A stretch of 64,000 nucleotides of DNA. Origin: Triplophysa rosa. Its lineage: Eukaryota > Chordata > Actinopteri > Cypriniformes > Nemacheilidae. Of the stretch, positions 1 through 64,000 are shown one piece after another (the stretch's first letter is position 1; the number at the start of each line of letters is the position of its first letter). The position numbers were made by a program, and so were the translations under genes. The DNA lies in assembly GCF_024868665.1 (NCBI RefSeq), contig NC_079894.1:3435426-3499425 (forward strand), written 5' to 3'. The notes beneath the pieces were generated by a model. That model was not told where the DNA came from and ran no database searches. It was given only the letters and a program-made list of their open reading frames with translations.

Positions 1-892
1 CTTCCTTTGTGATCATTGTGGATAACATGGTGATGTTTTGTATTCCTTGTTCGATAAGATGTCCATCCGCGTCATTGTCTGGAATGTACGTACAACAAGT
101 CTCTCCAATCATAGCACAAACACCTCCGCGTGCTGCGGTGAGTTGGTCCAGGACCACTCTGTTCTGGAGTGCGGTGAGCCGTATTCCTCGTAGTTCCTCT
201 CTGATTCCTTCCATCATGATTTTCGTCGTATTGATAAATGAGGCTAACTCATATCTGGTGATTTCCACTTCATGCATCAGTGATCCTACGCCCAGTGCTG
301 GGATGAAAGCAGCCACAAGTTTCTCAGCAACTGTCCATATGTGATGGTTCTTTGGCACTGGGCTTTCTCTCAGGAAATTGAATAGGTCTCTTCTTGTCCG
401 TTGTTGGCTGTCCATTGCTCGATGGGGCAAGATGATGGCCCCTCCATGAAGTTGGACTAAAGCACATAGTCCTGTCCAGTTCTTTGGTAAGGATAAGTGT
501 ACTCGATATCCACACAGCAAATAGTGTCCTTCAACGACACCTGTTCCCTCTACATCAGGAAAATGCACAGTCAAACATGAAGGACATTTTGCTCATCCTC
601 TCTCGGAAGTCACAATGTATTGGTAGGCCACAACTGTTTGTGGAGCTTTATGTGTAGTTGTAATAAGGCGAGGTGGAGGATGCACATAGTCTGCTATGCG
701 AAGACATGACATACAACTTTGTCTCATAGATTCATTTGTTTGCTTGTAGATATGTGTATGATATGTTGATATGTTGTAGATAACATTTCCTCTCTGGTAA
801 TTTTCCCAAGAAATATCCTCCTGAAGATCGTTCATAACAGAGGAGTTTACTAGGTTAACTAGGCAAATGCTTGACTGTTGCAATCTGAGCAA
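1..892 (-). pseudogene. env: ERV env: C-terminal SU and TM ectodomain, cut by window edge
   Basis: Retroviral envelope glycoprotein, the part that mediates membrane fusion. Reading leftward, one frame is open from 892 to the window edge except for one in-frame TGA at 593-595. In order it shows paired SU cysteines, a furin-type RTRR site near 388-400, a hydrophobic fusion-peptide-like stretch (AAFIPALGVG) near 285-320, the heptad-type segment LQNRVVLDQL near 150-165 and a C-x6-CC motif near 85-117. C-x6-CC plus a C-x-x-C in SU is the gammaretrovirus-type arrangement of covalently linked SU and TM. The membrane anchor would lie beyond position 1. A frameshift separates this part from the N-terminal SU at 855-1544. 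Assignment to a class-I-like fish ERV is strong; the exact family is not known to me. Confidence 0.88.
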
Positions 893-1544
893 AAAGTATT
901 TTGGGGAGAGTGATTGATTTCCAAGTGCTGTCCATTCGAGTCATCATAACATCTTTAGTATCTGCATTTGGGTTCCTTTGTAGTCCTGCAGCTGCTATTG
1001 CAACCATAGCTATCTCAAATGTTGTGTTATGATCCTGATGTGGCCACCAGTCTCCTCCAGTGGTGCTATGAGGGAACTGAGAACAAACATAACAGTTTCT
1101 GGAAGCATACATTTTGACTGTATGATTGGTGAATCTCCACCACATGTTAGTAGCATAAGGATGAGGGGGATTAGAGTGATCCATCCATGAATCAAGTCGG
1201 TCTGTGTTGTTGATACTCTGTCGTTTATTTCGGTGTTTTGGTACAGACTCTGGAACCAACTGACCTGGGAACAAATGTTCATCTGTGGTAGCATTTACTC
1301 CAAAGTCAGCCTGCTCCAAGGTAGAATTCATAAAGTCTGTGTCGTTCAAATCCATATCCATGTCTTTGCGCAGAGTTATGTTATCCTTGAAAAGGGTGTC
1401 TGGAATTTCTTCATCAGTTATTTTTCTCATGATGATTGGTATGATGATCACACATGTCAAAATTATCAACAAAGATGCTATATCTCGCTGTCCACACAAT
1501 CTTCGAAGTTTCATGGGATGGCATGGGTGCCTTGAGCTCTCCAT
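855..1544 (-). pseudogene. env: ERV env: N-terminal SU region
   Basis: A 229-codon frame upstream of, and overlapping, the SU/TM frame that ends at the window edge. It begins with a short basic stretch and a hydrophobic segment (about residues 22-40) that could be a signal or leader anchor. It continues through an acidic N-glycosylation-rich stretch and a basic KHRNKRQ cleavage-like site to CYVC (1083-1094), the C-x-x-C expected in gamma-type SU. It runs into unrelated residues near 860-890, where the downstream env frame takes over, so one frameshift breaks the gene. The start at 1544 is the first Met of the frame. Three small ORFs of unknown function lie directly upstream on the same strand. 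Confidence 0.8.
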
Positions 1545-1664
1545 ATTGTTATTTGCAAGGTTTAATTTTAGTAAGATTCAATTCAATTCATATCCTTCAA
1601 TGTGATAAGTAAAAATTATCCACTGACCTGGTTTTAATCTAGATTCTGCTTTAAATCGTGTATG

Positions 1665-2054
1665 TCAATTATGTGGTTTGAATTTCAAAGTCCCTGTGTT
1701 CAGGTTAATTGAGGGCCAAAGCAAATATTGGGTGCACACAGTTAAAGTCCAGCTTGGCCTTCTTTCAGTCCATGAATCATCCTGTGTTGAAGTAAAACCT
1801 ACAGCCAATATAGCATTATCCTGTGACAGCAATTTCAGAGGCTCTAGCAGTTCCAGTTGTCTTTGTTCTTGAAATACAGACACATAACCAGAATTCACCA
1901 GTTCTTGATAACACGGCCTCTCAGTACCTTCCTCCCTGGCTGGAAAATAGAGCGATGTCCCTCTTATTCGGTCTGCAGGTGGTTTTCGGTGTGGGGTGTC
2001 ATCCGTATGATCAGGTCTGAATTTTTCAGCAAATTGTTTAAAGGCAGATGACAT
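1665..2054 (-). CDS. Small ORF A, paralogous to ORFs B and C; function unknown
   Basis: A 129-codon ORF about 120 bp upstream of the env start, same strand. I do not recognise it. Near its middle is QDNAILAV, followed by a tail with TGTLKF and a terminal KPHN. ORF B (2079-2447) has QDESILAV and TGHLTL in the same order, and ORF C (2608-2886) has QDPAVLAV. All three also share an upstream aromatic/arginine segment (here RGTSLYF, in B RSRYFTF). They therefore look like tandem duplicates of one gene. No signal peptide or membrane segment is evident, so a soluble accessory or regulatory product of the ERV is the simplest inference. Position next to env is the only functional hint. Confidence 0.55.
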   Translation of the reverse strand: MSSAFKQFAEKFRPDHTDDTPHRKPPADRIRGTSLYFPAREEGTERPCYQELVNSGYVSVFQEQRQLELLEPLKLLSQDNAILAVGFTSTQDDSWTERRPSWTLTVCTQYLLWPSINLNTGTLKFKPHN

Positions 2055-2078
2055 TCGTCACATACAATGCTTATCAGG

Positions 2079-2447
2079 TCAATTATTTGGGTAATATTCC
2101 GTATAATATTTCCAAAGATGCGTAGTGATGTCCGTATATTCCAAAGTCAAATGGCCAGTTGCTCTGTCCAATACTGGTCTAAAGTTTTGTCTTGTTTCGC
2201 CAACAATATATGTTCTTCCTAATTGTGTTGTGTTATCTGTAGATTTTTCTGCAGCTGTTACAAAGACTGCTAATATACTCTCGTCCTGTTGCAAGAGTCT
2301 TCTATCAACGTGCGTTGAGTAGGTTCTGTTGTTGTCCCTTCCTGGCCAAAAGTTAGTTGGCTGAAATGTAAAATATCTGGAGCGAGGTGTCTTTAAATTA
2401 AGTAATAAATAATCTTGGGTTGTCAATGGTACAACGTGATGCCACAT
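2079..2447 (-). CDS. Small ORF B, paralogous to ORFs A and C; function unknown
   Basis: A 122-codon ORF lying 24 bp upstream of ORF A. It has the shared core QDESILAV, then RPVLDRATGHLTL, and ends in EYYPNN. ORF C ends in HYPRN and has RPVIHRGEKAL at the equivalent place, so B and C are clearly homologous over about 70 residues. The first Met is used as the start. The same frame is open slightly further upstream but has a stop near 2475. No known domain is recognised. Alternative explanation: decayed segments of a longer ERV protein that happen to remain open. Confidence 0.55.
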   Translation of the reverse strand: MWHHVVPLTTQDYLLLNLKTPRSRYFTFQPTNFWPGRDNNRTYSTHVDRRLLQQDESILAVFVTAAEKSTDNTTQLGRTYIVGETRQNFRPVLDRATGHLTLEYTDITTHLWKYYTEYYPNN

Positions 2448-2607
2448 GTGGAAAAGTCTTTGAAATGGGTGAGGTCACTAAAGGAGTCACTTCAGGGTAA
2501 CTAATTTCTTTAAGCTAACTATGTTCGTCCAGTGGGTGGCCCCCACCCTCTCTAAATGAGGGTAGTTCTTCAACTGGCACTTTGCCCTCATGCTCCTACT
2601 CACAGTT

Positions 2608-2886
2608 CTAGTTCCTTGGATAATGCGCACACACGTATTCCCACTCCGTGATAGGTAAGTTATGACCTGTAGTTGTTAAAGCTTTCTCTCCTCGATGTAT
2701 AACTGGTCGTTGTCCAGGTTGTGTGAAGAAAAAGAAAATAGTTATTCCAGAATGGATATCATAGTAGGCTGGTACAGCAACTGAATGTCCTACAGCAAGA
2801 ACTGCTGGATCCTGTTCTAGTATCTGTCTTGCTTCTGGTCCTAGTAGTTGTCTAGGGTACCAAGGTATTGAAGGGTGTAGTACCAC
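2608..2886 (-). CDS. Small ORF C, paralogous to ORFs A and B; function unknown
   Basis: A 92-codon ORF from the first Met; the frame is open further upstream to about 2976 with compatible sequence (LPWKRCLPLQ), so the start may be earlier. The core QDPAVLAV is followed by a hydrophobic patch with four phenylalanines, then RPVIHRGEKAL and a terminal HYPRN. It is the first of three tandem related ORFs between an env-type membrane anchor (3494-3679) and an env gene (1-1544), all on the minus strand. Function unknown. Confidence 0.5.
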   Translation of the reverse strand: MVLHPSIPWYPRQLLGPEARQILEQDPAVLAVGHSVAVPAYYDIHSGITIFFFFTQPGQRPVIHRGEKALTTTGHNLPITEWEYVCAHYPRN

Positions 2887-2976
2887 TCTCTCATGCCAGG
2901 TCTGTTGTCGGTTTGGTGAATATTCTTCTTCCTGGAGTGGAAGACATCGTTTCCATGGTAATCTAATGTCCTTCCA

Positions 2977-3493
2977 TCATATTAGTTCGTATACGTCTGT
3001 GATGTCACTCTGAACAGAAACTCTGTTGTTTTTGAGAATCTGCAGTCCTGCTTTGGAACACCCCCAGTCTTGTCCTGCTCAAAGATTTTAATAGGAGTGA
3101 GGTAGAGAAAGATAGAAAGAAAAATGGAGAGAAAGAGAGAGAGAACACATAATACTTAGCCCTCTCTGTTAGTTCCCTTGGGGCCATAGTTATGCAAATC
3201 AACTTGTTTTCATATGTGCAGTTTCAAAAGGGGAAGGGGTTCACTGCCAAAACAACAAACAAACATGAGCTATCTTCCTGCCTATGAGTGTCTTTTAAGA
3301 ATATAACTATACTACATATCCCAAAAGGAAAACAAGTCTATGCTATCTCCCTTACTATTCAAAAACAAAGCTATAATGGTAAAACAAAAGTGGCACCCCT
3401 TGTTTTGGTTTTGTATTAGACAGCTATGGAATGTCATTATATTCTTCACATTTTTCCATTGCTGTGACCATGGTTAACATAAATGCCTCAGAG
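2977..3493. other. Gap between env anchor and ORF C; no gene recognised
   Basis: Contains a purine-rich tract (about 3100-3145 on the plus strand) and short open stretches without recognisable similarity. No LTR-like TG...CA boundary was found here. Confidence 0.4.
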
Positions 3494-3679
3494 TCATTGT
3501 GCATATGTAACTTTGCATGTAGTTACATTTGCTTTTCTTGTGGCTCTAACCAACAAAGACCTTATCATAGGGAGAACACAACAAAATAATATTGTAGAAA
3601 TCATTAGAACAACAACAATTATCATTCCCACTTGAGTTAACAATTCTCTTTTGACCTTGCAACCAGAGGTGTCCCGTTG
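3494..3679 (-). pseudogene. env: ERV env membrane anchor and cytoplasmic tail fragment
   Basis: An open stretch of about 60 codons ending in TGA at 3494-3496. It has a basic KVKREL segment, a strongly hydrophobic span (VGMIIVVVLMISTIL and following), CC-x-LPM, then RSLLVRATRKAN and a short tail. This is the layout of the C-terminal end of a retroviral TM subunit. The upstream side is cut by an L2 LINE fragment. It is not the anchor of the env at 1-1544, because it lies upstream of that gene in transcription direction. A second, mostly deleted env copy is therefore implied. A hydrophobic peptide alone could mislead, hence moderate confidence. Confidence 0.55.
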
Positions 3680-3714
3680 TTATCTGAAAAACATTTCAAG
3701 TTTGCAAATTCCTA

Positions 3715-4012
3715 GGCTCTGTCATTCGGAATCATGGCTTTTCGTATCACTGCTATGCGGATGATACAAAACTCCACCTGTCATTTCAGCCTGATGATCC
3801 GACTGTCTCTGCACGCATGTCAGCATGCCTTGCTAAAACAGAACTGCTTGTATTCCCGGCCGACACAAAGATTCATCACAACTTCTCCATTCAACTGGGC
3901 TCATCGGCCAGAAACCTGGGAGGGGTGTTCGACGATCAGCTTAACTTCACTGATCAGGTTGCCAGCACCACCCGGTCCTGTAGATACATCCTCTACAATA
4001 TTAGGAAAAACG
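3715..4012 (+). pseudogene. L2-type LINE reverse transcriptase fragment
   Basis: Translation shows the RT catalytic motif YADD followed by segments typical of fish L2/CR1-group LINE RTs (KTELLVFPA, IQLGSS, ARNLG, STTRSCRYILYNIRK). Two in-frame internal deletions are inferred because conserved blocks are abnormally close together. The right end joins a gypsy RT in a different frame at about 4012. Confidence 0.75.
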
Positions 4013-5097
4013 ATCCGGTTCTGTGTGGATTATCGCAAAGTTAACGCAGTGTCGAAATTTGAAGCTTATCCAATGCCGCGAGTTGACGAATTGCTTGATC
4101 AGCTGGGCACTGCTCTTTTTATTCAACACTGGATTTAACAAAAGGATACTGGCAGATCCCCCTATCACCTATATCTAAAGAAAAAACAGCCTTCACCACG
4201 CCGTTCGGATTACACCAATTCTTCACCCTTTTGTTTCTGATTGTTCGGGGTGCTGGCCACTTTTCAGCGCCTCATGGACCGTATCCTCCGACCCCATGCT
4301 ACATATGCCACTGCTTATCTAGATGATATTATCATCTATAGCAATGACTGGCAGTGGCATATGGAGCATCTGAGGGCAGTCCTGAGATCGCTGAGGGAGG
4401 CCGGCCTCAAGGCCAATCCAAAGAAGTGTGAGGTTGGGCGGGTATAGGTCAGGTATCTGGACTTCCACTTGGGTCATGGACAGGTGCGTCCCCAAATTAA
4501 TAAGACTGCAGCGGTTGCAACTTGTCTGAGACGCAGGATATTATAGAAGGTTTGTGCCTAATTATTCGGAACTCACCAGCCCACTGTCTGATCTCACTAA
4601 GAAGAAAGCGCCAGACCCGGTCCAGTGGACGAAGCAGTGTCAGCAGGCCTTTACCCAAGTGAAGGCTGCCCTGTGTGGCGGCCACTATTACACTCTCCTA
4701 ACTTTTCTCTCCCTTTCTTGCTGCAGACTGACGCGTCGGACAGAGGGCTGGGTGCGTTCATGTCCCAGGAGATGGAGGGGGAGGAACGGCCCGTGCTGTA
4801 CATTAGTCGGAAGCTCTCGAAGAGAGAGGCTAAGTACAGCACCATAGAGAAGGAGTGTTTGGCCATCAGGTGGGCCGTCCTCACCCTCAGATATCTCCTC
4901 ACGCGCCCCTGCAGTGGCTCCACCACATGAAGGATACCAACGCATGGATCACTCGTTGGTATATTGCTTTGCAACCATTTAAATTCAAGGTGATCCACAG
5001 GCCGGTTTCACAGATGGCTGTGGCCGACTTCCTCTCCAGGCAGGGTGGGGGGCTGCAGACCGGATGGCTCCACGGCCTGAGTCGGGCGGTGGGGGTA
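4013..5097 (+). pseudogene. pol: Gmr1-like Ty3/gypsy RT and RNase H remnant
   Basis: RT begins within FCVDYRKVNAVSKFEAYPMP, continues with stops and frameshifts to YLDDIIIYS, then the connection region (SDLTKKKAPDPVQW) and RNase H (TDASDRGLGA, STIEKECLAI). It ends with the VADFLSR motif that closes gypsy RNase H. No integrase follows; a purine-rich tract (about 5083-5096) and an LTR come directly after. In Gmr1-like gypsy elements integrase precedes RT, so this order fits that clade. The 5' half is missing, replaced by an L2 fragment. Confidence 0.8.
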
Positions 5098-5339
5098 TGT
5101 GGCAAGGGGGGGTGTGGTTCAGCGAGGTCTACAGCGGGTGAGAGAGCTGGGAGATGAGCGGTGAGTAAATGGGGCAAGTGCAAATGACAAACACCTGTGT
5201 CTCATTGCAGTATGTGGCATTGGGGAGCATAAAGCCTGCGGAGAAGCAGAGCCAAGAGAGAGAGAGATAAGGACTACTACTGGCTACCAAAGAACACTAG
5301 ATGACGAGAGAGATTCTTACTCCGAGACTGTGGAATATA

Positions 5340-6935
5340 CCAACCCTATTCCAAAAAAGTTGGGACACTGTACAAATTGTGAATAAAAAAGGAATGCAAT
5401 AATTTACGAATCTAATAAACTTATATTCTATTCACAATAGAATATAGATAACATATCAAATGTTGAAAGTCAGACATTTTGAAATGTCATGCCAAATATT
5501 GGCTCATTTTGGATTTCATGAGAGCTACACATTCTAAAAAAGTTGGGACAGGTAGCAATAAGAGGCCAGAAAAGTTAAATGTACATATAAGGAACAGCTG
5601 GAGGACCAATTTGCAACTTATTAGGTCAATTGGCAACATGATTGGGTATAAAAAGAGCCTCTCAGAGTGGCAGTGTCTCTCAGAAGTCAAGATGGGCAGA
5701 GGATCACCAATTCGCCCAATGCTGCGGCGAAAAATAGTGGAGCAATATCAGAAAGGAGTTTCTCAGAGAAAAATTGCAAAGAGTTTGAAGTTATCATCAT
5801 CTACAGTGCATAATATCATCCAAAGATTCAGAGAATCTGGAACAATCTCTGTGCGTAAGGGTCAAGGCCGGAAAACCATACTGGATGCCAGTGATCTTCG
5901 GGCCCTTAGACGGCACTGCATCACATACAGGAATGCTACTGTAATGGAAATCACAACATGGGCTCAGGAATACTTCCAGAAAACATTGTCGGTGAACACA
6001 ATCCACCGTGCCATTCGCCGTTGCCGGCTAAAACTATATAGGTCAAAAAAGAAGCCATATCTAAACATGATCCAGAAGCGAAGGCGTTTTCTCTGGGCCA
6101 AGGCTCATTTAAAATGGACTGTGGCAAAGTGGAAAAATGTTCTGTGGTCAGACGAATCAAAATTTGAAGTTCTTTTTGGAAAACTGGGACGCCATGTCGT
6201 CCGGACTAAAGAGGACAAGGATAACCCAAGTTGTTATCAGCGCTCAGATCAGAAGCCTGCATCTCTGATGGTATGGGGTTGCATGAGTGCGTGTGGCATG
6301 GGCAGCTTACACATCTGGAAAGGCACCATCAATGCTGAAAGGTATATCCAAGTTCTAGAACAACATATGCTCCCATCCAGACGTCGTCTCTTTCAGGGAA
6401 GACCTTGCATTTTCCAACATGACAATGCCAGACCACATACTGCATCAATTACAACATCACGGCTGCGTAGAAGAAGGATCCGGGTACTGAAATGGCCAGC
6501 CTGCAGTCCAGATCTTTCACCCATAGAAAACATTTGGCGCATCATAAAGAGGAAGATGCAACAAAGAAGACGTAAGACAGTTGAGCAACTAGAAGCCTGT
6601 ATTAGACAAGAATGGGACAACATTCCTATTCCTAAACTTCAGCAACTTGTCTCCTCAGTCCCCAGACGTTTGCAGACTGTTATAAAAAAGAAGAGGGGAT
6701 GCCACACAGTGGTAAACATGGCCTTGTCCCAACTTTTTTGAGATGTGTTGATGCCATGAAATTTAAAATCAACTTGTTTTTCCCTTAAAATGATACATTT
6801 TCTCAGTTTAAACATTTGATATGTCATCTATGTTGTATTCTGAATAAAATATTGAAATTTGAAACTTCCACATCATTGCATTCTGTTTTTATTCACAATT
6901 TGTACAGTGTCGCAACTTTTTTGGAATCGGGTTTG
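5340..6935 (+). mobile_element. Tc1-like transposon, TA target duplication, IR/DR ends
   Basis: The outer ends are inverted copies beginning C[C/A]AACCC[T/G]ATTCC, flanked by TA at 5338-5339 and 6936-6937. Inside each roughly 200-bp inverted repeat is a second copy of the AAAAAAGTTGGGAC box (about 5535-5550 and 6724-6740), giving the IR/DR architecture of some fish Tc1 elements. The 1,596-bp element encloses an uninterrupted transposase ORF. It sits in a gypsy LTR. Confidence 0.92.
5692..6741 (+). CDS. Tc1-like DD34E transposase, intact ORF
   Basis: Cut-and-paste transposase that binds the element's inverted repeats and inserts at TA. The frame is open from 5479, but the Met at 5692 (GRGSPIRPMLRRK) gives 349 residues, close to the usual 340 or so of Tc1 transposases. 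The N-terminal half has the paired-type helix-turn-helix region (YQKGVSQRKIAKSL). Catalytic D154 (WSDESKF), D244 (QHDNARPH) and E279 (SPIENIW) give DD34E spacing: 34 residues lie between the last two. No stop or frameshift is seen. The last codons (ALSQLF) and stop are encoded within the inner direct-repeat box of the right inverted repeat, so protein and binding site overlap. Activity cannot be judged from sequence alone. Confidence 0.93.
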   Translation: MGRGSPIRPMLRRKIVEQYQKGVSQRKIAKSLKLSSSTVHNIIQRFRESGTISVRKGQGRKTILDASDLRALRRHCITYRNATVMEITTWAQEYFQKTLSVNTIHRAIRRCRLKLYRSKKKPYLNMIQKRRRFLWAKAHLKWTVAKWKNVLWSDESKFEVLFGKLGRHVVRTKEDKDNPSCYQRSDQKPASLMVWGCMSACGMGSLHIWKGTINAERYIQVLEQHMLPSRRRLFQGRPCIFQHDNARPHTASITTSRLRRRRIRVLKWPACSPDLSPIENIWRIIKRKMQQRRRKTVEQLEACIRQEWDNIPIPKLQQLVSSVPRRLQTVIKKKRGCHTVVNMALSQLF

Positions 6936-7033
6936 TATTTTGTCGTGAGAGCGAGTGGCGCAACGTGGTGTCTGACGCAAGTATTCTAAATAAAGAGCCA
7001 GTAGTAGTCAAGCCGACCTCGTCCTCTTACAAC

Positions 7034-7492
7034 TTAGTTACAATGCTAATGATGAACTTTGTAAGGATCTTTGTAGAAAGCGGTCCTGATTCACTTCTTC
7101 TTTTTATGTTGCTTTCTCAAGCTCTCTGCTCTTCGCAACAAGGCCACGCGACTTTTAATATCGCCTTGTAGTGCCTCTAGGCCCTTCCTTTCATCTTCTG
7201 TGGCCTTCTTCCACTGTTTCCTCAGTCTCCTCCTTTCTCTCACAAGTGTGTCAATCTATTTTTGTCTCCTGGACTTATGCTGGCCTGTCCTCTCCTTCTG
7301 TGACCTTGGCTTCTTGCTTTTTACTCCAGATCTCTCCACCCCATAGGTGTAGATGATCTCCCCCATCTTCTCCAGTTTTCTTTCGACATCTCCTTTTTGG
7401 CCTGCTAATAGCTGGATGAGATCCGAGTCAACGGTTGCCCACTCTTTGTTGCAGGATTTAGTCCAATGTATCTGAAGGCTCCTTCTATACAT
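7034..7492 (-). pseudogene. LINE-type ORF fragment upstream of RT domain
   Basis: Translates leftward through WTKSCNKEWATVDSDL, GDVERKLEKMGEIIYTYG, then after a TAG at 7256-7258 continues in the same frame with IDTLVRERRRLRKQWKKA and FYKDPYK. This charged, coiled-coil-like region precedes the RT domain in a fish non-LTR retrotransposon group that I recognise only in general terms. There are at least two in-frame stops. Confidence 0.55.
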
Positions 7493-7532
7493 TTTTCTTT
7501 ATACTGCTTGCTGCGGCTGGGTAGTCTCCGGA

Positions 7533-7733
7533 GGCCTCATGTACAAAGACTTGCATTGATTCCATACTAAAACATTGCGTACGGACAAAGCTGTTAATGT
7601 GCGTACGCACAAAAAAACTCACGCCAGACATGAAGTTGGCGTGGAGGAACGCATATTCTCACATTAATTTTACTGTTAGTACATCCGACCGTGAGAGTGA
7701 AAGCTGGCGTACGCGGAGTTGATACATGAGGCC
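7533..7733. mobile_element. MITE with GGCCTCATGTA termini
   Basis: About 200 bp with inverted ends GGCCTCATGTAC and GATACATGAGGCC and internal GCGTACGC palindromes. No coding capacity. The target duplication is not clear. Confidence 0.7.
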
Positions 7734-7866
7734 CCTGGTTACTGTGTGGTGGTAAGTTTGTGCTGGTTGGGCTTCGTCTGGGGTTATGATACCCTGTGGG
7801 CTGTGGTGCTTGTCCCGCCAATGGGCTTCACCCGACTGATTTGCCCTACCTCTTGTGAAGTATTGG

Positions 7867-8250
7867 TCAATGCGAGCCCCCTAAGTAGATCTGAGTGTCA
7901 TCTGCATAGCTGTGGTAAGAAATTTGGTTATCTTTCGTTATTTGGCCAAAGTGGGAGCGTATACAAATTGAACAGGAGCAAAGCAAGAATTGAGCGCAAG
8001 TTTCATTTAGAAACATGAAGTCCAGGTTGTTACTGGTGATGAGGTCATTAACCAAAAATGATTTGTTTTTTTGTGAATGGATGTTCAAAAGTGCAAATTT
8101 AACAGTACCAGTTTTTACCACTATCATTCTCAGAGTGACGTCTAATAGGTAGTAGATTAGATAGGTTTGCCATACGTCTAGAAAGGACCTTAGTTTTCTC
8201 TTACATATCAGGACAGATATAGGGATAGCTAAAGGTACATTGGGTTCCAA
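7867..8250 (-). pseudogene. Internally deleted LINE (endonuclease start joined to RT)
   Basis: The frame contains FALLNIHSQKNKSFLVNDLI...LDFMFLNET, the start of an apurinic-type LINE endonuclease. About 30 residues later comes NQISYHSYADDTQIYL, the RT catalytic YADD block. In an intact element several hundred residues separate these, so most of the protein has been deleted, apparently without leaving this frame. L2-like. Confidence 0.65.
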
Positions 8251-9002
8251 CTTGTTGTGTAAACATTTGTGATTGTTGCTGGGTTAATAGTTTACTGTTC
8301 GTAACTCTGGTTCTTTGAAACATTGAGTGGAGAAATCCACCTATGGGAAGGGCATCTCTACCTGACCTCTGCAGAAGCATCCAATTGCACCTGGCTTTGA
8401 CAGACCCGCTGCCTTACCTCATTGAGCAAATTCGCTTCTTGTGCAACAAGCTGGGCATGTCCCATTACCTGGGACAGGAGGTCCGTGCGTAATGAGAGGA
8501 CCACGGCTGAGCACTTCTGGATCACTGCATCTGTAAGAAATCAGAAAAAAAGTTATGTTATTATAAGATAATTAAAATATATTGATTTACTGGTCCAGAG
8601 TTATGTTTAAACTTAAATTTAGATTAAAAATCAAATTGTCTGAAACCCTATATTTCAGAAAGTGTCTAACATTTTAAAGAAACTTTTTAACTTTGATAGT
8701 GTTGGGTGGGACAGCAAACTTAATTTGATTTTAGTCGACATGGTGTTAAAATATATTTAATCTGCTTAAGTCTTGCAATCCAACACTGTACCAAAGTTTA
8801 ATTTTGCTTTTAAGTTAGACATGTGCCTAAATTTTAAACTACATTTAAGATGTAACTACCTTTATGAGGTAAATATATTGAGTTAGTAAAGATAAAGATT
8901 ATTTTTAAAATGTGGAATATTAATTATGTCGTAAAATGTTCCCACGTACCACTTGATCTGAGCTTCACCTTCCTAAGGACAAGGCAGAACAACAAGCCAA
9001 CC
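8251..9002. other. No gene recognised
   Basis: 8290-8520 is moderately GC-rich without a convincing frame; 8530-8940 is AT-rich. I see no RNA gene or clear repeat boundary. Confidence 0.4.
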
Positions 9003-9570
9003 TACATGACCATCCACTGGAGATTGTGATGCGGCACAGTGCTGTGGCGTTTTCCATAGGAACCCCATCTGTCGGCTCGACACAATGTCGAGAAACCGAC
9101 AGAAAGGGAACGTCTTGGTTACGGATGTAACCTCAGTTCCCTGATAGAGGGAGCGAGACGTTGTGTCTTTCTTGCAACAACGCTGGCCACCCGCCACAGC
9201 GGTCGAGGGATGCTCAGGCTCTTCAGACCAAAAGGTGAATGAATGCAGCACACCGTCCCCCTTTTATACCCGGATATCCAGGGGCGGAGTCCGGCATGCA
9301 AATTTCATATGCCTTTTCTTAGCTTTCCTGTAGCTCAGTGGTAAGAGCATTGCGTTAACAACGCAAGGATGTGGGTTCGATCCCAGGGATTGCACATGCC
9401 TATGCATAAATGTATAGGATAAAGCAATGTAAGTCACTTTGGATAAAAGCGTCTGCCAAATGCATAAATGTAAATGTAAAATGTTTTCTAAACTAGTCAG
9501 AAGTTGATAGGTTCTCAAGAGCGAACCCCATCTCTCGGCTCGACACAACGTCAGAACAGGGGGAACATAT
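9003..9570. mobile_element. DIRS terminal-region fragment interrupted by a SINE
   Basis: Shares the signature of the DIRS ends elsewhere in the window (GAACCCCATCTGTCGG-type block at about 9053-9110, then the TTACGGATGTAACCTC block and GAGACGTTGTGTC). The right flank resumes after the SINE at 9484 and ends near 9567. No DIRS coding region remains. Confidence 0.65.
9323..9483 (+). mobile_element. tRNA-Val-derived SINE
   Basis: The head has a Pol III A box (TAGCTCAGTGG) and B box (GGTTCGATCCC) around an AAC anticodon loop; the tail is the fish SINE/LINE-type GGATAAAAGCGTCTGCC followed by TAAATGTAAATG repeats. It is flanked by TTTTCTTA (9315-9322) and TTTTCTAA (9484-9491), a near-perfect 8-bp target duplication inside a DIRS terminus. 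Confidence 0.85.
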
Positions 9571-10623
9571 ATGGTTATGTCATATAATAGAATATAACAT
9601 TTGTATATATATATATTATTAACATATATGGTCACCATGTGCAATACCTTATAAAAATGTATCCTATACGTACATTAAATATATGTTCATATATAAATTT
9701 AATATGTGCATTTCAAATATGTTATAAACATATATCTACATATATCCAAAAGATGTAAATATGTGGCAATAATATATTTTCTTATATGTAACATACATGG
9801 CAAGATCACTACTGATATAGGGACATATATGTCATATATTACATTTCCGTATGGGTTCGCTCAATTTAGGGCGGTAAAATAATAATATAGTCCGCTATAA
9901 AGAGATTTCTTCGTCTTTATATTGTCACTCTTTGACAGAGGCTGAGGTTTTCTCTGTGAGAAGCTCAAGAGTCTGCCAAGGATATGTGGGCGGGTCCACA
10001 CCTTCATTCATATACATAAAGTGCTGTTTAAACGAGTATTCGGTTTCAATAAACACACATAGAAACACACATAAATTGTCACTGAGTTCTGCTCACAAAA
10101 CAAGGTCTAAAACTGCGCCCGCATTCCCTCCACAAAAATATGTAGCGGTTTTAGAAACAAATATGGTTCTCCACCAGATCTATCACGATCACATCCATGA
10201 AATGAGTTATTTATTATAACATTTTATTTCCTTAAATTTCAGTTAAGGAATTAGTTTAGCTCAAAGGAAAATACGTATAATAATCGTTATTAAATATACA
10301 TATTTTACTCTCTCTGATTAGTCTCTGATTAGTAATATAAAGCATAACAATACTTGTATGCATTCGTCCAGCGAATGCATCACTGATATTATATACTTTA
10401 CATTATCTCATGGCCATAAGTAACGTGACTTTACCAAACAGGATTTAGAGCAAAGGTAGTGTAAATCAAAACAGTTTAAGTGACCAAGTATATGAGCGGA
10501 ACACAGAAAACCCTTCACAGGTGAATATATATGGTTGTTTATTAAACTGTACTCTACATGGTAAAAATAATGACGATCGCATGAACACAAACAATACATG
10601 AAACACATACGCGCTAGGGAGCG

Positions 10624-10625
<2 letters not shown>
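9571..10625. other. AT-rich, CATATATG-rich sequence; no gene recognised
   Basis: 9590-9850 is dense in alternating TATA/CATATA. 9851-10625 is ordinary AT-rich sequence. A 95-codon ORF (9932-10219) shows no recognisable features. Confidence 0.4.

Positions 10626-10686
<61 letters not shown>
10626..10686. repeat. (GA)n microsatellite
   Basis: About 30 uninterrupted GA units. Confidence 0.97.
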
Positions 10687-10688
<2 letters not shown>

Positions 10689-11111
10689 CATGGCAGCGAC
10701 TTTCTGAACACCAATAAAAATCATCTTTAACAAAGAGGCACAGACTTAAGCAGCTATTCATATCAGTGGTGTAAAGTATTGGAGTAAATGTACTTAGTTA
10801 CTTTACTTAAGTATCTTTTTGGCTACTTTGTAGTTGTACTGAGTATTAAAGATATTAGCAACTTTTACTCTCTACTTAACTACATTTTTGAACAAGTATA
10901 TGTACTCTTTACTCCACTACATTTGTAATGACTAATGCAATTACACATTACATTTTGCATGCACCTATCTTATAATTAATATGCCATTTACAGGGCAATG
11001 AAGGTACTACAATCTTGTGGATTTTGCCTAACTTACAAAAACTTGTCAACATGGCTTCTTTATTGAATATGAGTGCAGTATCAGGTAGATGTCAATCGCT
11101 GGCGGTTTATA

Positions 11112-12135
11112 CACGGTTAGCCCTTACCGCTATTCTACAGTAATATATTGGCAACACTGTTGCCAGCTAGTTACTGTAGGTCACACATCTACAAAAGCTC
11201 TTATTTTTAAAACTAACTCTTCCTAAATGTGCTCTAAACATGTTTGCTCAAAATTTGACCATTTGGTGGGACTATTGCCATGAAGTGATGTAAACCAGTA
11301 AAAAGAATGTATAGTATTTCAATTTTCAAAAGTGCTCTCACACTATATAGACAAATATTAACCTATAGAATGAGTCGGACACAGAGAAATGAACAATCCA
11401 CATATGAATCTCAACAATGGTGACATCAACTGAACAGCTCATGCTGCAATGCATGCTGGGTACATAGTACAAAACTCATTCATGATTGTTTGTCACCATT
11501 GATGAGGTTTGTATGTCAAGTGTCTAACTGTGTCTCAATTGCAAAGAAAGATTTTCTGACAGAGATCTTTCCATTAAACATGTATCACTTTACCAAACAT
11601 ATCTTAATAAATCTTAAATGCTATATTATTATTATTTAATGATTGGATTCTTTCAGATGTATCTTCAGTTACTAAGCAAACATAAAGTTGCGGTTCCTGT
11701 AAAGTCCCTTTCAGTGTTATTGTATAAGTGTACATTTTAAAGCTACAAGAAAGTCAAAGAGTCCAACCAAAGCAAACACTGATCGCCATAATGGTGACTT
11801 AAAACAAATTGAACCACTATGAACTAGAGTTCAATCTCAATAAGATCTTACACAGATGACAGAAATAAAGTGAAAGTGGTGTCTGTAATATGTGAAGATG
11901 TTATTGATGTTTGTTTTTAATTCTCCTCTGGTGAAATCTTGACAGATTTATTGTGTTCATCTGTTATTTACACTGTTCATCTAAGACTGTGTGACTTAAG
12001 TGCGTTAATAGATTCTTTAATAATGTATCTTCAAACAGCCATTGCAGTAGTTTACTGTAAAACACCTACAGTAACTAGCTGGCAACAGTGTTGCCAATAT
12101 ATTACTGTAGAAATGGCAGGTAAGGGCTAACAGTG
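11112..12135. mobile_element. Nonautonomous TIR DNA transposon, TA duplication
   Basis: About 70-bp inverted repeats, beginning CAC[G/T]GTTAGCCCTTACC, lie at 11112-11180 and 12066-12135, flanked by TA. The interior lacks an ORF. It shares a GCAATGCATGCTGGG-containing segment with the larger element at 23732-31882, and both begin CAC[T/G]G, so they look related. Confidence 0.85.
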
Positions 12136-12959
12136 TATGTGAAATGAGGACATGACTGCAGCTGGCCATGAGGCCCAAACCAGCATGTCCAGTGCAAAAA
12201 GGCTTTGACTTTTTAATTCTACTTAACATTATTTTATTTATCTGTTATATTGAAGAGACCTTTTTGAAGGATTTGGTTTACTTATGAGCACTTGAGCTTA
12301 AATGAGACTTAGGGTGTTTGTAATGACGTAGGTTATGGTGTCGACCATGATTTGTTGCAATTTTGAGGTGTTCAGTCTTATTATGATTTAAGAAAATAAA
12401 TGCGATTGCTCTCCTCACGAATCACTGTTTCTTGTTTTTCACTGACAGTGTCTCTTAAGTGTTGAGGACTAGTGCTGCTTTGAGCCTACATTCAGTATGA
12501 GTAAAATACTCAAGTACTGTTAAAATCAGATACTCAAAGATGTCAGAATGGTAAGGGGAAGAACCCAAGCGCAGGCAGGCAGTGAAGGGGTTAAACAAGA
12601 TATATTTATTTACAACAGAACAAGACAAAACAAAAACCCACGATGGGGGAAAATCAACTAAGGATATATATATACACAAAACAAAAGACTTCCCACGTGG
12701 GGGCAAAATGAAAACAAGACAAAGAACTAAACTCAAGGACACGACCAAACGTCTTAAATAATATTAGGCACAAAACTCACAAAACACGAACAGACAAGGA
12801 CCAGGAACACGGGTAACCAGGAACACGGAGGACCAGGAACACGGGTAGACCAGACGGTAGCAGAACAGGGAAACAAAACGACACCATCCAACATATACCG
12901 TAAACCACCTAACGAGCAACAGTGGACATAGGTACAATGAGAAAATATTGATGGAAGTA

Positions 12960-13720
12960 TGTGGGATATTTTTCAGATAAAAGTATGATTTAAATATCAA
13001 TATAATCAATAAGTGTTTTCTTTCATTTGTTTCATTGGGCTGTGTGGTTTTGTCGTGTGCTTTCTGTTTCGCTGGTGGGGGGTTGCTGTGGCAGGCAGGG
13101 AGAACAGAGAAAGTTGGGGTTGGAGTCATAAATTATCTAGATAAACACACACACACAAAGAGTTATAAAGAAAAGAAATAATATGAATCAATCCACTCAT
13201 ATGTTTTAAGTATAATCATGAGTTGTGATGTGTTTTAATGAATCATAGGATTAAGAAACAACGCTATATAATTAAAAACATTAGATGATTGAGTGTTTTC
13301 TTTTTACTAAAGAATGTTAGAATGTTGGTATTTGTCGGCCACAGAGACTGTTTTTAGGAGACCACTCCTTGGGGGAGGGTGTCCCTGGAGAACATTCCTC
13401 AATACTAGCGACTGACCACAGGATGTATGTTTTGAGAAGGTTTTATTTTTCAGGAACTAAGCAGATAAACGTGGCGTATGGTGATTGGTGGAAAGGGAGC
13501 AAAAAGCAGAGGAGGAGTCAGAAGATAGAGCGACGTCACATACTTTATAAATATGGGTGTATTTGAATATTTTGGTTGTTGGCTGTTGGAGAGATTGTGG
13601 AGAGCAACTGACAACCCAAAGCTTTGTTATTCTTTGAAATCTGATTAATAAACTTCAGTTTTGAACTTAAAAGTTTCTCTTCGAATTTTGAACATGCAGG
13701 ACTGCCTCTAAATTGTAACA
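12960..13720 (+). repeat. ERV-1 5' LTR
   Basis: TGTGGGATATT...AACA, about 760 bp, matched by the 3' copy at 19841-20587 with small indels. Contains a TATAAATATGG box near 13545 and an AATAAAC-type signal near 13647. No clear primer-binding site was seen right after it. Confidence 0.85.
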
Positions 13721-16139
13721 GGTACGTGACGTGAATGTTAGCAAGATGAGCGTTTTGAGTTTTGACTCATAAGAAATCGAGAGGGATTCGAAAAAGGAAG
13801 CTACACCATAAAGTGTTCAAGGACCTGGTACTTAAGCATTCAGTAAGAAAATTTTTTGAATGAGCCGACGGAGAAGAATTTATAGAAATAGCTACGAGGT
13901 AATCAGTTTGAAGAAATATGAGAATTCAGGGTTTGGCCTCGAGTGTCTAAAGGATCTGATAAGAAATTTCTTTATATTTGGTGGCAGGATTGATATGAGC
14001 AATCATGGTGGATACCGGAATTTGCAACAAGCATTGACGATCAGTCGAGATAGAAAGCAGTTAATTATCAAACAATATCGTAGTCTGACAACAAAGCTTG
14101 TACTCTCTCGTGGAGAAGAGATAGTTTTGCACTAAAAAGTCTCTTTAATCGAAAAGTTGCACCGTGACTGCCATAAAGTCTCTTAAAACAAGTTTGGATG
14201 TGACCGACGTGATTTAAGGAATCAAGGGATTTGTGCCATTTGTACTGGTCGGAGAAATCGATGATCTTGGTTCGGATCATTGACACAAGAGTGTATTGTG
14301 AACTTATGGGAAAAGGTAGCAGGAAATGACTGTATTTTCAAATCTGAAGTGAGCATAAATGAATATGAATGAATCATCCAAAAAGAATAATAAAAGAGAA
14401 TCTGAAGTGGATCAGAGAAAGAAAGTATGAATATCGTTATTGGCTACGGTAACAAAAGACTAACTGGAGTAAAGCAGCCCGTAAGAAGCATATATATCAA
14501 GAATGGGCATAGACTAGTTGGTCGAGTCCGTATGTGGAAAATTGAGATCGACGAATATAAATGTCTTAGTCGATGTAGAGTTTGAAACGGAATTAGATGC
14601 AAATATAATACAAATGCTAACTAGTTGCTAAGTACTGTGACGTGAATGACATCACAAGTGCTATAGGCGTTTATGCGGACATCGAAGTCTTAGAGACAAC
14701 ATAGTAGGATGTGAAGAGAACAAGGAAGTTGCTGGAGGATGTATGAACAATGGACAATTTTAGCATATGTGCTTGTGAGCGGGATTTTTACAAGAACTAG
14801 TGTAAGAGCTGTGTAATGTTGAAATGACAATTTAAAATGTATGAATATTTGTCACCAGTAAGTGCATGAATGTTCTGATATGTATTGATAGCAAGAAGAC
14901 AAAAGATAAGAAGCGTGCATTAAAAGAATAACATAATGTATGGTAGCATGTATATCGATAACGTCATGGCCTGATTCAATATAAATGATAAACTATAAAT
15001 ATTGTGTGACAAGCAGACTAGAGACCATAATATAAGCAATAACATTTAAAAGTATAGGTTGTGTTGTACATAAAAAAAGTACAATTGGCAGCCTATAAAT
15101 TGCTCCATAAAGGCAAGAAGATAGAAGAGACAAAAATGTCAAAGGGTGTGTGTGCAGAACCACCTCCTTATGTGACCTCTAAGGTCAAATTACCCTAACT
15201 CACAGGAGTTGTAAAAGTTTCTGGAGTTAAGAGATGAAAGACAGATGGGGCCATGTACGACCAAAGAGCAGACAGTAAGGATAGCATAGGAAATAAAAGT
15301 AAAAGCAAACGTTATTAAGGGCAGAGTTAAATAGGAAAATTAAGGAGATAGAAAAGTTTGTGGATAAGACATAAATAATTAAGAAAAAGCAGACCACTAG
15401 CAGGCAGAGAGACAGAGGGAGGAAGGGAAAAAGAGCCATCATTTGATGAAGGAAGGAAGGTGTCACAGGAAATAGATCATTTTAAACCACGGACTGAGAA
15501 ACCTTTATTTTGAAATAAAGATACAGTTTCCAAGAGACCCTATGTGTTCTGGGCCACATCAGACCTTGAGAGGCTAATGGTCACTCTTCCCCTGACATGC
15601 ACAAAGCGGCTGGGAATTGGATTAAGGTGGTATTAGCAAAACAAGGGCAAACTTTCACATCAGAAATTGACAGAGATGTGGACTCTCATTACATGAGTGG
15701 GATTATTTTGATGCACGTGACGCAAGCACTGCATGCTGAATTTCAAGCCATAGAGGACCCTAAGGACACAAAAAGAAAAAAAGGGGAACAGCTTTGAGAA
15801 AGAGAAAACCCAAAGACACACGCCCAGAGACATTAAAACAGAGACTTAAACTCCATGGCACATCTGAGTGAAGTTCTTGGCACCATGTGATTCAAGGCTC
15901 AATAAGAAAATGGATGGGAACAATGAGATATTGGACAGCCTGAACAGAAAAGACTGCCCCCACCAGTCCATGAAACAGCAGCCTGAGGGTGAAAGGGAAA
16001 GGTGATAGTAGACTTTTGAGGTCCAGGTCAAAGCCCAATAAAACCATTACAGAAAAAAAAAAACAAGGATATGTGGAAAGCCCAGTGTAAATATATAAAA
16101 AAAATAAACGAGATGTGACCAACCTTTCCTTATATCAAA
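13721..16139 (+). pseudogene. gag: ERV-1 leader and degenerate gag region
   Basis: No convincing gag domain or zinc knuckle can be read. Short ORFs (13860-14135, 15597-15797) are present but unrecognised. The location between LTR and protease remnant implies leader plus decayed gag. Called by position only. Confidence 0.35.
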
Positions 16140-16420
16140 TCAGACTCGTATTAATCTGTTAGAAAGAGATGCATTGTGTAAATTGGGTCTTCAAATTTGG
16201 CGTTCTACATAAGTATATATAGACATAGACATGAAAGAAACTCAACTGATGATCACTGTGCCAAAAGCAAGCGTGTAAAGGATAGGACAGATAGAGAAAG
16301 ATGTAAGACAAGCAGTTGATAAATGGGCTAAATTCATTGAAACTCAGATTTCTATAGCACAGTTACCGAAATCGGAATTCCACTGTACAATGATAGATGA
16401 CCCCGTGAGAAATTCAAATC
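16140..16420 (+). pseudogene. pro: ERV-1 protease end and PR-RT linker remnant
   Basis: Reads as NLLERDALCKLGLQIW, the closing part of a retroviral protease that also occurs in ERV-2 (NLLGRDALCKLK). About 200 bp on comes FHCTMIDDP, matching PHCTMIYDP of ERV-2. Frames are broken between them. The RT catalytic domain that should follow is absent: the sequence moves within about 200 bp to the post-RT connection. Confidence 0.65.
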
Positions 16421-16535
16421 ATAATAGGTAAACAAGGAACAGCTATAAAATAACTGAGAATGAATTATAAACAAATGGTTCAGCGTAGCAAATTCTGTAC
16501 TAGAAATACTGTATATCCTTATATGTAGGGAAAAA

Positions 16536-19079
16536 TTGGGAAACAACAGATCTAGAACTGATGATGAAAAAAAAAAAAAAATTGCACAAAACCAACCAAG
16601 TGAAAGACATGTTGTCATTTTAGGCCTCACAGGATTTAGCAGACATTACATCCCTATGTATGTCTCACTAACTGCACCCTTGAGACAATTAATCAAAGAA
16701 CAGGGAATGAAGAATCTGAAAGCAGAACTTCAATGGACACAAGAGGCTGAACGGACGTTCATTGACCTCAAGACACAACTGGCACATGCCATGCATCTAA
16801 ATTGTGCTAACTATGATCTACCTTTTTTCCTAGATGCCTCAGAATCTGGCACCAGTGCGCATGGTGTGCTCTTTCAGAGAGACCTGGGTAAGAGGAAAAT
16901 ATTGATGTACGCCAGTGTACTACTCGATTGTGTAGAACAAAGACAACCACTTTGTTCTCGTTTTGCAGCCGGCTTGGCTAAAGTAGTGCATAAAACCGAA
17001 CATATTGTCATGGGTTATCCGTTAACAATTTTGACCACACATTCCATCATGTCATTTGTTAATTCATCATCCTTTACGTTTTCACCATTGAGACAGAGAA
17101 GGATATCCAAAGTTTTGTCCAGCCCAAATCTCACATATACACATGAAGGTATTAATATGGCTGATCTGATGGGAGATGGACAGCCACATGATTGTGCACC
17201 CATCACTGAGAAAGCATCAAAAGTAAGGGAAGATCTGTCCGCGGTGCCATTGACAACCCCACCGAAAGTTATGACATTGTTCACAGATGGTTGTTGTTTC
17301 AGAGCAGAGGATGGAAGTCTGAAGGCAGCCTATGCAGTAGTGGAACAGGTGGGAAGCTCATTAGTGACAAGAGATGCAGGGAAGTTGAAAGGGAAACAGT
17401 CAGCACAGAGAGCAGAGATGATGGCAGTGACAAGAGCCTTGTACTATGCTGGTGAGAATCGTGTGAACATATACTCTGATTCTGCATATGTTGTTACAGC
17501 TGTACATGTTGAATTGCCCTTATGGCAGAGATGTGGTTTCCTTACATCTAATGGTCGACCAATTACACATGCATGTGAAGCCAGAGACCTTTTAGAGGCT
17601 CTGATGATACCCAAGGAAGTGGCAGTAATTAAGTGTTCAGGTCACTCCAAAAGTGACTGTCCCATCACTGATGGTAACAATGCAGCTGATCTGGCTGCCA
17701 AAACTGAAGCTGGCTATGTGCCAACTCAGCAGGTGCTGAGATCTGAGAGAGCTTGTAGTGATCTTTTGCCAAGATTCACTAGAGAATATCTGATAAAGGA
17801 ACAACAGATATCTAGTCCGGAAGAACAATCAGTTTGGTCACAGCATGGAGGCATCTGTGCTAGTGATGGTCTATGGCAAGCACCAGACGGACGTCCGGCA
17901 TTGCCTGTGTCACTGTCCCGCTCAATGTTAAAACAAGCTCATGGTCTCAGCCATGTCAATGATAAACAGATGATGCGTGCTCTTGAACATTGGTGGCATC
18001 CATTTTTGCAATCAATGGTGTCAGGTCACGTGACAAGTTGTTCTATCTGTCAGGAACATAATGTGAAACCCAGTATCAAACCAAAGAAAGGTTCATATCC
18101 TTTGACATCAGGCCCAGGGGAGGAAATTGTGATTGATTTCACGGACATGATCACAAAAGTACATGGTAAATGCTATGTTTTGGTGATTGTTGATTATTTC
18201 ACTGGTTGGCCTGAAGCATATCCTGTCGGCCGAGAGGACAGTACGGCCGTGATAAAGTGTCTAATCAACCATTACATTCCACATTATGGGTTCCCCAGAC
18301 GTGTCAGATCAGATAACGGCACTCACTTTAAAAATGACCATTTGAGGGTTGTTGAACAGGCTCTAGGCCTCACGCATGCGTACGGAGCAGTCCATCATGC
18401 GGAAAGCCAAGGTAAGGTTGAGAGATTGAACTTAACGTTAAAACTAAAATTGGCTAAAATCTGTGCACAGACAAAATTGAACTGGTTATCTGCATTGCCA
18501 ATTGTTTTCATGTCCATCCGTTCTTTTGTTAACAGGATCTCAGGATTTACACCCTTTGAATTGATTACAGGTCGTCAATTTCCAGGTCATAGTACGGCGT
18601 TGAGAGAAGACACCGTGCAACCATTGTCTCATACTGTGTATTTTGATAAACTAACAGATATGATTCGAACCTTTTCCCATCAGGTGACTCCTGTACCAGC
18701 GCAACCCAAGGAACTGCAATCACCAGTCACAACAGACTGGGTCAGGATCAGAAAATTCCGCAGAAAGTGGAATGAACCAAGGTGGTCTCAACCTATACGT
18801 GTGACAGCTGGCACCTCAAATTGTTTGCAACTAAAAGGCAAAGGAGACAATTGGTTCGATTTAACATCCTGTGTAGCTTGTGACCCAAGTTCTAGGTCTC
18901 TTGCTGACACTGGTTTGGACCTGAGAGGACTCAGGTCCAAGAGAGGGAGGATACACAGAGTGGGAACGGTAACACAGACACTGAAATTGCTATTGAACAA
19001 CACCAACAGCTCCAAATTATACACAAAACAGGTGACATTTTCACAAGTCCACACACAGAACCATTGGCTCACTGTGTAA
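16536..19079 (+). CDS. pol: ERV-1 pol: RT connection, RNase H, integrase
   Basis: An 847-codon open frame. The first 28 or so residues are not pol. From LGLTGFSRHYIPMY it shows the RT thumb/connection, then RNase H from about residue 250 (FTDGCC, AEMMAV, YSDSAYV). The integrase HHCC zinc site is at about 470-515 (HGLSHVN, CSICQEHN), and the core has IDFTDM (about 533), SDNGTHF (about 593) and GKVERLN (about 629), giving the D-35-E spacing. The RT catalytic core with its YxDD is missing, so this cannot be a complete polymerase. The RNase H has a retroviral, not gypsy, character. The last 60 codons overlap the macrodomain frame, which lies in the -1 register. Confidence 0.88.
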   Translation: MGNNRSRTDDEKKKKIAQNQPSERHVVILGLTGFSRHYIPMYVSLTAPLRQLIKEQGMKNLKAELQWTQEAERTFIDLKTQLAHAMHLNCANYDLPFFLDASESGTSAHGVLFQRDLGKRKILMYASVLLDCVEQRQPLCSRFAAGLAKVVHKTEHIVMGYPLTILTTHSIMSFVNSSSFTFSPLRQRRISKVLSSPNLTYTHEGINMADLMGDGQPHDCAPITEKASKVREDLSAVPLTTPPKVMTLFTDGCCFRAEDGSLKAAYAVVEQVGSSLVTRDAGKLKGKQSAQRAEMMAVTRALYYAGENRVNIYSDSAYVVTAVHVELPLWQRCGFLTSNGRPITHACEARDLLEALMIPKEVAVIKCSGHSKSDCPITDGNNAADLAAKTEAGYVPTQQVLRSERACSDLLPRFTREYLIKEQQISSPEEQSVWSQHGGICASDGLWQAPDGRPALPVSLSRSMLKQAHGLSHVNDKQMMRALEHWWHPFLQSMVSGHVTSCSICQEHNVKPSIKPKKGSYPLTSGPGEEIVIDFTDMITKVHGKCYVLVIVDYFTGWPEAYPVGREDSTAVIKCLINHYIPHYGFPRRVRSDNGTHFKNDHLRVVEQALGLTHAYGAVHHAESQGKVERLNLTLKLKLAKICAQTKLNWLSALPIVFMSIRSFVNRISGFTPFELITGRQFPGHSTALREDTVQPLSHTVYFDKLTDMIRTFSHQVTPVPAQPKELQSPVTTDWVRIRKFRRKWNEPRWSQPIRVTAGTSNCLQLKGKGDNWFDLTSCVACDPSSRSLADTGLDLRGLRSKRGRIHRVGTVTQTLKLLLNNTNSSKLYTKQVTFSQVHTQNHWLTV

Positions 19080-19411
19080 GTGCTGACTGTGCATACGGAG
19101 CAGGTATAGCTAAACAGTTCAAACAACGATACGGTACACAGAAAGTAATTGATCAAAATAAACAACCAGGTGAATGTGCAGTGACTAAAGAAGAAGACGG
19201 CAGAATTATTTTTCACCTAATAACAAAGAACAATCACTGATTTACCAACTATGACTGTTTCACAAAAAGCCTAAAACACATGAGAGATTGGTGTGTGGCT
19301 ATAGAGTAAAAGAGTCTCGTACCCCGGCTGGGGTGTGGTCTTGATAAACTAGACTTTAAGAAAGTGCAAAAGATTCTGAGTGAAGTGTTCACGGAGTGGA
19401 CATACAAATAA
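18908..19411 (+). pseudogene. OARD1/TARG1-like macrodomain carried by ERV-1
   Basis: In the frame -1 to pol, open from 18908 and read to TAA at 19409-19411, lies a macrodomain resembling OARD1/TARG1, the cellular enzyme that removes ADP-ribose from acidic residues. The segments GDIFTSP (from 19031), LAHCVSAD, GAGIAKQFKQ, HLITK and RLGCGLDKL come in family order and spacing. Human TARG1 uses Lys84 (in its LITK) and Asp125 (in GCGLD) for catalysis; both equivalents are present. Two in-frame stops, TGA at 19238-19240 and TAA at 19307-19309, break it. No Met precedes the domain, so splicing or frameshifting would have been needed. It occupies the usual env position. Confidence 0.85.
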
Positions 19412-19840
19412 CCATTTATTCCTTATAATCAAGTTTTCATTATTGTGTGATTTTGAGTGTTTTTCAATGTTTTTCAATTTTCAGGTTTAACAGTGTATTT
19501 TTAAGAAGTGTTTTCTTACAGGTTTTAAGGTATTAGTTTTTAAGAAGTGTTGATTTGTAAAGATAACAAGACATTACTAGAGAGGGTGAATATAACAGCA
19601 ACAAGATGAAACTGTGGGAAAATGGAGTTGTTTGTGTTTAGGATAATTGCAGGACCATCGTAGGGATAATTTTGGAATACAAAAAGTAAGGAAGGAATAG
19701 ACCGGATGACCCGATAGAATGTGCAATAGAAAGTACACATAAAAGAAGAATCATTACAGTATGCTGATTATAAGTAGAATACATTGGAGAAGATGAAAAA
19801 CATGATTTGTGTGACCTCTTTCGAGGTCAAGAGAGGGAAT
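19412..19840 (+). other. ERV-1 3' noncoding region and polypurine tract
   Basis: AT-rich with no frame; ends in the purine tract GAGGTCAAGAGAGGGAAT (19823-19840) directly before the 3' LTR. Confidence 0.7.
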
Positions 19841-20587
19841 TGTGGGAATATTTTTAGATAAAAGTATGATTTAAATATCAATATAATCAATAAGTGTTTT
19901 CTTTCATTTGTTTCATTGCTGTGTGTTTTGTCTGTGCTTTCTTTTCCTCGTGGGGGTTCTGGGCACAGAGAACAGAAAAGTTGGGGTTGGAGTCTAAATT
20001 ATCTAGATAAACACACACACAAAAGAGTTAAAAGAAAAAAATAATATGAATCAATCCACTGATATGTTCTAAGTATAATCATGAGTTGTGATGTGTTTTA
20101 ATGAATCATAGGATTAAGAAACAACGCTATATAATTAAAAACATTAGATGATTGAGTGTTTTCTTTTTACTAAAAGAATGTTAAGAATGTTGGTATGTTG
20201 TCCGGCCACAATGGACTGTTTTTAGGAGACCACTCCTTGGGGAGGGTGTCCCTGGAGAACATTCCTCAATACTAGCGACTGACCACAGGATGTATGTTTT
20301 GAGAAGGTTTTATTTTTCAGGAACTAAGCAGATAAACGTGGCGTATGGTATTGGTGGAAAGGGAGACAAAAAGCAGAGGAGGAGTCAGAAGATAGAGCGA
20401 CGTCACATACTTTATAAATATGGGTGTATTTGAATATTTTGGTTGTTGGCTGTTGGAGAGATTGTGGAGAGCAACTGACAACCCAAAGCTTTGTTATTCT
20501 TTGAAATCTGATTAATAAACTTCAGTTTTGAACTTAAAAGTTTCTCTTCGAATTTTGAACATGCAGGACTGCCTCTAAAGTCCAACA
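19841..20587 (+). repeat. ERV-1 3' LTR
   Basis: Direct repeat of 12960-13720, differing mainly by short indels in the region near 19915-20040. Ends TCCAACA. Confidence 0.85.
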
Positions 20588-20945
20588 GTATAAATAGAGA
20601 AGACAAACGAGGGATAACGAGCAGGGCAGGTGTAGAACATCAAACACTTAGGGAAGGATAACGAGGAAACGAGAGGAATGGGGCCAATGACAAGACACTG
20701 GAGAGAACGTATATTATTGTCAAACGGACAATAATATGTTTCTCTCCACACATAACCAAAGACTTTGTCATGGCTCTGCTACAGGACCAAGAAAAACATG
20801 ACTAAGGAAGCAGAGCCATGACACAAAGACTTTTACTCAAGTCGTTTTGGAATTGGTGACTTGTAACTTGTAATGGAGTAATTTTCACTGCAAGGTATCT
20901 GTACTTTTACTTAAGTATGGTTTTCAGGTACTCTTTACACCTCTG

Positions 20946-22198
20946 TATTCTATATATAGAATCGGATACTTGCGAGCTCTGTGCTGGACCAATATCCGTA
21001 TGCGCGTGTAGAGATGGAATTGTTCAAAAGATTTCAGAATGCATTCCAGCTGGAAAGTTCCGGGCCTCGTGATCGGCTGCATGGCTTAGCCAGGTGTACA
21101 TGGCAGCAGAAGTACATTGTTCCTTCTGTCTCCAAAGAGACGCATATTGTATGTGTGGAGGGTTTTGTATGTGGGTATGTCTGTCTTTTCACCTTTTTCT
21201 TGTTTTTACAGGTACAACTTTAATTGTTTTGCTTATAGTCAATATGTCTCATGTACAGCTGCTTTGTAACAATGAGGGTAACACTTTACAATAACAGTAC
21301 ATAAATGATCATGTACCAATGTTCAAACTAAGTGTTACTTTATTATGAACTAATGATGATTTAAGGCATGTACTAATCAAGAATTAATCTTAACTACAAC
21401 ATGAGTCACACGAATTCATGTGTGAATAACGGCTACCTTAATTACATGTTAGTACATGTTTGTTAATTAATGTATTAATTAACACTGGGCTATGTTAAAT
21501 GTAACTTGTTCCATGAGAAAGAAAATTAATTAAAAGTGCCCTATTTAAAATACATAACAAACACCTTTGGATGGCGCAAACAATTTTTTGTGCCTTTACC
21601 ATCTCTAAATCTGTAAATTCAACAACACACAACCCTGTACAGTTTCACTTGTTATTATTGCCATTTTCTGTACATTATTCTTATTTTATATATGCAATTG
21701 TTTTAAGAATCTTTTTAAACTGTAAATCTTTATTATAATTTGTCTTGTCATTGTGTTGAATGTGTGTACTAGAAGCTTTCAACACCAAAGAAAATTGCCT
21801 GGCAAGCACACCTGGCAATAAAGCTCTTCTGATTCTGCCAATAATAAACACCTGTTTTGCATGATTATTCCTACTTTTATTCATACCCACCTTGACTGGT
21901 TATGGTAGACTGGGTCCCAAGGCACTGGTCCATTGACCTCAAGGGTGAAGTACAACGTGTAGTAACATGTATTCATGAAGCAGGCACTACTTCCAAACTA
22001 CAAATCAGTTTTAGCCTACAGATGATGGTTTTCTTAGTATTGATCAGGCCCCCTGTCTATAATAAACAGTCTAAACATAGGCACATCTGCTTTGCTCTTT
22101 AACTTGACAAACCATCAATTGGTACTCAATGATAAGTGATTATGATGAGCTGAATATGTGTAGTAAATGTGTAATTGATAACTTTACAATGATGCCTT
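20946..22198. other. L2 3'-UTR scrap and AT-rich sequence
   Basis: 21165-21275 matches the 3' UTR of the L2 copies at 35285-35405 and 47165-47290 (TTTTTACAGGTACAACTTTAATTG). From 21277 a GGGTAACACTTTACAATAAC block may be a terminus of a further transposon, possibly the Merlin element on its right. No gene. Confidence 0.5.
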
Positions 22199-22430
22199 AA
22201 CAAGTCAGTAGTTCATGTTGGTCTATGAGTAGTTAAGCATGAGTTAATAATAATGTGCCCCTCCAAGTAAAGTCATGACATAACAATGCATTAACAAGTC
22301 ACGAGTTCATGTTGGTCTATGAGTAGTTAAGCAAGAGTTAATAATAATGTGCCCCTCCAAGTAAAGTCATAATATAACGATGCATTAACAAGTCACGAGT
22401 TCATGTTGGTCTATGAGTAGTTACCAGTAG
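22199..22430. repeat. 94-bp tandem repeat, about 2.5 copies
   Basis: Units start AACAAGTCA at 22199, 22293 and 22387; the copies share TTCATGTTGGTCTATGAG. Confidence 0.9.
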
Positions 22431-22636
22431 CATGAGTTCATAATTATAAAATAATACAAAAAGTCATTAAGTAATTGCATTAACATTTTCTTTATTTTGC
22501 ACCAGAACAATATCCAAAGATCAACATGCTCTTCTAAGCTTCAGAACATCACATCAAGATTTTTTAAGAACCTGTATTTACTTTACACCAAACACATAAA
22601 ATGCAAAACAGCAAAAAATGTTCAGTTAGTTTTCCT

Positions 22637-23101
22637 CTAAACAGGAAATTGATGTCGAATATCTTTTAACAGGCGTTCAAGGGGTCCCTGCTCATGTTTT
22701 TCACCAAGCCAGTGAGTACACTCTATGAGTGAGAGGTGTTCTTTAAGCATCTTCTCTGTCCTGTTCCCTCTTAGTCTCCATATGTTTGTTTTATATGTCA
22801 ACCATACTCTTTCAATGTGTTGTGTATGAGCACCACTCTGTGGGTCTACAAACCATTTGGAATGGTTCACTGTAAAATGTCTGTAACCCATATTGCCCAA
22901 AGCCCCCCTGTAGGCTCTCCGCTCATCAGAAATAATAGTTGTGCCTGGACGCACATGTTTTACAACTATGGGTAAGAGGTGATGTCTTGATCTTCTTTTC
23001 ACAAGGCGCAAGACTGGGTGCCGGGATTTGTCCATCACACCCAGTATGCCAAACACCAATGTCTTTCATCTCCATGTTGTTGATGCTCTCCCTCGTCCAT
23101 A
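22637..23101 (-). pseudogene. Merlin transposase, last exon (DDE core)
   Basis: ISXO2/IS1595-type transposase core, which in animals marks the Merlin superfamily. After a splice-acceptor-like CCTTTACAG the exon reads YGRGR, a TGA a few codons on, then VFGILGVMD. It continues with PGTTIISDERRAYRGAL (second catalytic D), VNHSKWFVDP and GAHTQHIERVW (the catalytic E), ending at 22637. The preceding exon ends HKRK|GTGAAT at 32118, and HKRK followed by YGRGR fits the family's continuous motif. The intron is therefore now about 9 kb, filled with other elements. The TGA and a frame break in exon 3 make it a pseudogene. Confidence 0.82.
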
Positions 23102-23731
23102 CTGTAAAGGTGAAATATGTAATGAAATACAGAAAGAGACTATATTTAAGCAGATAGTTGACAGATTAAAGGAAATTTGTGGTTCCCTTTTGCTGTGTAG
23201 AGTCCATTTATCAGTCCATTAAATGGTCAGAACTGAGATCACATTAATTCTATGATAACAGTTCTATCCAAATGGAACTGGTCTCTTTCAGAATGACAAT
23301 GTCTTGTTTAAGAGTATGAGAGCTATTGCGCTCCTAAATTCTAGACATTATATTTGACTATTTGTTACATACATATCGGTATTGTTTTGATGAAAAGACT
23401 GTGAACGGTGTTACGGTGTTTCATACCTATTACAGCAGATGACTGCTCTCTGGGTCAGTAGCAGTGCCAGAGCAGTTTGAATGTACCAGTTTTATTATGC
23501 TTGTCAGAGGTTTAATAGACATACAATGACATTGTTGTCATTTAGGAAAAAGTTTGCATGGTGCTGGAATAAATAAAGTGATTGTTAACGATATCGTGCA
23601 GCCCTAGTAAAATGCAGAACTGTTACAATTCTGATATTTTTCCTTCTATTGTGATTATAAAGTCAATTGTGAGATCAAAAACTGTAACTACCCTTAAACT
23701 TTTTATTCTGTGGTGGAAACATGTTCCCATA
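23102..23731. other. Merlin intron sequence; no gene
   Basis: AT-rich intronic sequence between the last Merlin exon and the TIR element at 23732. Confidence 0.5.
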
Positions 23732-25512
23732 CACTGTAAAAAAATTCCCTGTTAAATCACAGTAAACAACTGGCAGCTATATTTGCCAGCACATAGCTGT
23801 AATTTTACAGCATACCTGCTGTAATCTGCGACAACAGTTTATTACTGTAAAATACATTATAATTTGCACAATATAATACTGTTATTTTAGTGTTCCTGCT
23901 GTGATTTCCATTAATTGTTTATTACCAGAGGTGGGACCAAGTCATTGTTTTCAAGTCCCAATCAAGAGAGGCGAGTCCAAGTCAGGTTGCATGTCCTGAA
24001 TGTTAATGATACTGAATCAATATCACTTTTGTACCACCATTATTGTGATCAGTGTTTGCTTTAGTTGGGTTCCTGATCCTCGGCTTCAGTAACGTTACTT
24101 ATTCAGTGGTGTAATAGTGTTTCAGAAAGAACGCTTGTGCACTAAGACAGAAATGCTCAAAAACAAGTTACATGATATTTCAATATATGACGTTTATCAT
24201 AAAAAAGTAATAATACTGATTAATTGATGACTAGTTTGAGTGCTCTGAATTGTAAATGAACATGAACTTCGACAAAATAAACTGAAACATATTACTGACA
24301 CACTTAGACATCAACACTTTTCACACAAACCTCAACAATGGTGACCATTATCAAAGTAATTCAGATAAACAGATCAACTGCAATGCATGCTGGGAGTCAT
24401 GAATGAGTTTTGTACTATGATGTTACCCAGCATGCATTGCAGCATGCATTTTTCTTTTGTTGATTGTCACCATTGTTGAGATTCATACACTGATTCTTGA
24501 TGTGTTCGTGGGTCTGAGTAGTTAAGCTGTTTTAACAGTTTGTGATTATATTTGTTCATTTCTAAAAAAATTCACAGTGTTTTATAATCTCATACTCCTG
24601 TAGCAGAGAACTGACATTGACAGTGAACAAGAGAAGACAAACTTTAAAATGAGTTTGTCATTAAACAGACGTGAGCCTCTGTCTAAGCTTGCTTTGACCC
24701 AATGATTGTATTTTAATACAGCTACAACAGCCAAAGAAAACGTCTCGGTTACGTTTGTAACCTCGGTACCCTGATGGAGGGAACGAGATGTTGTGTCGAA
24801 CCGACAGATGGGGTTCCAATGGAAAACGCCATAACACTGTGCCCTGTCACAATCTCAACGAAGCGACAGTGACTGGCCTGGGCGTGTCAGCCGTGAGCGC
24901 TACCGCGAAATTGTAACCTACCAGTGGGTAGGTAGGGGGTCCCATAGCTTTCTTGAAAGGTGGGAAGGCCCCTACCTTCGGCCTCACAGGCGGCGACCTT
25001 GTTTCTCTAACAGCGAGAAGCCGCCCAGAACCGTAAGGCCACTGGGTAAGCGCTACTTCCTCAAGTGCGGGATGCGCTACAGAGACCACATCCTACCGCA
25101 GGGAGGAGTCTAGTGGAGATACCAACATGGTCTCACCGATGGGGAAGAACTCATGGGAAGAAAGAGCGGTTGAAGAGAAAACCACAAGGTGGAGGTCCAC
25201 CTGGGGAGGTCATGGGTTACCAAGGTGGGAACCAGCATGAAGATACATCAGACGGAACCGCCCTACTGGGGGGTTGCAACGTCTGGTAGCACTAGGTCCA
25301 GTTAGAGCTATGTTGCGAATAACTCCGGAGATACCCGGCCTAAGGGGCAGGGCTGCTCTGCCCAGCCCGCCCCAGAGGGTGCTTGCTTAGTGATGGATGG
25401 AGTGCCTGTTCTTCGCCCAGTGGGGAAAGAAGGGAGGCTAAATCGGTATACTGACCCACTTGAGAGAGGGGGAAAAGAACCGAACAGGCATACACCCTAC
25501 CAGTTGCCGGTC

Positions 25513-26479
25513 CTACATGTGGCCATGCAGGACGCGGGCTGACACCGGCTCTACGCAGAGGTTGTAATACCTCGCGAAGGTGTTGGGTGTAGCCCAACCC
25601 GCAGCTCTGCAAATGTCTGCGAGAGAGGCCCCCCGTGCCAGAGCCCAAGAGGAGGCTACACCCCAGGTGGAGTGGGCCCTCACTCCTAGGGGGCACGGGC
25701 GATTTAGGGATTGGTAAAATGCCTTGACAGCGTCCACAATCCAGTGGGCCAATCTCTGCTTGGAGACAGCTCTCCCCTGCTGCTGACCTCCGAAACAGAC
25801 AAAGAGCTGATCCGAGCTCCTGAAGCTCTGTGTGCGGTCTAAGTAGAGGCGCAGCGCGCGTACTGGACACAACACAGACGGGGTTGGGTCTTCCTCCCCA
25901 GTGGGGAGCGCCTGTAAGTTCACCACCTGGCCCGAAAAGGTCGAGGCCGAGGTCTCAGGATAACGTGAGAATCCCTGGGTCCGAATTCCAGGCAGTCAGG
26001 GGACACGGAGAAAGCCTGTAGCCTGTAGAGAAAGCTCCTACCCTCTTGATGGAGGCGAGCGCCATAAGGAGAACCGTCTTCATCGTGAGATGAGGAAGAG
26101 AGGCATCCCCTAGGGGCTCGAAGGGGGGCCTGGTGAGACCTGTCAGGGCTACATCCTGGTCCCAAGAGGGTATGGAGCGCAGACGAGGCGGGTTGCGACT
26201 TCTCGCGCCCTTTAGGAACCTAATGACCAGGTCGTGCTGCCCTAGAGACTTCCCAGCAACTGAGTTGTGATGAGCAGCAATGGCGGCTACATACACTTTC
26301 AGTGTGGAGGGGGAGAGGTTAGTCTCGAGTCTCTCTTGTAGGAAGGACAGCACGGACCCAATCGCACAACTCCGTGGGTCTTCTCCTCGAGAAGCACACC
26401 AGGTCGAGAAGAGGCGCCACTTGTAGGCGTACAGTCGCCTAGTGGCAGGTGCCCTAGCCTGAGAAATGGTAGCTACCAC
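25513..26479 (-). pseudogene. DIRS tyrosine recombinase, frameshifted, catalytic Arg lost
   Basis: Integrates the circular DIRS intermediate. The N-terminal core-binding part (ATRRLYAYKWRLFSTWC) and the first catalytic Arg (SIKRVG) are in the frame 26479-25955. The C-terminal part is in the frame 25926-25513, so a frameshift lies near 25940. The second catalytic block reads RAHSTWGVASSWAL, where H-x-x-R is expected: Arg is replaced by Trp (TGG, consistent with CpG decay of CGG). The nucleophile tyrosine is in FARYYN. The enzyme is inactive as written. Confidence 0.88.
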
Positions 26480-27791
26480 CGCTGGGGGCAGACCACTCAG
26501 GATCTCCTCGTCCCGTCCAGGGGCCAGACATGGAGGTTACAGAGGTCTGGCTGGGATACCATAACATGCCCTTCCCCTGGGAAAGCAGGACCTTCATCAG
26601 GGGATTCGGCCAGGGGGGAGCTGTCGTCAAGAGCATTAGCTCCGAGAACCAAGTGCGGTTGAACCAGTGTGGCGCAATGAGTAACACTTGCTGCTCCTCT
26701 TCCCTGAGCTTGCACAGGGTCTGTGCAATGAGGCTCACTGGGGGGAAGGCGTACTTTCGCTTGTCCCGCGGCGAGCTGTGCGCTAGGGCATCCGTGCCGA
26801 GGGGTCCCTCGGTCAGAGAGTACCAAAGCGTGCAATGGGTGGTTTCGAGGGAGGCAAACAGGTCTACCTGGGCCTGCCCGAACTGCACCCAAATGAGCTG
26901 GACTGCGCGGGGGTGGAGTCGCCACTCTCCACGAGGCGTAGACTGATGTGAGAGCGTGTCGGCTGTCTGGTTCAGGTCGCCTGGGATATACGTGGCACGC
27001 AGGGAGCGGGTCACCTGCTGACTTCACCGGAGGAGGCGTCGGGCGAGTCGTGTTAACTGCAGTGAGCGAATGCCACTCTGACGATTGATATATGCTACTG
27101 CAGTAGTGCTGTCCGAACGGACCAGCACGTGCTTGCCCTGCACGAGAGGCCGCAGCCTCTTCAGTGTGAGTAGCACGGCCCACAACTCTAGGCAACTGAT
27201 ATGCCAGCGCAGGCGGGGGCCCGTCCAAAGCCCCGACACTGCGTGCCCATTGCACACTGCACCCCAACCCTGCAGGGAGGCGTCCGTTGTCACCACGACA
27301 TGCCTCGTAACCTGCCCTAGGGGTACCCCTGCCCGAAGGAAGGTCATGGAAGACAACATGGTTAGGGTGCTTTGGTAGCGAGGCGTAATCACCATCTGCC
27401 TGCTGCCGGTGTGCCACGCTCTCCAGGGAACTCGACTCTTGAGCCAGTGTTGGAGCGGCCTCATGTGCATCAACCCGAGGGGTATCACCGCCGCCGAGGA
27501 TGCCATGTGTCCCAGGAGCCTCTGAAATAGTTTCAGGAGAACCGCTGACTGCGTGAAATGATCCAGGCAGTTCAACACCGACTGGGCGCGTACTGCGGAC
27601 AGTCGCTCTGTCAGGGTGACAGAGTTGAGTTCCATACCAAGATAGAGGATGCTTTGCACAGGGGAGAGCTTGCTCTTCTCTCGGTTGACCTGTAGTCCCA
27701 ATCGATCTTGGTGCCGGAGCACCAGGTCCCTGTGTGCACACAACAGATCTCGAAAGTGTGCTAAGATAAGCCAGTCATCGAGATAGTACCC
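26480..27791 (-). pseudogene. DIRS RT C-terminus and RNase H
   Basis: The frame starting just after the RT break begins YLDDWLILAH (catalytic YxDD) and continues through ...VQSILYLGMELNSV. RNase H acidic residues follow in VTTDASLQGWG, CLELWAV and VRSDSTTAVAYIN, and a stop occurs near 27022. The RNase H tail ATYIPGDLNQTADTLS follows (about 27000-26950), then the spacer to the recombinase. A larger alternative frame over 26497-27741 is a shadow. Confidence 0.85.
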
Positions 27792-28667
27792 TCACACCCT
27801 TCTCCCTGAGGTAAAGACTCGTGGAGACAGAGACAGACCGAAGGGGAGGACTCTGTACTGATATGCCCGACCCTCGAAAGCGAACCGTAGGAACGGGCGA
27901 TGACAAGGGAGAATCGAGACATGAAAGTAAGCGTCCTTCAGGTCGATTGCCATGAACCAATCCTGACATCTGACAGATGCCAGGATGCGCTTCTGCGTGA
28001 GCATCCTGAACGGCAGCTTGTGCAGGTGTCTGTTCAGGATACGCAGATCTAGGATGGGGCGCACCCCCCAGCCTTTTTTGGGGAAAATGAAGTAAGGGCT
28101 GTAAAACCCCTTGGACATCTCGGCTAAGGGAACGGACTCGATCGCACCCTTCGCCAGAAGGGTGGCGACCTCGCCCCATAGTACGGGAGCATCCCGGCCT
28201 CTGACCGAGGTGGCGAGGATGCCCCGAAACTTGGGCGGGTTTCTGGCGAACTGGATCGCGTAGCCGAGACGGATTGTCCTTCTCAGCCACCGTGACGGTG
28301 TGGGAAGCTCGAGCCAAGCTCCCAGGGACCGTGACAGGTGGACTAAGGGAATGATCTGCTTCATCGACGCACCGGGGGGTGGTTCGATGGCTGGTAGTGC
28401 GGATCTCTCGCCGGGGGGCCCCCGGGAAGAAGACTGGCTCTGCTGGTTTGCCTGCCTGGCGATGCAGGTCCCCGCACCGTTGATTTGAGAGTGCTGAGGG
28501 CTGCAAAATACATTCGATGTTGCGCCTCGCCAAGACGCAATGTCAAGTGGCCGAACACCGTCTGACAGAGGGTGAGAGCGGCTGCGAAGAACACCCAGAG
28601 AGATTGGAAACTCTTTTTGTGAAAAAGTGGGCGCTAGGCCCCCGCTAGGCCCCCGTAGATGACCCAA
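27792..28667 (-). pseudogene. DIRS reverse transcriptase, N-terminal part
   Basis: 291 codons. RT fingers/palm motifs are visible: GFYSPYFIFPKKGWGVRPIL, DLRILNR, FMAIDLKDAYFHVSI (first catalytic Asp) and YRVLPFGLSLSPRVF. The frame ends two codons before YLDD, which resumes in another register at about 27780, a single frameshift. The upstream 90 or so residues are the family's RT leader region. Confidence 0.88.
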
Positions 28668-29670
28668 GGTTGAGCCAGAGATGCCTCTCCTGGACCACCA
28701 TGGTGGACATCGCCCGACCCAGGGCCCGCGCGGTCACCTTGGTTGCCCTTAGAGCGAAGTCGGTGGTGGTGCGGAGTTCCTGCATTAACCCCGGGTCGGT
28801 CTTACCCTCGTGGATCTCTTTCAACGCCTTGGCCTGATGGACCTGCAGGATGGCCATGGCGTGGAGAGAGGAGGCAGCTTGGCCCGCGGCAGTGTAGGCC
28901 TTCGACACCAGCGATGCCGAAGTCCTACATGTCTTGGACGGGAGTTTCAGTCGACCTCTCCAGGTGGACGCCGCCTGCGGGCACAGGTGCACCACGACTG
29001 CACGTTCCACCTGGGGCACGTCGACGTAACCCTTAGCTGCCCCACCATCGAGGGAAGAGAGAGCGACGGAACCAGTTTGACGTGTACGCGCCGAGAAAGG
29101 GGCGTTCCACGTCTTCGTCAGTTCCTCATGCACTACCGGGAAGAACGGAACCGGGGTTGGGCGAGGCTTGGAGACGCGCTCAGAGCCCAAGAACCATGTG
29201 TCCAACCGTGAGCGCTGGGGGAGAGGCACCGGAGTGCATTCTAACCCAATGCACACGGCGGCCCGGGAAAGCATGGCCGACATCTCGACATCCGCTTCCT
29301 CCTGAGCTCGTCCCCCCTTGGGGGGGAGCTGCAGAGAGTCGTCGGCATCGGATGCCAGCAATTTGTTCTCCGATGCTGCGATGGACATCTCATCATCATC
29401 ACGCATCGTGTCCGAATACGTGAAGGAGGACGCCGACGGTGTGGCACCGCCAGCTAGGGAACGGTGAGGCGAGCGAGATGGGGTGCGAGCGGTCCGCGAG
29501 CACTTGGCTGACGGAATAGCGCTCGCAGAAACCCCCATATCACCCTCGCCGCTCGCCTTGGCAGTGCGGGCAAGATGAGTCCACGAATGCTGCCTCAGCG
29601 TGTTGGACCCCCAAACACCTGACACAGACATCGTGCTTGTCCCCTTCCTCGATGAGGACACCGCACCCAC
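28645..29670 (-). pseudogene. DIRS gag-like protein
   Basis: A 341-codon frame. From about residue 35 it matches the plus-strand DIRS gag at 49359-50574 (SLDGGAAK, QAASSLHAMAILQV, LRATKVTARALGRAMS). The first 34 residues are out of register with that copy, which starts with a Cys-rich segment, so a small deletion near 29580 shifted the frame. The C-terminus is cut short by divergence at about 28660. Confidence 0.75.
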
Positions 29671-30538
29671 GAGAACAGCGGGACATGCCGCGCTGGAGAA
29701 ATTAGCTCTTTTAGAAATGCAGACGGTGAGTCACCGTCTGCAGCTCGAACAACTCTGGAACCGTCGAGACACCCAGGGGAAATCGCTGCAGGAAGGGACA
29801 GTCCGCTGCACCACGTCGTAGAACTGGCAATGTAGAATTCTTTTGCTAAGTAGCAAGAGTCGATCTTCATCAGCGAAGGCTCCGAAGAACAAAAGGTGAA
29901 TGAATGATGCATTCCAGGGCGGAGTCCGGCATGCAAATTTAATTTGCCAATTTTCATGGGCCTTTTCTAAGTAGTCGGAAGCGATTGGTTCTCAGGGACG
30001 AACCCCATCTGTCGGTTCGACACAACGTCGAGAGACCGACAGAAAGGGAACTAATTTAACATTAAAATAAAAGAGTCAAAAGCCCAACTTAAGCAAACAC
30101 TGATCACAATAATGGTGATTTTGTGGGCACAAAAGTGATATTGGTTCCATTAACATTCAAGGCTTGCAACCTGACTTGGACTCGCCTCTCTTGACTTGGG
30201 ACTTGATTGGGACTTGAAAACAATGACTTGGTCCCACCTCTGGTATTAAACAACTAATAGAAATCACAGCAGGAACACTAAAATAACAGTATTATATTGT
30301 GCAAATTATAATGTATTTTACAGTAATAAACTGCTGTTGCAGATTACAGCAGGTATGCTGTAAAATTACAGCTATGTGCTGGCAAATATAGCTGCTGTCA
30401 GGGTTCTGGTAGACGGAGAGCACACCACAGAGGTAGATAAGAAAAAGGAGTTTAATTTCAAAAACAGGAAAGTATTCAAAAAACAGGTATATCCAAAAAC
30501 AGGTAAGTATTCAAAAACAGGTATATCCAAAAACAGGG

Positions 30539-31076
30539 TGTCATGAAAACACTAGGGAAGAACCCAGATGCAGGCAGCGGGGATGAAGGGGTTAACAAAA
30601 GACTTTATTTAACAGATAATAAACACAAAACAAAGACCCACGATGGGGTATAACAACACAACAGGATAATAACAGGACGTAGACTCACTAACACTAAACT
30701 GAGAAAAACCAACACAAAACAAACTAAACTGAAAACTTACTAGACTGACGAAACAGCAACAAGGGGTACAGGCATAACGGGGAACATCAGGAACTCACAC
30801 CACATACAATGACCGAACACAGGACAATGAAACATGAGGGTATATATAGGTAAGACAAACAAGGGATAATGACACGGGGCAGGTGTGGGTAATTAAACAC
30901 TCAGGGGAAGATGACAAGGAAACGAGAGGAGTGGGGCCAATTACAAGACACTGGAGAGAACGTATATTATTGTCAAACGGACAATAATATGTTTCTCTCC
31001 ACACATAACCAAAGGACTCTGCCCCGATCCCACCACACGACTAGAATTTCATAAACAAGACGGTGGGACCGTGACA
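30539..31076 (-). repeat. Solo LTR (TGTCATG family) inside a minisatellite
   Basis: TGTCATGAAAAC...CCGTGACA, same family as 36501-37046 and 12541-20823. Flanks CAGGG and CAGGT differ at one base of the 5-bp duplication. Confidence 0.8.
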
Positions 31077-31606
31077 CAGGTAAGTATTCAAAAACAGGAA
31101 TATCCAAAAACAGGTAAGTATTTCAAAAAACAGGAATATCCAAAAACAGGTAAGTATTTAAAAAAAACAGGAATATCCAAAAACAGGTAAGTATTTAAAA
31201 AAACAGGAATATCCAAAAACAGGTAAGTATTTAAAAAAACAGGAATATCCAAAAACAGGTAAGTATTTAAAAAAACAGGAATATCCAAAAACAGGTACGT
31301 ATTTAAAAAAACAGGAATATCCAAAAACAGGTACGTATTTAAAAAAACAGGAATATCCAAAAACAGGTAATTATTTAAAAAAACAGGAATATCCAAAAAC
31401 AGGTCAGTATTTCAAAAAACAGGAATATCCAAAAACAGGTCAGTATTTCAAAAAACAGGAATATCCAAAAACAGGTAAGTATTTCAAAAAACAGGAATAT
31501 CCAAAAACAGGTAAGTGTTTCAAAACAGGAATATCCAAAAACAGGTAAGTATTTCAAAAAACAGGAATATCCAAAAACAGGTAAGTATTTCAAAAACAGG
31601 TAAGTA
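31077..31606. repeat. 36-bp minisatellite, about 15 units
   Basis: Unit contains AGGAATATCCAAAAACAGGT followed by AAGTATTT(A/C)AAAAAAC. The array begins before the LTR insertion (about 30470-30538). Because 36 is a multiple of three, long repetitive open frames arise on the minus strand; they are not genes. Confidence 0.95.
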
Positions 31607-32117
31607 TACTTATCGGGGTAAAGAATTGCAGTGAAGACAACAAGACAGGGAAGAACAAAAAGGTGCAAACTTAAATAGAATCCTGATGATGTGATGCAGG
31701 TGTGGACTAATCAAAAATGGTGGATGTGCGGTGCATGCTGGGAAACTGAGTTCAGAACTCCGGGGAGAGGGAACGGGTGAAGCGAGCTGGCGGTGACGAC
31801 ATGGGGGGCGTGGCCGGTGGTGCTGAAACCGTTACAGCTGCCAGTTGTTTACTGTAATTTAACAGGGAATTATTTTACAGTGTAGGCAACACCTCAATCT
31901 AAAAATGTGCACAGTGGAATCAATAAGCAGAATCAAAATGAATTGTAAAACAATTATCAGATTTCAGAATTGTAAACAATTGATTCTCAACCCCAATTAT
32001 ACTGCTTTACTAAATGCACCTTACCAATACAATCTGCTTTTTCCTTTTCATCTGTCTGTATTTGTACAGTACATTTAATATAAATTGTACATTTAGTAGT
32101 ATTGGTAATAAATTCAC

Positions 32118-32357
32118 CTTTCGCTTATGGCGAAAGTTGCTTTCATCAAGCACAACGAATTCTTGACCACCTCCAATCATCTGTCCACTTCTTCTTCTGT
32201 ATCGTTTCATGGCAGCATGGAAAATGTTTCTTAGGATACTAGCCATTTTAGAGAGAGTTCTTGTACTTTTTGCAATCCCATCTTCCATCATGTCAATTTC
32301 TCTGATCCATAATCCCTGAGTGAACCTGTTAAGTACGATGACTCGGAATAAGAAAAT
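32118..32357 (-). pseudogene. Merlin transposase, exon 3
   Basis: Bounded by acceptor-like CCAATTCAG and donor GTGAAT. The frame shows EDGIAKSTRTLSKMASILR, then GQMIGGGQEFVVLDESNFRHKRK, the ISXO2/Merlin block with the first catalytic Asp. A frame shift in the first 60 bp is likely, since the preceding exon enters in another phase. Confidence 0.78.
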
Positions 32358-32472
32358 CTGAATTGGCAAAATCAAAGCATTGAAAAACATTTAAAAAACA
32401 CTGTAACATTGAACTTTACTCTGCTGCCCTTAAATAGATTTAGGACTAGAAACACCAAGACGGTGCACTTAC

Positions 32473-32650
32473 ATTACTATGAATTGGTGCAATGCATAAT
32501 TCTGTGGAATAAGTCCTGCCTTTTTAATGAAACTGGCCAATTGGTAAAGTCATTGTGTCACCGCAGTTGCAGTTAGAGGCTCTGGTTGCCAAAGAAAAAG
32601 ACCCAAGGCCTTCCACTTCATGTGCACTTGTGGTTCTTGTGTCATATTGT
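32473..32650 (-). pseudogene. Merlin transposase, 5' exon remnant(s)
   Basis: Ends at a strong donor GTAAGT (32467-32472). One frame shows CNCGDTMTLP, resembling the zinc ribbon of the second Merlin copy (CSRCGHGMKL). Another shows FIKKAGLIPQNYALHQFIV, resembling its GSLLERSKLSLSSW block. Frames are scrambled, so exon limits are tentative. Confidence 0.45.
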
Positions 32651-32798
32651 GTCAGACATATTGTGTTTGAGAGCAAACTATTTATATTGTAATAAAATGA
32701 AAAATACACAAACAGTCTTATTATATTTCTAATTGCAAATATAATGTAAAAAAAATCTCTTTATTATGCTTTTCCCACACACTGACCTTGTGTTATTA

Positions 32799-33142
32799 CT
32801 AGGGCTGTCAAAAGATTAATCGCGATCAGAATAAAAGTTTGTGTTTACATAATATATGTCTGTGTACTGTGCATTTTTGTATTTATAAAAACATATACAT
32901 GCATATATTTAAGAAAAAATTAAAATATAAAAATCAATAAACATTTATATACATTATAATTAAAATGATTGGTATATATAAAGAAATGCATGTAAATATT
33001 TCCTAAATATGTATTCATCCATGTGTTTGTGTTTGTTTGTGTTTATAAATCCAAAATTAATATGCAGAGAACACAGACATATGTTAACACAAACTTTTAT
33101 TCTGGATGCGATTAATCAGGATTAATCGTTTCACAGGCCTAG
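32799..33142. mobile_element. MITE with CTAGGGCTGTCAAAAG termini
   Basis: Inverted ends of about 60 bp including GATTAATC and CAGAATAAAAGTTTGTGTT; AT-rich interior without ORF. Confidence 0.85.
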
Positions 33143-33879
33143 TTCCTATTTAAGCTCAAGTTCCACATTAAATGTGAATACTACTTTTAATATAATATCC
33201 AGGTTTAATATGACAATACAATACATGTTTGTGCAATTTTGCCATATTTATTTCTAAGTGGTGTGCAATTGGATTTACATATCATTACTGTGCGATGCCA
33301 TGGCAAAAAAAGTTTCGGAAACGCTGCATTTCACAACGATGTGTTGTTCTTCACCCCACAATTTTGTTTTGACCAGTACCAGGCAGTGGGTGCAGCCAAG
33401 CGAGATAACCAACAAAAACATGCAGCTTCAATTGCCAGCAAAACTTTTCAACTTGCAAGAAAGGATTTTATATCCGCAAAAAATGACATCAGAACAGAGA
33501 GCAATATGTAATGAAACGTGTAGGAACTGCGTTAAAGAAGGAAAACATTTTTTTGAAATGCAAAGAATTTTGCCATAAATTGCTTTATATTTGTAATAAA
33601 AATATTTTTTATTATTATAGCATGATCAAGAAATTGTATTTGCAATCTTTTAGATTTTGGTTACAACATAATTAGTTTTGTTCTCAAACACAGTATGTTT
33701 GGTTGCATAAAAAGACAAAAGTAGCTCGATATAGTCGGTTAATTCCATGAGACTGTATTATTGTTGCTTATATGACTAAACATGCACATTGGCTGATCCA
33801 GCCTGAAATGTAAACTTTTTATTGCTATTTGACCATAATAAACAACATTTATGAGACAGGTAATTTGAGAGCCACGTCG
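33143..33879. other. Unassigned sequence with one unrecognised ORF
   Basis: A 106-codon plus-strand ORF (33258-33578) contains QLPAKLFNLQERILYPQK, which looks protein-like, but I cannot place it. The rest is AT-rich. Confidence 0.35.
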
Positions 33880-35456
33880 CCAACACCTGTAAAATTGCGT
33901 TTTTCCATCTTAAGAATATATCTAAACTACGTCATATGCTGTCAATGTCAGATGCAGAGAAGTTAATTCATGCATTCATGACATCAAGACTAGACTACTG
34001 TAATGCACTGTTAGGTGGTTGCCCTGCAGGCTTATTACAAAAACTCCAATTGGTCCAAAACGCGGCAGCTCGAGTTCTTACACGTACAAAAAAGTATGAA
34101 CATATTAGCCCGGTTCTGTCAACCTTGCACTGGTTACCTATAAAGCATCGCGTTAACTTTAAAATCTTGCTTATTACCTATAAAGCCTTACATGGTTTAG
34201 CTCCTCAGTACTTGAATGAACTCCTTTTGTATTACAGTCCTTCACGTGCATTACGCTCTCAGGCGTCCTGTCAGTTGGTAATACCTAGAATTTCAAAATC
34301 AAGTGCAGGTGGTAGATCCTTTTCCTATCTAGCGCCTAAACTTTGGAATAGTCTTCCCTGCACTGTCCGGGAGGCAGACACACTCTGTCAGTTTAAATCT
34401 AGACTAAAGACGCATCTTTTTAATCTTGCATACACTAATCTTCCATAATATAAATCTTCAGAGGGTTTAGGCTGCATTAGTTAGATCAACCGGAACCAAA
34501 AACACAACTGATGTACTTGTTGCATCAAAGAGTACAGAACAGTACTCTACTCTCAGCCAGTCTTGTCTCATTGTTCCAAGGTTACCACAGCGAGCAGGAT
34601 GCAGTTCATGGCCTGACCTGATGGTGGAGCGGAGAATGGGAAGTGGGGACCTGACAAGAGCTGAGATGATAGAGCTGGATAAAGAAGGACGCGGTCTCTT
34701 GACATGTCTTCACCACAAAATTTCAAATGCTATTAGATTATTAATGATAATCTTAAACTATAATTTATTTTATTATTAAGTTTATTTATTTTATTTAGCC
34801 TTGTTGTGCAAGTTCTGTGGAGCTTGTGCAGAGGCAGCAGCTTTTGCCAGAGGGGAACTGGAATCTCCTGGTTGGGCCTGGGTTCTCCTGAGGTTTTTTT
34901 TCTCGATTAGAGTTTTGGGTTCCTCGCCACCGTTTGCATACTGTTTTTGCACTATCTGCCTGACCGGGGGGGCTGCTTTAGAATTTTAAAGTTTTACTTA
35001 ATTAATATTGCATATAGGAATTTATTATCTGTTATATTTGACCTGTGCTTCGCTCTCCTTTATCCTAAATGTGTGCTCTCACTGAGCGTGTGTGTGTGTG
35101 TGTGTGCGCACTTGTCTGTGTACGTACGTGTGTGTGTGTGTGTTGTGTGTGTGTGTGTGCGTGCGTGCGCATCCGTGTGTGTGTGTGTTGTGTGTGTGTG
35201 CGTGCGCATCCGTGTGTGTGTGTGTCTCTGTGTCTGTGTGTGTTGGTGCGTGTGCGTGTTGTGTGTTGTGTGTTGTGTGTGTGGAGTGTTTTGTGTGTGG
35301 GTGTGTCTGTCTTCTGTGTTTTCAACCTTTTCTTGTTTTTGCAGGTACAACTTTGATTGTTTTGCTTGTAGTCAATGTGTCTCATGTGCAGCTGCTTTGT
35401 AACAATGAAAATTGTAAAAGCGCTATATAAATAAAGTTGAGTTGAGTTGAGTTGAG
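33880..35456 (+). mobile_element. L2-type LINE, 5'-truncated, (TTGAG)n tail
   Basis: Carries the RT C-terminal region and 3' UTR and ends ...ATAAATAAAGTTGAG repeated. The 3' UTR holds a large GT-rich tract (about 35086-35290). Its right end abuts the duplicated segment. Confidence 0.85.
33936..34448 (+). pseudogene. L2 LINE RT C-terminal domain
   Basis: 170 codons: LIHAFMTSRLDYCNALLGG, LQLVQNAAARVLTRT, LHWLPIKHRVNFKILL and APKLWNSLP, the conserved C-terminal block of L2/CR1-group ORF2. It ends naturally at a stop, then 3' UTR. The catalytic RT and endonuclease are missing upstream. Confidence 0.88.
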
Positions 35457-35564
35457 GTAACATGAGGACTTGGTCTTGCATGCCCAATATACTGAACAGG
35501 CGCATTGCAAATATTACCGTAGAGTGCACAGACTTTCCTTGAAATAAAGTTTGAATAGACTCAC

Positions 35565-35678
35565 CTGTAAATGAATGAAAGCCATGACGACAAGCTGAGT
35601 TTTGATCTCTCTAAGAGAGATCCGATTCTCACTGTTCGGCTGGTTTTCTTACCCCGATGACTTTTATGTCTGCACATC
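35565..35678 (-). pseudogene. Merlin copy 2, exon 2 (end of zinc ribbon)
   Basis: Acceptor TATCATAG and donor GTGAGT bound 114 bp. Spliced to exon 1 in phase, it completes the zinc ribbon: W at the junction, then MCRHKSHRGKKTSRTVRIGS and LLERSKLSLSSWLSFIY, matching the ISXO2/Merlin R-x-GS-x-[FL]-E-x-S pattern. No further exon is present because the segment ends at 35457. Confidence 0.8.
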
Positions 35679-35776
35679 CTATGATAGCAAAAAAGTTTAT
35701 AAAAATATAGTAAACAATAAGTAAAACATCCACTGCGTCAATCATGAACATTTTCATAATAAACATTAATATTATA

Positions 35777-36209
35777 TGTGACCCTGGACAACAAAACCAT
35801 CTTAAGTAGCACGGGAACATTTTTAGTAATCGGCAAAAATACATGGTATGGGTAAAAATTAACGATTTTTCTTTTTGCCAAAAACCAATAGGATATTAAG
35901 TAAAGATCATGTTCCATGAAGATATTTTATAAATTTCCTACTGTATATGTATAAAAACATTATTTTTGTGAGTGGATGGCCTGCTACAGTGCCTCAGATT
36001 AACAACTTCAAAGGCGATTTTCTCAGTATTTTGATTTTTTTGCACCCTCAGATTCCAGCATTGTAAATAGTTGTTGTTCCGCCAGATAGTGTCCTATCCT
36101 AACAAACCATATATCAATAGAAAGCTTATTTCTCCAGCTATCAGATGATGTAAAAATCTCAATTTCTAAAAATTGACCCTTAAGACTGGTTTTGTCGTCC
36201 AGGGTCACA
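35777..36209. mobile_element. MITE, TGTGACCCTGGAC termini, TATA duplication
   Basis: 433 bp with about 30-bp inverted ends (TGTGACCCTGGACAACAAAA and inverse), flanked by TATA at 35773-35776 and 36210-36213. Lies in the Merlin copy 2 intron. Second copy at 42502-42934. Confidence 0.9.
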
Positions 36210-36500
36210 TATAGTAAAAGGTGCAGCTGCATAATATTCCTAGATACTAAGTGTTTTTGAACCTTACTATAGTATACAGTGTTTACTACAGTTTTTAACT
36301 TACTACAAGAGCACTAACAATTTAGTACAATTTTCTATAGCAATTACTAAATTGTTCAAGTTAACCGGACTTTTATTTTGACGGGTTGTCGGGAAGACGC
36401 TTGAGTTTAAGTGTGTTTGATGATTGCATCTTCACTCAAACAGTAAATTGCTGCTGGTGAAATCATTTTTCAGAGCAACTCTGGAGACGAAGTTCATGTG

Positions 36501-37046
36501 TGTCATGAATGGTGGGTGGTGAGAGACACGGAGACAAGGACAGAGGACCCAAGTGCAGACAGCGGGTAAGGGATTAACACAAATTTTAATAAATAATAAG
36601 CAACAAAACAAAGACCCACGTGGGGGTAAAGTAACAAACATGGAAACAGGAACAAGACTAACTAAACTAACAGGACTAGACTAAAACACATGACAACTAC
36701 AAAGTAAACTAACTCAAAGACAGGAACTCACCACATTACACAAACATGACACAGTACACGCACAACAAACGTAGTACAATACACGAGCACAGGACAAAGA
36801 AACAAGAGGGTATATATAGGTAAGACAAACGAGGGATAACGACATGGGGCAGGTGTAGAACATCAAACACTCAGGGAAAGATAACGAGGAAACGAGATGG
36901 CGGGAACAGAGACGAGACACTGGAGAGAATGTATATTATTGTCAAAAAGACAATAATATGTTTCTCTCCACACATAACCAAAGGCTTTGCCATGGCTCTG
37001 CTACAGGACCAAGACAGACATGACTAAATGAAGCAGAGCCATGACA
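36501..37046 (-). repeat. Solo LTR (TGTCATG family), ATGTG duplication
   Basis: TGTCATGAATGG...GCCATGACA, 546 bp, flanked by perfect ATGTG (36496-36500, 37047-37051), which identifies it as a solo LTR. TATATA and polyadenylation-type sequence read on the minus strand. Second copy at 43226-43771. Confidence 0.9.
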
Positions 37047-37544
37047 ATGTGTTTATATCCTGATACGGTGCCGACGCACATAAATCCATGGGTGTCACGC
37101 GTGTAGCACGTTAAAGTGTGTTGTGCATTCACTCCGACACTCAGAACAGACAGATGACACATTTAAATAACATGATTCCGCGACTGCGAGTCTGCATCTA
37201 GATAAGTGGACTCAATGCAACACACAAACAAGCACCAACTACAAGCAGCTCAGTCTAAAATGCACCTGCCAAACTGTTTTACATGCGTGCTACACTGGCT
37301 AATTTATTCTTAGCACAGACCGTGAGTTGCTACACTGCAACTCGCTGAAAAAGTATTTTAACTACTAAAAAAGCATAAAATCATATAATTTCGATATAAA
37401 CAATATTGGCTCATCATGCTTGGCTTTGGGAAAACAAATACATATCCCCAAATCTCAATACACCGCCCAGGCCCAGTAAAAGGTAGTAAAACGATATCGT
37501 TTTCAAAAAAAGAAATTACATTTTTCTTAGAAAACAAAACTCAC

Positions 37545-37720
37545 CAATGAAACATATCGTAATTTCTATGATTTCTCATCAATTTCATGCCATGGCCACA
37601 TCTTGAGCACGTTACTGTGCTTGCCAGTAACTGTTTGCTTTGAAGCCATTTAATGAGCTTGAGATTCCTTTTAGGAGATGGTTTCTTAGTCGCAAAAAGC
37701 AATAATTTTGTCAACAACAT
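37545..37720 (-). pseudogene. Merlin copy 2, exon 1 (start and first half of zinc ribbon)
   Basis: An ATG at 37718-37720 opens a frame with KKPSPKRNLKLIKWLQSKQLL and CSRCGHGMKLMRN, the N-terminal region and CxxC of ISXO2/Merlin transposases, ending at a GTGAGT donor (37539-37544). Exon 2 lies 1.9 kb downstream beyond a solo LTR and a MITE. A TTTTCGCGCGCC sequence about 50 bp upstream of the ATG (37772-37789) resembles an E2F site. Exons 1 and 2 have no stop, but the DDE exons are lost. Confidence 0.78.
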
Positions 37721-37986
37721 TGTTAGCGCTCCTCTTTATCACATGACTTTCCTTGGAAAGTACTTACTTGGGCGCGCGAAAATCCCGCCACCACCATATG
37801 CCCCACCTAGTGTTGGGAATTGAGGCTCATTTTATGGATTGGGATCATTTGATGCAGCTAAACTAAGAGCCCGAAATTGCACTGAAGATATTCGTGTTTG
37901 AGTGACCATGAACATTAAGCCACTAAATGGATTTTCTGTGCGTTATTATTATTAAAAAAGAAAGAAAACAGAAAGAAATAATTTAC

Positions 37987-38016
37987 TCTAAGATGTGAGC
38001 TGACTCACATCTTAGA
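37987..38016 (+). other. 13-bp stem-loop just upstream of ERV-2 gag frame
   Basis: TCTAAGATGTGAG, loop CTGA, then the perfect inverse, ending 9 bp before the ORF at 38026. Present in both duplicate copies (44712-44741). Confidence 0.8.
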
Positions 38017-38025
38017 TATAGGAGG

Positions 38026-38901
38026 ATGATGTGGCAGGAGTTGAGGAAGGAATTTCCCAACCGCATTGATCCTCGAACACTCAAGGGAGAACAGATGGGA
38101 GAGGATGAGAACCCAGCCACCTACGTACAAAGACAGCTAAGAAAATGGAAGCAAGAACTGGAAAGAGATCCTGAAGGGGACCTGGTGATGGCAGCACTGT
38201 TCAGAAATGCCATGATTGACTCTATGCCGCCTCCGGTAAAAGAAAGATTGGAGGACGTAGTGGGTCTGAACTCAAAGTCACACAAGGAGTTCTGTGATCA
38301 TGTGACCAATGCTGTAGAGCAGTACAGAAAGAGCGAGCAGAAACTGAAAAACCAAGAGAAAGAACTTCAAAGAAAGCTGGTACAGCTGCAGCTTGAAGAA
38401 CTGGCCAGAAAGAATAAGACGCAAGCCGTGGTCAAAGACAAAGACAAAGAAGAAGACTATGCAGCAATGATGGCTCCAGTAAATGCTCCAGCACTTATGA
38501 CACAGCAACCTGGCATAGGAGCCACTGCACAACAAGCACCCGGAAGTGGACCACAACAGCCAGCGCCTATTGTCATCTACGTAAAGCCTGAACAGCAAAA
38601 CAGATTTGGGCCAAGGCCTATGCAAAGAGGACAAGGAAGACCTAACCAGGGAAGAAACCCATGCTGGGGATGTGGGCAACCAGGACACAACAGAAGGGAG
38701 TGTCCTACTAACCCATGGAACACAGACCAGCAACAAGGTTCTCGATGGCAGGCAAACCGCCAACAGCAAACACAATGGCAGGGTCAAGGACAACAAGAAC
38801 AACAAGGACCTCATTGGCAAGACCAACAGAATCAACCCTGGCAGAATCAACAGCAGCAGGGACCGGTCAATCCATGGCGAGGTCCAGATGTTGGCTACTA
38901 G
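38026..38901 (+). CDS. gag: ERV-2 gag, capsid C-terminus and nucleocapsid
   Basis: Structural polyprotein part. 291 codons from ATGATG. It opens with a capsid-like helical segment (RIDPRTLKGEQMGEDENPA) followed by a lysine/glutamate-rich coiled coil (about residues 85-130). One C-x2-C-x4-H-x4-C zinc knuckle starts at Cys213 (CWGCGQPGHNRREC), and a Q/W-rich tail follows. Matrix and most of the capsid are missing upstream and no 5' LTR was found. It ends in TAG (38899-38901), after which the same frame runs on into the protease, as in gammaretroviral gag-pol readthrough. An antisense 219-codon frame is a shadow. Confidence 0.88.
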   Translation: MMWQELRKEFPNRIDPRTLKGEQMGEDENPATYVQRQLRKWKQELERDPEGDLVMAALFRNAMIDSMPPPVKERLEDVVGLNSKSHKEFCDHVTNAVEQYRKSEQKLKNQEKELQRKLVQLQLEELARKNKTQAVVKDKDKEEDYAAMMAPVNAPALMTQQPGIGATAQQAPGSGPQQPAPIVIYVKPEQQNRFGPRPMQRGQGRPNQGRNPCWGCGQPGHNRRECPTNPWNTDQQQGSRWQANRQQQTQWQGQGQQEQQGPHWQDQQNQPWQNQQQQGPVNPWRGPDVGY

Positions 38902-39710
38902 GGCTGCCCAGAAGTTCCTACTGGGAGGGGTCAGCATCCAATGATAACTGAGAATGCTGATACAGAACCTATGCTGCAGATTAAGATTGAAGGCAAGATC
39001 ACACCAATGATGATAGACACTGGAGCAGCATACACATGTATAAATTCAGAATATGCCTCACACCTCCCAATGTCTGGAAAATTCACAAAGACATTAGGAT
39101 TTTCGGGAAAAACGCAGCTAATTCCAATAACAGCTCCAGTTTGTCTAAGGACCAAGGACAAAGAAGTAACATTGCCCATTTTAGTATCAGAACAACCCCT
39201 GTTAATCTGTTAGGAAGAGATGCCCTCTGCAAGTTAAAGATACAACTACTATGTTCCCCAGAAGGTATTTACATTGAAAGCAAGGGAGTCAGACAAATGG
39301 TAATCACAACCCCCCAAGCTAATGCTTACTAGTTAGGAAATTTAGAGGAAGAGGTAGGGAAGACATTACAAAAATGGGAAAAGTTTATTAAGGAACAAAT
39401 CGAAGAGCCCAAATTACCCGAATTAGAACCCCACTGTACCATGATCTATGACCCATTACGCAGAGTAGACATAGAAAAAAGATGGTTACAAGAAACCAAA
39501 GACATAGAAGTTCCCCTTGTTTCACAGCATATAATCATAGGCCCACAAGGAGCAGCATTACAAGTTGATGAGAATGATTTTATTAAGAAATGGTTCCAGG
39601 TCCCAAACTCAGTTCCCCATATCACACTATATTTAGAGAAGGATAGTGAGTCTAAGGAAATAGGCCCAATGATGAAAAAAGCTAAAGGACTACAATGGAA
39701 AAACACAGAT
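38902..39710 (+). pseudogene. pro: ERV-2 protease and PR-RT linker with two H-x-T motifs
   Basis: In the gag frame after TAG: MMIDTGAAYTCI (aspartic protease D-T-G) to about 39195, then a frameshift to NLLGRDALCKLK and a TAG at 39330-39332. The same register continues with PHCTMIYDP and, about 60 residues on, VPHITLYLE, then GPMMKKA. The two H-x-T motifs recall the HxT/S pair of 2H phosphoesterases. Spacing is 62 residues, shorter than the usual 80 or so, so this is only a hypothesis. The frame is then broken by a fold-back insertion at 39711. Confidence 0.75.
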
Positions 39711-39790
39711 GTAGCGAGGAAGGCGGGGCCGGTGGCGTGAGTGATAATGGGTATCAACTGTACGCCACCGGCCCCGCCTTCCTCGCTACA
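39711..39790. mobile_element. 80-bp fold-back insertion in pol, ACAGAT duplication
   Basis: Two perfect 28-bp inverted arms (39711-39738, 39762-39789), very GC-rich, separated by a 23-nt loop. Flanked by ACAGAT at 39705-39710 and 39791-39796. Reading frames on the two sides differ by the 86 nt added (insert plus duplicated ACAGAT). No family is recognised. Confidence 0.85.
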
Positions 39791-39796
39791 ACAGAT

Positions 39797-41275
39797 AATC
39801 CCTTAATATTTTTATCAGCAGACAAACAATTTATGAAGATTGCATGTGCCACAATTATGCAGGGAACTCCTAGAGAGGTGGATGTCAATGGTCAAAGAAA
39901 AATGAATTTGGAAAAGATCTTAGAAAAAGAGATAAAACAAACAGAACTTCTCAAAGAAATGGAGCACTTGGTTCCTGATCAATTGTGGTCAAAACATGAC
40001 ACAGATGTAGGGCTGATAAAATCTGCCAGCCCTATAATTATCAAAGCAAAACCGGGAACTAAGCTACCTAACAAGTACCAATATCCATTGAAACCTGAAG
40101 CAATAAATGGCATCAGGGAAACCATAGATGGACTGATTACAGCAGGAGTGCTGCTCAAAACATCTAGTCCTTGTAATTCTCCTATACTGCCCGTTACCAA
40201 AGCAGACAAAAATGGCGTTTGGTACATGACTTAAGGGCAGTCAATGAAATAATGGAAGATTGGCCAGTAGAAGTTCTGAATCCTCACACCCTGCTCACAA
40301 ATGTGCCGCCTGATGCAAAATATTTTACAGTAATTGATCTTTGTTCTGCTTTTTTCAGCAATCCATTGGCTGAGAGCAGCAGGCACTTGTTTGCCTTCAC
40401 GTATGAGGGGACTCAGATATCCTACACTAGAGTCCCTCAAGGGTTCCGCCATAGCCCCCACATATTCAATCAGCTATTAAAAGCTGACTTGGAAGATCTG
40501 GTATTGGATAGCACTCTTCTGCAGTATGTTGATGATTTGTTAATTTGCACACCTACACTTGAACAATGTCACAGAGATTCTATTAAGGTACTAACCAAAC
40601 TAGCAGAAGGAGGACATAAAGCCTCAAAGGCAAAGTTACAGTATTGCCTTCCCCAAGTAGAGTACTTGGGAAGATTGATTGCATATAAAACCAAGGCAAT
40701 ATCACAAAGTCAATTAGAGGGAATTAGCAAGGTTCCACTGCCACAGACTGTTGGTCATATGATGACATTCCTGGGCATGACTGGGTTCAGCTCAGACTGG
40801 ATAGAGGACTATGCTATAAAAACTGCCCCCTTGAGAGCCCTAATGAAGCAGGCAGGACAACAAAATTTAAGAGCCCCACTTACATGGAATAGTGATGCAA
40901 CAATGGCATTTGAGTCTATTAAGAGAGAACTGCAAAGTGCTCCAGCTCTGACCAGCCCTGACTATACGAAACCTTTTCACCTGTATGTAGCTAACAGAAA
41001 AGAGGGATCTCTGCAGTGTTGATGCAAGAAACTTGTAAGGGAAGGGGAAAACAGCCATTGCCTTTAATAGCACAAAACTGGATAGTGTAGCACAGGGATA
41101 TCCCCCTTGTTATCAAGGACTCGCTGCTGTATATTATGCTTATGAGAAAGCTTCTACTTTGACTATGGGGTACCCTGTGACTATATATGCGCATCACAAG
41201 GTGGTTGAAATGTTGGAGCAGGGCAGATTTGTTTTGACACAGGCCAGATCCCTGTGCTCATGAAGGACTTACAAT
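39797..41275 (+). pseudogene. pol: ERV-2 reverse transcriptase
   Basis: RT from IIIKAKPGTKLPNKYQYPL; NSPILPVTKADKNG, then a stop after WYMT and a frame change to DLRAVNEIMEDWPVEV. FTVIDLCSAFFSNP (first catalytic Asp), RVPQGFRHSPHIFNQ and YVDDLLICTP (catalytic YxDD) follow, then the thumb with FLGMTGFS. After 41022 the connection domain continues in shifted frames to about 41265. RNase H is absent: integrase follows at once. Confidence 0.88.
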
Positions 41276-41291
41276 TGCGCCGCATGCCCTA

Positions 41292-41620
41292 TTGGCTGTA
41301 TTAATTTCAGAGACACATGGGTTTGATCATTGCGGTCGAAATGAGATACTTCAAAAGATCAAGCAACAAGGATATTGGTCACCTTATTTGCAAGCAACAG
41401 TGGATGATTACCTAACAGGATGTGACATTTGTGCTCAGAACAATGTTACGAAAGGAACTTCAGCACCCATAGGACACATCCCTGTACCTGAGGGACCTTT
41501 TAAACACTTAGTAATGGATTATGTTGACATGATCAAATCAGTCAGAGGAAAAAGATACATGTTGGTGATTACAGACAGATTCAGCAGATGGGTGGAAGCT
41601 GTGCCATCAGCAGACCAGGG
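41292..41620 (+). pseudogene. pol: ERV-2 integrase N-terminus and start of core
   Basis: HHCC zinc-binding site (HGFDHCG, CDICAQNN) followed by VMDYVDMIKSVRGKRY (first catalytic Asp) and TDRFSRWVEAVP. The second D and the E are missing because the sequence switches to an L2 5' end near 41620. Confidence 0.82.
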
Positions 41621-42181
41621 CTCTGGGACTGCTCTGAACACGAACGTCCTAAAGACGTCCTGCTTCCTGTTTCCTGTTTCCTGCATCGCTGCCGGCAGCT
41701 TGTTTGTATCAGTGCGCTTCCCACTTCGCTCTAATATTAGTGTATTTTATTATCGTTAATTATTATTGTCGTTGCTAACTTATCCTGATATCTCAATAAC
41801 CCTGTTCCTGTTATTTACTTGGAAGAGTCTAAACCAAATGTGATAGTTAACTTAACGCCGTTAGCATAGCAATAGCGTGTTAGCTTGCTTTCTGTTCACA
41901 CTGTGGAATATCATCTTGCCTCTGGTTTGTCTTGTGTGCTAACTGTTTCTCTTTTTAAGCGAGTATACTACGATCCATCGAGCAACCTTGGTAAGTTGGA
42001 ATTGCACTTCAAATCCGGTGAGTTATGGCTTCTATTCCTATTATTGTTACTTGCACCTCATGTCATATGTTTAGCTTAGCCTTCTCTGTCAGCTGCGAGG
42101 GCTTTATATGCGATAAATGCAGGGAAATAGTTAGGCTGACAGAGAAGATCTTAGAATTAGAGTCTCGCATCCAATCCTTAT
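41620..42181 (+). mobile_element. L2-type LINE 5' end with ORF1 start
   Basis: A 5'-UTR-like stretch, then an ORF from 42025 (MASIPIIVTCTSCHMF) with two CxxC pairs (CTSC, CDKC) and a coiled-coil start (EIVRLTEKILELESRI), typical of the zinc-finger/coiled-coil ORF1 of some fish LINEs. It is cut at 42181 by copy 2 of the duplicated segment. Confidence 0.6.
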
Positions 42182-42289
42182 GTAACATGAGGACTTGGTC
42201 TTGCATGCCCAATATACTGAACAGGCGCATTGCAAATATTACCGTAGAGTGCACAGACTTTCCTTGAAATAAAGTTTGAATAGACTCAC

Positions 42290-42403
42290 CTGTAAATGAA
42301 TGAAAGCCATGACGACAAGCTGAGTTTTGATCTCTCTAAGAGAGATCCGATTCTCACTGTTCGGCTGGTTTTCTTACCCCGATGACTTTTATGTCTGCAC
42401 ATC
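42290..42403 (-). pseudogene. Merlin exon 2, duplicate copy
   Basis: Same as 35565-35678 at offset 6,725; no difference seen. Confidence 0.78.
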
Positions 42404-42501
42404 CTATGATAGCAAAAAAGTTTATAAAAATATAGTAAACAATAAGTAAAACATCCACTGCGTCAATCATGAACATTTTCATAATAAACATTAATATTAT
42501 A

Positions 42502-42934
42502 TGTGACCCTGGACAACAAAACCATCTTAAGTAGCACGGGAACATTTTTAGTAATCGGCAAAAATACATGGTATGGGTAAAAATTAACGATTTTTCTTTT
42601 TGCCAAAAACCAATAGGATATTAAGTAAAGATCATGTTCCATGAAGATATTTTATAAATTTCCTACTGTATATGTATAAAAACATTATTTTTGTGAGTGG
42701 ATGGCCTGCTACAGTGCCTCAGATTAACAACTTCAAAGGCGATTTTCTCAGTATTTTGATTTTTTTGCACCCTCAGATTCCAGCATTGTAAATAGTTGTT
42801 GTTCCGCCAGATAGTGTCCTATCCTAACAAACCATATATCAATAGAAAGCTTATTTCTCCAGCTATCAGATGATGTAAAAATCTCAATTTCTAAAAATTG
42901 ACCCTTAAGACTGGTTTTGTCGTCCAGGGTCACA
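42502..42934. mobile_element. MITE, duplicate copy
   Basis: Same as 35777-36209. Confidence 0.9.
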
Positions 42935-43225
42935 TATAGTAAAAGGTGCAGCTGCATAATATTCCTAGATACTAAGTGTTTTTGAACCTTACTATAGTAT
43001 ACAGTGTTTACTACAGTTTTTAACTTACTACAAGAGCACTAACAATTTAGTACAATTTTCTATAGCAATTACTAAATTGTTCAAGTTAACCGGACTTTTA
43101 TTTTGACGGGTTGTCGGGAAGACGCTTGAGTTTAAGTGTGTTTGATGATTGCATCTTCACTCAAACAGTAAATTGCTGCTGGTGAAATCATTTTTCAGAG
43201 CAACTCTGGAGACGAAGTTCATGTG

Positions 43226-43771
43226 TGTCATGAATGGTGGGTGGTGAGAGACACGGAGACAAGGACAGAGGACCCAAGTGCAGACAGCGGGTAAGGGATT
43301 AACACAAATTTTAATAAATAATAAGCAACAAAACAAAGACCCACGTGGGGGTAAAGTAACAAACATGGAAACAGGAACAAGACTAACTAAACTAACAGGA
43401 CTAGACTAAAACACATGACAACTACAAAGTAAACTAACTCAAAGACAGGAACTCACCACATTACACAAACATGACACAGTACACGCACAACAAACGTAGT
43501 ACAATACACGAGCACAGGACAAAGAAACAAGAGGGTATATATAGGTAAGACAAACGAGGGATAACGACATGGGGCAGGTGTAGAACATCAAACACTCAGG
43601 GAAAGATAACGAGGAAACGAGATGGCGGGAACAGAGACGAGACACTGGAGAGAATGTATATTATTGTCAAAAAGACAATAATATGTTTCTCTCCACACAT
43701 AACCAAAGGCTTTGCCATGGCTCTGCTACAGGACCAAGACAGACATGACTAAATGAAGCAGAGCCATGACA
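43226..43771 (-). repeat. Solo LTR (TGTCATG family), duplicate copy
   Basis: Same as 36501-37046, with the ATGTG duplication also retained. Confidence 0.9.
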
Positions 43772-44269
43772 ATGTGTTTATATCCTGATACGGTGCCGAC
43801 GCACATAAATCCATGGGTGTCACGCGTGTAGCACGTTAAAGTGTGTTGTGCATTCACTCCGACACTCAGAACAGACAGATGACACATTTAAATAACATGA
43901 TTCCGCGACTGCGAGTCTGCATCTAGATAAGTGGACTCAATGCAACACACAAACAAGCACCAACTACAAGCAGCTCAGTCTAAAATGCACCTGCCAAACT
44001 GTTTTACATGCGTGCTACACTGGCTAATTTATTCTTAGCACAGACCGTGAGTTGCTACACTGCAACTCGCTGAAAAAGTATTTTAACTACTAAAAAAGCA
44101 TAAAATCATATAATTTCGATATAAACAATATTGGCTCATCATGCTTGGCTTTGGGAAAACAAATACATATCCCCAAATCTCAATACACCGCCCAGGCCCA
44201 GTAAAAGGTAGTAAAACGATATCGTTTTCAAAAAAAGAAATTACATTTTTCTTAGAAAACAAAACTCAC

Positions 44270-44445
44270 CAATGAAACATATCGTAATTTCTATGATTTC
44301 TCATCAATTTCATGCCATGGCCACATCTTGAGCACGTTACTGTGCTTGCCAGTAACTGTTTGCTTTGAAGCCATTTAATGAGCTTGAGATTCCTTTTAGG
44401 AGATGGTTTCTTAGTCGCAAAAAGCAATAATTTTGTCAACAACAT
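44270..44445 (-). pseudogene. Merlin exon 1, duplicate copy
   Basis: Same as 37545-37720, including the donor and the E2F-like upstream site. Confidence 0.76.
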
Positions 44446-44750
44446 TGTTAGCGCTCCTCTTTATCACATGACTTTCCTTGGAAAGTACTTACTTGGGCGC
44501 GCGAAAATCCCGCCACCACCATATGCCCCACCTAGTGTTGGGAATTGAGGCTCATTTTATGGATTGGGATCATTTGATGCAGCTAAACTAAGAGCCCGAA
44601 ATTGCACTGAAGATATTCGTGTTTGAGTGACCATGAACATTAAGCCACTAAATGGATTTTCTGTGCGTTATTATTATTAAAAAAGAAAGAAAACAGAAAG
44701 AAATAATTTACTCTAAGATGTGAGCTGACTCACATCTTAGATATAGGAGG

Positions 44751-45626
44751 ATGATGTGGCAGGAGTTGAGGAAGGAATTTCCCAACCGCATTGATCCTCG
44801 AACACTCAAGGGAGAACAGATGGGAGAGGATGAGAACCCAGCCACCTACGTACAAAGACAGCTAAGAAAATGGAAGCAAGAACTGGAAAGAGATCCTGAA
44901 GGGGACCTGGTGATGGCAGCACTGTTCAGAAATGCCATGATTGACTCTATGCCGCCTCCGGTAAAAGAAAGATTGGAGGACGTAGTGGGTCTGAACTCAA
45001 AGTCACACAAGGAGTTCTGTGATCATGTGACCAATGCTGTAGAGCAGTACAGAAAGAGCGAGCAGAAACTGAAAAACCAAGAGAAAGAACTTCAAAGAAA
45101 GCTGGTACAGCTGCAGCTTGAAGAACTGGCCAGAAAGAATAAGACGCAAGCCGTGGTCAAAGACAAAGACAAAGAAGAAGACTATGCAGCAATGATGGCT
45201 CCAGTAAATGCTCCAGCACTTATGACACAGCAACCTGGCATAGGAGCCACTGCACAACAAGCACCCGGAAGTGGACCACAACAGCCAGCGCCTATTGTCA
45301 TCTACGTAAAGCCTGAACAGCAAAACAGATTTGGGCCAAGGCCTATGCAAAGAGGACAAGGAAGACCTAACCAGGGAAGAAACCCATGCTGGGGATGTGG
45401 GCAACCAGGACACAACAGAAGGGAGTGTCCTACTAACCCATGGAACACAGACCAGCAACAAGGTTCTCGATGGCAGGCAAACCGCCAACAGCAAACACAA
45501 TGGCAGGGTCAAGGACAACAAGAACAACAAGGACCTCATTGGCAAGACCAACAGAATCAACCCTGGCAGAATCAACAGCAGCAGGGACCGGTCAATCCAT
45601 GGCGAGGTCCAGATGTTGGCTACTAG
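44751..45626 (+). CDS. gag: ERV-2 gag, duplicate copy
   Basis: Encodes the same 291 residues as 38026-38901, including the zinc knuckle from Cys213, and the same TAG followed by an in-frame protease. Identity at every residue contrasts with the diverged downstream part. Confidence 0.88.
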   Translation: MMWQELRKEFPNRIDPRTLKGEQMGEDENPATYVQRQLRKWKQELERDPEGDLVMAALFRNAMIDSMPPPVKERLEDVVGLNSKSHKEFCDHVTNAVEQYRKSEQKLKNQEKELQRKLVQLQLEELARKNKTQAVVKDKDKEEDYAAMMAPVNAPALMTQQPGIGATAQQAPGSGPQQPAPIVIYVKPEQQNRFGPRPMQRGQGRPNQGRNPCWGCGQPGHNRRECPTNPWNTDQQQGSRWQANRQQQTQWQGQGQQEQQGPHWQDQQNQPWQNQQQQGPVNPWRGPDVGY

Positions 45627-46406
45627 GGCTGCCCAGAAGTTCCTACTGGGAGGGGTCAGCATCCAATGATAACTGAGAATGCTGATACAGAACCTATGCT
45701 GCAGGTTAAGATTGAAGGCAAGATCACACCAATGATGATAGACACTGGAGCAACATACACATGTATAAATTCAGAATATGCCTCACACCTCCCAATGTCT
45801 GGAAAATTCACAAAGACAGTAGGATTTTCGGGAAAAACGCAGCTAATTCCAATAACAGCTCCAGTTTGTCTAAGGACCAAGGACAAAGAAGTAACATTGC
45901 CCATTTTAGTATCAGAACAACCCCTGTTAATCTGTTAGGAAGAGATGCCCTCTGCAAGTTAAAGATACAAATACTATGTTCCCCAGAAGGTATTTACATT
46001 GAAACCAAGAGAGTCAGACAAATGGTAATCACAACCCCCCAAGCTAATGCTTACTAGTTAGGAAATTTAGAGGAAGAGGTAGGGAAGACATTACAAAAAT
46101 GGGAAAAGTTTATTAAGGAACAAATCGAAGAGCCCAAATTACCCGAATTAGAACCCCACTGTACCATGATCTATGACCCATTACGCAGAGTAGACATAGA
46201 AAGAAGATGGTTACAAGAAACCAAAGACATTGAAGTTCCCCTTGTTTCACAGCATATAATCATAGGCCCACAAGGAGCAGCATTACAAGTTGATGAGAAT
46301 GATTTTATTAAGAAATGGTTCCAGGTCCCAAACTCAGTTCCCCATATCACACTATATTTAGAGAAGGATAGTGAGTCTAAGGAAATAGGCCCAATGATGA
46401 AAAAAG
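45627..46406 (+). pseudogene. pro: ERV-2 protease and linker, duplicate copy
   Basis: Same layout and the same frameshift and TAG as 38902-39681, with substitutions such as DTGAT for DTGAA and ETKRV for ESKGV. Both H-x-T motifs are kept. It ends abruptly at GPMMKK, joined to an L2 3' end. Confidence 0.8.
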
Positions 46407-47345
46407 GAGGGTTTAGGCTGCATTAGTTAGATCAACCGGAACCAAAAACACAACTGATGTACTTGTTGCATCAAAGAGTACAGAACAGTACTCTACTCTC
46501 AGCCAGTCTTGTCTCATTGTTCCAAGGTTACCACAGCGAGCAGGATGCAGTTCATGGCCTGACCTGATGGTAGAGCGGAGAATGGGAAGTGGGGACCTGA
46601 CAAGAGCTGAGATGATAGAGCTGGATAAAGAAGGACGCGGTCTCTTGACATGTCTTCACCACAAAATTTCAAATGCTATTAGATTATTAATGATAATCTT
46701 AAACTATAATTTATTTTATTATTAAGTTTATTTATTTTATTTAGCCTTGTTGTGCAAGCTCTCTGGAGCTTGTGCAGAGGCAGCAGCTTTTGCCAGAGGG
46801 GAACTGGAATCCCCTGGTTGGGCCTGGGTTCTCCTGAGGTTTTTTTTCTCGATTAGAGTTTTGGGTTCCTCGCCACCGTTTGCATACTGTTTTTGCACTA
46901 TCTGCCTGACCGGGGGGGCTGCTTTAGAATTTTAAAGTTTTACTTAATTAATATTGCATATAGGAATTTATAGTCTGTTATATTTGACCTGTGCTTCTCT
47001 CTCCTTTATCCTAAATGTGTGCTCTCACTGAGCGTGTGTGTGTGTGTGTGTGCATACTTGTCTGTGTACGTACGTGTGTGTGTGTTGTGTGTGTGTGCGT
47101 GCGCATCCGTGTGTGTGTGTGTGTCTCTATGTCTATGTGTGTTAGTACATGTGCATATTGTGTGTGTGGAGTGTTTTGTATGTGGGTATGTCTGTCTTCT
47201 GTGTTTTCAACCTTTTCTTGTTTTTGCAGGTACAACTTTAATTATTTTGCTTATAGTCAATATGTCTCATGTACAGCTGCTTTGTAACAATGAAAATTGT
47301 AAAAGCACTTTATAAATAAAGTTGAGTTGAGTTGAGTTGAGTTGA
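46407..47345 (+). mobile_element. L2-type LINE 3' UTR and (TTGAG)n tail
   Basis: Matches 34461-35456, a few percent diverged and with a shorter GT tract (about 47033-47135). No ORF. Confidence 0.88.
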
Positions 47346-48399
47346 AAAATCCTTCACAGCAGCACTGGCCAAAACTCTTACATGAGTGAAACACGATTAT
47401 GGTTCGCGCGTGGACATTCTCTTCACCGTCACTGGGTGATGACATATGGGCGCACTATTTATCTTGCTGGGTTATGCGTATAACTCCTTTGCCGGGAGAA
47501 TTATCCAATAAGGAACTAAGTAAAGTTGTTACGTAACGATTTTTCATGTTCGAAAAAACTTTCCGAAACCTGTACGAACACTGGGGGAGTGCATCGAGCA
47601 CAGAAATGCTACATAATACGTCCAACTCATTTTTTGACAAGTTGAACATGTTAAGCATGAGAAGACTGCACGTTAAACATTGTAATGAAGTCAGAATGCA
47701 TGACACACCGTTGCACCCCCCCTTTAAAACACCAATGCGTATAAGCCCTAGCAGGCCTTCATCAGGGTGTAAGACAAGAGCAATCAAATATGAATCCAAG
47801 TGACTAAACATAGGCTACGTTCGAAATCACATACTTCCTTGCTATATAGAAGGCAAAATGCAACTTTTTTCGAACCGGCAACCTTCTGGTCATGAGTCCG
47901 ACTCGATAACCATTAGGCCACGACTGCAAATAATACAATAGGTGCTTATACCAAGTTTCTAGTTTCCACAAAAGCCAGAACAATACCTGTTTAGAGAAAG
48001 ATGCTAAAAAAAATCACGTTCAGGATAGATACGGTTTGCGGCTGCTGGTAGGTGGTGTTTTCAGCGGAACGGTGTGCTTGTATACTTATTTATTGTTATT
48101 ATTATTATAAATAGTAGTAGGAGTCTTTTACAAGAACGTCATAAAAAGAGTATGCACGGCTTGTTTATATAGCTGTGTGTGCGTGTGTGTTTGTTTTTAT
48201 TACATTGTGGGGGCCTCAACATGTTAGCACCACTCACAAAGTGGGGACCGAAAACATGATGGGGACCAAATCCCGGTCCTCACAATGTTTTGCTTTTAAT
48301 GGCCTCAGGAGGCGTTGCTCTGCATTTGCACTGCCCCCCATGAACTATTGGTTTTCCCCACCCCCCCTCCCATTTTTGTTATTTTTATTGACCCACCCC
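47346..48399. other. No gene recognised except a SINE scrap
   Basis: Contains a tRNA-like block (47878-47937) and a GTGTGTG / GTGGGGACC stretch near 48175-48290. The small ORFs look spurious. Confidence 0.4.
47878..47937 (-). repeat. tRNA-derived SINE head fragment
   Basis: On the minus strand a tRNA-like sequence runs from GCAGTCGTGGCCTAATGG (A-box-like) through a CTCATGA anticodon loop to GGTTCGA (B box). It is truncated after the B box and is not a complete tRNA gene. Confidence 0.6.
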
Positions 48400-48840
48400 A
48401 ACCCTAGCATCATGATTACCTGTCTGCCCCTGATTTTGTTGTCAATCTTTTTCTGGTTCATGTCACTGTCTCAGTCTGTCTTGTCCTTTTAGTCACCTTT
48501 AGGAGCGTCAGGATGTCTCTCCTTAAGGTGGGGGTTCTGTAGTGATTCTGCCTCATCTTGTCATGTCTTTCCTGATCTTGTGGCAGAATACCGGCAGGAT
48601 CCCTTGTTTTATGTGGCGAGAGACGTGTTGGCCCTTTTGGCCTTCCACATACTCTCTCTCTCTGGTGTCGCGTCTTTGTCCCCGCCCTCTTGTATCCCTC
48701 GTTATAGCTTGTTAATTAGTTCATGCCCCGCACCTGTCCCTTCTTGATTTTCTTCCCTTTATATAGTCCTCATGTTTCATTGTCCTGTGCTCGGTCATTG
48801 TATTCACTGTGTGTATTCTTGCTGTGATCCATGGTGTGTA
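48400..48840 (+). mobile_element. Gypsy-type 3' end with polypurine tract and LTR start
   Basis: AAGGTGGGGGTTC (48526-48538) resembles a gypsy polypurine tract; an LTR-like stretch with a TATATAG box near 48772 follows. The end of the LTR is not defined. Confidence 0.5.
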
Positions 48841-48970
48841 TTGATTTGGTAAAAATCGATCTTGAAGTTCAAAAAATCTCTCAGACAAAGAAGGTCCAGG
48901 TGTCAAGGAGTTAACTTTATTTGATCAGGCCAAACAAAGTGAGATGTCCCAAGTCATCTGAAAACTTGGT

Positions 48971-50870
48971 GTTCCCTTTCTGTCGGTCTCTCGACGTTGT
49001 GTCGAACCGACAGATGGGGTTCGTCCCTGAGAACCAATCGTTTCCGACTACTTAGAAAAGGCCAATGAAAATTGGCAAATTAAATTTGCATGCCGGACTC
49101 CGCCCCGGAAATCCGGGTATAAAAGAGAGACGGCGTGCATCATTCATTCACCTTTCGTTCTTCGGAGCATTCGGTTATGAAGATCTTCTCTTGCTACTTA
49201 ACGAAAAACTTCTATTGCCGGTTCTACGACATGGTGCAGCGGACTGTCCCTTCCTGCAGCGACTTCCCCTGGGCATCTCGGCGGTTCCAGAGGTGTTCGA
49301 GCCTGCAGACGGTGACTCACCATCTGCATTCTAAAAGTTCTAATTTCTCCAGCGCGGCATGTCCCGCTGTTCTCATGGGTGTGGTGTCCTCATCGAGGAA
49401 GGGGACAAGCACGATGTCTGTGTCAGGTGTTTGGGGGTCCAACACGCTGAGGCAGCCTTCGTGGACTCATCTTGCCCGCACTTCGGGCAGATGGTCATAG
49501 AGATGTTGCGGTCATGGGTGGATGTCTTCTCCAGAGAACCAGCCACCAACTCGCAGGCTTCCCGGGCTGTGACGAGGATGGCTAAGGTCATTCCGTCCAC
49601 CAGGGCGAGCGGCAAGGGTGATATGGGGGTTTCTGTGAGCGCTAATCCGTCAGCCAAGTGCTCGCGAACCGCTCGCACCCCGTCTCGCTCGCATCACTGT
49701 TCCCTAGCAGGCGGTGCCACACCGTCAGCGTCCTCCTTCACGTATTCGGACACAATGCGTGATGATGATGAGATGTCTATCGCAGCATCGGAGAGCGAAT
49801 TGCTGGCATCCGATCCCGACGACTCTTTGCAGCTCCCCCCCAAGGGGTCGAGATGTCGGCCATGCTTTCCCGGGCCGCCATGTGCATTGGGTTAGAGTGC
49901 ACTCCGGTGCCTCTCCCCCAGCGCTCCCGGAAGTGCATGTGGAACTGATGAAGATGTGGAACGCCCCTTTCTCGGCATGTACACGTCAAACCGGTTCCGT
50001 CGCTCTCTCTTCCCTCGATGGTGGGGCAGCTAAGGCTTACGTCGGCGTGCCCCAGGTGGAACGTGCAGTCGCGGTGCACCTGTGCCCGCAGGCGGCGTCC
50101 ACCTGGAGAGGTCGACCGAAACTCCCGTCCAAGGAGTGTAGGACTTCAGCATCGCTGGTGTCGAAGGGCTACGCTGCTGCGGGCCAAGCTGCCTCCTCTC
50201 TCCACGCCATGGCCATCCTGCAGGTCCCCCAGGCCAAGGCGTTGAAAGAGATCCACGAGGGTAAGACCGACCCGGGGTTAATGCAGGAAATCCGCACCAC
50301 CACCGACCTCGCTCTAAGGGCGACCAAGGTGACCGCGCGGGCCCTGGGTCGGGCGATGTCCACCATGGTGGTCCAGGAGAGGCACCTCTGGCTCAACCTT
50401 GCGCAGATGAGCAACGCCGAGAAAGTCCGCTTTCTCGATGGGCCCATTGTGCAGGGTGGGCTGTTTGGTGACACTGTCGAGGACTTCGCTCAGCAGTTCT
50501 CAACAGTGAAGAAGCAGACGGAGGCGATTAGCCACATCCTACCCCGCCGGGACTCGGCCGCCCACAGGCCTTAGAGATCCCGTGCGGCCTCTGCTCCCCA
50601 GCAGCCCCGGCCCTCTTCGAAGCCAGCTCCGGTTCCAGCGCTCCCTACCCAGGCGGCACCCCGGAAAAGGGCATCGAAGACAGAAAAGGGCCCTACGGGG
50701 GCCTAGCGCCCACTTTTTCACAAAAAGAGTTTCCAATCTCCCTGGGTGTTCTTCACAGCCGCTCTCACCCTCTGTCAGATGGTGTTTGGCCACTTGACGT
50801 TGCGTCTTGGCGAGGCACAACATCGAATGTATTTTGCAGCCATCAGCACTCTCAAATCGACGGTACGTGG
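48971..50870 (+). mobile_element. DIRS element, 5' part only
   Basis: Begins with the DIRS end block (CTGTCGGTCTCTCGACGTTG) and a TATAAAAGAG box near 49118, includes gag and the start of the RT leader, and stops at about 50870 where homology to the minus-strand DIRS (near 28480) ends. Confidence 0.85.
49359..50574 (+). pseudogene. DIRS gag, frameshifted
   Basis: The first frame (49359-49895) starts MSRCSHGCGVLIEEGDKHDVC, a Cys/His-rich opening, and runs through PSRSHHCSLAGG to LQLPPKG. A frameshift near 49850 moves coding to the frame ending at 50574, with SLDGGAAKAYVGVPQVERAV, GQAASSLHAMAILQV, ALGRAMSTMVVQERHLWLNL and QKQTEAI-like (KKQTEAISHILPRR) segments. It is the most complete gag of the DIRS copies here. 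The RT leader begins downstream but is cut. Confidence 0.8.
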
Positions 50871-51274
50871 AGATGCTTTGTTCAACATTCTTAGCTTGCT
50901 TAATGGATACTAATTATTCCCAGTGTGAATAACCATTTTGTTTTTCACTAATGCATAAAACGGCAATATAATGCATAATGTGGTCATCACAACTTTATTA
51001 TCTTGTTTGTTCTGTAAAGCCTATAAGAACATGCATACAAAATGTTTTCTCCTTAATAATAAAATAAGTGGTATTTTCTCAAATGGTAAAAGTAAGTTTT
51101 AAATTATAATAGCTCTGTTAGATCCATTAACCTTCACTTATAACCAACATGACTTGGGACTTTTATGTCATCTGTCCAAACACAACATTAAAGTACAGTT
51201 CTCTAGCTATTTAACAAGTTAATTTCACTGTTTGATGCATTGCCAAGATATTTACTTCATTTGTATTCCCTCAG
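50871..51274. other. AT-rich sequence, no gene
   Basis: Nothing recognised. Confidence 0.4.
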
Positions 51275-51412
51275 GTCACGTTAAGAGGATGCCCTGGAGC
51301 AAGGAGGAAATGCATGCTATAGAGAAACACATGATGAATTTGATAAAGAACAGTAAGGTGCCAGGAAAGGCAGTGATCACTTCACTACAAAGAAAGAATT
51401 TATCAAGTTAAT
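51275..51412 (+). pseudogene. Possible exon with SANT-like motif
   Basis: After an acceptor-like TTCCCTCAG a frame reads VKRMPWSKEEMHAIEKHMM followed by SKVPGKA and a stop at 51412. The W-S-K-E-E pattern and following helix resemble a Myb/SANT-like repeat found in many fish repetitive proteins. No other exon is identified nearby. Confidence 0.4.
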
Positions 51413-51436
51413 TTTGTTAGTACTACAGACCATCCC

Positions 51437-51711
51437 TTACAGAAAAGCTGCATCAAATTTACATGCAAAAAAAAGCATGTGATCACATGTGTAATGTGAT
51501 TTTTGGATCACTGTTAATCCCATGTGTAAAAACCCAAGGATGTAATCACATGTGCAGCATGCGGTCTTGTATTATCCACATGTAATAACGTTTTTACATG
51601 AGAATTTTAATGGGATTAACACACAAGTGTTCCAAAAATCACACAAATTCAAATTGCTCACATGTGATCACGTGTAAAAAGTCGTGAAACTCATGTTTTT
51701 TTTCGTAAGAG
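51437..51711. mobile_element. Palindromic MITE
   Basis: An imperfect 275-bp palindrome rich in CACATGTGATCAC motifs on both arms (CATGTGATCACATGTG at about 51477, CACATGTGATCACGTG at about 51660); ends CTTACAGAAAA and TTTTTCGTAAG. Confidence 0.65.
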
Positions 51712-52189
51712 ATTTTGTTCTCTATGGACACATTTGCGTTATATTTTGAAAATCAAAATGAGTTGCTGCAATTACCACGGAGCAATAAGGTTCATATTAT
51801 GATGTCACAGACATGCATTTTATGAAGTTATGCTTTTACTTATCAGTAAGTTTTAAGAAACTTTGAATTAAGAAATACATACAAAGAAAAAGTGTTTTAT
51901 GAGTTTCATACTCTCGACTAGTGTTTTTAACACAGGATTGAGAGTTTTTTGTAAGTAATGAGTTTTAAAAAATATGTTCAGACGACACATGACATGTTCA
52001 TGTCACATGTTTTGGGAGTGTTTTAATGAAACTGAACCACCTCAGCATCTGTGGAATATTTTAATAAAGATTGTGGCGAGTGAAGCAACGAGACATACAC
52101 AGAATAGCATTAACCAACCCCGGAGAGTGCTTTATTTAAAAATGGTGAAAGTGAAGGGTGAATGTGAAGGGTACAACCGCCAGTGGGGA
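51712..52189. other. No gene recognised
   Basis: AT-rich to 52080, then mixed sequence up to the DIRS terminus. Confidence 0.4.
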
Positions 52190-53191
52190 AAACGTTTTGG
52201 TTACGGATGTAACCTCGGTTCCCTGATGGAGGGAACGAGACGTTGTGTCGAAATGACAGAATGGGGTTTGTCTTGAGAACCTATCATCTTCTGAGTATTT
52301 AGAAAAGGCCAATGAAAATTGGCGAATGAAATTTGCATGCCGGGCTCCTCCCCGGATGTCCGGGTATAAGAGGGTGCACATTCATTCACCTTTGGTCTGA
52401 GGAGCCTAAAGCATCCTCCCCCGACCGCTGGGGTGGGCAGCCAGTGTTGTGGCATGAGGGACACAACGTCTCGTTCCCTCCATCAGGGAACCGAGGTTAC
52501 ATCCGTAACCAAGACGTTCCCTTTCTGTCGGTCTCTCGACGTTGTGTCGAACCGACAGAATGGGGTTCCTATGAAAAACACCACAGCACTGAGCCGCGTC
52601 ACAATCTCTGCGGAGCGACGTTGACTGGCCTGGGCGAGTCAGACGAAGACGCTAACGCGAAATTATGGCCGCTCCCCCTAGCGGACAGCTTCCCCAGGGG
52701 GGAGTTGTTGTCAGAGCCTCAGCTCCGAGAACCAAGTCCTGGTTAGGCCAAAGGGGCGTAACTAGTACTACTTGATGCTCCTCTTCCCTGGCCTTGCACA
52801 GGCCCTGTGCAATCAGGCTCACTGGGGGGAAGCGTACTTCCGCTTGTCCCGCGGCCAGCTGTGCGCAAGGGCATCCGTGCCGAGGGTACCTCGGACAGGG
52901 AGTACCAAAGCGGACAATGGGTGCAGTCCGGGGAGGCAACAGGACCACCTGTGCCTGGCCAAACTGCCCCAAATGAGCCGGCTGCACGGGGAGGGAGTCG
53001 CCACTCTCCGCGAGGCGTCAACTGACGAGAGAGCGCATCGGCTGTCTGGTTCAGGACACCCGGGATGTGTGTGGCTCGCAGAGAGCTGATCACCTGCTGA
53101 CTCCAGAGGAGGAGGCGTCGGGCGAGTCATGTTAGCTGCTGTGAGTGAAAGAAAACGCCACAGCAGCTGTGCTGTCCGACCGGACCAGCAC
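52190..53191 (-). mobile_element. DIRS fragment: terminal inverted repeats joined to RNase H region
   Basis: A perfect 51-bp inverted repeat (52199-52249 against 52460-52510) encloses a 210-bp loop. The DIRS end block follows, and after 52650 the minus strand encodes RNase H tail sequence (RATHIPGVLNQTADALSRQ). Most of the element is deleted. It stops at the ambiguous base 53192. Confidence 0.8.
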
Positions 53192-53192
53192 N
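53192..53192. other. Ambiguous base N at an element junction
   Basis: The only N in the window. DIRS sequence lies on its left and a truncated gypsy LTR on its right. Confidence 0.99.
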
Positions 53193-53910
53193 GTGGGATT
53201 CTCTTCAGGGGCAGACAAGGCCAACATAATAAACAAAAGCGGTCTTATTTTAGAGTACTAAATAACCTAGGATAATAAATAATAGAAAACAAAATACAAG
53301 GTATCTTATCTGTCTCCCTGAGGATAAACAAAGTAAAACTGTAAATCAAAATGGCGTCTAACCCCCTACCTCCAGAAACTTGGTGAAATATGTAAAAAGG
53401 TATTTACAATGTATGAGAGTGTACTTAAAATAACATAAAGTCCAAATCTCCGTATTCACAATACCATGTTCAGACATACAACAGATACTGGAATTAAGTT
53501 ACTAAATTCACAGCACACATACTCACATAATCAGATTTTAACTCTCTCGGCTACAAATGTTTCATTTTAGGTAGCAGTGAATAAGCATAGGAAGAATAAG
53601 TATATCCCAACAATAGTTACAAGAATCATGAAATCACAACAAATAGAATGAACCAAACATAACCATCAGCAAAAGGCACAAGAGCTCAATGGCACACAAG
53701 GTACACAAGGAACCCAAGGCCTCAAATGAGTGTTTGGGGCGGTCCTTATATACAAAGGGCACAAAGCGTAGGACCAATGACCATCTCCAAGTGGTTAGTA
53801 GAGACCACACCCATCTGGACTAGTGACATGTCTGCACACACGAACAAGAGAATGCAAAACACAAACAACACACTATAGCATAATGCATAAACTTTCTCCA
53901 GGTCATAACA
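53193..53910 (-). repeat. Gmr1-like gypsy 3' LTR, truncated
   Basis: Direct repeat of 58957-59676, about 2% different by eye. On the minus strand it starts TGTTATGACC after the polypurine tract GGGTGGGGG (53911-53919). About 90 bp at the LTR's end are missing at the N. Confidence 0.9.
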
Positions 53911-53943
53911 CCCCCACCCATAAACATAAAACATACAATGTTT

Positions 53944-56900
53944 TTACATATGTACATGTGACAGTGAATCAGCAATAACATTATCCACCCCTTTCTTGTA
54001 ACATACCTTCAAATTGTAACCTTGACAAATCAGGGACCATCGCATCAAACAATGATTTGCATTTGACATTTGCTGAATAAAAGTCAGAGGGTAATGGTCA
54101 GTAAATACAGTAATGGGATGTTCACAAGAATCAAGGTAAACTTCAAAATGTTGTAAACCGAAAATCAAAGCCAAAGCTTCTTTTTCTATCGTGCTATAAT
54201 TCAACTGATGCTTCAGGAATTTTTTTGAGAAGAAACCGATCGGATGATTCAAATAGTCTTCCCCAGTCTGCAACAAAACAGCGCCAACACCTGTACCACT
54301 AGCATCAACTTCCAGCATGAATGGTTTCCCAAACTGAGGGGCAACCAGTACAGGGGCACTACAAAGTAAAGTTTTCAAAGCTTCGAATGCAGACTGACAT
54401 TCTGGAGACCACTTAAATGATGCAACCTTTTGAAGTAATCCTGTAAGAGGACTAGCAACAATGGAGAAATTTCTACAGAAACACCTGTAATAACCAGTCA
54501 TACCGAGGAATCGCCTCAGTTCCCTTCTGGTCTTAGGAACTGGAAAATCAAGGATGGCTTGAATTTTTGAATTCAGGGGATGAACTTGACCATTTCCAAC
54601 TTCTTTACCAAGGTATGTAACAGTAGCACAACCGAATTCACACTTGGCCAAATTCAAGGTGAGATTAGCATCAGATAAACATTTGAACACTTTATCTATG
54701 CTTCTAAGATGATCTTCAAATGAATCATCATAACAAACAACATCGTCCAAATACACTTCGCAATTTGAAATGTCGGATAACACACGAGACATCATTCTTT
54801 GAAACGTAGCTCCCGCGTTTCTAAGTCCGAATGGCATTACCTGATATTGTAAAAATACATCAGGGGTAGCAAAAGCCGAAATCTCAGATGCACGCTCTGT
54901 GAGCGGCACCTGCCAATAACTCTTCAATAAATCGAGTTTTGTCACAAACTTAGCATTTCCTACTCTATCTACTCAATCCTCCATGCGCGGCATGGGATAA
55001 GAATCAGCTTTAGTTAGTGCGTTAACTTTCCTATAATCCGTACAGAATCTAGAAGTTCCATCTTGTTTGGGAATGAGGAGACATGGGGAACACCATGGGC
55101 TAGAACTTGGGACCGCGAAACCATGTTCTAATAAGTATTTGGTCTCTTGTCTCATCAAGTCTCTCTTAACTGGATTAATACGATAAGACCGTTGCGTAAC
55201 AGGTGAATGTGAACCAACATCAATGTCATGAGTTAATACATGAGTCGTAGTAGGTAAATCACTAAACAAGCTAGGATACTTCTCAATCACACTTCGGATA
55301 TCAGACTGAGCAGATAGGGGTAAGTGAGACAACTTGGATGACAGATTAGACAAAGTCTCTGAATTTAACAAGCGAGCAGAGGTAAATGCGGCACTATTCA
55401 TTTTTACTTCATCCAACTCCGGAGAATAATCAGAAGGTAATCCTACAATAGGAGTGACGGTCAAAACAGAGGACTTAATCTCAGAACTAGAGCGAGTCAC
55501 GTATGCCTTAAGCATATTAACATGACTAAGGCGTGTTTTACGCCTACGATCAGGTGTGTTTACAACATAGTCAGTTTCACTAACTTTCTCTTTCACTTCA
55601 TACGGACCTGCAAATTTTGCATGTAACACTGAACCAACAACCGGGAGTAATATGAGAACTAGGTCACCAGATCGAAAGGAACGCTGAATAGCCTTTCTAT
55701 CATATTGATCCTTCATTTGGCTTTGCGCAGAACTAAGTGAACATTTGGCCAATTTCCACAACTGAAACAACCGTTCACGAAATTCACTAACATGATCTAA
55801 GACATTCTTAGTTGAAGAGGGATGGTCAGATGAAAGAATCTGTTCTTGTAAAATCTTTAGCGGACCACGTACATTGTGTCCAAAGATTAACTCTGAAGGA
55901 CTAAAGCCGAGTGAAGCTTGAGTCGTGGTACGAATTGCAAACAACAATAAAGGAATTTCCTCATCCCATCCCTTTTCTTGCTCTACGCAAAAGGTTCGGA
56001 GTATCGATTTCAGAGTTTGATGGAAACGTTCGATGGCCCCTTGAGACTGAGGGTGATATGCACTAGACACTTGATGTTTGACATTCAATTTTCTGATTAC
56101 TTTGGCAAACACCTTCGACATGAAATTTGTCGCACGATCCGATTGAATGAATCTTGGCACACCGAAAATAGTACAGAACTTAACAATTGCTTTGACGATA
56201 GCGTGAGCCTTAATTGAACGAAGAGGTATAGCTTCAGGATATCTAGTTGAAGCACACATCAGTGTAAGTAGATAAGCATTTCCAGATTTGGTTTTAGGTA
56301 ACGGACCCACACAATCAATCAACACCCGTTCGAATGGTTCTCCTAAAACTGGGATAGGTTTTAAAGGAGCTACAGGAACAACTTGATTCGGTTTACCCGC
56401 TAGTTGACAAGCATGACATGACTTACAGAACTTTGAAACGTCAGATTTCATCGCGGGCCAGAAGAAATGTTTCAATAAGTTATCGTAAGTTTTCCGGACA
56501 CCAATATGACCAGAAAGTTTGTGGTCATGAGCTACACTCAACACTTGTTCTCGAAAAATTTTAGGAATTACTACTTGGAAAACAGTTCGCAAATCATCAA
56601 TGGTATAACGAGGCGACCACTTACGCATAAGCACTCCGTCGTCAACAAAATATGCAACTGAATGCTCTGACAAAACATTAGGTTCGACCGCAGCTGCAAC
56701 ACAGGAACTCAAAGTTTGATCAGCAGCTTGTGCATCAATCAACACAGATCTTTCAAAAGGTAAGTCATCTCTAGGAATTTCACCAATCTTAATTTCAACT
56801 AAATCAACTTTATCATCTGCCGCAGCAGAATAATCATCACTAAGAAAAGTTTTTGACAAATCAACTGTTACTCCCGTTTTTTGAGACTGAGCTCGAGTTA

Positions 56901-58740
56901 CGACACAAGTTTTAAACACCTCAGGAAACTCCTCCTGTAACTCATCTTGATACTGTACATCTGGAACATCAATAACTTCCGGTAAACAAAAAACTTTGTT
57001 CCCCGCCAAGTCATTTCCAAGAATGAGCGTAATACCTTTAACAGGCAGCTCACCCCGAATGGCTAGTTTAACATTACCAGAAACAATCCCAGATCTCAAA
57101 TAGACATTGTGCAACGGAACTTTCACTACAGAGAGATCAATGCCTTGCACCAACACACTAGAATTACAACTTGACTGTTCTGAAAATGGTAGCACACTAC
57201 TCAAAATTATCGATTGAGAAGCGCCGGTATCTCGAAGAATACGTACGTTTTTTGTTTCAGCCTCTGCCTCACTGAAAGACACAACACCATCACACACGAA
57301 TGGTTTGAACGTAGAGTCAATAGACATATCTTGGATTTCTGAATCAAGCGGATACATCGGACGATCAACTAAAACGACACTCTTATAAGTCTTCTTGCCA
57401 TTTCTCTTCTTCAGAATGGGACAGTTAACAATGAGGTGTCCCACCTCGTGACAATAGAAACACTCACGGTTCTCAACCTTCGAAGTTTTCTCAGCGTTCT
57501 TGGACACTATCGAGGAATTTGTAGCACTACCGGCACAATCAGTAGCGCTACGCTTCTTGGATGACAGAAACATTACTTTATGAGTAAGCGCAAATTCATC
57601 CGCAAAAATAGCTGCTTCGGCCAGTGAAGACACCTTCTGTTCATTCAAATAAATAATGATTTTCTCAGGTAGACAACTCTTAAATTCCTCCAACAAAATC
57701 AGCTCTTTCAACTGCTCTAACGTGTTAGCTTTATTAGCCGTACACCATTTCTCAAATAAATTGCTTTTATCTCTCGCAAATTCCACAAATGTTTGACTGG
57801 TGATTTTCACATGATTTCGGAACTTCTGACGGTATGCCTCTGGAACCAATTCGTAAGCGCGCAACACTGCAGTTTTCACTTCCTCATAATTCATGCTCTG
57901 TTCAAGCGTTAACGCAGAACATACTTCTTGCGCTTTTCCAACAAGTTTACATTGTAAGAAAAGCGGCCAAATGTTTTTTGGCCATTTTAAAGTGGTGGCA
58001 ATACGTTCGAATACTGCAAAATAGGTGTCAACTTCGCTTTCACGAAACGATGGAACTAAACCAATATATTTGCTTATATCAATTTCAGGTTCACTTACTT
58101 GAATAGTGCGTCGTGGTGCAGGTTTCGGGCTAGGAGTAGAAGCCATTTTGGGTGGCGAAGCAGGAAGAACACTAGGCACATCAGCAACTGGGGAATGAAC
58201 AAATTGTTTAGCAGCTAGTTCCAGATCTAATTCCTTGATCCTGACTGCTCTTTGAGTCTCTAGCTCGACTGTGCGTACTTGTAACAGCTGACTCTGGTAT
58301 TGCTGCTTGCTCAATTCCAACTCTAACTCTTTCAATCTGATTGCCAACAAAGGATTAACAGAAGGAAAGTTAGCGGGATCCATGCTAGGCAGCTCCGCAG
58401 ATTTGGGAACCGCCCCCTCTTCTACGGAAACCGACATTTGAATTGCAACACCCGCTTCACCTTCACTTTCCATAAACAAAACGCCACGTTCAACCAGATG
58501 TTTTATAATCACCTCCTTAATCTCCGGTTTCCTTGCACCTTGATTTACCTGAATTTGATACAAGTCTGCAATCATAAACAAATCATCTTTACAACAGATG
58601 TTTAACAAACGTAACGATGGTTCGATTGCGAACTTATCTAACTCAAATTTCGCCGACATACCTACTACCCTCCACCATAAAATGAAAATCACCAGGCAAA
58701 ACAAGAACCACAAAATCAATCTCATAAGCTTACCAACCAC
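53944..58740 (-). pseudogene. gag-pol: Gmr1-like Ty3/gypsy gag-pol, one internal TGA
   Basis: One frame of about 1,600 codons interrupted only by TGA at 54973-54975, inside RT. Order: gag with a SCAN-like domain (about residues 300-385, AYRQKFRNHVK, LLEEFKSCLPEKI), CCHC knuckle (CFYCHEVGHLIVNC, about 425), and protease DTGAS (about 505). Integrase follows with HHCC (about 735-780) and D,D-35-E core (LIDCVGPL, IQSDRATNF, GAIERFHQ), then RT (FCTDYRKVNAL, FGLRNAGATFQR, YLDDVVCYDD) and RNase H (EVDASGTGVGA). Integrase before RT is the diagnostic Gmr1 order. The first Met adds a hydrophobic 27-residue leader; Met28 (MSAKFELDKF) at about 58659 looks the likelier start. Confidence 0.93.
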
Positions 58741-58850
58741 AACGAATTTTCACAAATTTGGTTAATAAACAAACTACCAATAACTTCTACCCAAATCTGG
58801 GAAAGAAACGGACAAGTCCCCCAATTTCTTACGAATCTGGGGGGAAGGAC

Positions 58851-58863
58851 GGACGAGCCCCCA
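58851..58863 (-). promoter_or_regulatory. Primer-binding site, tRNA-Pro type
   Basis: On the minus strand TGGGGGCTCGTCC begins 4 nt after the LTR end; it matches the first 13 bases of the murine leukaemia virus tRNA-Pro site. A similar ATTGGGGGACTTGTCCG occurs about 40 bp downstream. Confidence 0.75.
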
Positions 58864-58867
58864 ATTC

Positions 58868-59676
58868 TGTTAAGACCTCTAGGGGTAAGCCGAAACAGAC
58901 AAGTAAAGATACCACACTAGCAACCCAAAGTTTCAGTAAACCAAGTTTATTGGTACAAGGTGGGATTCTCTTCAGGGGCAGACAAGGCCAACATAATAAA
59001 CAAAAGCAGTCTTATTTTAGAGTACTAAATAACCTAGGAAAATAAATAATAGAAAACAAAATACAAGGTATCTTATCTGTCTCCCTGAGGATAAACAAAG
59101 TAAAACTGTAAATCAAAATGGCGTCTAACCCCCTACCTCCAGAAACTTGGTGAAATATGTAAAAGGTATTTACAATGTATGAGAGTGTACTTAAAATAAC
59201 ATGAAGTCCAAATCTCCGTAATCACAATACCATGTTCAGACATACAACAGATACTGGAATTAAGTTACTAAATTCACAGCACACATACTCACATAATCAG
59301 ATTTTAACTCTCTCGGCTACAAGTGTTTCATTTTAGGTAGCAGTGAATAAGCATAGGAAGAATAAGTATATCTCAACAATAGTCACAAGAATCAGGAAAT
59401 CACAACAAATAGAATGAACCAAACAGAACCATCAGCAAAAGGCACAAGAGCTCAATGGCACACAAGGTACACAAGGAACCCAAGGCCTCGAATGAGTGTT
59501 TGGGGCGGTCCTTATATACAAAGGGCACAAAGCGTAGGACCAATGACCATCTCCAAGTGGTTAGTAGAGACCACATCCATCTGGACTAGTGACGTGTCTG
59601 CACACACGAACAAGAGAATGCAAAACACAAACAACACACTATAGCACAATGCACAAACTTTCTCCAGGTCATAACA
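58868..59676 (-). repeat. Gmr1-like gypsy 5' LTR
   Basis: 809 bp from TGTTATGACC (59676) to TTAACA (58868) on the minus strand. Includes a TATATAAGG box near 59512 and AATAAAC near 58950. Confidence 0.9.
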
Positions 59677-59689
59677 CTTACACATCTTC

Positions 59690-59960
59690 AACAATGATTT
59701 ACTGCCATGTTGGATTTGTGTGCGCGTGTACGTGTGCGTTTCTATTCTGAGATTGCACAGCTGGTGTCAGTATTTCAACCAGCATGTTACTGTTGTCTTT
59801 GTTTGTTCTTCGCTTTCTATACAATTTCAGGTGGCCAGCTGTGGTGATTGCTTTTCCTTCCTTGGCTTTAGCTTGTGTGTAATTTAGACTTGGCTTGCAG
59901 TCACAGTGGTGTTCAAAAGGGCTTGGTAAAGGCCTGAAATAGACAACAAAAAGCACCATG
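59690..59960 (-). other. Possible exon, unrecognised
   Basis: After an acceptor-like CTATTTCAG (near 59940) an open frame of about 78 codons with HCDCKPSLNY and GHLKLYRKRRTNKD runs to a stop at 59699. Not recognised; may be a host or transposon exon, or chance. Confidence 0.25.
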
Positions 59961-60475
59961 TCAGCACGTGAAACAATGTCTCATGTGATCTCTATTGGAA
60001 CTAAACTGACCCAGGCGAGATTAAAGGGTATATGTTCTCCTGTGTCCTGCATGCTGCAAAATATTGTCTAATGTGTTACGTATGCTTGCCTCTGTGTGAG
60101 CATTTGCTGCTTAACACCAGCCTGTTGTCATACAACACTTACACGTCCGAAAATGTTTTCGGCAAATGTGTAATAATAGTAGCAGCAGCTGTACTTATTA
60201 CCAATAAAATGTTGTATTCCACCGGCTCACGATTGAATTATAATGTTTAGATGTTTAGATTACAATTGATTTTGGAAAATGAAGACGTTTCTACTACATT
60301 AGAGGGGGTATAGAGGTTGAAGTCTTGTTAAAAAATTTTAAGAGAGGAGCGCAAGGCAAGCATACTAGTTATGCATCGTATTGCACACCTTCTGTGAGAG
60401 CAACATTAAAACATTTCTACACTGCCCAAGAAAATAGATATTTATCTTCTAGCTGGTTAACAATAGACATGTTCA
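59961..60475. other. No gene recognised
   Basis: Unique-looking AT-rich sequence. Confidence 0.4.
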
Positions 60476-60735
60476 TGTCACAGTTTTAGTCTGTTTTGGT
60501 TTTGTATTCTGTGTTCCTTTGTCTGAGTTCATCATTAGTTAATTAGTCCCGCACCTGTTTCTGTTCTACCTGATTATGTTCCCCTTGTATTTAAGAACTG
60601 TCTGTTCCTTAGTTCTTTGTCTGCTGTTGTCATTGTTTTGAGTGGTTGTTATGAGTTTGCGCCTGTTGGTTTATTAAAGTTCTATTTTGGATCGACTTCC
60701 TCATCATGCGCTTTTATCACAGCCATTCCATTACA
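60476..60735 (+). repeat. Small solo LTR-like element
   Basis: TGTCACAGTTTTAG...CATTACA, about 260 bp, with TATTTAAG near 60590 and an ATTAAAG signal near 60674. Flanks GTTCA and GTTAC only partly agree. Confidence 0.55.
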
Positions 60736-60743
60736 GTTACAAG

Positions 60744-61234
60744 CAGTGTTGGGTGTAACTAGTTACTAAGTAATTAGTTACTGTAATTTAATTACTTTTC
60801 CCTTGAAAATTAAAGTAAGGGATTACTCTTATTTTTTCTGTAATTTAATTACAGTTACTTCTGATGTAATTAAACTAAATACTTTGTGTAATACATGTTG
60901 GTGCAATAGTGCAATTGACATCAAAATTCAAAGTCTAACTTTAAAATCCTTGCTTTAATGTATAATTCTCACATTTGTAATACTTTGGTCAGTTAATAAG
61001 AGATCTCTATGTAGTTTAATATTATTTGATTGAATGAATTAAATAAGCCCTTTCATGTCTATCCTTAAATCACTTAACTTATCAAGGTTGATGTAAGATA
61101 TAGAAAGTAATTAGTAATAAGTAACTAAATACTTTTTGGAGAGAGTAATTTGTACATTCATCTAATTACACTATTGAATATGTAATTAGTAACTAGTAAT
61201 GAATGACTTTTTCAGAGTAACTTACCCAACACTG
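60744..61234. mobile_element. hAT MITE with perfect GTTACAAG duplication
   Basis: CAGTGTTGGG...CCCAACACTG, 491 bp, with subterminal inverted AGTTACTAAGTAATTAG-type sequence. The 8-bp GTTACAAG at 60736-60743 and 61235-61242 is a perfect hAT-size target duplication. Confidence 0.95.
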
Positions 61235-61242
61235 GTTACAAG

Positions 61243-62059
61243 TATGTCATTTTTTTGTAAGAGTGTAAAGTAAAGACAATTTTGTCAAAATGCGGGTAAC
61301 AAAGTGACTGTTGGTACTTTAATTAGAATAATATATTATATTTTAATAGGCTACTATATGCAGGGAAGGATTAAGGTGGCAGGGGCCCCTAGGCTGCTCT
61401 TTGGGTGAGACCCCTCTTAGGTGCCTTTCACGCTTGCAGTTTAGTTCGGAACGGAGCACGGTTTGCATGAAAAGCCGCTAATGTAAAAGCTGTCACGCGA
61501 ACTTGGGTTCGCACCAGGGTATCGAACCCTGCGCATGCGCTTTAGCCGATTACAATGTATTCACCGATGTTAGCCAATGCGAGCTGCCAGTCCTCCTTCT
61601 GCTATCTTGGTCATGTTGTTCTTTCAACCTTTGTATTTTGCATTTTTGTGCTCCACATTGTACTTTCTTGCAGACATTTTGCCGCTATGCCGTCTAGCAA
61701 TAGCAGTGACGTAAATTAAAATGATTGCATGATTTCACCAGCAGCTGATTGGACAGATGTGACCCAAATGTAACATCTATCCAATCACCGGCTTATTTTT
61801 TGTTATATTTCTTATGGGCCAATTAGGGTCTATTTTTTAGTCGCACTGAAGTAAATTCAAAATAAATCTTTATATTTAAGAAGGTTTGTAACATCTATAT
61901 GAAAGGATTTATCAGGCACATTTTAGAAAACAGGTTCTTGTGTATATGGTTTGGACGTGGTTTATGGCACTATGTGAAAACATCACTCCCCACACTGTGC
62001 TAGCAAGGTGTCATTTTGACTGAAACATGCCACAAACTCTATTGATGTACGCAGGTTTT
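61243..62059. other. No gene or clear repeat recognised
   Basis: Mixed sequence; ORF 61503-61697 has no recognisable features. Confidence 0.4.
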
Positions 62060-62760
62060 CATTGCTTTGTTAAAAGAGAGCACCCTCAGGGGGAGAATCG
62101 CTTGCTGTCATTGCTTTTTAGCCACCGCGCTAGCCCTGCCTGTCCATCTGCCCGGCTGGAGACTCCGTGAAATTGCCGTATTCCATAATAGACTCGGGCG
62201 TTCTGGGCCGACACACAATGAATGTTGTTGTAATTTCTGCTGTCATGGGGGCAATGGATGCCCCTCTGCGTTTTTCTTTTTTTGTGTGTGCTTGTTGGTC
62301 CATGCGTGGGGAGCAATTTACATAGAGACATTAATGTAACTGTCATGTTCTATCCCAGAGCAGCCATGCAGAACTGCTAAGAGACAGGCCGAGCCGCAAT
62401 ACTGATGCTTATGGCGCTCGCAGATTGAGCTGCGGCACAAAGTTAATGGAATTAAGTAAAGAATTCTCCTATTTACCACTATGGCAGTGAGAGAAAGAGA
62501 GAGGGGTGAACATTTAAAAAAGCGTCGGAGTGGAAATAAATGGCAAATAACACATGGAGGAAAACATTTGAGGAAGTCATTTGTATCCGGTGGAGATTTG
62601 GAGAGAGAGAGATCAGTTGGAGATATGAATTGGTAATGAAATATCTGTGTTAGACCCGTGCGCTGCTTGCAACATCAGCACTACACATCTGTGATGCTCG
62701 AGAACATGTTTCAGGCCTGTGATATTAACTGGCCAATACAGGCGTTTATTGAACTATTTT
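62060..62760. other. Unique, balanced-composition sequence; candidate conserved noncoding element
   Basis: Unlike its surroundings this stretch has no tandem or inverted structure, balanced composition and no coding frame (for example 62310-62480, with TTAATGGAATTAAG and CTATGGCAGTGAG). That character is typical of conserved regulatory DNA, but conservation cannot be tested here. Confidence 0.3.
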
Positions 62761-63171
62761 TTCTCTCTCTCTTATGCCCAGTCCCATCAACAAATCTTAT
62801 TTTGTTTAAAAATGTTATATATTGCATTTGCGGGTCACTCTTTTAACATTAACGTGGTCCATTTTCATTATTTCAGAATGTATTTAGAATAATAGTGTGG
62901 TGCTGGGAGACCGGTTGTTCCTCACGGTCTAACAGAGACAAGATCAGTAAATCATTATTGTGCCTGCTTGTTCTGTTCTCTCACTGACCCCAGACCTGTT
63001 TAAGAAACGCATAAGTTCAGACAGGGAGAAACTGACTGGAGCTTTTTATTTCAATGGCTACGTGTTCGACCTCTATTTGAATGCTTCGCCTCCAGTTGTT
63101 TTATTTAATGTATTTACAGTATATGGAGTTTTATTAATGGCTCAGTGAAGTACTTTTCATTGCTGTGTCTT
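62761..63171. other. No gene recognised
   Basis: Short ORFs only. Confidence 0.4.
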
Positions 63172-63330
63172 AGGGCTGTGCAATTTGGGGAAAATATCTA
63201 ATTGCGATATTTTTGACAGACATTGCGATTGCGATTTGATTTGCGATTTTAACTTTTCTAATTCAAGCTTCAATTCAATATTGTTGTGTGGAGCACAGTA
63301 TGGGTATAGTTACCCTGCTGAAAGAAAACA
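63172..63330. mobile_element. Left end of a TIR transposon, right end not found
   Basis: Begins TAGGGCTGTGCAATTTGGGG with repeated ATTGCGAT motifs, a start common to nonautonomous fish DNA elements. The inverse end is not seen before the window edge. Confidence 0.5.
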
Positions 63331-64000
63331 CCAAAAATAAAAACATTTAATTGTTTCCATTAAAACCATTACAAAATTAATTTTTGTAGTGTGCTTTGGG
63401 CATTATTCAAATAGGGCTTACTGTTGTTCAATTGGTTCCCAACTTCCAGATTACATCACACCAATACAATCCAAATACCAGTGTACACTATTATAGTTTC
63501 CATTAAAACAAATACAACTCCCATTGTAACCCTTAAATCCATAACATTTTCTATTGTGTTAGTGAATTATTAAAATAGTTCATAGTTTACATCTGGCTGA
63601 TTTATTATTGTTTAAGTATGTGGTATTTTTTAAAACAAGTAAAAAGTGTGCTGAATGTTTAATTTCATCCAAGTGAAATTAGCAAAACAGTTAGATAGAA
63701 TTTACATTTGTTTGAAACGCGGAGCTAGGCGTGAGTTTACACAGGGTGCGCGCGTGCGTCAAGCCTCGTCCATATTGCCAGATGCCCGAGCCGGACTCAA
63801 GTACTAAACGTCATTACGAAACAGGCTGTGTGTGCGCGTCAAGTTTAAACGGCTCGTCCGCGAGACGCACAACGCGGGGAAGAGTCGCGCGAGTATGACA
63901 CAGGCTGTGTGTGCGGTCTTCTGAATTGGACGGTTCTTTAGTATTTATTTGCCTAATATGATCGATCTGACTCTGCTGATGCCATAATAACACACACTCT
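63331..64000. other. No gene recognised; GC/CpG-rich patch at 63715-63910
   Basis: AT-rich to 63700, then a CpG-rich patch (GCGCGCGTGCG, GCGCGAG) that includes a repeated CAGGCTGTGTGTGCG at about 63820 and 63901. Confidence 0.4.

What the first reader, a model, noticed from the sequence alone, without database searches (positions are those of the whole stretch)
18908..19411. A TARG1/OARD1-like macrodomain in the env position of an endogenous retrovirus
Directly after pol, in the -1 frame and before the 3' LTR, the sequence encodes macrodomain segments in order: GDIFTSP, LAHCVSAD, GAGIAKQFKQ, HLITK and RLGCGLDKL. The residues equivalent to the TARG1 catalytic Lys84 and Asp125 are both present despite two later stops. 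Macrodomains that reverse ADP-ribosylation are known antiviral countermeasures in RNA viruses with positive-strand genomes. I do not know of a described retrovirus carrying a TARG1-type domain. Capture from a host transcript is the simplest inference.
Basis: partly seen in the sequence, partly recalled or inferred. Interest (0 to 1): 0.92.

Follow-up and report, generated by a model that had tools for sequence, protein, structure and literature searches.

The report
TARG1 macrodomain fused to retroviral integrase
A broken retrovirus copy in what is likely a loach genome carries, right behind its integrase, a domain related to the human enzyme TARG1; relatives in other carp-order fishes encode it whole in one reading frame with integrase, where it would likely strip off ADP-ribose tags used in antiviral defence.

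Summary
Searched as separate pieces, 18908-19237 and 19310-19408 match human TARG1/OARD1 (E 3.6e-18 and 2.6e-4), with the Lys84 and Asp125 equivalents present. It is not a local OARD1 retrocopy. Of 120 listed (of 144) relatives of this pol, 11 of the best 12 carry the macrodomain in one protein with integrase; a profile finds it in none of the other 108. On an integrase tree the 12 macrodomain rows (window included) stand as one group against 84 without it (SH-aLRT 100). The 21 retroviral macrodomains used form one clade (100/100) against host OARD1, so one capture is likely; the donor is unresolved. In fusion proteins the domain is about as conserved as the integrase C-terminal part (77% against 79%), the linker less (55%), and Lys84/Asp125 are nearly always kept. 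So it is better described as a C-terminal part of Pol than as a gene in the env position; this copy is frame-shifted and stopped. Most likely it is a Pol-delivered ADP-ribosyl hydrolase; activity is untested. Macro-domain ORFs in fish retroviruses were already reported (Basta 2009, known here only through a review), so this is a new member of a known kind.

The parts
12960..13720 (+). 5' LTR (TGTGGG...AACA)
   Evidence: 97.7% identical to the 3' LTR, gaps not counted
16123..16197 (+). possible protease remnant (weak)
   Evidence: 25 aa at 52% to the end of the protease region of P0040, E 0.005; no match to the reverse transcriptase domain that should follow
16464..19079 (+). open reading frame: RNase H and integrase part of pol
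   Evidence: 88.6% identical to Triplophysa rosa polyprotein P0023 over 16620-18926
18908..19015 (+). integrase-macrodomain linker (holds the ...QVQERE... motif), here in the -1 frame to pol
19016..19408 (+). TARG1/OARD1-type macrodomain, broken by two stops and without the last strand seen in relatives
19226..19228 (+). codon equivalent to TARG1 Lys84 (catalytic)
   Evidence: numbering checked
19343..19345 (+). codon equivalent to TARG1 Asp125 (catalytic)
   Evidence: numbering checked
19412..19840 (+). stretch up to the 3' LTR; no plus-strand ORF of 40 aa or more from ATG/GTG/TTG, no env match, purine-rich tract at about 19830-19839
19841..20587 (+). 3' LTR

Best explanation
The window holds a broken provirus, likely of a loach, whose pol gene is followed by a TARG1/OARD1-type macrodomain that intact relatives encode in one reading frame with integrase, and which would likely act as a Pol-delivered enzyme that removes ADP-ribose placed by host antiviral PARPs. 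Shown by the calls: the TARG1-type sequence (window and relatives) and predicted fold (a relative), the fusion to integrase in relatives, its restriction to one group on the integrase tree, the near-complete conservation of Lys84 and Asp125, and conservation close to that of integrase with a much faster linker. Inferred: one capture of a host OARD1 transcript, joined at the old Pol C-terminus; packaging in the virion at Pol amounts; hydrolase activity; and that its targets are ADP-ribosylated proteins or nucleic-acid ends of the incoming virus. In this copy the gene is dead (frame offset, two stops, last strand gone), and no reverse transcriptase domain was found.
For: PDB sequence matches to TARG1 (intact relative P0010 E 8.3e-39). 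AlphaFold model of P0010 (mean pLDDT 86) best matches TARG1 structures: E 3.6e-17, TM 0.93 by target, rmsd 1.6. Macrodomain behind integrase in one protein in 11 of the 12 best pol relatives; the profile finds none in the other 108 listed. Integrase tree: 12 macrodomain rows against 84 without, one change, SH-aLRT 100. Macrodomain tree: 21 retroviral rows one clade, 100/100. Of 46 proteins that I assigned to the retroviral group, 37 cover Lys84 (34 K, 2 R, 1 H) and 29 cover Asp125 (28 D, 1 N); 97 of 97 host-type proteins keep both. Mean identity over 66 pairs of 12 fusion proteins: integrase C-terminal 180 residues 79%, linker 55%, macrodomain 77%. TARG1 chemistry with Lys84, and removal of ADP-ribose from proteins and from phosphorylated DNA/RNA ends: review PMC7050489.
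Against: No activity or antiviral effect was tested. dN/dS was not computable: no related DNA could be fetched (genome search did not complete), so selection is inferred from protein conservation and intact ORFs only, and the 66 pairs are not independent. Only 6 of the 22 proteins run to the domain's last strand; the others are truncated or frame-shifted. Two proteins have Arg and one His at Lys84, one has Asn at Asp125. The donor is unresolved: trees with the retroviral clade outside vertebrate or teleost OARD1 are not rejected (p-AU 0.34 and 0.26). P0023, P0024 and P0032-P0034 are annotated gene models, which may be spliced in silico. In 4 of 66 pairs the macrodomain is not more conserved than the linker.
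Confidence: 0.6

Rival explanations
1. The fused macrodomain works with integrase in the nucleus instead of against antiviral PARPs: it reads or clears ADP-ribose at chromatin or DNA breaks, and so steers or helps integration and gap repair.
For: It follows the integrase C-terminus in all eleven pol relatives that carry it. TARG1 is found in nucleus and cytoplasm and acts on nucleic-acid ends (PMC7050489).
Against: Tethering in the precursor does not show that it stays joined after protease processing. Conserved Lys84/Asp125 speak for an eraser, not a mere reader. Nothing here tests the place of action.
Confidence: 0.2
2. It is an inert passenger: a host sequence that was fused to Pol by chance and hitch-hikes as the family copies itself.
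For: Only 6 of 22 proteins run to the last strand, and the window copy is dead.
Against: The domain is about as conserved as the integrase C-terminal part while the linker beside it is not; the catalytic pair is nearly invariant; complete versions persist in several divergent branches.
Confidence: 0.15
3. An OARD1 retrocopy was inserted locally into this one provirus.
For: In the window the domain is out of frame with pol and runs beyond its ORF.
Against: The same fusion is in 11 related Pol proteins; the window piece is 91.7% identical to the Triplophysa rosa fusion, while host-type OARD1 matches the retroviral domain at only about 40-53%.
Confidence: 0.01
4. The domain came from a bacterial DarG-type or other viral macrodomain, not from animal OARD1.
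For: DarG is the next nearest fold, and a weak NCBIfam DarG match exists for piece 3 (E 0.014).
Against: For P0010, identity to TARG1 is about 45%, to DarG about 22%; PDB E-values are 8e-39 for TARG1, 0.0012 for DarTG and 0.04 or more for the DarG macrodomains; DarG lacks the Lys/acid pair (PMC7050489).
Confidence: 0.03

Closest known systems
TARG1/OARD1 (C6orf130), ALC1-like class of ADP-ribosyl hydrolases
   Same: Sequence (about 45-47% identity for P0010), predicted fold, Lys84 and Asp125, S-x-D-C and GAGIA stretches
   Different: A domain at the end of a retroviral Pol, not a free host protein; changes shared by most copies such as I34V, F52Y, I120L
Fish epsilon-like retroviruses with macro-domain or CNPase ORFs (Basta et al. 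2009, as cited in PMC4977317)
   Same: Teleost endogenous retroviruses that carry a macro domain; a Danio sequence with the start of the domain lies in the present group (P0034)
   Different: Basta et al. could not be read, so whether they saw the TARG1 type or the in-frame fusion to integrase is unknown
Macrodomains of coronaviruses, alphaviruses and hepatitis E virus
   Same: Viral polyprotein-borne macrodomain thought to counter host PARPs (PMC7050489 section 12 passages)
   Different: Those are treated as MacroD-type (other catalytic residues, recalled); this one is TARG1-type and sits in a retroviral Pol
MacroD-like macrodomain of fish iridoviruses (Megalocytivirus)
   Same: A virus of fish with a macrodomain for which host origin was discussed (PMC7729036 passages)
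   Different: A DNA virus (recalled) and MacroD-like, so an independent gain

Membership tests
TARG1/OARD1 macrodomains | Best match by sequence is TARG1 | tested here: met
   window pieces 1 and 3; P0010
TARG1/OARD1 macrodomains | Catalytic Lys84 and Asp125 | tested here: met
   Window codons at 19226 and 19343; K in 34 of 37 and D in 28 of 29 retroviral proteins that cover the sites
TARG1/OARD1 macrodomains | Macro fold of TARG1 type | tested here: met
   Model of relative P0010; the window copy itself was not folded
TARG1/OARD1 macrodomains | Hydrolysis of ADP-ribose esters | not testable with these tools
   Needs a bench assay
TARG1/OARD1 macrodomains | Nested within host OARD1 by descent | tested here: inconclusive
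   The tree puts the clade among teleost genes, but alternatives are not rejected
Endogenous retrovirus / LTR provirus | Paired LTRs around gag-pol | tested here: met
   LTR pair; RNase H, integrase; gag was not recognised
Endogenous retrovirus / LTR provirus | Env gene | tested here: not met
   Three env probes gave none, none and one 15-residue chance-level match inside the provirus; a sister lineage has TLV_coat env (P0072). Env of intact relatives could not be examined
Endogenous retrovirus / LTR provirus | Target-site duplication | tested here: inconclusive
   Only GTA on both sides (12957-12959 and 20588-20590)
Epsilon-like (class I) fish retroviruses | Pol groups with epsilonretroviral Pol | not tested
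   No reference epsilonretrovirus was included; weak MLV integrase C-terminal match (E 0.003)
Macro-domain fish retroviruses of Basta et al. 2009 | Same lineage and same gene position | not testable with these tools
   Paper not held

The most novel reading that the evidence does not exclude
A retroviral lineage built an ADP-ribosyl hydrolase into its own integrase precursor, so that every virion carries an eraser at the viral DNA ends; it removes ADP-ribose caps that host PARPs put on the incoming cDNA termini or on the pre-integration complex, a countermeasure that my literature searches found described for no retrovirus.
Probability: 0.25. Interest if true: 0.88.

Novelty: new member of a known kind. 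Interest (0 to 1): 0.6.

Why it matters
If the domain is active, PARP-mediated defence would also bear on retroviruses strongly enough for them to keep an eraser inside Pol. It gives a ready test, since complete versions exist in several cypriniform lineages: whether TARG1-type chemistry, unlike the MacroD type of RNA viruses, serves in viral counter-defence or at the integration step.

Tried and rejected
Rejected: local OARD1 retrocopy; chance match; bacterial DarG origin; a separate env-position gene; programmed -1 frameshift as the normal mode of expression (the 11 pol relatives are single proteins; five of them are annotated gene models).

Led nowhere: Pfam and NCBIfam on window pieces (but for one weak DarG match); related DNA in viral contigs and genome contigs; the donor of the capture (three constrained trees, none rejected); gag in 13.7-16.1 kb (two ORFs in Pfam; N-terminal parts of four Pol relatives); promoter and terminator scan (bacterial patterns, not used). 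Not done: dN/dS, env content of intact relatives, copy number in the own genome.

Literature: 10 searches. Terms: macrodomain or macro domain with endogenous retrovirus and fish; with LTR retrotransposon and ADP-ribose; with retrovirus and integrase; with transposable element and teleost; with Appr-1-p and retrotransposon; with epsilonretrovirus or fish retrovirus; OARD1 with retrovirus; TARG1 with Lys84 and Asp125; terms for captured genes in teleost retroviruses; and Basta with teleost fish retroviruses. In the listings (in part of longer hit lists: 20 of 84, 20 of 323, 19 of 20) and the passages seen, no paper names a TARG1-type domain in a retrovirus. The library is open-licence PMC only. 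PMC4977317: passages and section 7 read. PMC7050489: passages and sections 17 and 23. PMC10499221, PMC8672886, PMC7599744, PMC9503650, PMC7729036, PMC10221186, PMC10435555: passages only. PMC6001957: term search, no hit. Basta 2009: not seen (not held). PMC7050489 prints Glu125 where the PDB sequence has Asp at 125.

Full report
Observation. Between the pol ORF and the 3' LTR of a provirus (LTRs 12960-13720 and 19841-20587, 97.7% identical over aligned bases, gaps not counted), the frame starting at 18908 reads a macrodomain with two internal stops. Pieces 1 and 3 match human TARG1/OARD1 at E 3.6e-18 and 2.6e-4, so chance is excluded. The equivalents of Lys84 and Asp125 are present. Pfam found no macro match in the pieces; it scores the relatives that it hits at 16 to 23 bits against a cut-off of 22, and misses P0009, which is cut short. 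NCBIfam gave one weak DarG match, for piece 3.

State of this copy. The pol ORF 16464-19079 holds RNase H and integrase. It is 88.6% identical to a Triplophysa rosa polyprotein over 16620-18926, and the macrodomain stretch 18926-19213 is 91.7% identical to the same protein. The N-terminal parts of four Pol relatives found no reverse transcriptase inside the provirus, and at most a weak protease remnant at 16123-16197. Env probes from three sister proteins gave none, none and one 15-residue match at E 0.05 inside the provirus. The copy is therefore defective in several genes, and the macrodomain's -1 frame is most simply a property of this copy.

Relatives. A search with residues 480-871 of the pol ORF gave 144 proteins, 120 of them listed. 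A macrodomain profile built from four relatives was run on these 120 and on the 22 proteins. Eleven of the 120 carry the macrodomain: P0023-P0029 and P0031-P0034, that is 11 of the 12 best hits (P0030 diverges before the end of integrase). The profile finds none in the other 108; two of those, P0136 and P0138, end in the linker or at the very start of the domain and are truncated kin. In all eleven the macrodomain follows the integrase C-terminus in one protein; it is cut short in P0023, P0026, P0027 and P0034. Further fusions came (for example P0006, P0009, P0144, P0146, P0148, P0152, P0155; sequences; one search listed 120 of 3749 proteins). Of the 84 scored relatives without the domain, 76 end within about 62 residues of the same integrase tail and 8 run on, P0072 into a TLV_coat env. 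The macrodomain thus appears joined at the old end of Pol (inference). Named hosts are Triplophysa rosa, T. dalaica, Misgurnus anguillicaudatus, Paramisgurnus dabryanus and Danio aesculapii. T. rosa, M. anguillicaudatus and D. aesculapii were looked up and are Cypriniformes. The window's own species is not given; its nearest rows in the tree, from Triplophysa rosa, suggest a loach.

Trees. One search used 125 proteins, dropped 11 for short overlap (five of these with the macrodomain), added the window, and scored 12 rows with the macrodomain, 84 without and 19 not scorable because integrase is cut short. With the 19 left out, the 12 form one side of a branch (SH-aLRT 100; quick tree, no bootstrap) and one change suffices; on the tree with them kept, one change also suffices for the scored rows. 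This supports one gain. In the macrodomain tree (21 retroviral and 37 host rows that I chose; two more hosts dropped for incomplete domains) the retroviral rows form one clade (100/100) on a long stem. It falls among teleost OARD1 genes, but constrained trees that put it outside vertebrate or teleost OARD1, or with Leuciscus OARD1, are not rejected (p-AU 0.34, 0.26, 0.33). So OARD1 is the source family, one origin is likely, and the donor is open.

Constraint. Aligned to human TARG1, 37 of 46 proteins that I assigned to the retroviral group cover Lys84 (34 K, 2 R, 1 H) and 29 cover Asp125 (28 D, 1 N); the 97 host-type proteins keep both. Over 66 pairs of 12 fusion proteins the mean identity is 79% for the C-terminal 180 residues of integrase, 55% for the linker and 77% for the macrodomain; in 62 of 66 pairs the macrodomain exceeds the linker (pairs are not independent). 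This fits purifying selection but is no dN/dS. Against it, only 6 of the 22 proteins run to the last strand, as decay after endogenisation would also give. The AlphaFold model of P0010 has mean pLDDT 86 and matches TARG1 structures best.

Mechanism. TARG1 uses Lys84 with an acidic partner to release ADP-ribose from Asp/Glu, and can clear phosphorylated nucleic-acid ends (PMC7050489). Placed at the end of Pol, the domain would be packaged in virions. It could then erase ADP-ribose that PARPs place on incoming viral components or DNA ends. Packaging, activity and target are inferred. The chief rival is a nuclear, integration-related role.

Novelty. PMC4977317 (section 7) states that ray-finned fish epsilon-like retroviruses can include ORFs for CNPase or macro domain proteins, citing Basta et al. 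2009, which is not held. In the listings and passages that I saw, nothing names a TARG1-type domain in a retrovirus or its fusion to integrase. I therefore file it as a new member of a known kind, with the TARG1 type, the in-frame fusion, the single group and the conserved active site as what is added here.

Noticed in passing
34461-47341: Another LTR element: repeat pair 34461-35222 and 46407-47168 (95.7%), with an internal direct repeat 35457-39681 / 42182-46406 of 4.2 kb at 99.8% identity (recent duplication, recombination or assembly artefact), and pol pieces at 39953-41624, the best 44% identical to P0023.
   Followed up: partly
53193-59677: A further LTR-like pair (53193-53911 and 58960-59677, 97.9%) around pol remnants on the minus strand at 54064-56568.
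   Followed up: no
20-574: Env-like remnant on the minus strand at the window's start, about 25% identical to the env part of P0072 and P0127.
   Followed up: no
20588-20823: The sequence directly behind the 3' LTR is about 88-89% alike to stretches at 36810, 43535 and 30840, so the provirus lies in or beside an older repeat.
   Followed up: no
22192-22423: Direct repeat of a 94-base unit.
   Followed up: no
9322-9395: tRNA-Val (AAC) predicted on the plus strand.
   Followed up: no
P0008, P0021, P0025, P0026 (database proteins): Sequences of this retrovirus family are filed under bacterial metagenome bins (Brevinema, Aeromonas, Cetobacterium, Plesiomonas), most likely host contamination.
   Followed up: no
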